DNA from: Phytophthora colocasiae
Taxonomy: Eukaryota > Oomycota > Peronosporomycetes > Peronosporales > Peronosporaceae
Direction of reading: 5' to 3'
Assembly: GCA_018806915.1 (NCBI GenBank)
Contig: JAGKQI010000053.1
Coordinates: forward strand, 62,001 to 126,000
DNA length: 64,000 nt
Under the pieces are notes generated by a model, which did not search any database, was not told the DNA's origin, and saw only the letters and a program-made list of their open reading frames with translations. Shown piece by piece: positions 1-64,000 of the stretch (positions are counted from its first letter, which is position 1; each line of letters opens with the position of its first letter). A program made the position numbers and the translations under genes.

Positions 1-372
1 GCTTCCGCAGTCCTGCATTAGACACGCACCAAGCCTACCTTGCATCGGTCACCACCTGGAAAGGTCTCCAGAAATCCGGTTCATCGAGGATTACGCGATC
101 TAGGGGTCTTGAGGATGTGAGATTCGTCAAGACTAAACAACCAATTCCTTTCGATCCGATCTATGCACTTAAACGATACCTCACTAGATAGCGCAAAGCT
201 GGCCAATATATTATCCAGTCTTAACCGCTATACTAGGTCACGTTTCCTTAACTTCCAGACGCTTGTAGGGCCAATGTAGTTTCCAGTTCCAGGCATGGCA
301 AAGGCACTTAAGTAGATTAGGGCAAATTCGATTCTATTCATGATTATTCCTAGATGTGTCAATATTTAGACA
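1..372 (-). repeat. Inverted fragment of family A LTR
   Basis: The reverse complement of this stretch matches the middle of the family A LTR (about 41215-41500), including the segment with the conserved run ATATATTGGCCAGC and the downstream GGATCGGAAGGAATTGGTTG. It is diverged and truncated, so it belongs to an older A insertion in the opposite orientation to A1 or is a rearranged LTR piece. The first 120 bases are only weakly alignable. Bases 373-419 hold nothing I can assign. Confidence 0.75.
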
Positions 373-419
373 ACATAGAGAACGTAACGTCAACGCTCAA
401 AATTCGGACGCTATGCTGT

Positions 420-914
420 TGTGGTAAAGTGGATAAGAAGATTCTCCGGAAAGGTGATTGCAGCCATGAAACCCAGAGAGCCGGAGCAAGCGACAGGGGG
501 CGACCTGTGATGCCCCGATCTGGGGCGAACTAGATGAGGGGACGATGGATCCCTTTCGGGAACGGGCCCTGGAGACACCCGCGGCGGGTCGCTGAATCCG
601 GAAACGGAAGGGATCGCCAGTAGAATGGTCCCATGAAACCCAAGCAAGAGCCATTCATTATCGAGAGAGTGAGTGCGGTCAGGATGATCTTTGCTGAAGG
701 GTGTAGGCTTCTGGTGTTCGTGTGTGATGACAGTGAAAGGGCGGTCGGCGCTGATCAAGTTATACGGAGGGAGCGACAGAACGATCAAGGGTGGCCACGT
801 GTGATCGGCGACAACATGACCCCGAGTGGATACGATTTTAGCGTACGGCACGACCTGACACCTTAGGTCCCTCCGACAGTGTGATCCAAGCTCGCCGGAG
901 GTTGACCAAGCGGG
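420..914 (+). repeat. Degenerate, truncated 5' LTR of A1
   Basis: The sequence starting TGTGGTAAAG lines up with the start of the intact family A LTR at 40530 (TGTGGTGAAG), with shared blocks such as GCGACAGGGG and GACCTGTGAT further in. Only about a third of the normal 1.35-1.44 kb LTR is recognisable before the sequence runs into gag at about 915. The rest of the LTR, the primer site and the gag N-terminus have been deleted. Confidence 0.7.
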
Positions 915-1626
915 GTTGCTAGAGAATTTGACCCAAATTCTTTATTTGACTTGGAGCTGGGGCCGATTCCGTCGGCGACCCAAGACCTATTTGATTCCCT
1001 TAAGATCTTGGCTGGTGAACGCCTACATACCCCGGAGCTAGGCTATCAAACCGGATCGTCGCACTATGCGGCGGCTACCTCAGAACTGGACTTCGACAGC
1101 CCGAAAGGGCCGCACCACATGTTGTTGGGTCCCTCTGGCGCCAAATTCCTGAAATCACGTGTGTAAAAGCAAGATACCAGGTCGGTGGCAGTGAAGTCAG
1201 AGGCCAAGACACCCGACCAGCTAAAAGATTGCCGGATCCTAGCAGAGCAGGCCACCTCGACAGCTAATTCCACAAGATCGAGTAGCAAGCTGGACGACTA
1301 CTTTCAGATGGCGATAAATCGTTTTTTTAAGGAGCGGAGTCTCGTAGCCCCCCTCCCCTGATCACCGATGAAGGTAACGTCGGATGTTGAAATGGAGTCC
1401 GTCGCGACCCCAAACCCTGACTCCTTGGAATATGATTCCGATGATCTAGGCATACCGAGCTCAAGTGGGCAAGTATCAGGTCGAGCAGCGATTGCATCTG
1501 CAGCAGTCGACCAAGGGGGATCGTCAGTAATCTATCAAGTACGGATCTCCGCGATCTCGGATCTGAAAGAGTTTGCGGGTAAGGAACTCGACGAAGATCA
1601 CGCTCGGGCTTGGATCAGTAAGGTCA
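915..1626 (+). pseudogene. gag: A1 gag fragment (5' part), Ty3/gypsy family A
   Basis: Translations here match internal segments of the family A Gag encoded at 42059-44207: the FDPNSLFDLEL block, the GYQTGSS block, the LGPSGAKFLKSR block and the SDLKEFAGKELDEDHARAWISKV segment that opens the capsid-like region. A stop after the KSRV block and several frame changes show decay. The N-terminal ~130 residues are missing. The frame is cut at 1626 by copia-1 and resumes at 6211. This is the outermost readable layer of the nest. Confidence 0.8.
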
Positions 1627-1908
1627 TGTTGCAGGTGATCCAATACGATCCCGCAATGATTACGGTAAGATGTTTACGCCACCGATGATTAGACGAGTAG
1701 GATGATTGGACGAGTACAGAATGTTGGTGATTGGATGCACCAAATGATTGGATGCAGACCAGGTAGAGAAAATAGTGTAAGCTCATATCAATCAATCACT
1801 TCTGAATTTCCATTCTACCCATCAAGTGACTTCCCTCGCCTCGGCCTCCTCGCCCCAAGCTTCGGCAGTCCTCCCCTCGCAAGACAATCTCTACCACGAC
1901 CTTCTTCA
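1627..1908 (+). repeat. Copia-1 5' LTR
   Basis: It begins TGTTGCAGGTGATCC and ends CTTCTTCA, 282 bp. The same sequence recurs at 5924-6205, 16831-17112, 21120-21400 and 25406-25687. Around 1796-1809 it contains TCACTTCTGAATTT, a partial match to the oomycete initiator consensus, so the transcription start may lie there. This last point is weak. Confidence 0.95.
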
Positions 1909-1928
1909 GGTTATGAGCCCAAGCACGA
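1909..1928 (+). other. Copia-1 primer-binding site (initiator-tRNA type)
   Basis: GGTTATGAGCCCAAGCACG directly abuts the LTR. It reads as the complement of the anticodon stem-loop region of initiator methionine tRNA (ATG pairs with the CAU anticodon). Drosophila copia is known to be primed by the 5' half of this tRNA. It lacks the TGG expected for pairing with a tRNA 3' end. The polyprotein ATG (1913) lies inside it. Confidence 0.7.
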
Positions 1929-4900
1929 TGTCATCTGTCCAAGATACCAAGATCTCCATCGACAAGTTCAACGGCGAGAACTACGCCACGTGGAACCGTT
2001 ACATGCGTGGCGTGTTCCTGACCAAGTCGGTGTGGAATGTAGTGAACCGCGAGACGACGCCTACGTTCACGGACTCCAGGGCCAAGGACGAGTATGTCAA
2101 GTCGAGCAACGTCGCCTTCGGTCTGATGCTCCTCCACATGGACGCGGACTACCATCATGTTGTCGACGACTACGAGGAAGCCTGGGTCGCGTGGGCGCGC
2201 TTGCGTACCCTTTACGGTGGATCGCAGAAGGCTGGACGCATATATCTCAAGCGTCAGCTCTTCAGCATGGAGATGGCAGAAGGCGGAAACATCCTTCACC
2301 ATTGCAACGAAGTCCTCAACATCAGCGCGAAGCTTAGCAGTATCGGCGCCAAGATGGAGGACGAGGATGTGGCGATCTGCTTGCTGCGCAGTCTGCCCAA
2401 GAGCTACGAGAACGTCGTACTCAACATGGAGATGAGCAATGCAGAGCTGCGGACGCAAGATGTAGTGAAGGTGCTCACGAATGAGCATATCAAGCGACAA
2501 GGCGAGAAGACTGCGGCGGTGAAAATCGAGGAAGCAGCGAAGGCCTTCAACGCCGAGCGTCAAACTCGCCGGTGTGACTACTGCGGAAAATTGGGGCACG
2601 TTATCGACAAGTGCTGGACCAAGCAAAAGAAGAAAATCGAGGAGCACGACGCGGCCGAGGTGGTCGCGGTGCCAGCAACGTTGAGTGGTGCGACGACGAT
2701 GACGACTACATCGCGTTTGCAGTCTCCATGTCGACAGCGTGTGGAATGTCGTCGGGCAAGAAGTTTCAAGGCTCATGGGCGATCGACAGTGGTGCAACCC
2801 ACCACATTTGCAACGACAAGTCCAAGTTCATCGACATCAACTTGCGCGACGAAGGCGAACTCACAGTTGCCAACGGTCAAACGGCCAAGATTTTGGGAGT
2901 TGGTACCGTTGTGCAACAAGTGATTCTGCCCAACCGGAGTGTGCGCGACGTCCGAATCGAAGATGCTCTCTACGTGCCGAGTATGAACAAGAACCTGCTA
3001 TCTGTGCCTCAGATCAACCGAAGTGGAGACTTCAAGGTGGTGTTTGACGGCTCCGAGATGCACATTGCGCGCAAGTCGTCGAAGAAGATCGTTGCTTCCG
3101 CAGACCTGATCGACGGACTCTACTGGCTACGAGTACCAAAGGGTTCTGCCAATTCGACGACTACGGTCTCGATCAACAGTGTCGATCTTCATGCGCGGAT
3201 GGGTCATGCTCCGAACGACGTGCTACGGAAGATGGTTTCGAGCGGCATGGTGACGGGCGCAAAAATGCCGACCTCGTCAAAGAACTCAAGCGGATGCCGC
3301 GGTGTCAGCAAGGGAAGATGGTCCAAAACCCTTTCCGAGTAACCCGGACAAGCCCAAGTACAAGCCATTCGAGTTCCTGCACTTCGACCTTTGTGGCCCC
3401 ATGGAGAAAGAGTCGCTTGGTGGCAGCAAGTATCTACTGCTAATCACTGACGAAGCCAGCGGCTGCATGACGGGATTCTGTTTGCGCGCCAAGTCGGAGA
3501 GTGAAGACTGTCTGCGCAAGTTCATCGCTAAAGTGGAGCGCCAATTCGATGCCAGGGTCAAGTTCGTGCGTCATGACGGTGCCAAGGAGTTCGCGACCAA
3601 CTCGCTCAAGGCCTTTTACGACAATCATGGCATTGAAGTCCAGCCGACGGTTCGATATGCGCATCAGACGAATGCTACTGCGGAACGCGCCAACCGGACG
3701 ATTGTGACTATCGGGCGCAGCATGCTTCACTTCGCACGTTTGGACAAGACGTTTTGGGCGGAAGCGGCGATGACGGCAATTTACATCAAGAATCGACTGC
3801 CGTCACCCAAGGTCCCAGGGAAGACGCCGTTTGAGATTGTGTACAAGAGGAAGCCCAACGTGAAGCACATGCGCGTTTTCGGGTGCAAGGCCTACGTCCT
3901 GACGCCGAAGGAGAAGCGACTCAAGTGGGACCCCAAGGCTCGTGAAGGAATTTTCATGGGCTATGAAGAGCGTTCGAAGGCGTATCGCGTTTATGACATC
4001 GAGGCGGGCCAGGTAGTGATTTCTCGCGATGTCACTTTCGACGAATCGACCTTCGACGACGCCAATGTTGTTGTGGATGATGATGAAGATGTCGAAGATG
4101 CTGCGGATATCCTTGAAGACCTCGAGATTTCGAACGACCATGGAACGCGTGAATTCAAGCAGGCGGGGAAACGCAAGGCTCGTTCTAATGCTGAGGATCG
4201 TGAACATGTTCGTCGACCGCGTCGCAGCGCTGGATTAGAAGAAGCAAGCGCTCCGGACTCTGACCATCAAGAAGCCAAATCTGAAGACAATGATGATGAT
4301 GACTCGACTCAGCCGATGTACTGGCGTGCGAGTGCCAATGCAGTGGAGACGAGTGACAGCGCCGAGCCGAAGACGTCTCCAAAGATGCTGTGAGCGGCGA
4401 AGACCAAGTCCACTGGCGGAAGGCGATCCGAGCAGAACTCAAGTCGATGCGACTTCGTGGAGTGTTTCGTGGCGCCAAATTACCGAACAACCAACGCGCG
4501 GTCGGAACCAAGTGGGTGTTCAAGATCAAGCGTAAAGCCGACGGGTCCATCGAGAAGTACAAGGCTCGACTCGTCGCGAAAGGATTTGTGCAGAAATATG
4601 GCATCGACTACACCGAGACGTTTTCGCCGGTGGTCAAGTACGTCACGCTGCGAATGATCATCGCTGTGGCCAAGTTCTTCAATTGGCCCCTCGACCAACT
4701 TGATGTTGTCACGGCGTTCCTGTACGGCTTGATGAAGGAGAAGGTGTTCTGCAGTGTTCCAGAAGGCGTGGAACTTGATGACGGCTACGACTGCGTGGAA
4801 CTGCTCAAGGCGATCTACGGTCTCAAGCAAGCTTCTCGAGTGTGGAATGAGACTTTTGACGAGTATGTGCGCTCCATCGGATTTCGCGTTTCGAGCTACG

Positions 4901-5916
4901 ATCCGTGCCTCTACATCAAGATTGTCGATGGTGACTGCGTTCTGATGCTGGTGTACGTCGACGATGTTTTGGTGACCGGAAGCTCTTCGACGATCATTGC
5001 TGAAGTCAAGAAACAGCTCAAGGCACGATTCGAGATGACCGACAGCGGCAAATGTTCCTTCATTCTGGGGATTGAGGTGGTCGACAATGCGGATGGCAGT
5101 GTCACATTGAGTCAAGCTCGCTACATCAACGACATCCTGGAGCGCTTTGGCATGCAGAACTGCAAACCTGCTGCCAGTCCAGTCGACCTCAGCATGAAGC
5201 TCGTTGCCAGTGACGTCTCGACCAAGTTGGATGCGCCGTTCCGCGAAGCTGTCGGTGCTCTCATGCACTTGATGACGTCGACTCGCCCGGACATTGCTTT
5301 TGCAGTTGGTTACGTTTCGCGTTTCATGGAGAATCCTCAAGTCGAGCACTGGATTGCAGTCAAGCGCATCTTCCGTTACCTTCAGGGCACCAAGTCGCAT
5401 GGACTCCGTTTTTCGCCGACCAAGGGAATCGACTTTCGTGGCTATTCGGATGCAGACTGGGCTGGTGACCACAGTGACCGCAAGTCGACTTCAGGCTACC
5501 TGTTTCAAGTTCTTGGCGGACCTGTGTCGTGGGGATCCAAGAAGCAATCGAGTGTGTCTCTTTCCACGAGTGAAGCCGAGTACATTGCGCTCAGTCTGGC
5601 AATCCAAGAAGGCAAGTGGGTGCACAAGCTTCTGTGTGAGATCCTTGACGCTGCAGGCGAAGACATCCCGGATCTGAAGATTTTCGAAGACAATCAGTCG
5701 TGCATCAAGATGACGAAGAACCCTGTGAACCATGGCCGCGCGAAGCACATCGACATCAAGTACCACCACATCCGTGATGAAGTCAAGCGCGGTGAAGTGA
5801 TCGTCGAGTACTGCGAGACCACGACCATGCTGGCCGACATCTTGACCAAGGGACTCGGCGGACCTCGTCACAAGGACTTAACGACGGCTCTTGGCGTTCA
5901 AGCGTGTTCGCATTGA
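1913..5916 (+). pseudogene. gag-pol: Copia-1 Gag-Pol polyprotein, frameshifted
   Basis: Domains run in copia order. The gag core is followed by a CCHC knuckle ([14 protein letters not shown], about 2573). Next come the aspartic protease (AIDSGATHH, about 2784) and the GAG-pre-integrase zinc region. Integrase has HFDLCGP, HDGAKEF and NATAERANR (3380-3700). RT has DVVTAFLYG and the catalytic YVDD (about 4957). RNase H has SDADWAGD and the final KHIDIKYHH segment. The frame breaks near 2628, 3300-3335 and 4376, all by 1-bp indels judged against copies 2 and 3. It retains YVPSMNKNLLSV where copies 2 and 3 have a 9-bp deletion. An ATG start is chosen at 1913; the frame is open further upstream into the LTR but without ATG. 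Confidence 0.93.
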
Positions 5917-5923
5917 GAGGGGC
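5912..5923 (+). other. Copia-1 polypurine tract
   Basis: ATTGAGAGGGGC sits immediately upstream of the 3' LTR, the expected place for plus-strand priming. Copia-3 has the same tract, and copia-2 has lost one G. Confidence 0.75.
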
Positions 5924-6205
5924 TGTTGCAGGTGATCCAATACGATCCCGCAATGATTACGGTAAGATGTTTACGCCACCGATGATTAGACGAGTAGGAT
6001 GATTGGACGAGTACAGAATGTTGGTGATTGGATGCACCAAATGATTGGATGCAGACCAGGTAGAGAAAACAGTGTAAGCTCATATCAATCAATCACTTCT
6101 GAATTTCCATTCTACCCATCAAGTGACTTCCCTCGCCTCGGCCTCCTCGCCCCAAGCTTCGGCAGTCCTCCCCTCGCAAGACAATCTCTACCACGACCTT
6201 CTTCA
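5924..6205 (+). repeat. Copia-1 3' LTR
   Basis: 282 bp, the same ends as the 5' LTR, one difference seen (AAAACAGTG here, AAAATAGTG at 5'). Followed by the duplicated GGTCA at 6206-6210. Confidence 0.95.
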
Positions 6206-6210
6206 GGTCA

Positions 6211-6303
6211 AGTCGGCGTTCAGTGCGATTAGGCTCTGAAAAGAAAAAATGCCTTACATTTGCCGATCTAATGATTCGACCGGCGAAGAACTGGCTTCGA
6301 CAG
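6211..6303 (+). pseudogene. gag: A1 gag, continuation after copia-1
   Basis: AGTCGGCGTTC continues the family A Gag segment KSAFQRD and runs on to the equivalent of LTFADLMVGPAKNW before stopping at 6303, where the LTR of another A element (A3) begins. The reading is degraded by indels. The remainder of A1 must lie beyond A3 and everything nested in it. Confidence 0.8.
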
Positions 6304-7693
6304 TGTGGTGAAGCGCGAATAAGAAATCCGAGAAAAGGCAACGTCAGGCCCTAAGAGAGTCGGATCAAGCGACAGGGGCCTCTGGCGAAGCAAGATGTCA
6401 GTTGATGACTCCAGATTGCGCGAACGATGGCTGACGAATGGATCCAGATCGATGTTCGTCTGGATCTCGCCAGCGATGAATAGATGGCGTCTTGGTCAAG
6501 TGAGACTAAGTGATTGGAGAACCCGTCGTGCGGTCCCGCGTGGCGGCTCAGGGTCGGAGGAGAAAAGGGCGCCTTGCCTGAGGTCGCATGAGAAGGAGAT
6601 CAAGGCGGCAGAGGGTCGGGATCGGTGTGATCTATGGTGGGCCGGTGACAACATAACCGTGAGATGCTGCCGAGGGGACCTGATGGCAGTGTTAGTCGCG
6701 TGGGGAGTGGTGATCAAGTCTGGGAAGCTCAAGACCTGGAATGTCGACGACGCAGGCACGCGAGATCAAGTATGAAGGCTGCTGATCGGGATCATTGTTC
6801 AAGACGGTGGACCAAGATCGATGACCGAGATGGTTGATCGAGATCGGCTGATCAGCTGATCGCCAGATCGACAGATCGGCTGATCGGCTGATCGCCAGAT
6901 CGCCAGATCGCCTGATCGCCAGATCGCCAGACCGGCAGATCGAGATCGCGATCAGGGGTTAGGTGAGATCAAGATCGAAGATCGGAAGGGCAGCTGTGTA
7001 GCCGGATGTCAGGTAATCGTAGGATAGCAGATGAGGATGGGGCTAGTAGACATAGGAATAACCATAAACAGAATCGAATTTGCTCTGGACATCACAAGTG
7101 CCTTCGTTCAAGACCGGAACTGGGAATTACATTGGCCCCCCGGCATCAAGAAGGTAAGGAGAAGAGATCTAGCATAGAGGTTAATTCTGGATAATACATT
7201 GGCCAGTTTTACCCTATCTAGTGATCTATCCTTTACGTGCGAACTACGGATCGGAAGGAATTGGCTGCTTGGCCTGACGATCTCGTCGACTCTCAACCCA
7301 TCAAGACACCCGCTATAGGAAGCGGCAAGCATCGTAAAGGAAGGGATCAGATCCCCAACATTGGACCTTTGGAAGACCTGGATCGAAGACCAGGTGACCG
7401 GATCAAGGCTCGAGAACTCGCCTGTGACCCGGATCAACCCCTCCGAGGTAGAGTGAAGTATTCCCACGCTATCTCACACCCCCTACGTCACCCAAGACAT
7501 TCTTCTCGTCCCAAGACATCTTCAGAAGTCACCTGGAAGAGCGTAACCCGCCTACCGACGGGTACACAAGGTGAGCACTACACGCAGCAAGATCACGGAT
7601 CATCGGGGGACCCCCTCCGTTAGTCGGTGTCTGGGCGCAAGTGGCGATCGCGATCGGCCTCAACCAGATTTTGGCCAGATCCGCTCCACCACA
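6304..7693 (+). repeat. A3 5' LTR with dense GATC tract
   Basis: It starts TGTGGTGAAG and ends CTCCACCACA, 1390 bp, homologous over its length to the LTR at 40530-41880. Bases 6841-6960 are a run of short units of the type GATCGCCA or GATCGGCT, with 14 GATC tetranucleotides in 120 bp. This is a local simple repeat that replaces the 23-bp array of the A2 LTR. No coding sequence. Confidence 0.88.
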
Positions 7694-7870
7694 ATGGTGC
7701 GCGTGCCGGATCTTCTGGTGACTTCGGATATCACCGTGAGTCCCAAGAAGATGTCAAGATTAAGGAAGAACAAGGGAAGAAGTGCCTACGAATGTTGGAT
7801 CGGCGGAGGCACCACTGAAAACGGAAAGATCCACAGATCAGCAGAGTTCTGGGAGGATCTCTACTGACAG
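7694..7870 (+). other. A3 primer site, 14-codon leader exon and probable intron
   Basis: ATGGTGCGCGTGCCGG follows the LTR. The TGGTGCGCG part is the primer-binding site, and together with the preceding A it forms an ATG. This ATG opens 14 codons (7694-7735), followed by GTGAGT (7736) and, 135 bp later, CTACTGACAG (ends 7870). These look like a donor and a branch-point/acceptor. Removing 7736-7870 puts the ATG in frame with gag. Splicing is inferred, not shown. Confidence 0.5.
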
Positions 7871-9302
7871 GGGCACGAGGCAGACCTGGATCGCAATCCA
7901 GATCTTGAAGAAAAACCTCGAATTCCTCCCAAGGCCCCTTCGAGGGTTACTCGCGGATCTCGATGAGAATCGAGATCCGCACACGAGCGATAAGGAATCA
8001 GCAAAGCTGAAACCTAATCTGCTCACCAAGTCCACTGTTGCCTCAAGATCGACCAAGAAAAAGAAGATCAAGAGCACCCGGACGAAATTGAAAGCTCCAG
8101 ACTCAGAGCCAGAAGACATGATCAGCCCGGGATCGACGATTACCAAGGACGCGATCGAGCAGGCCTATTACAGGAAGATGCTAAGCGAGACCTTGCTTAA
8201 CGACCCCGTTCTTACGATCATACAAGTCCGCCAGATCGGTAACCTCACCGGCCCAGTGTCGAAACCCCGGACTAGCTCGGACCGCCTGAACGCGGTGAAG
8301 ATTCTACTTGATCTGCTCCAAGAGGCTGGTTTAGTGGCTGGAGAATTCGACCCAAACTCTCTATTTGACCTGGAACTGGAAGCGATTCAGTATGCAGCCC
8401 ATGACCTATTCAACTCTCTCAAAGTCTTGGTCGGCGAACGCCCACTGACGCCCGATCTAGGTTATCAGACTGGATCGTCATGCTACGCGTCAGCGACCTC
8501 GGAACCAGATTCCGACAGCCCGAGAAGGCTGCAACGCATGTCGTTAGGCCCCTCCGGTGCCAAATTTGTGAAATCGCGTATGAAGAAACAAGATACACGA
8601 TCGATGGCCACGAAACTGGAGGCTAAGACACCTGATCAGCAAGAAAATCGCCGGACCCGGACAGACCAGACCGCGCCGACGACTAATTCCACGGGATCGA
8701 GCAACAAGCTGGACGACTACTTTCAAATGGCGATGGATCGTTTCTTAAAAGAACGGAATCTCGCGACACCCCGATCGCCGATCAAAGGGGAGTTGGATGT
8801 TGAAATGGAGTCCGTTACGGCCTCGGATCCGGATGCATGGGAATACGATCCGGACGATATGGGCATACCAAGTTCCGGTGGACAGATGTCGAGCCGAGCA
8901 GCGATCGCATCCGCGGCGATCGGTCAAGGAGGATCGTCGATGATCCAGCGGGTCCGGATCTCAGCAATCTCAGATCTGAAAGATTTTGCGGGTAAAGATC
9001 TGGACGAAGATCGCGCTCGGGCCTGGATCAGTAAGGTCAAGTCAGCGTTCCAGCGTGATCAGGCTACGGAAGAAGAAAAATGCCTCACGTTTGCAGATCT
9101 GATGGTGGGACCGGCAAAGAACTGGTACAGGCAGCTCAGTCAGACGACGAAAACCAAGTGGGCGGATCTGTTGGACAGTTTCCAGACCCAATATTGTGGA
9201 TTGGGTACGTCGGTTGTGTGGCAATATTACCATGCCCGCAAACGGTCCGAAGAAACCCCTCTGGATTACCTTTATCGGTTCACCGTTGCCGCTCTGAGGG
9301 CT
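7871..9302 (+). pseudogene. gag: A3 gag, truncated
   Basis: It is colinear with the A2 Gag (42059-44207) up to the LDYLYRF segment. It contains a lysine-rich patch (about 8055), the TITKDAIEQAYY block, the LGPSGAKF block and the first half of the capsid-like domain (FAGKDLDEDRARAWISKVKSAF to WADLLDSFQTQY). The CCHC region is missing because D is inserted at 9303-9304. A small frame disturbance near 7945 distinguishes it from A2. Otherwise the frame is open and GATC-rich, like all A sequences. Confidence 0.88.
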
Positions 9303-9304
9303 AA

Positions 9305-9699
9305 TGCAGCGGGGCTGCGTAGGTGTGCACGGCACAGAGGAAGTTTAGTTGACTCGTAGAGTCCTGTTTGCAAGGCACTAGCCTTCGGTTCTATACAAGA
9401 ACCAAGTTGTCCACTAAATACGGTGTCCCTATAATAAAGGAACTTACTCTAATTATGTAAAATGCAAACTGATTTTTATTTATTTTATTGCGCTAATCCG
9501 GAATGTAACGGATTTAGTATCTAACATACTAAATCCTAATCAAATGTAATGTGTGGCTCTGAGCTAACTGCCATCAAATGGCTACATATGTGACGTGTGA
9601 GATACGATGTGTCATACACAGATATGTGACGTGTGGCCTGGTTGGTGTATACCACACCAACTGTAGCCAAGACGCACAGCGCCGTGTAACCCCGTTACA
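9305..9699 (-). repeat. D 3' LTR
   Basis: About 395 bp, TG...CA on either strand. The right end GTGTAACCCCGTTACA is shared with the family C LTR. Read on the element strand this is the LTR start. The LTR contains perfect inverted repeats such as GGATTTAGTAT/ATACTAAATCC (around 9508) and GTTGGTGT/ACACCAAC (around 9640). The left boundary is placed where the family A gag match ends. Confidence 0.72.
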
Positions 9700-9714
9700 C
9701 CCTCCCCCACCAAA
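9700..9714 (-). other. D polypurine tract
   Basis: The plus strand CCCTCCCCCACCAAA reads as a G-rich purine tract on the element strand, directly next to the LTR. Confidence 0.65.
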
Positions 9715-9994
9715 CCGCGGATACGGAGTATCTACAACTGCAGACATAACTGCCTTGTCAAGGCCTGTCACCGGCAACTTTCCGATAAAAGAACTCTCCC
9801 AACGAGAGAGCGCGTGCGCGCTGGCTCAACGAGCACATTCTCCCATTCGCCCCAGCGAGCCCACCGCTCCTCGGGTGTCTCGTGTTCCGGCTTCTCAGCG
9901 TCAGCGCCTCTGCGCTTTCCGGATCGAGCCCCCGGCTCCTCTCACGCTCTCCGTTTCGGAGTATTTCGCGGCGTCTCGCCTTCGCTACGGAGCG

Positions 9995-11638
9995 ATGTTC
10001 AAGGGCAGCCCGACCACAAGTGGTAGTGGTGGCTCGCCGTTCGAGTACACGACAGCGTCTACGACGCGCGACCCACGTCGCTCTCCTGCTGAAGACGGCG
10101 AGGTCGAAGTGGACTATGAGGAGTCCGAACAGGGCGATGCCCCTGCGTCTCCTGCTCCTGCGAGCTCTCGGACGACTCAACCTGAGCTGCGCTCTCCACG
10201 TGATCCACGTCGGTACACGCTTCCTCGGCAGCTGCATCAGCCCAACCCATTCCCGGAGGGGCCTTCGAGCCTCGTGCTCAACGCGTTACGCAACGCACCA
10301 CCACTTCCTGCTCGCGATGAGCCAGAGTCGCTCGAGGGCGTCGAAGACGCGATCACCAACCCTCTGGATGAGGCACAGGAGGCCTCTATGAGCGGTGCTC
10401 CAGAGTCACGTCGACCGGTCCAACGGGACATCGTTGGGACTTCGTCGCGACGCGACTACGGCTTCGAGCCTCGTGATCCTGCCGAGCGGGTGAAACAGTT
10501 AATGGCGCAGCCAAACCTGCACGGATACGCCATTGGCGCTGCACCTCGCACCGTGGCTGAGACTCAGCAGCGGCAAGGGCTCCATGAGCGTTTCCTGACC
10601 CCGCAGGTATGCACACTCGTCGAGTATCGACAACGCTTGGATAAGCAACGACGGCGCGAGTCTGTGCCTCAGATGAGGACGTATCCGCTGCTCCTCCAGA
10701 CCGGAGAGACGACCAGGGACTATATGGTCCATGTGGCCACTTGGGCCGAGGCTTCCCGGAAGCTCGCGTCATTCGATCGGCTCATGGAGAGCCACTCTGA
10801 GGTGGACGTCCGCCTCGCTCGAGGTTTACTCTTCCAGTACGCGAAGATACGCGTGCGGCCCGGCCGCTTTCCTCGTCACACGACGGCAGTGGCTCCCGCC
10901 TCTCAGGCCACTATTCCTGCTTCGCAGGACGCTCCTCCAGTCTCCGAGGGAGACTCGCTGGCTGTGCCAGCCACGGACCAGGGCCTGAGCTCGGCTGCTA
11001 GTCCGTCAGCTTCCCACACTAGTGGTGAGAAGCGGGTGTCGACCGAGTGGTCGACCTTGAGCCCTTCGGGCGCCTCCGACCTTCGCGATCAAAAGCGTCC
11101 ACGACGTCAGGGCAGTCCTGCCTCAGGGGCCCTTCGAACTCCCACGAGTTTTGGGAATGAGGATACCCACGCCACTTCACCAGATACTGGTTTTGACTAC
11201 GGTGGCGACGCCGTGCCATCAGGCGCTCCACGTGGTAATGGGGAGTCCCCTGCTCATCGAGCAACGGCGGAGGAGGCCGATTCGCTGCGGGACGCAGTAC
11301 TCGACGAGTGTGATGAGCGCTATTTGTCGCAGCGCGCCTGGTATCAACTCGATCACTCGATCGGTACTCTCCAGAGTCAGACTCAGTCTCTTCAGGGGAA
11401 CCTGGACAGCGTTTGGCATTCGCATGCCCAACTCGCTCATGACATAGAGGAGATTGAGAGCCGGGTGGCTTGGCTCGAAGGGCCTCAGTATCTGACCGCT
11501 CGCCTGCATCAGCAGGAGCTTCAGCTCGCTGAGCTGCGGGGCCAGGTGACGATGCTGCTGCAGATGACGCAGCCTGGGCGCGTGTCGTCGGCGCCAACGC
11601 CTCCGTGCTCACCCCCGCGGGGTCCCGATATGTCTTAA
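9995..11638 (+). CDS. D antisense ORF (aORF-D), 547 aa, unknown function
   Basis: I do not recognise this protein. It lies on the strand opposite to D pol, about 300 bp inside the 3' LTR, and overlaps the 3' end of pol (chromodomain side) by about 620 bp. The frame is open back into the LTR, but the first ATG is at 9995. The N-terminal part is Ser/Pro/Arg-rich and acidic. The middle (about residues 165-290) looks globular. A basic KRPRR lies near residue 366, and a predicted coiled coil lies at the C-terminus (about 446-525). The layout resembles aORF-C. A nuclear DNA/RNA-binding or assembly role is inference. No frameshift is seen in 547 codons, which for a nested relic is notable. Confidence 0.6.
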   Translation: MFKGSPTTSGSGGSPFEYTTASTTRDPRRSPAEDGEVEVDYEESEQGDAPASPAPASSRTTQPELRSPRDPRRYTLPRQLHQPNPFPEGPSSLVLNALRNAPPLPARDEPESLEGVEDAITNPLDEAQEASMSGAPESRRPVQRDIVGTSSRRDYGFEPRDPAERVKQLMAQPNLHGYAIGAAPRTVAETQQRQGLHERFLTPQVCTLVEYRQRLDKQRRRESVPQMRTYPLLLQTGETTRDYMVHVATWAEASRKLASFDRLMESHSEVDVRLARGLLFQYAKIRVRPGRFPRHTTAVAPASQATIPASQDAPPVSEGDSLAVPATDQGLSSAASPSASHTSGEKRVSTEWSTLSPSGASDLRDQKRPRRQGSPASGALRTPTSFGNEDTHATSPDTGFDYGGDAVPSGAPRGNGESPAHRATAEEADSLRDAVLDECDERYLSQRAWYQLDHSIGTLQSQTQSLQGNLDSVWHSHAQLAHDIEEIESRVAWLEGPQYLTARLHQQELQLAELRGQVTMLLQMTQPGRVSSAPTPPCSPPRGPDMS

Positions 11639-11765
11639 GCAAGCCGACGTAGAACACAGGGTGTGTTCGCATCCGCTTTGGCAAGTCAAGCGTGTATGCC
11701 AGGCCCTTCTTGGCCACGACCGTAAATGGTCCGATGAAACGCGGACGCAATTTCGTCTTAAAGAC
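11019..11765 (-). pseudogene. pol: D pol, C-terminal end with chromodomain (partial)
   Basis: Reading from 11765 leftwards: a GPF module (RPRFIGPFTV, HPVFYVGLLK) just after the integrase core, a Pro/Ala-rich linker, then a chromodomain (about 11200-11080, QYLVKWRGYPHSQNSWE with the aromatic residues expected for methyl-lysine reading), ending at 11019. Upstream codons (FKTKL) run straight into the C1 LTR. It is truncated by insertion and not visibly frameshifted. It overlaps aORF-D on the other strand. Confidence 0.85.
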
Positions 11766-12226
11766 TGTAATGGGTCTACTTAGACCTATTAGGTGGCGTA
11801 CACGTGCGCTTACGTGTATGAGGAAGCGTGCAAATAGAATAGACTTAATTTAAGTATACTTATTTAAATAAGTATAATTAAATCAAGTATAACTAAATTA
11901 AACTGCAAAAATACCGTAAAATGAGAACTGTTATTGAATTTGGCATAAGCCAATTATGGACCTCCTAAAACTGTTTGTTATCTATTTCTAAAGGGTCTGC
12001 CAACGTGTGGTTGGCAGAAACTCTGCTCAGTGATTGGTAGAAATCCGTTACTTTCTACCAATAATATGCACAAATGCACACGAACCATCCAATAATGTGG
12101 TTCGCCCATGTATCCATTGGTGTGTACAGCACACCAAGGTCTGAGGCCCATTTCCAACCTCTAACAGTTATCCTAACTGTTAGAGTTACAAGTGGTACAA
12201 CCACTTGTACGTGTAACCCCGTTACA
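11766..12226 (-). repeat. C1 3' LTR
   Basis: 461 bp from TGTAATGGGTC to CCCCGTTACA, same as 47355-47814, 55127-55586 and 63551-64000. It is almost entirely made of perfect inverted repeats: a 22-nt palindrome at 11855-11876, TCTGCCAAC/GTTGGCAGA, ATTGGTAGAAA/TTTCTACCAAT, CTAACAGTTA/TAACTGTTAG, ACAAGTGGT/ACCACTTGT and GTGTAAC/GTTACAC. Left flank AAAGAC is the likely start of the target duplication. Confidence 0.95.
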
Positions 12227-12327
12227 CCATCCCCCCGTTAAGATTCGACGTATCGGTCTCGATACGTCAATCAACAGAACTTGACAAGACCGTCAAGTTC
12301 CCAAGAGAAATCCGAGTTCATTTCGCA
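12227..12327 (+). promoter_or_regulatory. C1 polypurine tract and initiator-like site for the antisense ORF
   Basis: CCATCCCCCCGTT (12227-12239) is the polypurine tract on the element strand. Two perfect 9-bp stems follow (GACGTATCG/CGATACGTC and GAACTTGAC/GTCAAGTTC). TCATTTCGCAAT at 12318-12329 fits the core of the oomycete initiator consensus (TCATTYYNCAWT) and overlaps the aORF start codon. This would give transcription away from the 3' LTR on the antisense strand. The match could be chance. Confidence 0.45.
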
Positions 12328-13875
12328 ATGGACTCGCCAACGCCCACGTCTCCGTCCGCTACTGCGGACGCGCAAGCCTCACCTGCTGCCTCTGCAGCAG
12401 GAACAACGACCTCAGCAGTGCTCACTAGCACTGCTGCTTCCAGCGGTCCGACAGAGAAGCTCTCTGTCACCAAGTACCACGCTCTCCATAAGGAGAAGCA
12501 TGAGAAGAAGAAGAAGTCTTCTTCTCTAGCAGAGATTAAGAATCCTGCTGTCCCTCTCAAAGAACTCTTTGGAGAGGACTACGAAGACATCCTCGACTAC
12601 GAGGAGGATGTCGAGGAGGGGGAGGTTGATGTCAAGGCTCCCGCTCCCGTGTCTTCGTCCGAAGACACGTCAGACCCACCCGTGGGATCTCGACGACCTC
12701 GTGATGAGGCCTCGGACGCTTCAAGCTCGAAGCGTCCGCGCAGTGATGATGAAGCGTCCCCCATGTCGAGGGCGCTCACTGCCCCGCGCACTGATCCGCC
12801 AGTGCGCACACCATGGATGCCTACTGAGGCTGAGATCCATGACCGGTTCGGTGCAAGTTCACCACCGAACCCGATACTGTTGTACTCATGCAACAGTATC
12901 AACGACGACGACGTCGCCGCTAAGGTTGTCTTTGAGTCCGAGACTCAAAGACGCGACTACTATATCGGGCTCTTCCACGAGCTCCGATATTATGCAGCGA
13001 AGAAGACTTCGCGCAAGAGCAAAGTGCCAGAGTGGCAGGCACTTTGTCAGTCGTGGAACGCCTTTGTTGAAAACTTCAACAAAGACCCGAAGGCATATCG
13101 CGATCGCGTTGCTGCGGCTCGCGATCGCTACTACACTTACACTACACGTGGTAAGTGTGAACGCCTCCATGATCAGTCCATGGAAGCGGGGATCCCATGT
13201 GCCGTTCCCTTTGGCACACCCTGCCCGTGTTGCCAACCCTTGGCAACACGTCTCACCGAAAGTGATCTCCTGGGGTACACGATTGTCCGTGTACCCGATC
13301 ACATCAAGGAGCTCCGTGGTCGTATTGTGCCACGCGAAGCTCCGAGTGCTGTGGCTGACCGCAGCACTCCTCGTGCAGGGATTACCCCTGCAAGTTATGG
13401 TGGGCTTCGTACGCCCTCACCATTTCCGGAACGTCCTCCATCAGGACGTTCCGCGGCTCCCATGTATCTCGATGGGGAGGAAATCCTCTCCAACGAATAC
13501 GAAAACGAACCCCTTGAGAGTTCGTTCTCTTATGAGCCACGATCCGCTCCACAATCCAGCGGATCGCTCCACGCGCGTCGCGCAACGGCGGCGGAGGGGG
13601 TGGGAACACTCCCTCCGCATGGTCAACGCTATGACCATGACGATTGTGCCCTGCACGATCGAGTTGCTGCGCTGGAGCAGACACAGAGCGCTGAGATAGC
13701 TGCTATGAAGCAGGAGGTTCGTGTCCTCCGTGCTGAGGTCTGCGAGGCAGCTCAGACTGCCTCGAACCTCTCGTCCGGTCTTGGGACGAGAGTGAACCGG
13801 TTGATCGACCGTGTCGACGGTCTCGAGAAGGCCTTCCAGGCCTCTCGCACTCCTCAGTCGGACTACCAGCCCTAG
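12328..13875 (+). CDS. C1 antisense ORF (aORF-C), 515 aa, unknown function
   Basis: Intact ORF on the strand opposite to C1 pol, beginning 102 bp inside the 3' LTR. I do not recognise the family. Visible parts: Ser/Ala/Thr-rich N-terminus, a Lys run near residue 58, an acidic stretch (about 80-110), the basic motif KRPR near 135, and an aromatic-rich central region (about 155-310) with a CPCC cysteine cluster near 298. The C-terminal coiled coil spans about 443-505. The last ~490 bp overlap the chromodomain end of pol antisense. The coding sequence itself is made of short hairpins. Layout is like aORF-D. C2 carries a broken copy (47916-49459). A regulatory protein made from the antisense strand, by analogy with HBZ of HTLV-1, is only a suggestion. 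Confidence 0.65.
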   Translation: MDSPTPTSPSATADAQASPAASAAGTTTSAVLTSTAASSGPTEKLSVTKYHALHKEKHEKKKKSSSLAEIKNPAVPLKELFGEDYEDILDYEEDVEEGEVDVKAPAPVSSSEDTSDPPVGSRRPRDEASDASSSKRPRSDDEASPMSRALTAPRTDPPVRTPWMPTEAEIHDRFGASSPPNPILLYSCNSINDDDVAAKVVFESETQRRDYYIGLFHELRYYAAKKTSRKSKVPEWQALCQSWNAFVENFNKDPKAYRDRVAAARDRYYTYTTRGKCERLHDQSMEAGIPCAVPFGTPCPCCQPLATRLTESDLLGYTIVRVPDHIKELRGRIVPREAPSAVADRSTPRAGITPASYGGLRTPSPFPERPPSGRSAAPMYLDGEEILSNEYENEPLESSFSYEPRSAPQSSGSLHARRATAAEGVGTLPPHGQRYDHDDCALHDRVAALEQTQSAEIAAMKQEVRVLRAEVCEAAQTASNLSSGLGTRVNRLIDRVDGLEKAFQASRTPQSDYQP

Positions 13876-15133
13876 GTAGTCCGTGCTGCACGTACGGCTT
13901 CAACCGCCCGACGTAGAAGGTCGGGTGGAGCCTCATGCTGGACGGTATGTCCAGCCGGTACGCGTTACCATGCCGTTCAAGTACTTTGAACGGCCCAATG
14001 AATCTTGGAGCAAGCTTGCTTGCTCCAAAGTCAGACACTGCATGTCTAGGTAGGTTTTGTGTAGCTAACAAAACTAATGAACCCACTTTGAATTCATTTG
14101 TGTTGCCTCTACCAACAGTATCAGCGTTCAGCTTCTGTCGATCGACAGAAGCTGCGATAGCATCCTGGACAAACCGTATGACGCCTTGTCTTCGCTGGAC
14201 AAAGTCTAGCGCACCCGAGCTGAATCCTTTCAGCTTGTCGCCCTTGTCAGCAGCAGGCCCTGCCTGCTCGCTATCATCTCTCATGTCTGTGCCCGGCACA
14301 GACATCGCGCGCTCGTTCCTGCTCGAACGAGACGTCGCACGCGTCACCGCAGCTGATAGTGTGCTGCTATCAGTTGCATTCTGCGGTTGTTCGGACGCAA
14401 CCGTAGATCCTCCCCCACTTAAGGAGGAAACTACCCCGCCGAGCATGCTCGGCAATCGTGGATGCCTCATGGCGTTCACGTAGAACGGTGTATGCCCTGT
14501 CGAGGCATGCACCGAGTTGTTGATGGCAAACTCTGCCATCGGCAAGCACTCGCTCCAATGCGGGAACGAGTGAGCGTAGCTCTTCAACGTGTCACCCAGT
14601 ACACGGTTGACACGTTCGGTCTGCCCGTCCGTCTGCGGATGATCCGCAGTCGACATTGATAATTGTGAGCCAAGAAGTGTAAACACTTCTTGCCAGAACC
14701 GCGCTGTGAAGCGTGGATCACGGTCCGACACAATGTCGAGCGGCATGCCATGGTGTTTGAACACCATGTCAACAAACAGTCGCGCAGTCTGCGCGGCTGT
14801 AACAGTAGCCGGGACGGCAGCAAGATGAACCATCTTGCTGAATCGGTCCACAAAGACAACGATGCCCGTCCTCCGCTTGCTGTCAGGCGGAAGACCGAAG
14901 ACAAAGTCCATGGACATGGACTGCCAACACTCCGACGGAGTCGGTAGTGATTGAAGAGGAGCCTGCGAGAACTGCGCAGGCTTCACGCGTTGACAAACCT
15001 CGCAAGCACGTACGTACTTGCGCACCCACTTGTACTGGTGGTGCCAGTAGAAGTCACGCGTGAGAAGAGTGTATGTCTTCTCACGACCCGGATGCCCTGC
15101 CGTGGGGGCATCGTGATACTCGAACATGATCCT
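13382..15133 (-). pseudogene. pol: C1 pol: integrase and chromodomain
   Basis: Reading leftwards from 15133: integrase zinc region (HDAPTAGHPG and CEVCQRV), catalytic core with MDFVFGLP, the D of SDRDPRF and the E of DGQTERVNR, then the GPF module (PRFIGPFKVL, HPTFYVGRLK). After a frame change near 13690 comes a chromodomain (WIVERIVAHKR to FRIRWRGFPPHRDTWEP, 13580-13420). All integrase catalytic residues appear present. The right end is interrupted by a 264-bp insertion. The left ~490 bp lie antisense to aORF-C. Confidence 0.9.
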
Positions 15134-15397
15134 TCCTCCGGCATGCCCACTCAACCAAAGGATTACTGGAATCGACTTTCAATCGACCACGTAAGATTTT
15201 GCCAATGTATTTACTGGTTGCTCTGGATGTGCAGAGACCCAAAAGCTCACGGTACCGCTCGTTTTGGATCAGGGTGTGTAGACGCCATAAGTGTCTTGCA
15301 CAACTTTTTTAAGTTGCTCGTATGACATATCCAGCATTTGCTCTTCAGTTGACGGTTCCGTAGATTTGTCGGTATTTTCTTCCTTTACCATTGATAC
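15134..15397. mobile_element. 264-bp insertion in C1 pol with 5-bp duplication
   Basis: C2 reads GATCCTCAACC without a break (about 50711-50721). C1 has 264 extra bp between two copies of ATCCT (15129-15133 and 15398-15402). The ends show no TIR and no TG/CA. The minus strand contains two adjacent coding-like stretches in different frames, one with the peptide MLDMSYEQLKKVVQDTYG and one with RELLGLCTSRATSKYIGKI. The source is unknown. It may be a captured gene fragment or part of a non-autonomous element. It lies just before the integrase zinc finger and breaks pol. Confidence 0.65.
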
Positions 15398-16830
15398 ATC
15401 CTCAACCGGAGGTCATGATCATTCGGAACGACAATGCGATCCGCATTGTCGTCTACTGCACTGTACAACAGTAGGCCTTCGTGTACACGATAGCGATGTA
15501 CACGAGCTCGAAGATGAGGGGTTAGCTTCCGACGTGCCACGTCGGAAGGTGCTGCGAGGAACTCCAGCAGCCCCTTCGCGTCTGCATCCCTTGCATACGC
15601 GTTCTTCACGTCGTCAATCAGCGTTGACGACGGCACACTTGTCCTCACGACGCCAACAGCGTTGGCGTCGACCGTCTCCGCATAGTCAGGTCGACGCGAT
15701 AACGCGTCGGCCACTACATTGAGTCTTCCGGGTTTGTACTCCACCCGGAAGTTGTACTCCGCGAAGAAGGACAACCATCTCGCCATACGTTGCGAGATGT
15801 GCGGCGACTTAATCGCCGTACGCAATGATGCGTGGTCTGTATAGACCACGAACGGTCTACTCCCAAGTAGATACACTCGGAACTTTGCGAGTGCATACTT
15901 CATGGCAAGGAGCTCCTTGTCATGTACGGGATAGTTACGCTCAGCTGGCTTCAGCTGACGCGATTGATAGTAGACTACACGATCACGCCCTTCGTGATCG
16001 TGTTGCATCAATGCACATCCGATTGCAAAGTCGGATGCATCGCACACTACGTGGAATGGACGATCTTGGTCCGCCACGGCCAAGATCGGCGCTTCAGTCA
16101 AGCCCTGCTTGACTGCACCGAATGCCTCCTCGCACTCGGTCGTCCAAATCCACTCAGCTTCTTTCTTAAGAAGCTGTGACAACGGGCGAATCTTGCCCGC
16201 ATAGTTCTCCACGTACTTGCACAAGTACGTGGCAAAGCCCAAGGAACTGCCTCAGTTCCTTCACATTGGATGGCGTGGGCCATTCATTGATCACTCTGAC
16301 CTTCTCTGGGTCAGGGCGCACGCCGTCTTTCCCCACGAGACACCCCAGCACGGGTATCTCGCTCGCCCCGAAGATACACTTCTTCAGGGCGTTCGCATAG
16401 AGCTTATGTTTCCTCATAGCTCTAGCAGCTTCCGGAGATGCACCTTGTGCATCTCAATGTCCGTCTTCCGTTCACAGCCCGGCTGTGGACGAACACGTCG
16501 TCGAAGTAGCTCGGTGCGAAGTCGCGCACCGAGCGCAATAGATGTGTCACGCATCTATTGAACGTCGCAGGGGCGTTCTTAAGCCCCTGCGGCATGACGA
16601 GCCACTCCCAAAGCATACCGCTTGGAGTGCTTACCGCAGTGAGAGGGATGTCCCTCTCACGCATGAGGATCTGATAGAATCCATCACGCAGATCTAGAGC
16701 ACTGAAGATAGTGCTCAAGGCCATCGAATCGATGATAACATCTTTTCGCGGTATCGGCGTCTGCGCCGGTATCGTCGCATCGTTCAACTTGTTGTACGCA
16801 TGAACGATGCGCCAGCCGCCCTGTGGTTTC
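15398..16830 (-). pseudogene. pol: C1 pol: RT (partial) and RNase H
   Basis: From 16830 leftwards: RT block KPQGGWRIVHAYNKLND, FSALDLRDGFYQI, MPQGLKNAPATFN, catalytic YFDD (about 16510), LKKCIFGASEIPVLG after a frame change, then the resident gypsy RNase H with intact CDASDFAIG, Glu and TDHASL motifs and the closing LSRRPDY. Frame breaks occur near 16465, 16390 and 16235. The N-terminal RT codons and protease are lost at the copia-2 junction. Unlike A and B there is no second RNase H. Confidence 0.9.
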
Positions 16831-17112
16831 TGTTGCAGGTGATCCAATACGATCCCGCAATGATTACGGTAAGATGTTTACGCCACCGATGATTAGACGA
16901 GTAGGATGATTGGACGAGTACAGAATGTTGGTGATTGGATGCACCAAATGATTGGATGCAGACCAGGTAGAGAAAACAGTGTAAGCTCATATCAATCAAT
17001 CACTTCTGAATTTCCATTCTACCCCTCAAGTGACTTCCCTCGCCTCGGCCTCCTCGCCCCAAGCTTCGGCAGTCCTCCCCTCGCAAGACAACCTCTACCA
17101 CGACCTTCTTCA
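16831..17112 (+). repeat. Copia-2 5' LTR
   Basis: 282 bp, TGTTGCAGG...CTTCTTCA. Carries the variants CCCCTCAAGTG and ACAACCTC typical of the array. It is followed by the initiator-tRNA-type primer site GGTTATGAGCCC at 17113. Confidence 0.95.
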
Positions 17113-17116
17113 GGTT

Positions 17117-20100
17117 ATGAGCCCAAGTACCATGTCATCTGTCCAAGATACCAAGATCTCCATCGACAAGTTCAACGGCGAGAACTACGCCACGTGGAAC
17201 CGTTACATGCGTGGCGTGTTCCTGACCAAGTCGGTGTGGAATGTGGTGAACCGCGAGACGACGCCTACGTTCACGGACTCCAGGGCCAAGGACGAGTATG
17301 TCAAGTCGAGCAACGTCGCCTTCGGTCTGATGCTCCTCCACATGGACGCGGACTACCATCATGTTGTCGACGACTACGAGGAAGCCTGGGTCGCGTGGGC
17401 GCGCTTGCGTACCCTTTACGGTGGATCGCAGAAGGCTGGACGCATATATCTCAAGCGTCAGCTCTTCAGCATGGAGATGGCAGAAGGCGGAAACATCCTT
17501 CACCATTGCAACGAAGTCCTCAACATCAGCGCGAAGCTTAGCAGTATCGGCGCCAAGATGGAGGACGAGGATGTGGCGATCTGCTTGCTGCGCAGTCTGC
17601 CCAAGAGCTACGAGAACGTCGTACTCAACATGGAGATGAGCAATGCAGAGCTGCGGACGCAAGATGTAGTGAAGGTGCTCACGAATGAGCATATCAAGCG
17701 ACAAGGCGAGAAGACTGCGGCGGTGAAAATCGAGGAAGCAGCAAAGGCCTTCAACGCCGAGCGTCAAACTCGCCGGTGTGACTACTGCGGAAAATTGGGG
17801 CACGTTATCGACAAGTGCTGGACCAAGCAGAAAGAAGAAAATCGAGGAGCACGACGCGGCCGAGGTGGTCGCGGTGCCAGCAACGTTGAGTGGTGCGACG
17901 ACGATGACGACTACATCGCGTTTGCAGTCTCCATGTCGACAGCGTGTGGAATGTCGTCGGGCAAGAAGTTTCAAGGCTCATGGGCGATCGACAGTGGTGC
18001 AACCCACCACATTTGCAACGACAAGTCCAAGTTCATCGACATCAACTTGCGCGACGAAGGCGAACTCACAGTTGCCAACGGTCAAACGGCCAAGATTTTG
18101 GGAGTTGGTACCGTTGTGCAACAAGTGATTCTGCCCAACCGGAGTGTGCGCGACGTCCGAATCGAAGATGCTCTCTACGTGCCGAGTAACCTGCTGTCTG
18201 TGCCTCAGATCAACCGAGGTGGAGATTTCAAGGTGGTGTTTGACGGCTCCGAGATGCACATTGCGCGCAAGTCGTCGAAGAAGATCGTTGCTTCCGCAGA
18301 CCTGATCGACGGACTCTACTGGCTACGAGTACCCAAGGGTTCTGCCAATTCGACGACTACGGTCTCGATCAACAGTGTCGATCTTCATGCGCGGATGGGT
18401 CATGCTCCGAACGACGTGCTACGGAAGATGGTTTCGAGCGGCATGGTGACGGGCGCGAAAATGCCGACATCGTCGAAGAACTCAAGCGGATGCCGCGGGT
18501 GTCAGCAAGGGAAGATGGTCCAAAAACCCTTTCCGAGTAACCCGGACAAGCCCAAGTACAAGCCATTCGAGTTCCTGCACTTCGACCTTTGTGGCCCCAT
18601 GGAGAAAGAGTCGCTTGGTGGCAGCAAGTATCTACTGCTAATCACTGACGAAGCCAGCGGCTGCATGACGGGATTCTGTTTGCGCGCTAAGTCGGAGAGT
18701 GAAGACTGTCTGCGCAAGTTCATCGCTAAAGTGGAGCGCCAATTCGATGCCAGGGTCAAGTTCGTGCGTCATGACGGTGCCAAGGAGTTCGCGACCAACT
18801 CGCTCAAGGCCTTTTACGACAATCATGGCATTGAAGTCCAGCCGACGGTTCGATATGCGCATCAGACGAATGCTACTGCAGAACGCGCCAACCGGACGAT
18901 TGTGACTATCGGGCGCAACATGCTTCACTTCGCACGTTTGGACAAGACGTTTTGGGCGGAAGCGGCGATGACGGCAATTTACATCAAGAATCGACTGCCG
19001 TCACCCAAGGTCCCAGGGAAGACGCCGTTTGAGATTGTGTACAAGAGGAAGCCCAACGTGAAGCACATGCGCGTTTTCGGGTGCAAGGCCTACGTCCTGA
19101 CGCCGAAGGAGAAGCGACTCAAGTGGGACCCCAAGGCTCGTGAAGGAATTTTCATGAGCTATGAAGAGCGTTCGAAGGCGTATCGCGTTTATGACATCGA
19201 GGCGGGCCGGGTAGTGATTTCTCGCGATGTCACTTTTGACGAATCGACCTTCGACGACGCCAATGTTGTTGTGGATGATGATGAAGATGTCGAAGATGCT
19301 GCGGATATCCTTGAAGACCTCGAGATTTCGAACGACCATGGAACGCGTGAATTCAAGCAGGCTGGGAAACGCAAGGCTCGTTCTAATGCTGAGGATCGTG
19401 AACATGTTCGTCGACCGCGTCGCAGCGCTGGATTAGAAGAAGCAAGCGCTCCGGACTCTGACCATCAAGAAGCCAAATCTGAAGACAATGATGATGATGA
19501 CTCGACTCAGCCGATGTACTGGCGTGCGAGTGCCAATGCAGTGGAGACGAGTGACAGCGCCGAGCCGAAGACGTTCCAAGATGCTGTGAGCGGCGAAGAC
19601 CAAGTCCACTGGCGGAAGGCGATCCGAGCAGAACTCAAGTCGATGCGACTTCGTGGAGTGTTTCGTGGCGCCAAATTACCGAACAACCAACGCGCGGTCG
19701 GAACCAAGTGGGTGTTCAAGATCAGCGTAAAGCCGACGGGTCCATCGAGAAGTACAAGGCTCGACTCGTCGCGAAAGGATTTGTGCAGAAGTATGGCATC
19801 GACTACACCGAGACGTTTTCGCCGGTGGTCAAGTACGTCACGCTGCGAATGATCATCGCTGTGGCCAAGTTCTTCAATTGGCCTCTCGACCAACTTGATG
19901 TTGTCACGGCGTTCCTGTACGGCTTGATGAAGGAGAAGGTGTTCTGCAGTGTTCCAGAAGGCGTGGAACTTGATGACGGCTACGACTGCGTGGAACTGCT
20001 CAAGGCGATCTACGGTCTCAAGCAAGCTTCTCGAGTGTGGAATGAGACTTTTGACGAGTATGTGCGCTCCATCGGATTTCGCGTTTCGAGCTACGATCCG

Positions 20101-21113
20101 TGCCTCTACATCAAGATTGTCGATGGTGACTGCGTTCTGATGCTGGTGTACGTCGACGATGTTTTAGTGACCGGAAGCTCTTCGACGATCATTGCTGAAG
20201 TCAAGAAACAGCTCAAGGCACGATTCGAGATGACCGACAGCGGCAAATGTTCCTTCATTCTGGGGATTGAGGTGGTCGACAATGCGGATGGCAGTGTCAC
20301 ATTGAGTCAAGCTCGCTACATCAACGACATCCTGGAGCGCTTTGGCATGCAGAACTGCAAACCTGCTGCCAGTCCAGTCGACCTCAGCATGAAGCTTTCG
20401 TTGCCAGTGACGTCTCGACCAAGTTGGATGCGCCGTTCCGCGAAGCTGTCGGTGCTCTCATGCACTTGATGACGTCGACTCGCCCGGACATTGCTTTTGC
20501 AGTTGGTTACGTTTCGCGCTTCATGGAGAATCCTCAAGTCGAGCACTGGATTGCAGTCAAGCGCATCTTCCGTTACCTTCAGGGCACCAAGTCGCATGGA
20601 CTCCGTTTTTCGCCGACCAAGGGAATCGACTTTCGTGGCTATTCGGATGCAGACTGGGCTGGTGACCACAGTGACCGCAAGTCGACTTCAGGCTACCTGT
20701 TTCAAGTTCTTGGCGGACCTGTGTCGTGGGGATCCAAGAAGCAATCGAGTGTGTCTCTTTCCACGAGTGAAGCCGAGTACATTGCGCTCAGTCTGGCAAT
20801 CCAAGAAGGCAAGTGGGTGCACAAGCTTCTGTGTGAGATCCTGACGCTGCAGGCGAAGACATCCCGGATCTGAAGATTTTCGAAGACAATCAGTCGTGCA
20901 TCAAGATGACGAAGAACCCTGTGAACCATGGCCGCGCAGAAGCACATCGACATCAAGTACCACCACATCCGTGATGAAGTCAAGCGCGGTGAAGTGATCG
21001 TCGAGTACTGCGAGACCACGACCATGCTGGCCGACATCTTGACCAAGGGACTCGGCGGACCTCGTCACAAGGACTTAACGACGGCTCTTGGCGTTCAAGC
21101 GTGTTCGCATTGA
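17117..21113 (+). pseudogene. gag-pol: Copia-2 Gag-Pol polyprotein, frameshifted
   Basis: The longest copia frame in the window: open from the ATG at 17117 to about 19725 (gag, CCHC, protease DSG near 17988, pre-integrase zinc region, integrase, start of RT), about 870 codons. It then breaks by 1-2 bp near 19726, 20397, 20842 and 20936. RT YVDD (about 20147), RNase H (SDADWAGD) and the final KHIDIKYHH are present in the following frames. The YVPSNLLSV segment lacks three residues relative to copia-1. The downstream polypurine tract is one G shorter. Confidence 0.93.
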
Positions 21114-21119
21114 GAGGGC

Positions 21120-21400
21120 TGTTGCAGGTGATCCAATACGATCCCGCAATGATTACGGTAAGATGTTTACGCCACCGATGATTAGACGAGTAGGATGATT
21201 GGACGAGTACAGAATGTTGGTGATTGGATGCACCAAATGATTGGATGCAGACCAGGTAGAGAAAACAGTGTAAGCTCATATCAATCAATCACTTCTGAAT
21301 TTCCATTCTACCCCTCAAGTGACTTCCCTCGCCTCGGCCTCCTCGCCCCAAGCTTCGGCAGTCCTCCCTCGCAAGACAACCTCTACCACGACCTTCTTCA
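21120..21400 (+). repeat. Central LTR shared by copia-2 and copia-3
   Basis: 281 bp, one C shorter than the others (TCCTCCCTCGC). It serves as 3' LTR of copia-2 and 5' LTR of copia-3. No target duplication flanks it, as expected for a recombination product. Confidence 0.95.
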
Positions 21401-21404
21401 GGTT

Positions 21405-24400
21405 ATGAGCCCAAGTACCATGTCATCTGTCCAAGATACCAAGATCTCCATCGACAAGTTCAACGACGAGAACTACGCCACGTGGAACCGTTACATGCGT
21501 GGCGTGTTCCTGACCAAGTCGGTGTGGAATGTGGTGAACCGCGAGACGACGCCTACGTTCACGGACTCCAGGGCCAAGGACGAGTATGTCAAGTCGAGCA
21601 ACGTCGCCTTCGGTCTGATGCTCCTCCACATGGACGCGGACTACCATCATGTTGTCGACGACTACGAGGAAGCCTGGGTCGCGTGGGCGCGCTTGCGTAC
21701 CCTTTACGGTGGATCGCAGAAGGCTGGACGCATATATCTCAAGCGTCAGCTCTTCAGCATGGAGATGGCAGAAGGCGGAAACATCCTTCACCATTGCAAC
21801 GAAGTCCTCAACATCAGCGCGAAGCTTAGCAGTATCGGCGCCAAGATGGAGGACGAGGATGTGGCGATCTGCTTGCTGCGCAGTCTGCCCAAGAGCTACG
21901 AGAACGTCGTACTCAACATGGAGATGAGCAATGCAGAGCTGCGGACGCAAGATGTAGTGAAGGTGCTCACGAATGAGCATATCAAGCGACAAGGCGAGAA
22001 GACTGCGGCGGTGAAAATCGAGGAAGCAGCAAAGGCCTTCAACGCCGAGCGTCAAACTCGCCGGTGTGACTACTGCGGAAAATTGGGGCACGTTATCGAC
22101 AAGTGCTGGACCAAGCAGAAAGAAGAAAATCGAGGAGCACGACGCGGCCGAGGTGGTCGCGGTGCCAGCAACGTTGAGTGGTGCGACGACGATGACGACT
22201 ACATCGCGTTTGCAGTCTCCATGTCGACAGCGTGTGGAATGTCGTCGGGCAAGAAGTTTCAAGGCTCATGGGCGATCGACAGTGGTGCAACCCACCACAT
22301 TTGCAACGACAAGTCCAAGTTCATCGACATCAACTTGCGCGACGAAGGCGAACTCACAGTTGCCAACGGTCAAACGGCCAAGATTTTGGGAGTTGGTACC
22401 GTTGTGCAACAAGTGATTCTGCCCAACCGGAGTGTGCGCGACGTCCGAATCGAAGATGCTCTCTACGTGCCGAGTAACCTGCTGTCTGTGCCTCAGATCA
22501 ACCGAGGTGGAGATTTCAAGGTGGTGTTTGACGGCTCCGAGATGCACATTGCGCGCAAGTCGTCGAAGAAGACTGTTGCTTCCGCAGACCTGATCGACGG
22601 ACTCTACTGGCTACGAGTACCCAAGGGTTCTGCCAATTCGACGACTACGGTCTCGATCAACAGTGTCGATCTTCATGCGCGGATGGGTCATGCTCCGAAC
22701 GACGTGCTACGGAAGATGGTTTCGAGCGGCATGGTGACGGGCGCGAAAATGCCGACATCGTCGAAGAACTCAAGCGGATGCCGCGGGTGTCAGCAAGGGA
22801 AGATGGTCCAAAACCCTTTCCGAGTAACCCGGACAAGGCCAAGTACAAGCCATTCGAGTTCCTGCACTTCGACCTTTGTGGCCCCATGGAGAAAGAGTCG
22901 CTTGGTGGCAGCAAGTATCTACTGCTAATCACTGACGAAGCCAGCGGCTGCATGACGGGATTCTGTTTGCGCGCTAAGTCGGAGAGTGAAGACTGTCTGC
23001 GCAAGTTCATCGCTAAAGTGGAGCGCCAATTCGATGCCAGGGTCAAGTTCGTGCGTCATGACGGTGCCAAGGAGTTCGCGACCAACTCGCTCAAGGCCTT
23101 TTACGACAATCATGGCATTGAAGTCCAGCCGACGGTTCGATATGCGCATCAGACGAATGCTACTGCAGAACGCGCCAACCGGACGATTGTGACTATCGGG
23201 CGCAACATGCTTCACTTCGCACGTTTGGACAAGACGTTTTGGGCGGAAGCGGCGATGACGGCAATTTACATCAAGAATCGACTGCCGTCACCCAAGGTCC
23301 CAGGGAAGACGCCGTTTGAGATTGTGTACAAGAGGAAGCCCAACGTGAAGCACATGCGCGTTTTCGGGTGCAAGGCCTACGTCCTGACGCCGAAGGAGAA
23401 GCGACTCAAGTGGGACCCCAAGGCTCGTGAAGGAATTTTCATGGGCTATGAAGAGCGTTCGAAGGCGTATCGCGTTTATGACATCGAGGCGGGCCGGGTA
23501 GTGATTTCTCGCGATGTCACTTTTGACGAATCGACCTTCGACGACGCCAATGTTGTTGTGGATGATGATGAAGATGTCGAAGATGCTGCGGATATCCTTG
23601 AAGACCTCGAGATTTCGGAACGACCATGGAACGCGTGAATTCAAGCAGGCTGGGAAACGCAAGGCTCGTTCTAATGCTGAGGATCGTGAACATGTTCGTC
23701 GACCGCGTCGCAGCGCTGGATTAGAAGAAGCAAGCGCTCCGGACTCTGACCATCAAGAAGCCAAATCTGAAGACAATGATGATGATGACTCGACTCAGCC
23801 GATGTACTGGCGTGCGAGTGCCAATGCAGTGGAGACGAGTGACAGCGCCGAGCCGAAGACGTTCCAAGATGCTGTGAGCGGCGAAGACCAAGTCCACTGG
23901 CGGAAGGCGATCCGAGCAGAACTCAAGTCGATGCGACTTCGTGGAGTGTTTCGTGGCGCCAAATTACCGAACAACCAACGCGCGGTCGGAACCAAGTGGG
24001 TGTTCAAGATCAAGCGTAAAGCCGACGGGTCCATCGAGAAGTACAAGGCTCGACTCGTCGCGAAAGGATTTGTGCAGAAGTATGGCATCGACTACACCGA
24101 GACGTTTTCGCCGGTGGTCAAGTACGTCACGCTGCGAATGATCATCGCTGTGGCCAAGTTCTTCAATTGGCCTCTCGACCAACTTGATGTTGTCACGGCG
24201 TTCCTGTACGGCTTGATGAAGGAGAAGGTGTTCTGCAGTGTTCCAGAAGGCGTGGAACTTGATGACGGCTACGACTGCGTGGAACTGCTCAAGGCGATCT
24301 ACGGTCTCAAGCAAGCTTCTCGAGTGTGGAATGAGACTTTTGACGAGTATGTGCGCTCCATCGGATTTCGCGTTTCGAGCTACGATCCGTGCCTCTACAT

Positions 24401-25398
24401 CAAGATTGTCGATGGTGACTGCGTTCTGATGCTGGTGTACGTCGACGATGTTTTAGTGACCGGAAGCTCTTCGACGATCATTGCTGAAGTCAAGAAACAG
24501 CTCAAGGCACGATTCGAGATGACCGACAGCGGCAAATGTTCCTTCATTCTGGGATTGAGGTGGTCGACAATGCGGATGGCAGTGTCACATTGAGTCAAGC
24601 TCGCTACATCAACGACATCCTGGAGCGCTTTGGCATGCAGAACTGCAAACCTGCTGCCAGTCCAGTCGACCTCAGCATGAAGCTCGTTGCCAGTGACGTC
24701 TCGACCAAGTTGGATGCGCCGTTCCGCGAAGCTGTCGGTGCTCTCATGCACTTGATGACGTCGACTCGCCCGGACATTGCTTTTGCAGTTGGTTACGTTT
24801 CGCGCTTCATGGAGAATCCTCAAGTCGAGCACTGGATTGCAGTCAAGCGCATCTTCCGTTACCTTCAGGGCACCAAGTCGCATGGACTCCTTTTTCGCCG
24901 ACCAAGGGAATCGACTTTCGTGGCTATTCGGATGCAGACTGGGCTGGTGACCACAGTGACCGCAAGTCGACTTCAGGCTACCTGTTTCAAGTTCTTGGCG
25001 GACCTGTGTCGTGGGGATCCAAGAAGCAATCGAGTGTGTCTCTTTCCACGAGTGAAGCCGAGTACATTGCGCTCAGTCTGGCAATCCAAGAAGGCAAGTG
25101 GGTGCACAAGCTTCTGTGTGAGATCCTTGACGCTGCAGGCGAAGACATCCCGGATCTGAAGATTTTCGAAGACAATCAGTCGTGCATCAAGATGACGAAG
25201 AACCCTGTGAACCATGGCCGCGCGAAGCACATCGACATCAAGTACCACCACATCCGTGATGAAGTCAAGCGCGGTGAAGTGATCGTCGAGTACTGCGAGA
25301 CCACGACCATGCTGGCCGACATCTTGACCAAGGGACTCGGCGGACCTCGTCACAAGGACTTAACGACGGCTCTTGGCGTTCAAGCGTGTTCGCATTGA
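21405..25398 (+). pseudogene. gag-pol: Copia-3 Gag-Pol polyprotein, frameshifted
   Basis: Same domain order as copia-1 and -2, with the CCHC, DSG protease (about 22277), integrase, YVDD RT (about 24436) and RNase H motifs all visible. Frame breaks near 22811, 23618, 24551 and 24889, each of 1 bp and mostly in short homopolymers (for example GGGATT against GGGGATT). It shares the 9-bp deletion with copia-2 and carries FNDENYA where the others read FNGENYA. Confidence 0.93.
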
Positions 25399-25405
25399 GA
25401 GGGGC

Positions 25406-25687
25406 TGTTGCAGGTGATCCAATACGATCCCGCAATGATTACGGTAAGATGTTTACGCCACCGATGATTAGACGAGTAGGATGATTGGACGAGTACAGAA
25501 TGTTGGTGATTGGATGCACCAAATGATTGGATGCAGACCAGGTAGAGAAAACAGTGTAAGCTCATATCAATCAATCACTTCTGAATTTCCATTCTACCCC
25601 TCAAGTGACTTCCCTCGCCTCGGCCTCCTCGCCCCAAGCTTCGGCAGTCCTCCCCTCGCAAGACAACCTCTACCACGACCTTCTTCA
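25406..25687 (+). repeat. Copia-3 3' LTR, now fused upstream of B gag
   Basis: 282 bp. The next base after CTTCTTCA enters B gag codons. The frame that crosses the LTR end is open into B gag, so B may now be transcribed from this LTR. Confidence 0.95.
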
Positions 25688-28600
25688 AGTGATCGATCTG
25701 TGTTCAGATTCGGCAACTTCCGGCCAGTCCGTGGACGAAGTGAAATCAGAACCCGGACACTCTGAAGAACGTGTTCCACGGTCCCCGAAGTCCGAAGACG
25801 CACCAATGTCTGATGACATGGCGATCAAGTCTGAAGAGTCTCTGAAGACACCGTCTGATGAGTCTGGGAGGGCTGATTCGCTTGACGGGGAACGAGAACT
25901 GAGGTATGTGCGTCGTGAGTTCCGCCGTTGGAGAGATATGGACACAGGCAAAGTCATTCCGCCTAGCATTGAATATATGTGGCCAACGACGAAGCCTAGT
26001 GCTGATGCTTTCCAGAAAGCCGCTGCAGCGACCGGCGACTACATCAAATGGCGATGTTCCTCCGTTTTCCCCGAGGATATGTGGATCTCCGAGTTTCACG
26101 CGAGGCGTCATAGTTTTGGTTGGATCCAAGACCTATCTTATGTTGAGATTCCGATGAGCACGTTGACAGCACCGGAGTGTGTGGCTGTTCTTCAGACAAT
26201 GTTGTACGAGGCAGGATTCGAATTCCAGAATCTCCTCCCAACCTGGCCCCAGACGCAGGCGTCAGCCGTCGTTGGGTTTAAAGTACGCAGTGTGGCGTCC
26301 GAACTTCAGAGTCGACTCGCAGTAGAATTGGTTGAGTGGGCCACAGTGACCGCCAGGTTACAAGTTTGCCGACTCCCAGAAAGCATGAAGCAAGAAGACA
26401 CAGCTGGCAAGAACGAAGCAAACGGTGTATTACCTGATGAAAATGCTGACCTACAAGGACAACGGCTGATCATGCGACTCCGGGTAACCGGACTCCGAGT
26501 GACGCACAGCTCTGATGGTTCCAGCAGTGACGAGCCGCCGCAGTCCAAGCGCTTACAGCAGAGACCGCCGCGCCCACAAATCCCGTCGACACCGTCAGCT
26601 TTATCGACGCCATCGCTGTCTTCACTGCCGCAGTACGAGAGTCGCTCTGATAACACGCGGCCAGAGTCTGAAAATCCAATGTCCGAAGATCACAGCATCT
26701 CTCAGACTCAGATGTCAGACGTGCCAATTCCCAGTGTCATTGGGACCTCAGACGACCAGTCGTCGGGTTTCCAGACTTCACGAGGAAGCTCTACGGACTC
26801 GTCCTTGATGTCCATGAGTCGAGGGGCGGCATCACATATGCCGCCGCCCACAGGAAGTCTGGCGTTAATCGCTCAAGGCGCTGATGTAGGAGGAACAGTT
26901 TCTGAAGGCATGGGGATCCAAGTGACGCGAACGCTGTTACCAGTGAAACCAGAGTCCGAGGATGTCGACATGCCGGAAGAGAGACCAGAGGTGCCGGGTG
27001 CGGGGTCTGGAAACCAGGTGTCTGTCGGAAGTTCTTCACGGGATTTCAAACAATTGTCTCCGGAGATTCTGCCTGTATCTGCCTCCACCCAAAGCGAAAG
27101 TCACCAGAGCCACCGCCAAAGTGTGAAGAGTGAAGACCTTCCGAGACCACCGTCCCGACGCTTGAGTTCCATTGCGTCGAGTCGTACGAAGTCTGAAGCT
27201 CGAAGCTCTCAGAGATCAGGACCTGCCCAGATTGAGTTGAACGTCATGAGGCAACAGCAGGAGTGGCAAAGCCGGATGGAGCAAGCGCAGATGGAGTTCT
27301 TGGCCCGAGAACGCTTGGAGACCATGGAACGCGATCGTCGTCGAGAGCAACGTGACTTGGAGGCAAGGCGCGAAATTCAGACGCTCACCGAGCGCTTGTT
27401 GAAGTCAGAAAACGCGAGGCTGGAGGCTGAGAGACGCGCCGACGATGCTGAAGAACGCAGAAGTCTGGTATCTGAAAGTAAGCTCAGGAATCGCAGCGCG
27501 GCAGAGTTGGAAACTCTGAAAACGGAGCTCCAGAACTCTGAAAACCAACGTCTGGAATCAGTGTTTGCTGAACGCTGGCGACAGAGAGAGGCTGAGACTG
27601 AAGCCGAACGTGCACGTGCGACTGACGAGATGAAACGGGACTGGATTTCTCAAATAGAAGCCTTACAACAGCGAATGAAAGTCATGGAAGCCGAGCGCGA
27701 CAGGGAGAAAGAAAGTTCTCAGAACATGCAACGGTTCCAAGCCGGTCAGTTGAGAAACCTTCGAGCGACATTATCCCAAGTTCAAGAGGCGCGGAGGGTC
27801 GGTCACCCTGATTCGGCAACTTCGAACCAAGTGTTACATACCGGCAACTCTGAAGTTGCAACTATGTATCCAGTATCCGGATCAGAAATCAGAAGTGACG
27901 CAAGAAGGGTTGGGGTTGAACCCATGTCACATTCACCGGCTCTCAAGACGGAATCTCGAGAGGTTGCAACCTTCCAGCAAGGCACCCCTGCACGAAGCAC
28001 GGGGACGAAGCGAGTGAAGCCTGAGAGGAATGGCGGCGCTACTGCTGCTACGGCCACCCACGTGATTCAAGCGACCTCGGTGACAGAGACCAAGGGTGAT
28101 ACTAGACGTGCGCCTACTCCGAGACGAGATCCGCCGCAGAAAACTGAAGCTAGACGGCCTAATGGAGATCGAAGAGCGTCTCGCAGAGCGAAGCGTCATG
28201 ATAGAGCACCAGACTCTGGTGGAGACTCTGACAATTCAAGCTCAGACTCTGCGAGCTCGTCATCGGAGGATTCAGAGCCAGGTGAAGTGGTGAATCTGAC
28301 GGCAGCAACTCAAGCACAAGCCGGAACCACACTTCTGACGCTAAGGCCGTTCATGAACTCGAACAACCTTGGGGAATTCGACCCCAGAGCTACCCTCAGG
28401 GAACGTGTCCACTGGTGGGAGCGGTTTACGAATATGGCTTCTCAAGGAGGTTGGTCGACTAAGACGCGCATCCAGGAACTTAAGTTGAAGCTCCCTGTGT
28501 CTGCGCGAGACTGGTTTAACCAGCTACCCAAAAGTGTGTCCCGTGACTGGAAAGAGCTGTCTTCAGAGTTCAAGAAGCGTTATTGCAAAGCTCGGTCATC

Positions 28601-29564
28601 GTATTCTGAGAGATACTTCACTATGGCTATGAAAGACTCTGAGACTCCGCTTGAATTTTTCTACCGACTTAATTCTGCCGCTGGAAAAGCTGACATCGAT
28701 TTCCGGAAGTCGTCCAAGCGTCTTGAGAAGCATGTACTGCGATTCATCACGAAGCTTAAGGATGCACGCCTGAAAACGTCGCTGCAAGGTCAGAGATTTC
28801 GACGAATTTCAGATTTGGAATATGCGTTGCAGCAAGATGAAGATGTGTGGCGAACTGGTGACCAAGAAATGACCCCTGCCAAGTCTCGAGACTTCCGGGC
28901 TGACAATATTCCGCGAGGACAGTTCAAGCCCAAGCGTGTGCATCGGACTTATGTTGCAAGAGATATGGATTCTGAAGACTATGACTCTGACAACTCTGAA
29001 AATCATAAGGAATCTCTGAAATCCAATCAGGATACCAGAGATCAGACAGGTGATTCCAGAACTCCAAGTGCGACTTCAGAGTCTACCCGCGATGAAAGTA
29101 CTGCGCAGGCATCTTCGAACAATTCAAAGGCTCCACCAAGTGCAGATTGGACGCAGACTCTGACGAATGAGGTATATCGAGTGATGGATAACATGGGATG
29201 GCGTCCGCCGCCCCAGTCCCCGTCTGGATCGTCAGGTCAAGGATTCCACCCGAGGCGTCATGAAAATAGTGGCTACTGGAACAAGTTCTGTGAAAAGTGC
29301 CAACGCTCAGGACACTCAGAGGAAGATTGCTGGAGAGACGTCACGTGTGACCGATGTCAGGAAAAGGGACACCCGAGTCGAATGTGTCGGATGCCACCCT
29401 GTGAAGTATGTGGAAGACTACACCCTGGAAAACCCTGTGAAGATCTGAAAACTCTGGAAGCACTCAAGCAACTCGCTCGACAAGGTGCACTCAAGGACAT
29501 GCCGAACCACCTACGGGAGAAACTCCTGAGTGATGAGGCAGACTCTGGGAAGCCGTTAAACTAA
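25688..29564 (+). CDS. gag: B Gag (N-terminally truncated), about 1290 codons
   Basis: One open frame from the copia-3 LTR to the stop at 29562. The first ATG inside B is at 25806. It has an N-terminal globular region (about 25900-26350) and a long Ser/Pro-rich acidic region. A strong coiled coil rich in Arg/Glu/Gln follows (27231-27795). The capsid-like domain (28345-28800) carries WWERFTNMASQGGW and ARDWFNQLPK. Zinc knuckles lie at 29288-29440 (CEKCQRSGHSEEDC and CDRCQEKGHPSRMC, then a Cys-rich CEVCGRLHPGKPC). Gag is unusually large because of the coiled coil. Its last codons form the frameshift site TTA AAC TAA. No internal break is seen over nearly 3.9 kb. Confidence 0.9.
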
Positions 29565-29602
29565 TATGCCCGTCGGATGGGGATCCGAAACGCGCCGGGC
29601 AT
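29555..29602 (+). promoter_or_regulatory. B gag/pol -1 ribosomal frameshift signal
   Basis: GTTAAAC (29555-29561) ends with the last sense codon, and the gag stop TAA follows at 29562. After a 4-nt spacer there is an outer stem ATGCCCG/CGGGCAT (29566-29572, 29596-29602). An inner stem TCGGAT/ATCCGA with loop GGGG (29573-29588) stacks directly on it, with a 7-nt bulge (AACGCGC) on the 3' side only. The -1 frame is open from the slip site into protease. GTTAAAC is a slippery heptamer used by an arterivirus. Confidence 0.75.
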
Positions 29603-30361
29603 GGCGTTACCCCAGAGTTGTGTGTTCTAGTGTGTGTAGGACCAGAGCTGAGAAAGATTCACGATAACACTCAACAATGCATGACTACTTTTGCCCAAGA
29701 ATCGACCATACCTTCTGGAAACTCAGGGAACGAGTTATCTGAGATCGCTGACGACACCGATCCGACACCAGACGACTCAGTGTCGTTCAGGTTGAAGGAT
29801 GGCGAGTGTTATGGCTGGTGGGAAGACAACTATCCTGACCGTTCAAAGAGGGATGTGGTGATGGTGTATGGTGCGGTGAATGACCATCGAACCAAGATTC
29901 TTCTGGACACTGGTGCGACCATAAATGTTCTGAGTTACGACTTTGCGCGTAAGCTCGGACTCAGACTCAAGTCGCACAAGCAGACCAAAGTGTCGGGGAT
30001 GGGTGGTGTTCCAACCTATATCGGTGCCAGCGCTGAGATCAAGTTGACACTTGGGCCAAGAGTGGTATATATTGTGGATGTTTGGGTCGCGAATATCGGT
30101 GAAGGAATTGACGTGCTTCTGGGAATGGGTTTTATGTTTGCTGCCGGAGTGAGAATTAGTGCTCGTGAAGGTCTGGTATCGTTGCCAGACGAGGTAGTGG
30201 TGATGATGTGTAATTGGGAACCTGGTGATCACATTGGTCGTACCAGGTCGGTTAGACCATGTGAGGCTGTTCTTCTGAGTCCAGGCGAAGAATTTGTTGT
30301 CCGAATTGACTATGGGCCAACGAACCCCCAAAGGGAAGTCATTGTGGGCCGGACGCGGTGA
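29558..30361 (+). CDS. pol: B aspartic protease (start of Pol, -1 frame)
   Basis: Reached by the -1 frameshift; there is no good ATG near the start. The retropepsin core has LLDTGATINVLS (active site DTG, about 29907) and the second conserved block VLLGMGFM (about 30118). A conserved preceding segment (YGWWEDNYPD) is also found in A (RGYWKYHAPG). The frame ends at 30361; the continuing Pol frame begins before that, and the switch most likely reflects one indel in the CCCCC run at about 30326-30331. Confidence 0.88.
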   Translation, partial: KLICPSDGDPKRAGHGVTPELCVLVCVGPELRKIHDNTQQCMTTFAQESTIPSGNSGNELSEIADDTDPTPDDSVSFRLKDGECYGWWEDNYPDRSKRDVVMVYGAVNDHRTKILLDTGATINVLSYDFARKLGLRLKSHKQTKVSGMGGVPTYIGASAEIKLTLGPRVVYIVDVWVANIGEGIDVLLGMGFMFAAGVRISAREGLVSLPDEVVVMMCNWEPGDHIGRTRSVRPCEAVLLSPGEEFVVRIDYGPTNPQREVIVGRTR

Positions 30362-33300
30362 CCGCTGGGTTACCCAGCTGATCTATGCGGCCCGATCTTG
30401 GCCTGTGGCCGTTCGCGTGGTAAACATCTCCGATAAAAACACGTGGGTCAATGAACTTTCTGATGTCGCGAGGATCGTGGAATATGGCTTCTTCCCAAGG
30501 CATGGACGTTTCGTGCGTCCAGGTTCCGCTGCCTATCGTGATTGGGAGGTTCTGATTCTGGAAAGCACCCCGTCACCAGAGACTAAGAAACGTATGAAGA
30601 GAGAGGCGGAGTTGGAGGCTTTGATGCCGCAGCCCCCGTGTGTAGATCGCCCGGACTACCCATGGCCGACTGAAATACTGCAACGTCCAAGGTTCGACAA
30701 CGCTCGAGTGCAGTTCGTGAAACCAGAGTCACCACCGACCGTGAAACGAGTACGCTTCGCCCTGGATGCATTCACCCAGACGGAGAATGGTTGCTCCGGC
30801 GAGTCAACGGGAAGTGCGGACATCAGTACAGATACCAGAGATTTGGAAACATCCTCTGAAAGTACTCCACATACGGACCCTGGTGACTCGTCCGTTGTTA
30901 TTGCCGGTGACGTCCTTGACTCAAAGCCTGAGTGTCTATTAGGTGACTTTCAGACCCCTGGGTTACCCGCGGACGATTTCGACCTAATGGATGAATCCTG
31001 GGATATTCCCATTCAGGGGATGCCTGGAACGCCTGTGGAAAAATTACGAGTGGAATACGAGCGGTGCATGAATGTTTCGAATGAAGAATTGGACTTGGAG
31101 CCGGGTGTATATATGCGAGAAGGCGCGGAACTCCTCGCTCAATTACGTGACCAACTGGTCATGTTGCCTGAGCTGGAAGAATTGACACCAGAGTGTGATA
31201 TCGACAGCGCTGATGTTGGAGAACCAGGAAAGACGACACCAGAAATGGAGAAGAAACTGCGTGATATTCTGAGGTACCACAGGAAAATATTCCTGGGAGA
31301 TGGCAATGCAGCACCCGCACCGGCAAGGGGCGTGGTCTGTGATCTAGATGTGGGAGATGCCAAACCGGTAGCTCAACGTCCGAGATCCGTCGCTCCTCAT
31401 CTCATGCTGAAGGTATACGAGCTTCTAAAGAAACTCCTGGAAACTGGTTTGATCGAGTACTCCAACTCCCCGTGGGCATCTCCTATTGTGATCGTTCTCA
31501 AGAAGAATGGTGTTGACATACGGATGTGCATCGACTATCGCATCGTGAATGGCTTCATTCAACTGTCGCGTTACCCTCTACCTCTTATTGACGATCTCTT
31601 AATTGGTTTTGAGGCTGCCATGTGGTTCATGAGCCTGGATATGGCTAGTGGTTTCTGGGCGATCAGGATGACGGAGCGCGCACGACTGATATCAGCTTTC
31701 ATTTGCCCGTTTGGACATTTTCAGTGGGTAAGGATGCCGTTTGGTCTGAAGAACGCCCCTCTTGTGTATCAGGCTATGTTAGACAATTGCCTGTGGGGAT
31801 TCGTGAGACTATCACCAGAAGAAAAAGCTGAAGTTGATGCGGAGGTTCTGGAATTTCTGCAACTCCAGCCTCAGAACTCTGAAAAACACCTTTCAGACTC
31901 TGAGAACCATACACCGATTTCAGAGATGCCAGCACTCACAAGTCAGATGACCGTCTTTCAGAGGAACATTCCTGTTCCCACGTGTATGGGCCCAGTCCTG
32001 GGGAGGAGTTCATACATCGACGACATCGCACATGGAGCACCGACTTGGGACCAATTATGTGACGATTTGAATGCCCTGCTTTTCAGGCTTCGCTATTGGA
32101 ACATTTCTGTGAGTTTGCCCAAGAGCGAGTTCGGGAAGTTGTCGATACCGTACCTATCCCACGAAATCAGTGCCGAAGGTCTGAGGGCAACACCTAAGAT
32201 TGTCAAAGGAGTTGAAGAACTGCCATTTCCGTCTACGTTGAAGGGAGTTCAGAGTTTCATGGGAAGCCTCAACTATTACAACAAGTTTATTGAGGATTTA
32301 CCGGTGATTGCTGCTACCCTCTATGAGCTGACGGACGAGCAGATCCGTGCTGGACGAGACCTGACTCGTGCAAAAGAGGCGTTCGAGATTCTGAAACGCA
32401 AGATAGTCTCTACTCCACTACTCAGACATCCAGATCGAACCAGACCGTTTGTTGTTATTCCGCACGCGAACCCTTGGGCTGCTTCAGCGGTCTTAGGACA
32501 AGAATATGAGGGAATAATACACCCAGTCCGGTTTACGGGTCGTGTCCTGAACGATGCCGAACTCAGGTATCATATCGCTGAGAAAGAGGTGATTGCGATC
32601 CTCAGAGTTTTGGAAAACTTCAGAGCTCTGGTGGAGTCAAGTCCGGTGATTGTGGTCTATACCAGATACTCTGTCCTGAAGTGGTTGCTGACATCGAACT
32701 CCACCGACGGCAGAAACGTCAAGTGGGGTATGAAGTTGTCGCAGTGGAACCTGGAGATCCGCCGGGTACAGCGTGACGAAGATGGACTCCCAGCTATACT
32801 CGGTGCGGGCATTACCCCCAGGGAGCATCTGGACGAGGTCTCTGAAAATCTGATCCCAGTTAAGGGGCGAGTCAAGCCGCCAGTTCCTATCAGTGTGGAA
32901 ATGCTGGAAGCAGATTATCAGGGCTATGTTCTGAGTTTTGATGGTGCCGCAAAGACGTCTACCGGTCTGGGAAGCTGTGGGTGTATACTCTGGGAACTCC
33001 CGGGGTGGAGCGTTCTGGAAGCCCGAGGGTTTCCCCTGACGGATGTCACGGTGAATGACTCGGAATACTGTGGCCTGAATTATGGTCTGAAGATGGCACT
33101 CGACCACGGAATACAGGAGTTGGTGGTTGTGGGAGATTCGCGCATCGCGATACAACAGGCTCAGGGACTAATCAACTGCAATCAGCCTAACTTGCAACGG
33201 AGGTTGGCCGAATTTGAGTCTCTGAAAAACAAGTTTCGGACTCTGAAGTTGGTGCATGTGAAGCGCGAGTTTAACCAAGCAGCGGATTACCTGACCTCGA

Positions 33301-35252
33301 AGACTTTGACTCTTGGGGAAGCTTGGCAGGTGCAAGACGAGGATGAACTCATGCACCTGCAACTGGTATCCAAAGTCCATGAGAAACTGATGAAGCCGGA
33401 CATGGAAGCTCAAGAGCCAAAAATATCAGACTCTGAAGAACGTAATGCGTCACCAGAGTCTGAGAATGTTTTTGATCCGGAATCCGCACCCCTACCTCGA
33501 TCGGCCAGAGTGTTGATCGCTGTAACCCGTGCCCAAGCTCCGCCTGACGCTAATCTGCCTGAGGGTGATGGCGAACGAGAACCTTTGGGACCTTTGGAGT
33601 TCCAGGCAGAACGCTGGCGACGGATCAAGGCGCATCAGAGCCAGGACCCGTACTTGGTTGAACTCATGAAGTTTCTGAAAGGTGACGTGGGAGATTTACC
33701 ACGACCCCGAGTCAGGAAGCTTGCCAGAGTTGCTGAGGACTTCGTTCTGGATTCTAGAGATGTACTATATCGCCTGAGTCGCGCTACTCGAGAGCGGCCC
33801 CGGGACAATGTTGACGAACTCAGACTGGTGGTTCCCAGAGACTTGTATCCGGACTTGTTACACTATGCTCATGAAGACTACCAAGGTGGGCATCAAGGAA
33901 TCAGGAGAACCTTTGAGAAGTTGAGTTCGGAATTTTACTGGTTGGGTATGTATGCCGATGTGGAGAGATTTGTGAAGGAATGCGTAGACTGTGCCAGTGG
34001 CAAGGGCGACCCCAAATCCTGGACCGTCCCTGGAAATATTGAGCCCAGCCGGCCATTTGAAGTGGTGTCTATGGATTTTGTGACCCACATGCCGAAATCC
34101 GCACGTGGAAACACATTTCTCTTGCTGTTCCAGGATATGTTTTCGGGATACGTAATGTGCAAGCCAATGAGTGTCACCACTGCTCAGGATGTAGCAGAGG
34201 CTTATGAGGAACGCGTTTTCAGAAACTTTGGTGCTAGCTCTCTGATTCGTCATGATCAAGATCCTCGTTTTATGAGTGAGGTGTTCAAGTGTTTCAGGGA
34301 ACTTTTGGGTAGCAGACAACGAGCTACTCTAGGGTACCGGCCTCAAGCCAACGGCCAGCAGGAGAGATCAGTACAGACTGTGGTGCGCGCGATTAAGGCA
34401 TATATCTCTGAAGCTGATCAAAGTGACTGGGATGATCACGCCGAACGTCTGATGTTTGCCCTGAACACGTCATTCGATGCCACCCGTCTAGAGACGCCTT
34501 TCTACCTGGTACATGGTTGGGATGCTCATGGGACGGTGTCCGCTATGCTTGGACCCAAGCCATCGACGACTCAAGAGCGAACTGCGTACGAATGGAGACG
34601 GAAGATGCAACGAGACTATAGCTATGCTCTGGCATGTGCCGAAGATCTCCAGAAGAAGGCAAAGCGTGACTGGTCTGAAGAACAGACCAGAAAGTGGAAC
34701 GAGTTATCAGAGCGTCTGAAGTCAGGTTTCGCTATAGGCGACGCTGTATGGCTCTACATCCCTAAGGTACAAACGGGATTGAGCAGAAAACTAGCACACA
34801 TGTGGCACGGACCCTTCAGGATCAAGGAGATGCTGGACGATTTCAGAGTACGACTCAAGGTTGAAGATACCGGCTACCGCGTGAACCCCTGGGTCCATGT
34901 GAGCCGTCTGAAGCCAAGGGCTCTGTTCCCCAGACGACCCACGGTGGAACTCCAGATTCCAGAAGATGATGATTTTGACGCCGCCCTGTTACCAGAAGAT
35001 AGTTGGGAACCTGATATTGAAAACGGCGAGTATGAAGTGGAGAAGATTCTGGATACCCGCTGGAACAAGCGTACCAGGACGTCCAGACGCCTGCGCGAAT
35101 ATTTGATTAAGTGGAAAGGTTACGATGAAACTGAGTGGTTGCCGTTATCGAAGTTGAACTGTGGAGCATTACTTTACGAATTCAACCAGAGTGCACGAGC
35201 ACGAGCCCGTTTTCAGGCGATGCAGGCTGGAGACGATCATCCCAGAGTCTAA
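30294..35252 (+). CDS. pol: B Pol: RT, two RNase H domains, integrase, chromodomain
   Basis: A 1652-codon open frame. An acidic linker (30780-31250) leads to RT (MCIDYRIVNGF near 31525, FGLKNAP, catalytic SYIDDIA near 32014). The resident gypsy RNase H follows; its TDAS motif is replaced by PHAN (about 32460), so the first catalytic Asp is lost. A second RNase H has SFDGAAK (about 32937), NDSEY, VGDSRIAI and the late QAADYL Asp. Integrase has HEDYQGGHQ...CVDCASG, MDFVTHMPK, RHDQDPRF and NGQQERSVQ. Then come the GPF-like module (HMWHGPFRI) and the chromodomain (YEVEKILDTR to YLIKWKGYDETEW, 35030-35150). It is essentially intact. The order matches plant Tat/Ogre and oomycete Chronos elements, with a chromodomain added. 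Confidence 0.93.
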   Translation: MLSELTMGQRTPKGKSLWAGRGDRWVTQLIYAARSWPVAVRVVNISDKNTWVNELSDVARIVEYGFFPRHGRFVRPGSAAYRDWEVLILESTPSPETKKRMKREAELEALMPQPPCVDRPDYPWPTEILQRPRFDNARVQFVKPESPPTVKRVRFALDAFTQTENGCSGESTGSADISTDTRDLETSSESTPHTDPGDSSVVIAGDVLDSKPECLLGDFQTPGLPADDFDLMDESWDIPIQGMPGTPVEKLRVEYERCMNVSNEELDLEPGVYMREGAELLAQLRDQLVMLPELEELTPECDIDSADVGEPGKTTPEMEKKLRDILRYHRKIFLGDGNAAPAPARGVVCDLDVGDAKPVAQRPRSVAPHLMLKVYELLKKLLETGLIEYSNSPWASPIVIVLKKNGVDIRMCIDYRIVNGFIQLSRYPLPLIDDLLIGFEAAMWFMSLDMASGFWAIRMTERARLISAFICPFGHFQWVRMPFGLKNAPLVYQAMLDNCLWGFVRLSPEEKAEVDAEVLEFLQLQPQNSEKHLSDSENHTPISEMPALTSQMTVFQRNIPVPTCMGPVLGRSSYIDDIAHGAPTWDQLCDDLNALLFRLRYWNISVSLPKSEFGKLSIPYLSHEISAEGLRATPKIVKGVEELPFPSTLKGVQSFMGSLNYYNKFIEDLPVIAATLYELTDEQIRAGRDLTRAKEAFEILKRKIVSTPLLRHPDRTRPFVVIPHANPWAASAVLGQEYEGIIHPVRFTGRVLNDAELRYHIAEKEVIAILRVLENFRALVESSPVIVVYTRYSVLKWLLTSNSTDGRNVKWGMKLSQWNLEIRRVQRDEDGLPAILGAGITPREHLDEVSENLIPVKGRVKPPVPISVEMLEADYQGYVLSFDGAAKTSTGLGSCGCILWELPGWSVLEARGFPLTDVTVNDSEYCGLNYGLKMALDHGIQELVVVGDSRIAIQQAQGLINCNQPNLQRRLAEFESLKNKFRTLKLVHVKREFNQAADYLTSKTLTLGEAWQVQDEDELMHLQLVSKVHEKLMKPDMEAQEPKISDSEERNASPESENVFDPESAPLPRSARVLIAVTRAQAPPDANLPEGDGEREPLGPLEFQAERWRRIKAHQSQDPYLVELMKFLKGDVGDLPRPRVRKLARVAEDFVLDSRDVLYRLSRATRERPRDNVDELRLVVPRDLYPDLLHYAHEDYQGGHQGIRRTFEKLSSEFYWLGMYADVERFVKECVDCASGKGDPKSWTVPGNIEPSRPFEVVSMDFVTHMPKSARGNTFLLLFQDMFSGYVMCKPMSVTTAQDVAEAYEERVFRNFGASSLIRHDQDPRFMSEVFKCFRELLGSRQRATLGYRPQANGQQERSVQTVVRAIKAYISEADQSDWDDHAERLMFALNTSFDATRLETPFYLVHGWDAHGTVSAMLGPKPSTTQERTAYEWRRKMQRDYSYALACAEDLQKKAKRDWSEEQTRKWNELSERLKSGFAIGDAVWLYIPKVQTGLSRKLAHMWHGPFRIKEMLDDFRVRLKVEDTGYRVNPWVHVSRLKPRALFPRRPTVELQIPEDDDFDAALLPEDSWEPDIENGEYEVEKILDTRWNKRTRTSRRLREYLIKWKGYDETEWLPLSKLNCGALLYEFNQSARARARFQAMQAGDDHPRV

Positions 35253-35255
35253 TAA

Positions 35256-35343
35256 CTCTGAAAACACATCTGGAAGTCTGATATCTGAAGGATTTCAGAT
35301 ATTGACTTTTAGAGTGTGGTAATCTGAGTGCGTGTTTTCAGAG
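35256..35343. terminator. Nested inverted repeat between B pol and aORF-B
   Basis: CTCTGAAAACAC (35256-35267) and its exact complement GTGTTTTCAGAG (35332-35343) enclose a second perfect hairpin ATATCTGAA/TTCAGATAT (35281-35302). It sits 4 bp after the pol stop, where the pol and antisense transcripts converge. A bidirectional 3'-end signal is possible. From 35344 to 35637 I see no gene, only an AT-richer stretch. Confidence 0.4.
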
Positions 35344-35637
35344 ACCTATTTCTGAAATTCATGCGTTTGGATATGTGATCGACCATGTTGCTGCTTATAT
35401 AAAACGACTGTGTGAATATGAATATGGAAGTGAGTTTGTGGAGAATTAAGTACTGGAGGATACGAAGTTATGAATAATGAGATGATGAGAAGAAGTGTGA
35501 TTACGTGGAGTGATATTGAAAGATTAAGGGATTATGGAGCTACACTGAGGCCGGGGATTTACGTCACAAATGCAGACAACTATTTGGCTTCTCGAAGATG
35601 CAGCCTTCCCGTGGGCACCATGGTGGACACCTGAGCT

Positions 35638-38600
35638 TCAGTAGTGAAGGGAGATCGGGTTCTCGGAACGCTCCGCAGGTGTCATATGATCCTTCTTGAT
35701 GTCAGCAGGGACGTACTGGAGCCACTCTTCGTCCGCATTCACCGTGGCCCATTGCATCCGAGCAGGCTCAATAGCGTCCAAGTCACCCAGTTGCGTCTCC
35801 AGACTCAGACACTTGGGACCCCCCAGCTCTGCGACTCTGGGATCTTGCCAGATCCAAGGGCAGGACTTGTCTGGGACAACCCAGATGCCAGGCTCTGAAA
35901 GCAGCGACTCTGGTAAATCTTTGTGCCCCAGGACCTTTCGGATGAGGGCGTTGTGCTGACGAATCATGGCGGCTCGACGCATGGACCGGTACTTGTGAAG
36001 CTCCGCAGACTTGTCGTCAGCCTCAACATCCATGGTCACCCAATGCGTACGCTCCCAGAAGGCTTGAGCATGCTTCTTCATGCTGCGCACGATGTCTTCC
36101 ACGTCAGCCAACACCATGGGCCTCAGTTCTTCCCGCTTGTGGAAGTAGAACTCTGAGAATCGGTTGTCGAACATGACTTTCCAAGGGGCGCGCTTCTTGC
36201 GGAGGACTGCACAGTACCGCTCAGAGTCCCAGCGCTTCTTGAGGATGGCACATGAGTGTTTGTGCACCTCGTAGTCTGGAAAACCCAATGTCTGGCCAGT
36301 GGTGGTCTTGGTAGAGCTCACTCGTTGTACCCTGATACCATAGTACAACCAGGAGGATGCCTCACAGTCTGGTGTTTCCACCACCTGGAGCTCCTTGACC
36401 GTCAGGGAGTTATAGGGCTTGGACACCAGACTACGCGCTTTCCCAGAAGAACTTTTGGACTTCGATCCACTTCCACTGGTGGACTTCGGGCGAGACTTAG
36501 GACTGGTGTGGGCCTTTACGGATGCGATACTCCTCTTGGACTTCTTGGTGGGGATGATAGGTCCATCATCAGAGTCTGAGTCGTCATCAGAATCCCGGGG
36601 ACGTTTGGAACCAGGACGCGGGTGGTCATCAGACTTCTTGTCTCCAGACTTCTTGCTCCCGGACTTCTTGTCCCCAGACTTCTTGTCCTGAGACTTCTTG
36701 TCTTCAGACTTGTCGCTCTCTGAATCGCTGTCGTCAGACGCACCATCATCAGAGCTCTCGTCGTCGTCTTCGTCTCCAGACTCGATCACACCAGAATCCT
36801 TGTAATCCGGATCATCCTTGGGGTTGTCGGCGGTGGACTCGACATCACTTTCTGGATAGTTTACGTGACCATCCAGATCACCCCAGGCTGCAGGCTCGGT
36901 ACCAGCTGAGATGTGACGATCCACCACCTCGTCGGCCATCTGGTAATACACTTCAGGGACGTACTTGGCCCAAAGAGTAGCATCCAGGCGGCGAGAGAAT
37001 ACCAGAGCTCACCAACATCTGAATGAGAGCTGGACTGCTGAAGAGACTGTGAGCCGCTTTGTCCGATGCCAACCACTCCATGGCTTTATCATACTTGATC
37101 CCAGATAGCAGGGCTTGGCGGAGGTCGGGTCGAACTTCCTTCCAGACCACGTCACCAGGGAGTCTCTTGTGGACCTCAGACTTTGCCACCTTAGAATCTG
37201 CATTCGCCGGAAGCGCCGACTCTTCAACGGGCTTGTGTCCGGACGGGCGACGCTGCAAATTCTTGGAGTCCCACTTGAGCGGTCGCTTCGGAGGTGATTT
37301 CAGAGTCTGGGGCTTCGGCGGATATGACAGGTACCGTGGGCTCTCGCTCTTGGACTCTGAGGTTTCAGTACTTGGACGGGTAAGATCCAGAACTCTGGAG
37401 GTCCTTGCGGCCTTCTCAGCAGCCTGACGAGCTCGTTCCTCAGAAAGCCGTTTCTTGAAGTCAGGAACGGGTTTCTTTCGCGCGTCCAAGGCTGTCACGC
37501 TGATGATAGTCGTCCAGTTATCAGGGACGATGGTGTCCTCTTGGTATGACACCAGAAGGTCATGGAGCCGATCCCAATTACCAGAGATTTCAGAATTCTC
37601 TTGTAAGAACTCTGAGAACCCCCACGGATCTGTGGGCTTGACCTCAGGACGCGACTTCAGAATTGAGACCTGTGCTTGCAGATCAGCGACTTGGGACTTC
37701 AGAACTGCCTTGTCCGACTTCAGAGCTTCCACTTGGTCCTGGTAGTGAGCTTTGAGATCCTGAATCTTCGAAGTCATGCGTTCTTCTACCGCACCGGCGT
37801 CTTGCCTGGGCACACTTAAGCTCGTGTTTCCAGTATTGACAGTGCAATACCCACTCACGCTTGATTTCTTCGCATTCAGAGCGCGCTGCTGCAGCATCAA
37901 TCAAGGCGACACCGTTCTGAGAACCAACGCGTTCCCGAAGGCGACGGTGAGCAGCAGTCATAAGCTTTAGGCATCCGGCCGTCCGAAAAACTTTCTCGGC
38001 AAGCCGAGTGGGGGAGACATGAGAAACCAGAGACCCCAGTTCCCGGCGAACATCCACAGACGACGTCAAAGCATCCAGAGTACGCACGTCTGGAGTCTGG
38101 GCGCACGGAGACACAACTTCGGCGGGGTCGAAGCTTGGAATCACTCGCTCCAGCTCCCGGAGGTCTTCATCAGTAAGTGCCTCGTAACCCACGAGTACAC
38201 AGGGGCCACCGTACGCATTCGCTATGTGGCGCCCTCTTCTGAAGTCTTCAGCTCGCGCGGGGGTACTCACCAGAAAGGCACGTCCCTCTGGCTTCACGCT
38301 GGGAGCGATATAGTTCTGGGGAACATCAGAGTCCCCCAACGCCGTGACTTGATCCCCTGTGGTTGTCACCAGACCCTGACGAAACAGCCGATCGACCTCT
38401 TCCGTAGACAAAAGCCGTGGGGCACCAAAGGCTCGCGGTCTGAAGACACCAGGAATTCCCTCAGAGAATTCAGAGTGAGATTCCCCACGTGAAACCACTG
38501 GTGGCGAGAGATCACCAACACCGGCCGAGTTCACGTCATCACCAGGGAGGTCCTCAGTCGGACCATCGACCTGTGAGTCGGTAGGTTTGGATGCATGGGC

Positions 38601-38759
38601 TGGGGCGCTAGGGCTGCCACCTGGCGATGTGGACGAACCAACATCTCCACCCTGCGACATATTGGCAGTTGCCGAAGCAGGACAAGTGCCTGTGGCGTCG
38701 CCTGCCGCCCCATTCGGTGGGGCGTTTAAGCTCAGAGAAGCGTTCGTTTCCTCAGTCAT
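35638..38759 (-). pseudogene. B antisense ORF (aORF-B), about 1000 aa, frameshifted
   Basis: Located between B pol and the 3' LTR on the opposite strand. The likely start is the ATG at 38759 (MTEETNAS). It continues in three frames, changing near 37800 and 36960-37010; each piece is long and codon-like, so a single protein is likely. Order: Ser/Pro-rich N-terminus, a globular part (LLSTEEVDRLFRQGL), a coiled coil across the first frame change (37900-37680) and a Pro/Lys-rich linker. An acidic SD-rich run with repeated KK units then includes KRPRDSDD (about 36595). The C-terminal domain contains PW...HKREEL...HAQAFWERTH (about 36180-36035). That last motif also occurs in aORF-A. No similarity to a known family is recognised. 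Confidence 0.7.
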
Positions 38760-38989
38760 GAGCGAAAGGACGGAGTTTTGAAAATGATCGCCTGTTTGGC
38801 AAGTCAAATTCAAGTTTCTGAGTCTGAGAGAATCAGATTGTGCGACGGGACACCAGAGACTCTGAAAACCAGGTAACTGGCAAAGAGTTGCAGCTACGCT
38901 ACGCTCTGAAAACCGTCTATCAGAATGTTTGATAGGCCTGGCCATGATACACAGCTTGGAGAAAGTTCCGCACTGATGGATCGTGACCA

Positions 38990-39000
38990 GGAGGGGCGGT
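38990..39000 (+). other. B polypurine tract
   Basis: GGAGGGGCGGT precedes TGACATGATG and resembles the tract of A2 (GGGGGCGGA before TGTGG). It defines the probable 3' LTR start. The stretch 38760-38989 carries no gene that I can support. Confidence 0.6.
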
Positions 39001-40529
39001 TGACATGATGTTAATTCCGATTTTCGAGCGACAGGTGGATATTACGTTACGATGTGATTGGTTATACTATGGGTTATAAGCGAAAGGGACTTTGGGACGC
39101 GGCCGCACCCGTGCGACATCTGTGGAAGATTGTGGATAAACCTTCGCCTGACTGTAAAGGGGCCCAAAGGACCAGAAGTGTACTGAGTGTGCACAACTCT
39201 GAAGGTCAACTACACTCTGTCTGGTCACCGGACTTTCCCCGACGATGAGTGCCTAAGTTCTGGCGGAAAGTCTCTCAGAAGAACGTATCTCTGAGAGACC
39301 TCATCCCGTTACCGTCCAGCGCGACGATGGATGGTTCAAGGATTCACATATTTACCCGCAGAGACCAAGTATCGCGCGCCGGACGCCGCGCACCCGCGCA
39401 ACCCTCAAGATCTTCATGTACGTTGTAGCATTGGTGCTCCGTACTCTGGTTTCGTACTCAAGACTCTGGTATCTCTAACTCTGAGTGACTAAGACTCTGA
39501 AAACCAAGTGATATCAGACTCTGAAAACCAGGATACCAGACTCTGAAACCACCGAAGATCCAAGACCATACTGAAACCAAGTGAACCCAAGTTCAAGTCA
39601 CGCATTCAAGTGATTACTGACCTGCACATCCCCCGTAATGACGTCTCTACCTGCCAACCCATCGAGATCGGCTGCACAGACTGCATACTGAGACCAAGTC
39701 AAAGTACCAGATGTATACAAAGACCAAGAGTATTTGAGATATGAAGACTGACTGCATAAAGGACGCAAAAGACGACAAGAAGGAGAGAGTTACCAGAGAT
39801 ATATGATAGTTATGAGGAAGATAAACGATAAACAGAGTTCAATTTGCTTGCTACTGCACAAGTCCGCTTGAGAGGTATCCAAGCCACTGCGTCATCACGT
39901 ACGTCGTGTGATCTCCACCAAATTCAATCCCCTTAGGTGGAGATCAGGTAACGTAGAGACCTGAAAGGACCCGCCTATTCCATATCCTAGTTGGGTCGTT
40001 TGTTTTGTCTCTAGCGGTAGCCCATTTCATATTGATCGTTTGGACAGGCTCTGGAAACTAGACAGTCGTTTTCAGAGTGCAAGGTAGACTGTTGTATATA
40101 GCCGATTGTATTGGTTTATATTTTCCCTCTATATAAGAGGGTGGTGCGCGAACGTAAAGGGATACCAGACAGACCAGGTGTCTGGTAGAAAGTCCCTAGT
40201 TGACCTGGAGTGTTAGCCCACCGTTCAAGGGCCTAGAAAGAATAAGAACGGCTGTATATATTTGTATATTTTCGAACTCTGTATATTGGTTGTTTATCTC
40301 TGAAAGTCAGGCATCTCGGTCCTGGATTTGTGATATTCAGACACCGATTTCAGACTTTCTCTGGTATATTAACCTCTTTTCGACCGCCGACTTCCTGGAA
40401 ACCATCTTGGTTCCCAGAGATTCCGACTCCCGAACGCTCCTGGAAGGATTTCCTGAATACCGACACCAGACTCCAAGGGAACCCCAACTTCTCTTCACAA
40501 CACATTCTCAGACTCCGGCGAGGGTCATA
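39001..40529 (+). repeat. B 3' LTR, first part
   Basis: Starts TGACATG after the purine tract and runs to the A2 insertion; 40526-40529 is CATA, the duplicated target. It contains many copies of CTCTGAAAACC and ATACCAGA. A TATA-like TATATAAG at 40130 is followed by a purine run, a plausible promoter. It continues at 62751. No 5' LTR survives for comparison, so the left boundary is inferred. Confidence 0.65.
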
Positions 40530-41880
40530 TGTGGTGAAGCGGACGAAAAAATTTTTCCCGGAGAGGCGATGTCAGCCACGAACCCGAATAGAGTCGGAAC
40601 GAGCGACAGGGGGGACCTGTGATCGCCAGATCTGGGTCGAATCAGACGAAGGTACGATGGGTCCCGCCGGGAACAGGCAACGGAGACACCGGCGAAGAAG
40701 CAGGTGGAGCGGTGTTCGTGGGTGATCCGAATCCTGCCGTGGTGTTCGTGGGTGATCCGAATCCTGCCGGAGGAAGAATGGGGAAATCAAGGATGTTCTC
40801 GCGCGATCAACGATGACGGGGCCCCAAGCGAGCATGATCAGCTTACCCTGGCGCCCCGAAGCCTCTAACAGCACGATCCAACTTCCCCGGGCGGCGACGA
40901 AGCGAGATCACGCAAGATCGCGCAATGATCCTCTCCCGTATAAGTACGAGATCAGCTCCGGATCAAGGTCAACCCCAGGCGCGACGCAGACTCTTCTGGT
41001 GGCCTGATCCGGATTCTTTGAAGGATTACCAAGCGGGATCAGGCAGCGATCAAGCCCCGATTAAGTGCGAGATCAAGCTTCGGTTAAGTGCGAGATCAAG
41101 CTTCGGTTAAGTGCGAGATCAAGCTTCGGTTAAGTACGGAATCGGCTCAAGATCAGGGTTAGGGGAACCAAGCTAGGGATCAGCTCTGTAGCCAGTGTCA
41201 TGTGATCGTAGGATAGTAAATCAGGATGGGATTAGTAGGCATAGGAATAACCATAAACAGACTCGAATTTGCCCTGAACCACTCAAGTGTCTTCGCTACG
41301 CCTGGAACCGGGAACTACATTGGCCCTACAAGCGTCAGGGAGGTAAGGATACGTGACCTAGTATAGCGGTTAAGTCTGGATAATATATTGGCCAGCTTTG
41401 CCCTATCTAGTGAACTATCCTTTAAGTGCATACATCGGATCGGAAGGAATTGGTTGTTTAGCCTAAGGATCCCGTCGAATCTCGCCCCCTCAAGACCCCC
41501 GCTATCGGAAGCGGAAAACAACGAAAGGAAGGGACTGAATCCCGAACATTGGACTATTGGAAGACCTGGATCAAGAACCAGGCACCCGGATCAAGGCTCG
41601 AGAACTCGCCTACGACCGGGATCAAGTACCCCGAGGTGGAGTGAAGAACTTCCACGCCGCCTCAAACCCCTGCGTCACCCAAGACCTTCTTCTCGTCCCA
41701 AGACATCTTCAGAAGTTACCTGGAAGAGCGTAACCCGCCTACCGACGGGTACACAAGGTGAACACTACACGCAACAAGATCACGGATCATCGGGGGACCC
41801 CCTCCGTTAGTCGGTGTCTGGGCGCAAGTGGCGATCGCGATCGGCCTCAACCAGATTTTGGCCAGATCCGCTCCACCACA
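40530..41880 (+). repeat. A2 5' LTR
   Basis: 1351 bp, TG...CA. It includes a duplicated unit GTGTTCGTGGGTGATCCG (40708-40765), TATAAG at 40939 and a 23-bp array at 41061-41129. Ends directly before ATGGTGCGCG. Confidence 0.96.
41061..41129 (+). repeat. 23-bp tandem repeat in A2 5' LTR, three units
   Basis: Units start TTAAGTGCGAGATCAAGC and are followed by a partial, diverged copy TTAAGTACGG. The 3' LTR has seven units at the same place. Each unit carries one GATC. Confidence 0.95.
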
Positions 41881-42058
41881 ATGGTGCGCGTGCCCGGATC
41901 TTCTGGTGACTTCGGATATCACCGTGAGTCCCAAGAAGATGTCAAGGTAAAAGAAGAACAAGGGAAGAAGTGCCTACGAATGTTGGATCGACGGAGGCAC
42001 CACTGAAAACAGAAAGATCCACAGATCAGCAGAGTTCTGGGAGGATCTCTACTGACAG
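41881..42058 (+). other. A2 primer site, leader exon and probable intron
   Basis: TGGTGCGCGTGCCCGG (from 41882) is the primer-binding site; the tRNA was not identified. As in A3, an ATG (41881) overlaps it, with GTGAGT at 41924 and CTACTGACAG ending at 42058, again giving a 135-bp intron. In A2 the exon is 1 bp longer and the downstream exon 2 bp shorter than in A3. The spliced ATG is therefore out of frame with gag here, by decay or read error. Confidence 0.45.
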
Positions 42059-44207
42059 GCACGAGGCAGACCTGGATCGCAATCCAGATCTCGAAGAAAA
42101 ACCTCGAATTCCTCCCAAGGCCCCTTCGAGGGCCATTGCGGATCTCGATGAGAATCGAGATCCGCACACGAGCGATAAGGAATCAGCAAAGCTGAAACCT
42201 AACCTGCTCACCAAGTCCACTGTTGCCTCAAGATCGACCAAGAAAAAGAAGATCAAGAGCACCCGGACGAAATTGAAAGCTCCAGACTCAGAGCCAGAAG
42301 ATGTGATCAACCCAGGATCAACGATCACCAAGGACGCGATCGAGCAGGCCTACTACAGGAAGAGGCTAAGCGAGACCTTGCTTAACGATCCTGTTCTTAC
42401 GATCATACAAGTCCGCCAGATCGGTAACCTCACAGGCCCAGTGTCGAAGCCCCGGACTAGCTCTGACCGCCCGAACGCGGTGAAGATCCTACTTGATCTG
42501 CTCCACGAATCTGGTTTGGTGGCTGGAGTGTTCGACCCAAACTCTCTATTTGACTTGGAACTGCAAGCGATTCAATCTGCGACCCATGATCTATTCGATT
42601 CCCTCAAGATCTTGGTCGGCGAGCGCCCACTGACGCCCGACCCAGGCTATCAGACTGGGTCGTCATGCTACGCGTCAGCGACCTCGGAACCAGACTCAGA
42701 TAGCCCGAGAAGGCTGCAACGCATGTCGTTAGGGCCCTCCGGCGCCAAGTTCCTGAAATCGCGTATGAAGAAACAGGATACGCGATCGGTGGCTGCGAAG
42801 CTGGAGGTCAAGATGCCCGATCAGCAAGAAAATCGCCGGATCCGGACGGACCAGACCGCGCCGACGACTAATTCCACTGGATCGAGCAACAAGTTGGACG
42901 ACTACTTTCAAATGGCGATGGATCGTTTCTTGAAAGAACGGAATCTCGCGACACCCCGATCGCCGATCAAAGGGGAGTTAGATGTTGAAATGGAGTCCGT
43001 CACGGCCTCGGATCCGGATGCATGGGAATACGATCCGGACGATCTGGGCATACCAAGTTCCGGGGGACAGATGTCGAGCCGGGCCACGATCGCATCCGCG
43101 GCGATCGGTCAAGGAGGATCGTCGATGATCCAGCGGGTCCGGATCTCAGCGATCTCGGATCTGAAAGATTTTGCGGGTAAAGATCTGGACGAAGATCGCG
43201 CTCGGGCCTGGATCAGTAAAGTCAAGTCAGCGTTCCAACGCGATCAGGCTACGGAAGAAGAGAAATGCCTCACGTTTGCAGATCTGATGGTGGGACCGGC
43301 AAAGAACTGGTACAGGCAGCTCAGTCGAACGACGAAAACCAAGTGGGCGGATCTGTTGGACAGTTTCCAGACCCAATATCGTGGGTTGGGTATGTCGGTC
43401 GCGTGGCAATACTATCACGCTCGCAAGCATTCGGAAGAAACCCCTCTCGATTATCTCTACCGGCTCAACGTGGCGGCTTTACGTGCTAGACTGAAGATCA
43501 AGGACGGGAGCCCTAAGGCCCGCCGAGAACATGTGGACCACTACATAGAGACATTGGGAGATCCGGAGTTAGCTGATCGGCTGACCCTACTCCGACTGAG
43601 TGACGTCGAGGAGCTGGAGGAGGTACTCCGTGCCCGGGAACGGGCGAAAAGCAGGCAGCGTAAATCTGCGTTCGGATCGAAGTACAGACAAAAGGCACCG
43701 GCCAGTGCCCCGGCAGCTCCCACCCGGGCGGTGGTACGGGCGATCCAAACTCAAGATCCGAGCTCAGAATCAGAAGAAATATCCGGATCGGATGGATCCG
43801 ATTCTGAAGGCGATCTCCGGAGGGTATATCTTGCCGCGTCAGAAGACAAGCCGATCGGTGCTGGGGGCGCTCCCCACCAACAGGATCAGTTGCGATCACA
43901 CACGAACGTGCAGGACCGAGGCCGGACCACGGATCGCAGACAACCAGATCACGATAGAGGTCGCTGTTCACACTGTGGATCGCGGAAGCATACGGATCTG
44001 GACTGCTGGAGACGTCTAACCTGTGAAAAGTGCGGGAAGAGGGGTCACCCAACGGATCGCTGTCTGTATACCTGTCGCGGTTGTGGGGAAATCCATGAGG
44101 CTGGAGAATGCCCCATGGAGGAATTCTACAACCAGATCCGCAAGTGGTACGATCCGACTCGACACGCTGGGTTGTTTCCTGAGAAGGTGGAGAAGATGTT
44201 AAACTAG
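42059..44207 (+). CDS. gag: A2 Gag, about 715 codons
   Basis: Open frame ending TTA AAC TAG at 44207. The frame is open upstream to 41970 but has no early ATG, which is why a spliced start is proposed. Order: charged N-terminus with a Lys-rich patch (about 42238), a conserved region TITKDAIEQAYY to LFDLELQ, a disordered middle, and the capsid-like domain (43140-43600) with AFQRDQATEEEKC, LMVGPAKNWYRQL and DYLYRLNVAALRARL. A basic linker leads to zinc knuckles at 43960-44115 (CSHCGSRKHTDLDC, CEKCGKRGHPTDRC, CRGCGEIHEAGEC). The three-knuckle end closely parallels B Gag. Confidence 0.9.
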
Positions 44208-44245
44208 GACGCTCGCCGGTTTGGAAACCGGTACGAGCCGAGCGT
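44198..44245 (+). promoter_or_regulatory. A2 gag/pol -1 ribosomal frameshift signal
   Basis: GTTAAAC (44198-44204), stop TAG (44205), 4-nt spacer, outer stem ACGCTCG/CGAGCGT (44209-44215, 44239-44245). The inner stem CCGGTTT/AAACCGG with loop GG (44216-44231) stacks on it directly, with a 7-nt bulge TACGAGC on the 3' side. Layout and spacing equal those of B. The -1 frame is open into protease. Confidence 0.75.
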
Positions 44246-45772
44246 TCTGAGTACTGCATCTATGCATATGTGAACAAGAAATCGAGAGATCAAGATAGGG
44301 AGAATTCGGATCTGCGCGGTAATACATGTAAGTTGCATTCGTATACTGCTAAGATCGCGAGTCTTCCCCGGATCGATGAGTTCTCGCGATCTGGTGCGGA
44401 AGTGGCCTTGGATCTCAAGGAAGGAAAATCCAGGGGGTACTGGAAATACCACGCACCAGGAAAATGGTTCCGCCAAGCCAAGATCTCAGGCAAGATCAAT
44501 CACGAAAGAGCGATCTTGCTCCTGGACACTGGCGCCGAGGTATCCATCTTGGATACCGCCTTTGCTCGTAAGGTTGGGTGCCACTTTGACACTAGTCAGA
44601 GACAGGAGTGTGTTGGGATCGGTGATAATGTGTACACCACCGAAGGGAGAACGAGGAACAAGATCACGCTTGCAGGATACTTGGTTTACTTTTTCGATAT
44701 TTGGATCGGGGATTTATCCGGACAAGACGCTATCTTGGGTATGGATTTCATGATCCCGGCTGGGGTCCGGATGGATCTAGCGAAAGGATCGATGTGTCTA
44801 CCTAATGAAGTGGGGATCCCACTTAATGGTCGTAAGAGATTGTATGGGGAGAAGGTCAGACCAGTGAAACTGGAGGAAGATCTACATATCCCGGTTGGGG
44901 GATCTGAAGAGACCGCATCGAGAGTGAAATTATCGGCGACGGAGAAATTGTGGGTGAACAGAGGCGACCAATGGGTACCCACCGTGGTAAATGGACCCGG
45001 CCGAACTCGGTACTTAGTGATCACGAATTTGAGCGAGAAGATTTTACGACTGGATCACAGATTACATGTCGGGATGGTACTTGATCAAGAAAAAGTTCCT
45101 CGCTACCCCGGGTTTGTGTCGGTCGGGTCCCGGCGTTACATGGAGTGGCAGAATCTAGCTCTAGAAGCGACAGTGGACGCAAGACCGGAACCTCAGGAAA
45201 CCGTAGAGATCCCCTTACCGTCGGTCGAACGGCCGACCTACGTTACGCCGCGATCTATACTCCGTCGAGGTGGGGCAATCAAGACCGATCCTGATCCTGC
45301 ACCAATATCGACATTGGAACCGCGATCACCGACCGATACGGCCGAAGTCAAGGTCGCATTCATCGATCCCCAACCGGATCCCATGGATACCCCACCGATC
45401 ACGATCAGTTCCGACAAGGCCCCGAGTGGCGAAGCTGGGGGCGGTGAGACTGAGACGAATGGTGAGACTGAGACGAATGGTGAGACTGAGACGAATGAGA
45501 GCTTGCCAGATCAGGCCCCAGGTCGGACAGATCGGACATGTGAAGAGGAAATCGAGGTAAAAACAGAAAAACCAGATTTTCAAATCGAGATCCAACATGT
45601 ATCCGACGCCGATGCCGTCCCCATGGTTAAAGACACCCCGATCTTGACAGCCAAGGACGATAGGCTGCGTGATCAATCAACGGATGAACCGGATCCGACA
45701 TCTCCTGAAGGATCGAGAACGCTGATCAGACCCACTTACACGAAAGTGGCGATTTTTCGGCCGAAGATCTAG
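44201..45772 (+). CDS. pol: A2 aspartic protease and linker (-1 frame)
   Basis: Retropepsin with LLLDTGAEVSILD (DTG near 44526) and AILGMDFM (about 44732), preceded by RGYWKYHAPG. A beta-rich segment (VNRGDQWVPTVV, near 44955) corresponds to the B region WAGRGDRWVTQ. A long acidic, Thr/Pro-rich linker reaches 45772. The frame stops there; the continuing pol frame starts just before, so an indel in the TTTTT run near 45753 is likely. Confidence 0.87.
   Translation, partial: KLGRSPVWKPVRAERSEYCIYAYVNKKSRDQDRENSDLRGNTCKLHSYTAKIASLPRIDEFSRSGAEVALDLKEGKSRGYWKYHAPGKWFRQAKISGKINHERAILLLDTGAEVSILDTAFARKVGCHFDTSQRQECVGIGDNVYTTEGRTRNKITLAGYLVYFFDIWIGDLSGQDAILGMDFMIPAGVRMDLAKGSMCLPNEVGIPLNGRKRLYGEKVRPVKLEEDLHIPVGGSEETASRVKLSATEKLWVNRGDQWVPTVVNGPGRTRYLVITNLSEKILRLDHRLHVGMVLDQEKVPRYPGFVSVGSRRYMEWQNLALEATVDARPEPQETVEIPLPSVERPTYVTPRSILRRGGAIKTDPDPAPISTLEPRSPTDTAEVKVAFIDPQPDPMDTPPITISSDKAPSGEAGGGETETNGETETNGETETNESLPDQAPGRTDRTCEEEIEVKTEKPDFQIEIQHVSDADAVPMVKDTPILTAKDDRLRDQSTDEPDPTSPEGSRTLIRPTYTKVAIFRPKI
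45443..45496 (+). repeat. 18-bp minisatellite in A2 pol linker, three units
   Basis: Three in-frame copies of GGTGAGACTGAGACGAAT encode repeated GETETN in the acidic linker between protease and RT. Confidence 0.9.
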
Positions 45773-47354
45773 CCGATAATCTCGCAGTAGTACCGGAGAT
45801 CCAGATTTCCACCACTGAAGAAGTCAGGATCGAAGATCTGCAAGTAGGAAATCCGGGATCGGCTACCCCGGAGGAGATCGAGAAACTTCGACAGATTATT
45901 TGGAAGAAGCGACATCTCCTGATCGGAAAGGGAAACGCACTTCCTCCAGCGGCCAAGGGTGTTATATGCGATATCGACGTGGGTGACGCAAAGCCGATCG
46001 CACAACGAGTCCGGAAAGGTGGCGCCACAGTTCCGCGAGAAAGTATCGGATCTCATCAAAGGACTCCTAGCTGCCAAGATCATCCGGCCATCGACCTCGC
46101 CATGGGCATCGCCGATCGTGGTGATCATCAAGAAGAACGGTGTAGACATCCGACTATGTATCGATTATCGGCTGGTGAACGGTCTCACGAGGCTGATGAT
46201 CTACCCAATGCCTCTGATCAATGACCTGTTAGAAGATCTTGACAAAGTTCTGTGGTACTGTTCATTAGACATGGCAAGTGGATTCTGGGTCGTATCAATG
46301 ACCGATCGAGCTCGCGCGATCTCAGCTTTCATCACCCGTTCGGCCTCTTCGAGTGGAATCGCATGCCGTTCGGGCTGAAGAACGCCCCTCAGATCTATCA
46401 ACGTCTTGTGGACAACGCCCTATATGGATTTTTGAAGATCTCCCAGTCAGGGAATACGAAAGACTCTACAGATGTGTTTGAATCAGGGGTCCCGGAAGAT
46501 CCTGGTCGCCCGTCGGTTCTAGGACGGAGATCTTACATCGACGATATCTTGATCACGGCTGGAACATGGGATCAAATGTGCGATCGGGTGGAAGACCTAT
46601 TGGAGGCCTGTGATAAGTGGAATCTCTCGATCAGTGTGGCGAAGAGCTTCTGGGGCATGGATAAGGTGGAATATCTCGGACACAAAGTGTCGATCGACGG
46701 ATTGGAGGCAAACCCGAAAGACCTGAAGTCTCTGACAGATCTGCCATTCCCTGGGTCGCTCCGATCCATGCAATCGTTCCTGGGAAGTTTGAATTACTAT
46801 AGTCGGTTCATCGAGGATTATGCGATCTATGCATCGGTCCTATATGAACTACGTGAAGTGGAGTTCGCAGAACTGAAGAAGCGACCAGATCTTCGAAAGA
46901 TCATGGATAGTACGGACCCGATCAATCGAGATCCCGTTGCGCTTAAGTCGAATCAGGATGGATCACCCGACACCTTGACTCAAAAGGGGAATAGTACGCC
47001 GGATTTTAACTTGAGGGCGACGCCTCCCCCCTGTTCAAGCAAGGTCGGAGCCAATCTGGCCCAAAGAGCTGGCGACGAAAGGTGGGGTAGGGCACACAGG
47101 GCGTTTACAGCCTTGAAAACCAAGATCGCGTCGACCCCGATCCTTCGTCACTTCGACATGACAAAGTTACCCGTGGTGATCGTGTATGCCAGTGACTGGG
47201 CGATTTCCGCCGCACTAATGCAGGAACACGACCAGATCTACCACCCGGTCGCGTTTGCCAGCCGAACCTTGAAGACGAACGAGTTAAACTATAATGTTGC
47301 CGAAAAGGAGGTGTTGGCTCTACTTCGGATCCTGGATCTACACTACACCCTGTT
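45750..47354 (+). pseudogene. pol: A2 Pol: RT and degenerate RNase H, interrupted by C2
   Basis: After the frame change the linker ends with CDIDVGDAKPIAQRV. RT has LCIDYRLVNGL (about 46153), CSLDMASGFW, MPFGLKNAPQIYQ and catalytic SYIDDILI (about 46533). The resident RNase H begins IVYASDWAISAAL (about 47178), where TDAS would be expected, so the first catalytic Asp is replaced by Tyr. Frame breaks lie near 46018 and 46345. The domain is cut at 47354 in LDLHYTLF and resumes at 55592. Confidence 0.88.
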
Positions 47355-47814
47355 TGTAATGGGTCTACCTAGACCTATTAGGTGGCGTACACGTGCGCTT
47401 ACGTGTATGAGGAAGCGTGCAATTAGAATAGACTTAATTTAAGTATACTTATTTAAATAAGTATAATTAAATCAAATATAACTAAATTAAACTGCAAAAT
47501 ACCGTAAAATGAGAACTGTTATTGAATTTGGCATAAGCCAATTATGGACCTCCTAAAACTGTTTGTTATCTATTTCTAAAGGGTCTGCCAACGTGTGGTT
47601 GGCAGAAACTCTGCTCAGTGATTGGTAGAAATCCGTTACTTTCTACCAATAATATGCACAAATGCACACGAACCACCCAATAATGTGGTTCGCCCATGTA
47701 TCCTTTGGTGTGTACAGCACACCAAGGTCTGAGGCCCATTTCCAACCTCTAACAGTTATCCTAACTGTTAGAGTTACAAGTGGTACAACCACTTGTACGT
47801 GTAACCCCGTTACA
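47355..47814 (-). repeat. C2 3' LTR
   Basis: 460 bp, TGTAATGGG...CCGTTACA. Same hairpin-rich structure as the C1 LTR. Confidence 0.96.
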
Positions 47815-47915
47815 CCATCCCCCCGTTAAGATTCGACGTATCGGTCTCGATACGTCAATCAACAGAACTTGACAAGACCGTCAAGTTCCCAAGAGAAATC
47901 CGAGTTCATTTCGCA
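47815..47915 (+). promoter_or_regulatory. C2 polypurine tract and initiator-like site
   Basis: Same as C1: CCATCCCCCCGTT next to the LTR, and TCATTTCGCAAT at 47906-47917 over the aORF start codon. In C2 the flanking GAGTTC/GAACTC stem is perfect; in C1 it has one mismatch. Confidence 0.45.
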
Positions 47916-49459
47916 ATGAACTCGCCAACGCCCACGTCTCCGTCCGCTTCTGCGGACGCGCAAGCCTCACCTGCTGCCTCTGCAGCAGGAACAACGACCT
48001 CAGCAGTGCCCACTAGCACTGCTGCTTCCAGCGGTCCGACAGAGAAGCTCTCTGTCACCAAGTACCATGCTCTCCATAAGGAGAAGCATGAGAAGAAGAC
48101 TTCTTCTTCTTCTCTAGCAGAGATTAAGAATCCTGCTGTCCCTCTCAAATAACTCTTTGGAGAGGACTACGAAGACATCCTCGACTACGACGAGAATGTC
48201 GAGGAGGAGGAGGTTGATGTCAAGGCTCCCGCTCCCGTGTCTTCGTCCGAAGACACGTCAGACCCACCCGTGGGATCTCGACGACCTCGTTATGAGGTCT
48301 CGGACGCTTCAAGCTCGAAGCGTCCGCGCAGTGATGATGAAGCGTCCCCCATGTCGAGGGCGCTCACTGCCCCGCGCACTGATCCGCCAGTGCGCACACC
48401 ATGGATGCCTACTGAGGCTGAGATCCATGACCGGTTCGGTGCAAGTTCACCACCGAACCCGATACTGTTGTACTCATGCAACAGTATCAACGACGACGAC
48501 GTCGCCGCTAAGGTTGTCTTTGAGTCCGAGACTCAAAGACGCGACTACTATATCGGGCTCTTCCACGAGCTCCGATATTATGCAGCGAAGAAGACTTCGC
48601 GCAAGAGCAAAGTGCCAGAGTGGCAGGCACTTTGTCAGTCGTGGAACGCCTTTGTTGAAAACTTCAACAAAGACCCGAAGGCATATCGCGATCGCGTTGC
48701 TGCGGCTCGCGATCGCTACTACACTTACACTACACGTGGTAAGTGTGAACGCCTCCATGATCAGTCCATGGAAGCGGGGATCCCATGTGCCGTTCCCTTT
48801 GGCACACCCTGTCCGTGTTGCCCACCCTTGGCAACACGCCTCACCGAAAGTGATCTCCTGGGGTACACGGTCGTCCGTGTACCCGATCACATCAAGGAGC
48901 TCCGTGGTCGTATTGTGCTACGCGAAGCTCCGAGTGCTGTGGCTGACCGCAGCACTCCTCGTGCAGGATTACCCTGCAAGTTATGAGTGGGCTTCGTACG
49001 CCTCACCATTTCCGGAACGTCCTCCATCAGGACGTTCCGCGGCTCCATGTATCTCGATGGGGAGGAAATCCTCTCAACGAATACGAAAACGAACCCCTTG
49101 AGAGTTCGTTCTCTTATGAGCCACGATCCGCTCCACAATCCAGCGGATCGCTCCACGCGCGTCGCGCAACGGCGGCGGAGGGGGTGGGAACACTCCCTCC
49201 GCATGGTCAACGCTATGACCATGACGATTGTGCCCTGCACGATCGAGTTGCTGCGCTGGAGCAGACACAGAGCGCTGAGATAGCTGCTATGAAGCAGGAG
49301 GTTCGTGTCCTCCGTGCTGAGGTCTGCGAGGCAGCTCAGACTGCCTCGAACCTCTCGTCCGGTCTTGGGACGAGAGTGAACCGGTTGATCGACCGTGTCG
49401 ACGGTCTCGAGAAGGCCTTCCAGGCCTCTCGCACTCCTCAGTCGGACTACCAGCCCTAG
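47916..49459 (+). pseudogene. C2 antisense ORF, broken copy of aORF-C
   Basis: It is over 95% identical to C1 12328-13875 by eye. It is broken by a nonsense change (AAAGAA to AAATAA, stop at about 48150) and by several 1-bp losses around 48965-49075, after which the C-terminal coiled-coil part continues (48983-49459). One pair of losses removes a G from the left arm and a C from the right arm of the same hairpin (TGCAGGG/CCCTGCA becomes TGCAGG/CCTGCA). Confidence 0.75.
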
Positions 49460-52400
49460 GTAGTCCGTGCTGCACGTACGGCTTCAACCGCCCGACGTAG
49501 AAGGTCGGATGGAGCCTCATGCTGGACGGTATGTCCAGCCGGTACGCGTTACCATGCCGTTCAAGTACTTTGAACGGCCCAATGAATCTTTGGAGCAAGC
49601 AAGCTTGCTCCAAAGTCAGACACTGCATGTCTAGGTAGGTTTTGTGTAGCTAACAAAACTAATGAACCCACTTTGAATTCATTTGTGTTGCCTCTACCAA
49701 CAGTATCAGCGTTCAGCTTCTGTCGATCGACAGAAGCTGCGATAGCATCCTGGACAAACCGTATGACGCCTTGTCTTCGCTGGACAAAGTCTAGCGCACC
49801 CGAGCTGAATCCTTTCAGCTTGTCGCCCTTGTCAGCAGCAGGCCCTGCCTGCTCGCTATCATCTCTCATGTCTGTGCCCGGCACAGACATCGCGCGCTCG
49901 TTCCTGCTCGAACGAGACGTCGCACGCGTCACCGCAGCTGATAGTGTGCTGCTATCAGTTGCATTCTGCGGTTGTTCGGACGCAACCGTAGATCCCCCCC
50001 ACTTAAGGAGGAAGCTACCCCGCCGAGCATGCTCGGCAATCGTGGATGCCTCATGGCATTCACGTAGAACGGTGTATGCCCTGTCGAGGCATGCACCGAG
50101 TTGTTGATGGCAAACTCTGCCATCGGCAAGCACTCGCTCCAATGCGGGAACGAGTGAGCGTAGCTCTTCAGCGTGTCACCCAGTACGCGGTTGACACGTT
50201 CGGTCTGTCCGTCCGTCTGCGGATGATCCGCAGTCGACATTGACAATTGTGAACCAAGAAGTGTAAACACTTCTTGCCAGAACCGCGCTGTGAAGCGTGG
50301 GTCACGGTCCGACACAATGTCGAGCGGCATGCCATGGTGTTTGAACACCATGTCAACAAACAGTCGCGCAGTCTGCGCGGCTGTAACAGTAGCCGGGACG
50401 GCAGCAAGATGAACCATCTTGCTGAATCGGTCCACAAAGACAACGATGCCCGTCCTCCGCTTGCTGTCAGGCGGAAGACCGAAGACAAAGTCCATGGACA
50501 TGGACTGCCAACACTCCGACGGAGTCGGTAGTGATTGAAGAGGAGCCTGCGAGAACTGCGCAGGCTTAACGCGTTGACAAACCTCGCAAGCACGTACGTA
50601 CTTGCGTACCCACTTGTACTGGTGGTGCCAGTAGAAGTCACGCGTGAGAAGAGTGTATGTCTTCTCACGACCCGGATGCCCTGCCGTGGGGCATCGTGAT
50701 ACTCGAACATGATCCTCAACCGGAGGTCGCGATCATTCGGAACGACAATGCGATCCGCATTGTCGTCTACTACACTGTACAACAGTAGGCCTTCGTGTAC
50801 ACGATAGCGGTGTACACGAGCTCGAAGATGAGGTTAGCTTCCGACGTGCCACGTCGGAAGGTGCTACGAGGAACTCCAGCAGCCCCTTCGCGTCTGCATC
50901 CCTTGCATACGCGTTCTTCACGTCGTCAATCAACGTTGACGACGGCACACTTGTCCTCACGACGCCAACTGCGTTGGCGTCGACCGTCTCCGCATAGTCA
51001 GGTCGACGCGATAACGCGTCGGCCACTACATTGAGTCTTCCGGGTTTGTACTCCACCCGGAAGTTGTACTCCGCGAAGAAGGACAACCATCTCGCCATAC
51101 GTTGCGAGATGTGCGGCGATTTAATCGCCGTACGCAATGATGCGTGGTCTGTATAGACCACGAACGGTCTACTCCCAAGTAGATACACTCGGAACTTTGC
51201 GAGTGCATACTTCATGGCAAGGAGCTCCTTGTCATGTACGGGATAGTTACGCTCAGCTGGCTTCAGCTGACGCGATTGATAATGAACTACACGATCACGC
51301 CCTTCGTGATCGTGTTGCATCAATGCACATCCGATTGCAAAGTCGGATGCATCGCACACTACGTGGAATGGACGATCTTGGTCCGCCACGGCCAAGATCG
51401 GCGCTTCAGTCAAGCCCTGCTTGACTGCACCGAATGCCTCCTCGCACTCGGTCGTCCAAATCCACTCAGCTTCTTTCTTAAGAAGCTGTGACAACAGGCG
51501 AATCTTGCCCGCATAGTTCTCCACGTACTTGCACAAGTACGTGGCAAATGAGAACTGCCTCAGTTCCTTCACATTGGATGGCGTGGGCCATTCATTGATC
51601 ACTCTGACCTTCTCTGGGTCAGGGCGCACGACGTCTTTCCCCACGAGACACCCCAGCACGGGTATCTCGCTCGCCCCGAAGATACACTTCTTCAGGTTCG
51701 CATAGAGCTTATGTTTCCTCATAAGCTCTTGCAGCTTCCGGAGATGCACCTTGTGCATCTCAATGTCCGTCTTCCCGTTCACAGCCCGGCTGTGGACGAA
51801 CACGTCGTCGAAGTAGCTCGGTGCGAAGTCGCGCACCGAGCGCAATAGATGTGCCACGCATCTATTGAACGTCGCAGGGGCGTTCTTAAGCCCCTGTGGC
51901 ATGACGCCAAACCACTCCCAAAGCATACCGCTTGGAGTGCTTACCGCAGTGAGAGGATGTCCCTCTCACGCATGAGATCTGATAGAATCCATCACGCAGA
52001 TCTAGAGCACTGAAGATAGTGCTCAAGGCCATCGAATCGATGATGACATCTTTTCGCGGTATCGGCGTCTGCGCCGGTATCGTCGCATCGTTCAACTTGT
52101 TGTACGCATGAACGATGCGCCAGCCGCCCTGTGGTTTCTTAACACAGAACGTTTGGGCACTGTGCGGGGACTTTGACTCCCGCACTTGACCTGCAAGACG
52201 ACGACTTTCAAAGAAGTCGTCGATCGCTTCACTTGTTCACGCGGCAGTGGCCACTGCCGTGTAACACAGTACTTCGTGCCCGGCACGAGATCAATCTCGT
52301 GCTGTACGCCCTTATCCTTCGGAGGCTCCGAAGGAATCTCGTCAGGAGTACATCCTTGTACTCCCGCAGAATCTCGTAATAGGGACTCGACTTCAACGAG

Positions 52401-52723
52401 TCCCAACTCTGCTCCTCGAAGCGTTGCTTCTTGGTCTTCGCACTGAGGGGGTCATCGCTCTCAGTGATGCCATCGACGACGAGCTGCTTCAGCTCTTCGG
52501 CTTCGCGATCCACTCTCTCGATATCCGAGAGAATGCAAATTTGTTCGATGCGTCCATCGTACAAGTCTCGCGCGAAGCGCTTCCAACTCATCGTTGGAAG
52601 TGCGGTCAACGCCGACGCACTCGTCGGCGGATTCTCCAACCGCATCCTCCGGTACTGTAATCCAGTACCAGTACGTGTCAAGACGTTCAACGTCTCGACA
52701 CTCGGTGTCTGCACTGCAGACAC
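49074..52723 (-). pseudogene. pol: C2 pol: RT, RNase H, integrase, chromodomain
   Basis: From 52723 leftwards: a linker (VDREAEELKQLVVDG), RT (KPQGGWRIVHAYNKL, LDLRDGFYQI, MPQGLKNAP, YFDD near 51825), LKKCIFGASEIPVLG and resident RNase H (CDASDFAIG, about 51355). Integrase follows (HHCC, MDFVFGLP, SDRDPRF, DGQTERVNR), then GPF (FIGPFKVL) and a chromodomain (49240-49100). The longest piece, RT plus RNase H, runs 51926-50733. Frame changes near 51900, 50720, 50130, 49600 and 49270. The catalytic residues of all three enzymes are readable, so loss of function comes from small indels only. Confidence 0.9.
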
Positions 52724-52741
52724 ACCCGTCTCAGTCCCGGA

Positions 52742-53960
52742 CTAAGACTTGCGCAGCTCCCTGAGCTTGCGCCGCGAAGGTCTACCACGGAGCCCGGCTC
52801 CAGGTGCTCCACGTCCAAGGCATCGCACCTTGGACGGGACGTTATCGCAATCGTCAGCGGATTCCTTCCGCTGACTCGCACTATCAAGCCCGGCTTGAGT
52901 GCCGCTCATCGCGTGCAGCGCTGCTGCACGTGAGCACGCAGGTTGTTCGGGTGCTGGGCGTTTGCAACCGCCAGCACCTCCTGCCGCGCAGTCGGTTCCC
53001 TGAACCGCTGCGCCTCCATCCGCTCCCGGAGCGGATGAAGCAACCGCATCGTCGACTCCCGGAGTCGACGTGCTCTCGCTAGCTTCCTGCGCTAGCGAGT
53101 GTTCGCTTGTACACATATCATCCGTTCCCAGAGCGGATGTACGATCGCTAGTTCCCGGAACTAGCAGCGACTGTTCGCCTATACACGTCTCATCAGCTCC
53201 CGGAGCTGATGACCGATCGCTAGTTCCCGGAACTAGCAGCGAAGCGCCAGTGGCGTCAGCTCCCAGAGCTGACGCACGCCTTTCGGTTCCCCGAATATTA
53301 TTTGCTTCGTCAACTCCCAGAGTTGACGCGACGTCGTCGGCGCGACCCTTGGAGGCTTGAAGTACCTCCAAGGATACCGGTAATACCGGTATTTTACCTT
53401 CTCTCAGGTGAATCGCATTCACCTGACCATCACTCATGTGACCGCGACCCTTCGGCTCAGATTTCTGAGTCGACACACATTTTCTCACAACGACTCCCGG
53501 AGTCGTTGATGGTCGCCGGCGGCGATCGGAGGCAGCGGCGGCCGCTGCTGCCTCAACTGGGGATCCACATGCACCGGCCGGTGCATGTGCAGCACTGACA
53601 GGGCCATCGCTCTCTGTCGCGCATGTGTCGTTGAAGCGTACGAGTGTACGCTTCTCCCAGTTGATCACCGGGTCATGCCGTGCAAGCCACGGCATGCCTA
53701 ATACCAAGTCGAACTTATCGTCTAGATCCAAGACGATAAGATCTTCTACAAACGTCCTTCGTTTGTAAGAGAAGCGCACACGGACTACGCGCTTCTCAGT
53801 TCTCACGGTGGCACCTGTTGCCAACCGCACCTCAACACGCCGCGAGGCGTGTCGGCCTCTTCAGTCAAGCCTTCGAAGACTTCCCTGTCGAACAAAGTTG
53901 TTCGACGCGCCCGAAGTCCACTAGGGCACGAAGAGAGTTCGCTCTCTTCGACATCACGTT
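52742..53960 (-). pseudogene. pol: C2 protease and low-complexity linker
   Basis: The active-site Asp codon is at about 53918 on the minus strand. The DSG triad is readable only if one extra T is allowed for, and the remainder (RLATGATV, DLIVLDLDDKFDLVLGMPWL, about 53825-53690) follows in another frame. After the retropepsin core comes a repetitive Ser/Gly/Asp-rich linker (53330-53010) encoded by a palindromic minisatellite, then a basic segment (SRRKLRELRKS) ending at 52742. Confidence 0.75.
53017..53328. repeat. Minisatellite of hairpins with a constant core and varying arms
   Basis: At least seven near-perfect or perfect palindromic hairpins share a TCCC(G/A)GA core but have different arms: CATCCGC/GCGGATG (53017-53037), CGTCGAC/GTCGACG (53050-53070), GCTAGT/ACTAGC (about 53147 and 53218), TCATCAGC/GCTGATGA (about 53190), CGTCAGC/GCTGACG (about 53254) and CGTCAAC/GTTGACG (about 53308). 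A related stem CTCGCTAGC/GCTAGCGAG lies at 53075-53099. Confidence 0.85.
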
Positions 53961-55010
53961 CAGGATGACAAGGTTTGGCTTGTCATCTTGCAGCTACAGC
54001 GAGAAACCTTCTCGCTGGGGGCAGCAGTCCTCATCGTCGCGTGTCCAAGCTCGACACGCGAGACTGCATCACCAGTAGGACGCCCCGCGCCTACTGGTCG
54101 CCAGCGTTTTTGAACGCCCGCCCGCTGTGCACTCGCGTGCATAGTGACCGATGTTACTACACTTGTAACATCGAACCTTGCCGTATCTACGCTGCTGTTG
54201 ACCAGCAGGCGTAGCACTCGAGAGGTCCATAGGTTCCGGACCTCCCGTCTTCACAACAGGACGCGCCGGCTTCGGCGCGTTCATGGAAGTTTAAGCTTGA
54301 CGCCGGCTAAACTCCTCTTGCGATTGCAAGGCTGATCGCCTCCTCGAGTATTCGGATACTCTCGGAAGAGATATGTTTTGACGGGACCATCTCTTGGTCC
54401 CTTCATGAACGTGACGACCTTGGTCGCCTCGTCGATCAGGTTGGCCACTATGTTTCGATACCAAGTATCGAGCACGCTGGGCAAAGGTGTGAACATCATC
54501 CTTGCCCTGTTGCAGATCGAGAAACTCTGCTCTCGATCTGAACTCGTTCTTCGGAGGCTCAAACGCAAGCTTGAGTTCCTCCTTGAACACCTCGTACGTG
54601 CTGAAGCACGTAGGATCCGAGAGTCGGCGCCCATAGGCCCAACTCCTCGCACGTCCACCAAGACATGACATGGCGAATGCGACCTTCGACATCGGATTGA
54701 CGATACGTCGAGCCGCAACGGCTGTGTCGAGTTCGACAAGCCACCGAAGGAGGGTCTCGTCCTCCTTCCCCGTGTAGGTACTCACGTGGAGTTTCAACGA
54801 CTCCACGCGTGGCTTAGGGGAAGCCACCGAGGCAGCAACATCTCGTTGCTCCTTAACAATGTACCCCAGAGCAACACCGTGTTGCTCTGTCGGCGATAGC
54901 GTACGAAGCATCGTAGCTACCGCTGCCTCTCCAATGACTCTCGCGAGTCATTGGAGAGCCTCCCACTCTGGATCAGACAGGTGGGCGCAGTCCGTGCGCG
55001 TCACGGACAT
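53961..55010 (-). pseudogene. gag: C2 gag with CCHC knuckle
   Basis: Start ATG at 55010 (MSVTRT). An early stop lies near 54935 in the hairpin described under findings. Then comes a capsid-like region (LHVSTYTGKEDETLLRWLVELD, AFAMSCLGGRARSWAYG, ELKLAFEPPKNEF, FLDLQQGKDDVHTFAQ, 54800-54480). A CCHC knuckle, CYKCSNIGHYAREC, lies at about 54195-54150. Frame changes near 54460 and 54290. The size and single knuckle fit ordinary chromodomain gypsy elements, unlike the three-knuckle Gag of A and B. Confidence 0.85.
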
Positions 55011-55126
55011 TTGAGGAGAGTCCCCAGCGGATCCCTCATCCATTAGAGTTCTCTACCCCGCGTTCGTATGACTCCATACGAACGAACAGCAGTCGGTCGT
55101 GGGACGGACTACAAAGTGCTACCAGG
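55011..55126 (-). other. C2 leader and primer-binding site
   Basis: On the element strand the LTR is followed by CC and then TGGTAGCACTTTGTAG (about 55109-55124 in plus coordinates), a site complementary to a tRNA 3' end; I cannot name the tRNA. The leader contains a perfect stem CGTTCGTATG/CATACGAACG. Confidence 0.7.
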
Positions 55127-55586
55127 TGTAATGGGTCTACCTAGACCTATTAGGTGGCGTACACGTGCGCTTACGTGTATGAGGAAGCGTGCAATTAGAA
55201 TAGACTTAATTTAAGTATACTTATTTAAATAAGTATAATTAAATCAAATATAACTAAATTAAACTGCAAAATACCGTAAAATGAGAACTGTTATTGAATT
55301 TGGCATAAGCCAATTATGGACCTCCTAAAACTGTTTGTTATCTATTTCTAAAGGGTCTGCCAACGTGTGGTTGGCAGAAACTCTGCTCAGTGATTGGTAG
55401 AAATCCGTTACTTTCTACCAATACTATGCACAAATGCACACGAACCACCCAATAATGTGGTTCGCCCATGTATCCTTTGGTGTGTACAGCACACCAAGGT
55501 CTGAGGCCCATTTCCAACCTCTAACAGTTATCCTAACTGTTAGAGTTACAAGTGGTACAACCACTTGTACGTGTAACCCCGTTACA
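55127..55586 (-). repeat. C2 5' LTR
   Basis: 460 bp. Differs from the 3' LTR at one site seen (CCAATACTATG against CCAATAATATG). Followed by CTGTT. Confidence 0.96.
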
Positions 55587-55591
55587 CTGTT

Positions 55592-58064
55592 GGTGGGACG
55601 TCGGATCAAGGTCCTAACCAGACACTCCACGCTTGCCTGGCTGTTCAGGTCTGCCGGCCTTCAAGGGCGTCTGGGACAATGGTCTGCTCTCCTGTCCCCA
55701 TGGACACTCGAGATCACGAAGTGTACGAAGGGAGAGGATGAGATACTGGGGGCGATCGCAGCTAATATAACGCCTAGATCGGAGATCGACGAAGCTCTGA
55801 TCGCGATCGTGCCACAGAAGGAACCAAGGCGTAAGATCCAGATGCCGATTCCCACCGTAGATCCAGGCGAGGAGCTATGGGTGGTAAGTTTCGACGGTTC
55901 GGCACGCGTGAAACGAGGAGGAGGCGCTTTCAGCGCGATCGTGTGGAGTTTGCCGGAGTGGAAAGTGATCAAAGCTAGATCAGACTATGCGGAGAGTCTT
56001 ACTGTCAATGAAGCGGAATACCGTGGGCTCTTGCTAGGTCTTGGCATGATCGCACAGTTAGAACGCCGCCGTTTGGTCATTTGTGGCGATTCGAACCTAG
56101 TGATCCGACAAGTCCGGGGCGAGATCGACTGCAAGGCGCCAGGATTGACGTTACTGAAACAGAAGGTGCTAGATCACTTGCGGAATTGGGGAGATCATGA
56201 GCTAGTCCATGTGAAGAGAGACTGGAATGGGAGCGCAGACAGCTTGGCGAGTGCCGCGCTGCAGCGAGGAAGCGGGATCGAGGTCCACGATGAAGAAGAT
56301 CGGTGTGATCTGGCCACCCTAAATCGGCTTGATGAGGTGTTGATCCCTCGAGTTGAAGATCGACCGGTGCAAGTGTCGGCCGAAGCCACGGGTGCAGCCC
56401 GAGCACGACCCGATGCCGCCGTCCTACGAGAGGAACTGATCCGGGAGATGCGAGTGGATCGGATCAGGCAAGCCCAGGACGAGGAGGTCTGGATCGCCGG
56501 ACTAAAGAAGTACCTGGCTGGGCAGATCGCGGATCTTACTCGAGCCGAGTCTGGATCCTACGCCAAGATCGCTTCCGAGTACGAGGTAGATGAACAGGAT
56601 CTGTTGTTTTATTGCCCACCAGGGCCGAGATCAAGAGGTGATCGCGACCGCCTGATGAGACTCGTGGTTCCAGAAACGCTACAGCAGGATGTCCTCCACC
56701 ACTACCATACGACTCTGGAAGGGGGACATCAAGGGATCGGACGCACTTATCAGCGGATCCGAGATCATTTCCACTGGAGGGATTATATCGGGTGTGCAGC
56801 GATACGTAGGCGAGTGTGTAGACTGTGAGACCGGAAAGGGAGACCCACGATCCGGGGCGAGTCACCTGGGAATCTGCAAGCTACATACCCATTCCAGATC
56901 ATAGCGATGGATCACATACCCTCTCTGCCCAGATCCAACAAAGGCAATACTGAACTGCTGATCTGGGTGGATCTGTTCACGGGATATGTGATCGCAAAGG
57001 CTAGTTCCTCCCGATCGGCTCAGACCGTCGCGGAATCTTATGAAGAATGCGTGTTCCGCAGATTTGGCGCTAGCGAGATGATCAGGCACGATCGAGAGCC
57101 GGGCTTCATGTCCGACTTCTTCAGATCGTTTAATAGGATCCTGGGGCAGCGACAACGGGCGACGATGGCCTACCGACCACAGGCCAATGGGACTGCGGAA
57201 CGGATGGTGCAAACGGCCACTAGGGCAATCAGGATGTATGTTCAAGATCTCGATCAAAGGACTGGGATGAATATGCGGAGAGATTGACTTTCGCCATTAA
57301 CACGGCTCACGATCGGGTCGAGGAGATACCCCTCACTATTTGGTACACGGATGGGATCCAAGATCGACGTTGGAAGCAACGATCCCGATCAGGTCGACCA
57401 GACGCCACGATCGCGATCCAAGACGGTGGAGATATCGCGTTCAGAGATACTACCAGCAGTCGAGAGAACAGGTCAACGCTAAGCTGCGAGAGGCGATCGC
57501 GGACCGAGCTGATCGGCACAATGAGGATGTCGATCCGCATCAGATCGAAGCTGGATCACGAGTTTGGCTATACCTAGATCGTGTGAAGGAAGGGTATGCC
57601 CGTAAACTCGCCCACCTTTGGCATGGCCCGTTCCGTGTTGCAGAGAAGCTCAATGAATTCACGATCAAGCTGGAGATCGCGGGCTCTGATTACCATATCT
57701 TTCCGGTGGTTCATGTTTCTAAGCTAAAGCTGGTACGGAATTTCCCAGATCGACCGCGGATCGAGTTGACGGTAGATGAAGCAGATCGGCTCGATTTCGA
57801 TGAGATCCTCCTTCCGGAGGACAGTTGGGTTCAGATCTGGATGCCGATGAGTACGAAGTCGAACGGATCTCGGACATGCGAAGTGGGAAACGAACTCGCT
57901 ACGGCCGGATCTATCGTGAGTTCCTGGTGCACTGGGTCGGTTATGATGAGCCAACGTGGGTCGACGAAGCTGATCTTAACTGTGGGGCCATATTGAGCGC
58001 GTTCCTACGTGACCACGCTAATCGGAACCGGTTCGGCGTGATGCAGTCGCACGAAGAAGTGTAA
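55592..58064 (+). pseudogene. pol: A2 Pol, second half: RNase H end, second RNase H, integrase, chromodomain
   Basis: Resumes the resident RNase H after C2. The second RNase H is complete: SFDGSARVKRGGGAF (about 55888), NEAEYRGLLLG, ICGDSNLVI and NGSADSLAS. Integrase follows (GGHQGIGRTYQRI, CVDCETGKGD, WVDLFTGY, RHDREPGF, NGTAERMVQ), then the GPF-like HLWHGPFRV (about 57617) and a chromodomain (YEVERISDMRSG to FLVHWVGYDEPTWV, 57848-57965). Frame changes near 56810, 56900, 57285, 57345 and 57830. Pol ends at 58064. Confidence 0.9.
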
Positions 58065-58073
58065 AGGAAGCCA

Positions 58074-58098
58074 GGCGAGGTGACAGGGTTACCTCGCC
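58074..58098. terminator. Hairpin after A2 pol
   Basis: GGCGAGGT/ACCTCGCC, perfect 8-bp stem with a 9-nt loop, 10 bp after the pol stop and facing the antisense ORF end. It holds the same position as the larger inverted repeat in B. Bases 58099-58277 hold no gene I can support. Confidence 0.3.
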
Positions 58099-58277
58099 GG
58101 GATCAGAAGCTGATGTGGAGGAGAATCCAGATCAAAGCGAGAGTTTTATATTTGTGTATATGCATGTGCGTAGGGAATTTGACGGTGGAAGATGGTGATC
58201 CGGGATGTCGAGATGGAGATGAAAGGGATCACATTCCTAAAATGATAGAGTACGAGGAATGACTGTGAGAATGGAGA

Positions 58278-61204
58278 TTACGGATTACGGGTGAAGATTA
58301 TGAGAATTACGAATGGAGATGGAAGAATGTAGAACGGCCCTGGAAGGGGTTCCGAATCGAACTCGGGAGAAGCCCCGAGCCTTGCTGCAAGTGATCGAAG
58401 TTCGCACGACTTACGGAGAAGCGGCCCCAGCGGGAGGAGGATTGAACTTGCCGATAAGTCGGGAATCCTGGTAGCGGGATGGTTGACCGGGTCTTGCCGA
58501 TACTGGTTACGCCACGGATCCGCCTCGTCACACTCCTCCAGAGCCTCGATCAGGTTCGCCGGCTCTGGGACGTTCGCGTTGGGATCCGCCAGGTTGGCAC
58601 GCCGAGAGACCACCCCGGGATACCAACGAACCACATCCACCGACGGAATGGGGAGGTGAAGGAAGAACGGATCCAGCAGGATGTCGAGATCGAACCACTG
58701 ATTGCGCATTATGGGGGGACGGAGGCGAGGTGGCGCCAAGCAGACCCAGCCCGACTCCGCCGGGCCTTGCGAGCAACGTAATACCGCTGCAGTTCAAGAT
58801 CCGCATCCTGCATGGCAGAGGTGATCTCGAAGTTGTGGGTGGCCTCCCAAAATGCTTGACGGTGCCGTTCCTCCAGAACGCGATAGGTGGCGGCCACGGC
58901 CGCGAGGTTCCCTCCCTCTCATGCAGATCGAGGTCGAACGTAAGGGGACCCGGGTTCGCGAAGTCGTTCCACGGCTCCAGAGCCAGCAGATCAAGCACGT
59001 TCACGCCCGTGATCAACTCGTGGAGGTATTCGGTGCGGGGGGTCGGTGCAGGCCCAGCCTGTATCTGGGAAGGGAACAGCCAACCCGAAGGGATCAACAA
59101 CCGTTTGACCAGAGAACTGGCGATCATACCCACGATCGAATACTGCCCGATCACCTGCGGATCCCACGGCACGATGTCAGCGGCCGCGAAGGTACGCTGC
59201 CGATCGTACCCTGGAATGAAAGAGGCGACCGGGAACAGGGGTGGTCGGAGCCCGGGGGGCGAGGAACCGCCGGAAGGAGGTGGCGGCGGTGACGGGGAAC
59301 CCGGAGGTGATCCTGGAGACGGCGGGCCTGATCCATCTGGAGATGGGCTTGAGCCGTCCGGAGACCCCGATCCACGGGTGCCAGAAGGTCCGGATCTCGG
59401 AACCTGACCGGACTCGCGCCGGTGCGTCGAGATAGACCGTTGGCGGCCCATGTGTAGAGTCTCGTCCTCCTCGGAGTCCTCCGCCTCGTTGGAACGTTCC
59501 GATTCGGCTTCAGAACTAGTTCCATTGCTGGGTTCTGGGCTTTCGCCCTCTTCGGACGGCGATGAGAATGGGTGCTGGGGATCGTAGTCGGAGTCTTCCT
59601 CGTCCTCATCCGGCGAATCACCCTCGGCGGGAAGCGATCCGGACTGATCCGTAGGCGCTGGGGTCGAATCAGGGGCTGGAGTGTCGGTTTCCTCCCCTCC
59701 GGCTTGCCCAGAAGCTTGATCCGCCAACAGATCCAGCGGACTCGCCGTTGATCCTGCCGGGGTCGGGACCACCGTGGGTGTGACAGGCTGGGTTGACCCG
59801 GGAGCTTCGGTAGCTGCAGGTTTTAGATCACGGGGAGCTGAGGTGCTCCGAGCCGGACGCTTGCGTGAGGAAGGAGGAACGGCCGGGGAAGCGGAGGCGC
59901 TTCGAGATCTTTTGGTGGCACGAGCCGCCCGTCGATCCGCGATCCACGAGGACAACCGAGCAGAGGAATCCTCGGCGTGGTGCAGCTGTTGCTCGGCTTC
60001 GGCATAATCAGCGTCCAGCTCTTGGTGAGCCTGTCGAAGCTCCGCGTTCTGTCGCTGGAGTTGGTCGAGTTCCTGTGTCGCCGCATCCCGGGCGGAACGA
60101 GCCACGTCAAGGTCTGCGAGGGCAGACAAACGATCTTGGGTGGCATCGTCCAGGTCGACCTGGATTCGATCACGGTCTGCCGTTACTCGATTGAGATCTT
60201 GCATTGCCTGATCCCGGTCGAGGCGGGCCTGATCCAGGTCTGCGACGGCCTGATCCCGCTCGGCAATGGCGGCACGATGCTGGACGGAGAGCTGGTCCCG
60301 GTCGTGCTGGATTATTTCCAGATTTCCCAAGGCGTCTGCCAGATCTTGCTCCAAGCTGGATACGGCGGCGGCATCGGCGGTTGCACCCAGAGGCGGAGCG
60401 CGAGAATCCGGGGCGGATACGTCACTCCAAGGCGAGGTGTGCCCGAGCCAGTTCAACCTGGTGATCCTCTGCCTCGCGTTCCAGATACGCGACTTCGGCT
60501 CGAGCGGCGAGCAACTCCGCGGGTCCGCGTCAACTCGAACCTCACCCGAGCTTCCTCTGCGGTCGGGCGAGCCTGATCAGCAGGCATGGCCAGAGCCGCT
60601 TGTGGACCTTGGGAGGAATCGTTGCTCGGCCAGCGATCATGGCTACGCTGAGTGAGGTTCAGGTCATGACGCACGGCGGCGAGCTCCCGTTCGCGATCCT
60701 GAAGCTCATCCCGGAGTTCAATCTCCGTCTCCCCGGCTATGCGAAGTTCGGCCAGCCGGAAGTCGAGATCCTCGAGCGCAGAGTCTAGCCGCGCCTGGAT
60801 CCGGGCCAGTCGCTGCTCAGACTCCCGTCGTTCGGCGTCGTGCTGGGCCCGCTGATCCTGCAAGGCGGCGATCGCGTCCCCACCGATAGCATCTCCGGTT
60901 CCCGATCGCAGATGAGCGATTTCGGCGTTCAGCCGCAAAATCTCCTCCGCTTGGTCGTCCCGGAAGCGCTCCATATCCTCCATGTCGGATCGCAACCGGC
61001 GAACGGTGTCGTCCTGGTGGTCCCTATCGCGACTCATGGTTTCGCGCATCCGTTGGCTATGGGCCAGCCTCGCTTGCAAGGTGACCAGCTCAGGGTTTAC
61101 CCGGGGTTGAGAAGCGGGAGGCCGTGGATCCGGGCGGATCGGAGCGAGTGCTCGCTCGAGGGCGTTCTCGGCGTCAAGGGGGGCGAGGAAGGCGGATCGG
61201 ACAT
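58278..61204 (-). pseudogene. A2 antisense ORF (aORF-A), about 975 aa, frameshifted
   Basis: Minus-strand ORF between pol and the 3' LTR. Best start is the ATG at 61204 (MSDPPSS), with frame changes near 61180 (G run), 60455, 58900 and 58725. Order: short Pro-rich N-terminus, a very long coiled coil (61070-59980) rich in Asp/Arg/Leu/Gln, the basic RKRPARSTSAP (about 59860), and acidic and Ser-rich segments. A Gly/Pro-rich linker (59390-59250) leads to a C-terminal domain with VPWDP, EPW, LHERE and HRQAFWEATH (58860-58833). The last motif and its spacing match aORF-B. Length and layout also agree. No known family is recognised; a nuclear, self-assembling protein is inferred. Confidence 0.7.
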
Positions 61205-61294
61205 TTCGAGAGAGTGGTGGCGCTTGAACGACTTGTGTTCCAGGTGGGGACTGTTAAATAAACCCGAAGTGAGCTGCGGCAGCTCAACTTACGT

Positions 61295-61306
61295 GCTGGG
61301 GGCGGA
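61295..61306 (+). other. A2 polypurine tract
   Basis: GCTGGGGGCGGA lies directly before the 3' LTR; purine-rich apart from the first bases and one C. Confidence 0.6.
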
Positions 61307-62746
61307 TGTGGTGAAGCGGACGAAAAAATTTTCCCGGAGAGGCGATGTCAGCCACGAACCCGAATAGAGTCGGAACGAGCGACAGGGGGGACCTGTGATC
61401 GCCAGATCTGGGTCGAATCAGACGAAGGTACGATGGGTCCCGCCGGGAACAGGCAACGGAGACACCGGCGAAGAAGCAGGTGGAGCGGTGTTCGTGGGTG
61501 ATCCGAATCCTGCCGTGGTGTTCGTGGGTGATCCGAATCCTGCCGGAGGAAGAATGGGGAAATCAAGGATGTTCTCGCGCGATCAACGATGACGGGGCCC
61601 CAAGCGAGCATGATCAGCTTACCCTGGCGCCCCGAAGCCTCTAACAGCACGATCCAACTTCCCCGGGCGGCGACGAAGCGAGATCACGCAAGATCGCGCA
61701 ATGATCCTCTCCCGTATAAGTACGAGATCAGCTCCGGATCAAGGTCAACCCCAGGCGCGACGCAGACTCTTCTGGTGGCCTGATCCGGATTCTTTGAAGG
61801 ATTACCAAGCGGGATCAGGCAGCGATCAAGCCCCGATTAAGTGCGAGATCAAGCTTCGGTTAAGTGCGAGATCAAGCTTCGGTTAAGTGCGAGATCAAGC
61901 TTCGGTTAAGTGCGAGATCAAGCTTCGGTTAAGTGCGAGATCAAGCTTCGGTTAAGTGCGAGATCAAGCTTTGGTTAAGTGCGAGATCAAGCTTCGGTTA
62001 AGTACGGAATCGGCTCAAGATCAGGGTTAGGGGAACCAAGCTAGGGATCAGCTCTGTAGCCAGTGTCATGTGATCGTAGGATAGTAAATCAGGATGGGAT
62101 TAGTAGGCATAGGAATAACCATAAACAGACTCGAATTTGCCCTGAACCACTCAAGTGTCTTCGCTACGCCTGGAACCGGGAACTACATTGGCCCTACAAG
62201 CGTCAGGGAGGTAAGGATACGTGACCTAGTATAGCGGTTAAGTCTGGATAATATATTGGCCAGCTTTGCCCTATCTAGTGAACTATCCTTTAAGTGCATA
62301 CATCGGATCGGAAGGAATTGGTTGTTTAGCCTAAGGATCCCGTCGAATCTCGCCCCTCAAGACCCCGCTATCGGAAGCGGAAAACAACGAAAGGAAGGGA
62401 CTGAATCCCGAACATTGGACTATTGGAAGACCTGGATCAAGAACCAGGCACCCGGATCAAGGCTCGAGAACTCGCCTACGACCGGGATCAAGTACCCCGA
62501 GGTGGAGTGAAGAACTTCCACGCCGCCTCAAACCCCTGCGTCACCCAAGACCTTCTTCTCGTCCCAAGACATCTTCAGAAGTTACCTGGAAGAGCGTAAC
62601 CCGCCTACCGACGGGTACACAAGGTGAACACTACACGCAACAAGATCACGGATCATCGGGGGACCCCCTCCGTTAGTCGGTGTCTGGGCGCAAGTGGCGA
62701 TCGCGATCGGCCTCAACCAGATTTTGGCCAGATCCGCTCCACCACA
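61307..62746 (+). repeat. A2 3' LTR
   Basis: 1440 bp. The 89-bp difference from the 5' LTR equals four extra 23-bp units minus three 1-bp losses in homopolymers. Followed by CATA. Confidence 0.96.
61837..61997 (+). repeat. 23-bp tandem repeat in A2 3' LTR, seven units
   Basis: Seven units of exactly 23 bp, one with a C-to-T change (AAGCTTTGG). The array then ends in the same diverged partial copy as the 5' LTR. Confidence 0.95.
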
Positions 62747-62903
62747 CATATTTCCGAAGACAACGAACCCACGAGGATACCGCAAGGTACCACACGCCAA
62801 CCTACCGTTGTACGGCTCTGAAAACCCCTTTTCAGTAGTCGTATAACTAGGGTTCACTATACGCCCCCTGCTCCGCGACCAAAGTTTCACCGACTTCGCG
62901 ACA
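62747..62903 (+). repeat. B 3' LTR, remainder after A2
   Basis: CATATTTCCG continues from 40529. It contains the B-type motif CTCTGAAAACCCC near 62817 and ends GCGACA at 62903, giving a TG...CA LTR of about 1.68 kb with the first part. Confidence 0.7.
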
Positions 62904-63437
62904 CTGGGCAAAGGTGTGAACGTCATCCTTGCCCTGTTGCAGATCGAGAAACTCCGCTCTCGATCCGAACTCGTTCTTCGGGGGCTCAAACGCAAGCTTG
63001 AGCTCCTCTTTGAACACCTCGTACGTGCTGAAGCACGTAGGATCCGAGAGTCGGCGCCCATAGGCCCAACTCCTCGCACGTCCGCCAAGACATGACATGG
63101 CGAACGCGACCTTCGACATCGGATCGACGATACGTCGAGCCGCAACGGCTGTGTCGAGTTCGACAAGCCACCGAAGGAGGGTCTCGTCCTCCTTCCCCGT
63201 GTAGGTACTCACGTGGAGTTTCAACGACTCCACGCGTGGCTTAGGGGAAGCCACCGAGGCAGCAACATCTCGTTGCTCCTTAACAATGTACCCCAGAGCA
63301 ACACCGTGTTGCTCTGTCGGCGATAGCGTATGAAGCATCGTAGCTACCGCTGCCTCTCCAATGACTCGCGAGAGTCTTTGGAGAGCCTCCCACTCTGGAT
63401 CAGACAGGTGGGCGCATTCCGTGCGCGTCACGGACAT
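62904..63437 (-). pseudogene. gag: C1 gag, N-terminal part
   Basis: ATG at 63437 (MSVTRTECAHLSDPEWE). The frame is open to the GKDDVHTFAQ codons, where B was inserted. Same protein as C2 gag but without the early stop. The rest of gag, the protease and the start of RT were lost with the copia recombination. Confidence 0.88.
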
Positions 63438-63550
63438 TTGAAGTCCCAGCGGATCCCTCATCCATTGGGGAGTTCTCTACCCCGCGTTCGTATGACTCCA
63501 TACGAACGAACAGCAGTCGGTCGTGGGACGGACTACAAAGTGCTACCAGG
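63438..63550 (-). other. C1 leader and primer-binding site
   Basis: Same TGGTAGCACTTTG site next to the LTR as in C2. Confidence 0.7.
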
Positions 63551-64000
63551 TGTAATGGGTCTACCTAGACCTATTAGGTGGCGTACACGTGCGCTTACGT
63601 GTATGAGGAAGCGTGCAATTAGAATAGACTTAATTTAAGTATACTTATTTAAATAAGTATAATTAAATCAAATATAACTAAATTAAACTGCAAAAATACC
63701 GTAAAATGAGAACTGTTATTGAATTTGGCATAAGCCAATTATGGACCTCCTAAAACTGTTTGTTATCTATTTCTAAAGGGTCTGCCAACGTGTGGTTGGC
63801 AGAAACTCTGCTCAGTGATTGGTAGAAATCCGTTACTTTCTACCAATAATATGCACAAATGCACACGAACCATCCAATAATGTGGTTCGCCCATGTATCC
63901 TTTGGTGTGTACAGCACACCAAGGTCTGAGGCCCATTTCCAACCTCTAACAGTTATCCTAACTGTTAGAGTTACAAGTGGTACAACCACTTGTACGTGTA
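63551..64000 (-). repeat. C1 5' LTR (cut by window end)
   Basis: 450 of about 461 bp. Differs from the C1 3' LTR at about four sites. The missing end should read ACCCCGTTACA, followed by the target duplication and D pol. Confidence 0.94.

Follow-up and report, generated by a model that had tools for sequence, protein, structure and literature searches.

The closest known concept to the arrangement described here is the genome-scale ordered RNA structure (GORS) of viruses. In the portion of that work drawn on here (PMC7642675), the genomes of positive-strand RNA viruses carry hundreds of serial stem-loops along their coding sequence, their folding energy lies far under that of shuffled controls, pairing limits the fixation of mutations, and the folding excess (MFED) is 15% in SARS-CoV-2, 7.5-10.7% in HCV and 23.4% at the recorded maximum for a vertebrate RNA virus. 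The repeat family of Phytophthora colocasiae that we analyse (family C) is alike in the first three respects, but it is an LTR retrotransposon, its stems are individually perfect and its two strands are alike. Pairings are poorly conserved between related GORS viruses, whereas the stems of family C are kept among its copies, at a far lower divergence (at most about 6.5%). GORS in positive-strand RNA viruses goes together with persistence or with escape from innate sensing.

The genomic RNAs of yeast Ty3 and Ty1 are mosaics in which stable, highly structured regions make up to 30% of the RNA (PMC11381356); serial perfect hairpins, which family C has, do not figure in the parts of that description used here. 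Retand-type plant elements, like family C, carry an antisense ORF between pol and the 3' LTR, which in them has a TRP28 domain; the likeness lies in this position, hairpin saturation going unmentioned in the sections consulted (PMC11963269). Maize transposable elements (TEs) share with family C the presence of local RNA structure within the element but, in the extracts of the study that concern us (PMC10760457), their folds are pre-miRNA-like and come with more small RNAs, whereas those of family C are short perfect stems in series. The Phytophthora infestans elements Gypsy Pi-1a and Albatross (PMC3522703), and Chronos (PMC5348765), have in common with family C a related host and the superfamily; the word 'hairpin' is absent from either main text. 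We found no LTR element with serial perfect hairpins in the literature searched, which covered few subscription papers, and this agrees with the earlier note, which knew of no such described element.

The element and its copies

The window, i.e., the whole 64,000-nucleotide stretch of DNA analysed, contains three copies of family C (C1, C2 and C3), of which C2 served for most analyses. Their features are as follows.

47355..55586, minus strand: C2, Ty3/gypsy-type LTR retrotransposon of 8232 bp (self-comparison; ends from the sequence), hairpins along its entire length
47350-47354 and 55587-55591: target-site duplication CTGTT (5 bp) flanking C2, read from the sequence
55127..55586, minus strand: 460-bp LTR, 5' in gag-pol sense; its hairpins include a 22-nt palindrome at 55216-55237
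55105..55126, minus strand: putative primer-binding-site-like stretch adjoining the inner edge of the 5' LTR, sense CCTGGTAGCACTTTG..., found by eye
54291..54947, minus strand: gag capsid ORF (Pfam match, Retrotrans_gag 2e-8)
54069..54290, minus strand: gag zinc knuckle (Pfam match, zf-CCHC 9.5e-7), in a different frame in C2
52742..53860, minus strand: protease (Pfam match, RVP_2 5.5e-6) and repetitive linker of X-P-G-Z repeats (repeat analysis)
53017..53508, minus strand: repeat region with nine TC[CT]GGGA cores, their flanks unlike yet still complementary (repeat analysis)
51886..52236, minus strand: N-terminal part of RT (Pfam match, RVT_1 6e-4; 19.9 bits, short of the curated cut-off, 29.6), which C2 has in a separate frame
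50733..51965, minus strand: C-terminal part of RT and RNase H (Pfam match, RVT_1 3.8e-15, RT_RNaseH 1.3e-35)
49929..50732, minus strand: integrase (Pfam match, H2C2 zinc binding 9e-15, rve core 8e-11)
49287..49649, minus strand: integrase C-terminal SH3_Tf2-1-like domain (Pfam match, 4.9e-13)
47916..49459, plus strand: antisense ORF (aORF) between pol and the 3' LTR, split over three ORFs in C2
47901..47924, no strand: 10-bp hairpin enclosing the aORF start codon (47916), from the alignment of copies
47815..47824, minus strand: purine-rich tract, sense GGGGGGATGG, immediately 5' of the 3' LTR, found by eye
47355..47814, minus strand: 460-bp LTR, 3' in gag-pol sense, bearing hairpins (47444-47465, for example)
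11766..16829, minus strand: C1, a copy interrupted at 16830 by a B-type element, with the same hairpins as C2
62901..64000, minus strand: C3, third copy, continuing past the window end, 13.6 stems of at least 7 bp per kb

The domain matches place gag-pol of C2 on the minus strand, a point absent from the earlier note, and the domains follow the Ty3 order (gag with CCHC, protease, RT, RNase H, integrase). By its LTRs, 5-bp target-site duplication, domain order and gypsy-type Pfam families, family C classifies at the sequence level as a Ty3/gypsy LTR retrotransposon. The two LTRs of C2 differ by 1 mismatch over 460 bp (self-comparison); C2 is a young element. Its RT is homologous to Phytophthora RTs (best RT match 86% identity) and the aORF has related proteins in Phytophthora at about 43 to 84% identity, these relatives being available as proteins only. 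The aORF is intact in C1, where it forms one ORF of 515 aa (12328-13875, plus strand). Against Pfam this protein gave weak matches below the cut-off and no family above it. At E <= 1, 34 aORF proteins matched 21 Pfam families, none of them named TRP28, for which Pfam may lack a model. The hairpin at the aORF start codon is perfect in 3 of the 30 rows covering it and has one mismatch in the other 27.

Family C has hundreds of copies in the genome. The other copies that the earlier note proposed to look for are there: a single palindrome has 225 exact places, and all 64 profiled loci (L001-L064) are hairpin-dense over most of their length. The four Ty3-type loci sampled elsewhere (L069-L072) all had a stem density at or near chance. 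Searches of the same genome with diverged relatives returned mainly family C places, and none of the DNA of such relatives was found in the viral contigs and prokaryote genomes in which it was sought.

Hairpin density compared with chance and with neighbouring DNA

All eight hairpins originally cited as examples of saturation are present letter for letter at their coordinates. C2 contains 220 perfect inverted repeats with a stem of at least 6 bp and a loop of at most 15 nt, about 28 being expected by chance; their density is 26.7 per kb, with one repeat every 37 nt on average. The spacing of 20-40 bp first reported is right only when 6-bp stems are counted, and too dense for stems of at least 8 bp, whose centres have a median spacing of 52 nt and whose stem-loops cover 34% of the element. 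Stems of at least 7, 9 and 11 bp number 19.9, 10.9 and 2.4 per kb in C2 and 18.6, 10.5 and 2.8 in C1. Dinucleotide shuffles of C2 (n=20) gave means of 7.2, 0.5 and 0.0 for the whole element, which for stems of at least 9 bp is about 0.06 per kb. The excess extends to coding DNA, as had been claimed: five C2 ORFs hold 70 stems of at least 8 bp and 51 of at least 9 bp, where synonymous codon shuffles lead one to expect 2.9 and about 1.0, and serial stem-loops were recovered in gag, protease-linker, RT-RNaseH, integrase and the antisense ORF. Five control ORFs together had 6 stems of at least 8 bp (3.7 expected); the control ORF at 41970-44207 had 2 of at least 9 bp (0.13 expected). Far from equalling the density of C2, which would have refuted the earlier note, shuffles preserving codons or dinucleotides fall short of it at least 50-fold for stems of at least 9 bp.

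The stems have a characteristic size. Their length excess is humped at 9 bp (45 vs 0.3 expected) and most measure 8-11 bp, with almost strictly Watson-Crick pairing; loops are mostly under 10 nt, those of stems of at least 9 bp declining beyond 10 nt. The predicted RNA free energy is near -13 kcal/mol per stem-loop. No common loop or stem motif was detected besides the recurring G-centred hairpins of the repeat.

Hairpins span all of C2, including both LTRs and the coding DNA, and their density drops to zero immediately beyond the LTRs; a regional property of the sequence is rejected on this ground. Per kb, the two copies of element B have 0.2 stems of at least 7 bp and none of at least 9 bp, element A (6991-11700) has 2.1 and 0.4, and the control stretches 26000-40000, 41000-47300 and 56000-62000 have 1.1 and 0.1, 1.6 and 0.3, and 1.0 and 0, respectively. 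The restriction of hairpins to family C therefore holds for B and for most controls, which are near chance, but not strictly, since isolated stems of at least 11 bp occur in A (two) and in 41000-47300 (one). That chance, base composition or codon usage should produce the hairpins is hardly conceivable, refuted as it is by both kinds of shuffle and by neighbours of similar GC that are hairpin-poor; we found no point in its favour.

Variation among copies and symmetry of the strands

The variation of the stems among copies was compared with that of the sequence between them. The variation tables have 68 rows: C1, C3 and the loci L001-L068, except L005 and L035, which correspond to C2; C2 was added for calling stems and states in the double-change tally and in the majority-pair and strand-stability comparisons. 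Columns with fewer than 20 rows (variant depletion) and pairs with fewer than 15 (double changes) were dropped, and LTR columns are filled twice. Loci partly overlap on one genomic copy, and a private mutation may thus count as shared by two; variants in at least 4 rows are a class little affected by this. Such shared variants occupy 1.05% of stem columns vs 3.5% of between-hairpin columns, a value as low being reached in none of 1026 rotations of the stem annotation. The ratio of stem to between-hairpin variants per column falls from 0.89 for singletons to 0.56 (2-3 rows), 0.37 (4-9 rows) and 0.21 (at least 10 rows), private variants being slightly rarer in stems as well (49 of 1026 rotations as low). 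The depletion of shared variants is found at third codon positions (15/350 stem vs 97/748 between-hairpin columns, p 3e-6) and in the LTRs (2/276 vs 24/582). It is strongest for transversions (OR 0.35, p 0.0002) and not significant for mutations that give a plus-strand G.U (OR 0.67, p 0.15) or for the aORF region taken alone (OR 0.71, p 0.27).

AT-rich stems are longer (stem length vs GC, rho -0.39, p 9e-6; -0.35 excluding LTRs and repeat, +0.06 in a random-sequence control), with no relation of stem length to the GC of the flanks. Around the nine repeat cores, the positions at distances 5-9 from the centre are Watson-Crick paired in 45 of 45 cases, with 2-3 pair types at each distance, and two double changes at these distances are common to 12 and 15 rows. 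There are 10 double changes that keep the pairing, while six slid controls have 1-6. A cross-species peptide test was partly positive in the version with re-paired arms, which is fairer than one with a simulated and possibly too lenient control: it was suggestive for the aORF, with 17 of 22 stems for and 3 against, and even for RT, with 5 of 11 stems for and 5 against. Because transmitted mutations avoid stems, at third positions too, AT-rich stems are longer and repeat stems covary, the folding looks selected, and these sequence comparisons make it very probable that selection keeps it.

Stems could also be made without any selection on folding if template switching by reverse transcriptase or polymerase at imperfect inverted repeats rewrote one arm as the complement of the other. 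Perfect stems, scarce G.U and short loops are compatible with such a ratchet, and in L010 a 4-nt change at 51548-51551 extends a 6-bp stem to 9 bp, C2 differing again at this place. Along the same lines, loops of 0, 2 and 4 nt outside the repeat number 6, 9 and 13, self-complementary loop centres exceed the quarter that we reckoned by chance, and stems lack a clear codon register (27, 20 and 21 of 68; 15 of 27 in the protease-linker ORF). Arm correction without memory, however, predicts that shared double changes should be roughly as frequent as reversions; of the shared events, just 2 of 57 in perfect stems (with C2 as the reference) and 4 of 111 in a wider stem set are double changes. These are too few for pure mutational correction, which we reject. 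Neither would copying be expected to give longer stems at low GC, and private mutations are nearly as common in stems as elsewhere. We regard the ratchet as quite improbable.

The folding excess of C2 is about 35% in gag-pol sense (mean of 23 folding windows, minimum 21%) and 43% in antisense, that of C1 is 32% in sense (14 folding windows, minimum 3%), and five control stretches gave -4 to 6%. The C1 and C2 values surpass the viral maximum of 23.4% in the available account (PMC7642675), the shuffle and window steps differing between the two studies. Selection might act on the gag-pol genomic RNA alone, by way of compaction, of distributed sites for Gag binding or packaging, or of virus-style ordered structure. 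Hairpins cover the entire element including both LTRs, Gag carries a CCHC zinc knuckle, and the gag-pol strand folds slightly more stably, the difference per 150 nt being 1.4 kcal in gag-pol (p 0.01) and 3.1 kcal over the aORF region (p 0.005); G and A are slightly enriched in its loops (p 0.046). Mean 8-mer openness is likewise lower on this strand (0.040 vs 0.050; one shuffle 0.057, two control stretches 0.058-0.062). Against this, the antisense folding excess is equally high, no loop motif is shared outside the repeat, and G.U is tolerated no better than A.C: non-Watson-Crick majority pairs are G.U in 14 cases on the gag-pol strand vs 30 on the opposite one (p 0.02, one among several looks and a weak argument), and transmitted mutations creating G.U are alike on both strands (shared to single 21:89 vs 21:65, p 0.39). 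With no preference for G.U on the gag-pol strand, the constraint looks strand-neutral, and probably is so; selection on gag-pol RNA alone we consider unlikely.

Near-symmetry of the strands, together with six stems with a loop of 0, would also suit inverted repeats acting as duplex DNA, either as cruciforms or as symmetric protein sites affecting chromatin, integration or replication. Yet stems of 8-9 bp are poor at cruciform extrusion, no common sequence motif was noticed, and the hairpins lie throughout coding DNA rather than at borders, which leaves a duplex role with little probability.

Possible role of the folding

The reading that we favour, with a probability of about 0.6, is that the whole sequence of family C is selected for local folding into short, stable, almost strictly Watson-Crick stem-loops. 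The selected form would be the single strand and not duplex DNA. Both strands would matter, since a transcript of the antisense ORF would be complementary to the gag-pol RNA and since G.U, a pair that is stable on one strand only, is not favoured on the gag-pol strand. With each strand staying folded on itself, sense and antisense RNAs would anneal poorly and fewer sites would be open to small RNAs. Stems of such length are too short for Dicer. We propose tentatively that the hairpins serve to shield the element from antisense pairing and from RNA silencing. For such a role the drop in 8-mer openness is small, at only about 30% for the gag-pol strand and about 12% for the opposite one. In the part of the maize study used here (PMC10760457), structured TE regions have more small RNAs mapping to them, rather than fewer, and this counts against shielding, albeit with miRNA-like folds. 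It is more doubtful still that family C and relatives across Phytophthora carry a second, element-wide code, keeping both strands foldable into serial perfect hairpins of near-constant stability as a general anti-silencing counter-measure in an element whose genes run both ways.

As a natural example of overlapping codes family C is extreme, combining protein genes on both strands with a secondary structure over the whole element. Its hundreds of copies in one genome amount to a natural mutation-accumulation experiment in which selection during replication is separable from drift after insertion, and through which the question of why some RNA genomes fold end to end becomes testable. Phytophthora is a genus with published work on Dicer-like and Argonaute genes (as reported in the sections of PMC3522703 used here), and one of its transposons may have gained a structural means of coexisting with silencing.

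Hairpins in family C and its surroundings

Family C is a hairpin-rich LTR retrotransposon of the Ty3/gypsy type, and two of its copies in the window (C1 and C2) contain the following features:

47355-55586, gag-pol on minus strand: C2, bounded by an LTR pair and a 5-bp TSD
47916-49459 in C2 and 12328-13875 in C1, plus strand: antisense ORF (aORF) between pol and the 3' LTR
53017-53508, minus strand: repeat region in the linker after the protease, with nine TC[CT]GGGA cores

The LTRs of C2 mismatch at 1 of 460 positions. Its minus strand encodes, in this order, gag, a CCHC knuckle, protease, RT, RNase H, integrase and an SH3 domain, with several gag-pol domains in separate frames; open frames are longer in other copies and reach 1753 aa in the region of RT. 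Every organism name given for the RT relatives is Phytophthora (120 matches listed of 4877). The aORF has 515 aa in C1, and open frames of ~550 aa exist in many other copies. No Pfam family scored above the cut-off for it, and 497 of 8000 scored database entries are its relatives; the 120 of these listed span Phytophthora, from P. citrophthora as the closest (84%) down to about 43-52% for P. megakarya, P. sojae and P. ramorum. Together with the names of the RT relatives, the P. citrophthora match points to a Phytophthora-like oomycete as host. The aORF core is conserved around QRRDYYIGLFHELR...WQALCQSWNAFVENFNK. A 10-bp hairpin (window 47901-47924), perfect in 3 of 30 rows and with one mismatch in 27, contains the aORF start codon.

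The hairpins that the earlier note had given as examples for C1 and C2 being saturated with such structures were all found where it had placed them. Counting perfect stems of at least 9 bp with loops of up to 15 nt, C2 has 90 versus 0.5 in dinucleotide shuffles and C1 has 53 versus 0.2; the claim also held under synonymous shuffling (51 such stems versus 1.0 in five ORFs of C2). The excess in C2 was +35, +33, +34, +45, +25 and +14 at 6 to 11 bp, with 6 longer stems, so that the stem-length spectrum is not the tail of a chance distribution. Loops of the C2 stems of at least 9 bp are mostly short (0-4 nt in 48, 5-9 nt in 36, 10-14 nt in 5), and 8 longer ones reach up to 150 nt. The other stretches tested in the window are at or near chance, except for a few isolated stems (A, another element family; 41000-47300). 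Four of four Ty3-type loci elsewhere in the genome (1.2 kb each) lacked any stem of at least 8 bp.

Perfect stems of at least 11 bp occur twice in 6991-11700 and once in 41000-47300, both otherwise hairpin-poor, and an ORF at 41970-44207 has 2 stems of at least 9 bp (0.13 expected). Another element is present in three near-identical copies (about 99%; window 1627-6208, 16830-21400 and 21119-25687), two of them adjoining and having one repeat in common; in the two copies tested, inverted repeats fell below shuffles (1 vs about 4). A 23-bp minisatellite (GATCAAGCTTCGGTTAAGTGCGA-like) forms related stretches of differing copy number at 41025-41166 and 61801-62034.

Other genomic copies of family C, the search for which the earlier note had suggested, are hairpin-dense as well (loci L001-L064). 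One 18-nt palindrome of the family occurs at 225 places in the 92.5 Mb assembly. Searches of the genome with RT (102 of 3905 candidates scored) and aORF (140 of 472) gave matches for all scored candidates, so these counts are lower bounds. Compared with C2, the copies are about 1 to 6.5% divergent.

Variation within the stems

We have sorted the variants of 68 rows, leaving C2 out, by their frequency. Private variants per column were 0.142 in stems, 0.159 between hairpins and 0.213 in loops. For variants in at least four rows the corresponding values were 0.0105 (19 variants, 1815 columns), 0.035 (149 variants, 4259 columns) and 0.049 (23 variants, 469 columns). The stem to between-hairpin ratio drops with frequency, from 0.89 through 0.56 and 0.37 to 0.21. 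When the stem map was rotated along the element, 0 of 1026 rotations matched or undercut the observed rate of shared variants and 49 of 1026 that of private variants; the latter may be slightly depleted in stems as well. At third codon positions only, shared variants affect 15 of 350 stem versus 97 of 748 between-hairpin columns. Odds ratios (shared vs private, relative to between-hairpin sites) were 0.35 for stem transversions (p 0.0002), 0.50 for stem mutations creating G.U on the gag-pol strand (p 0.01) and 0.67 for those creating it on the plus strand (p 0.15). In the aORF region taken alone the depletion of shared variants was not significant (p 0.27). Since mutations after insertion strike stems nearly as often as elsewhere and are seldom transmitted, the stems appear to be under purifying selection in the replicating lineage.

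A copying mechanism that corrects one arm against the other should yield two-sided changes and reversions in roughly equal numbers. Of the shared events, 2 of 57 in perfect stems and 4 of 111 in a wider stem set are two-sided. Over all stems, 10 two-sided changes preserve pairing (4 of them shared), versus 1, 2, 2, 3, 5 and 6 (shared 0 to 3) in six slid controls. Two paired changes in the linker repeat region are common to 12 and 15 rows, and repeat exchange could have produced them in a single step. Across the nine cores of this region, Watson-Crick pairing holds throughout positions 5 to 9 from the centre (45 of 45), each of which shows 2-3 kinds of pair, and there are 3 exceptions at distance 1, 1 at 4 and 2 at 10. 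In the encoded X-Pro-Gly-Z peptides (Thr-Pro-Gly-Val, Ala-Pro-Gly-Ala, Val-Pro-Gly-Thr) the residues flanking Pro-Gly track the nucleotide pairs, and therefore X and Z covary with pairing. Stems lengthen as GC falls (rho -0.39; GC is 64% in stems of 8 bp and 45% in those of 11 bp), also outside the LTRs and the repeat, which fits selection on stability. A hypervariable 4-nt spot (window 51548-51551) adjoins a 6-bp stem, and its version in one copy (L010) lengthens this stem to 9 bp, a change that a template switch could produce.

For other species we have used the relatives' proteins instead of DNA, asking whether their peptides can still encode the stem. Fewer pairs were lost than under simulated substitutions in 16 of 18 RT stems (p 0.0003) and 16 of 23 aORF stems (p 0.01), a difference that may in part reflect ordinary conservatism. 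With arms re-paired among relatives as a second control, compensation was above expectation in 17 of 22 aORF stems and below it in 3 (pooled p 0.004), and for RT it was even (5 above and 5 below, of 11 stems; pooled p 0.07). These comparisons suggest, but do not prove, that the hairpins predate this species.

Apparent strand neutrality and a possible function

Hairpin arms are identical on both strands, and therefore only loops and G.U pairs discriminate between them. Among 1375 stem pairs, the majority non-Watson-Crick pairs comprise 14 that are G.U on the gag-pol strand, 30 that are G.U on the opposite strand and 38 others; by region, the G.U counts (gag-pol strand vs opposite) were 9 vs 20 in gag-pol, 0 vs 6 in the LTRs and 5 vs 4 in the aORF. 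Shared G.U-creating mutations were equal in number (21 and 21). The folding excess of C2 was 35% on the gag-pol strand and 43% on the opposite; in absolute terms the gag-pol strand folded slightly more strongly in the gag-pol and aORF regions, and its 8-mers were less open. Taken together, G.U counts, shared mutations, folding excess and openness do not clearly indicate that selection acts on the gag-pol RNA alone.

As family C has genes on both strands, complementary RNAs are predicted to be possible. Nearly strict Watson-Crick local stems would hold each RNA self-folded, whichever its strand, which would lessen duplex formation and reduce small-RNA access. Among 21-nt windows, 51% contain at least 5 nt of a stem of at least 8 bp and 42% contain none. 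P. infestans LTR elements give small RNAs from both strands (PMC3522703), and RNAs of vertebrate viruses with more folding evade RIG-I and PKR (PMC3950689). Against this, more small RNAs are mapped to maize TEs that are structured (PMC10760457), and openness is predicted to fall modestly; for these reasons shielding from duplex formation and small RNAs is kept as a tentative proposal, to which we would give a chance of roughly one in three.

In the literature searched, which mostly lacks subscription papers, we came upon no LTR element described as having such hairpins. The nearest concept is the genome-scale ordered RNA structure (GORS) of viruses, whose folding-excess values, with a somewhat different shuffle, are lower than those of family C. 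Family C is a Ty3/gypsy element whose fold is extreme, probably selected and, apparently, strand-neutral.
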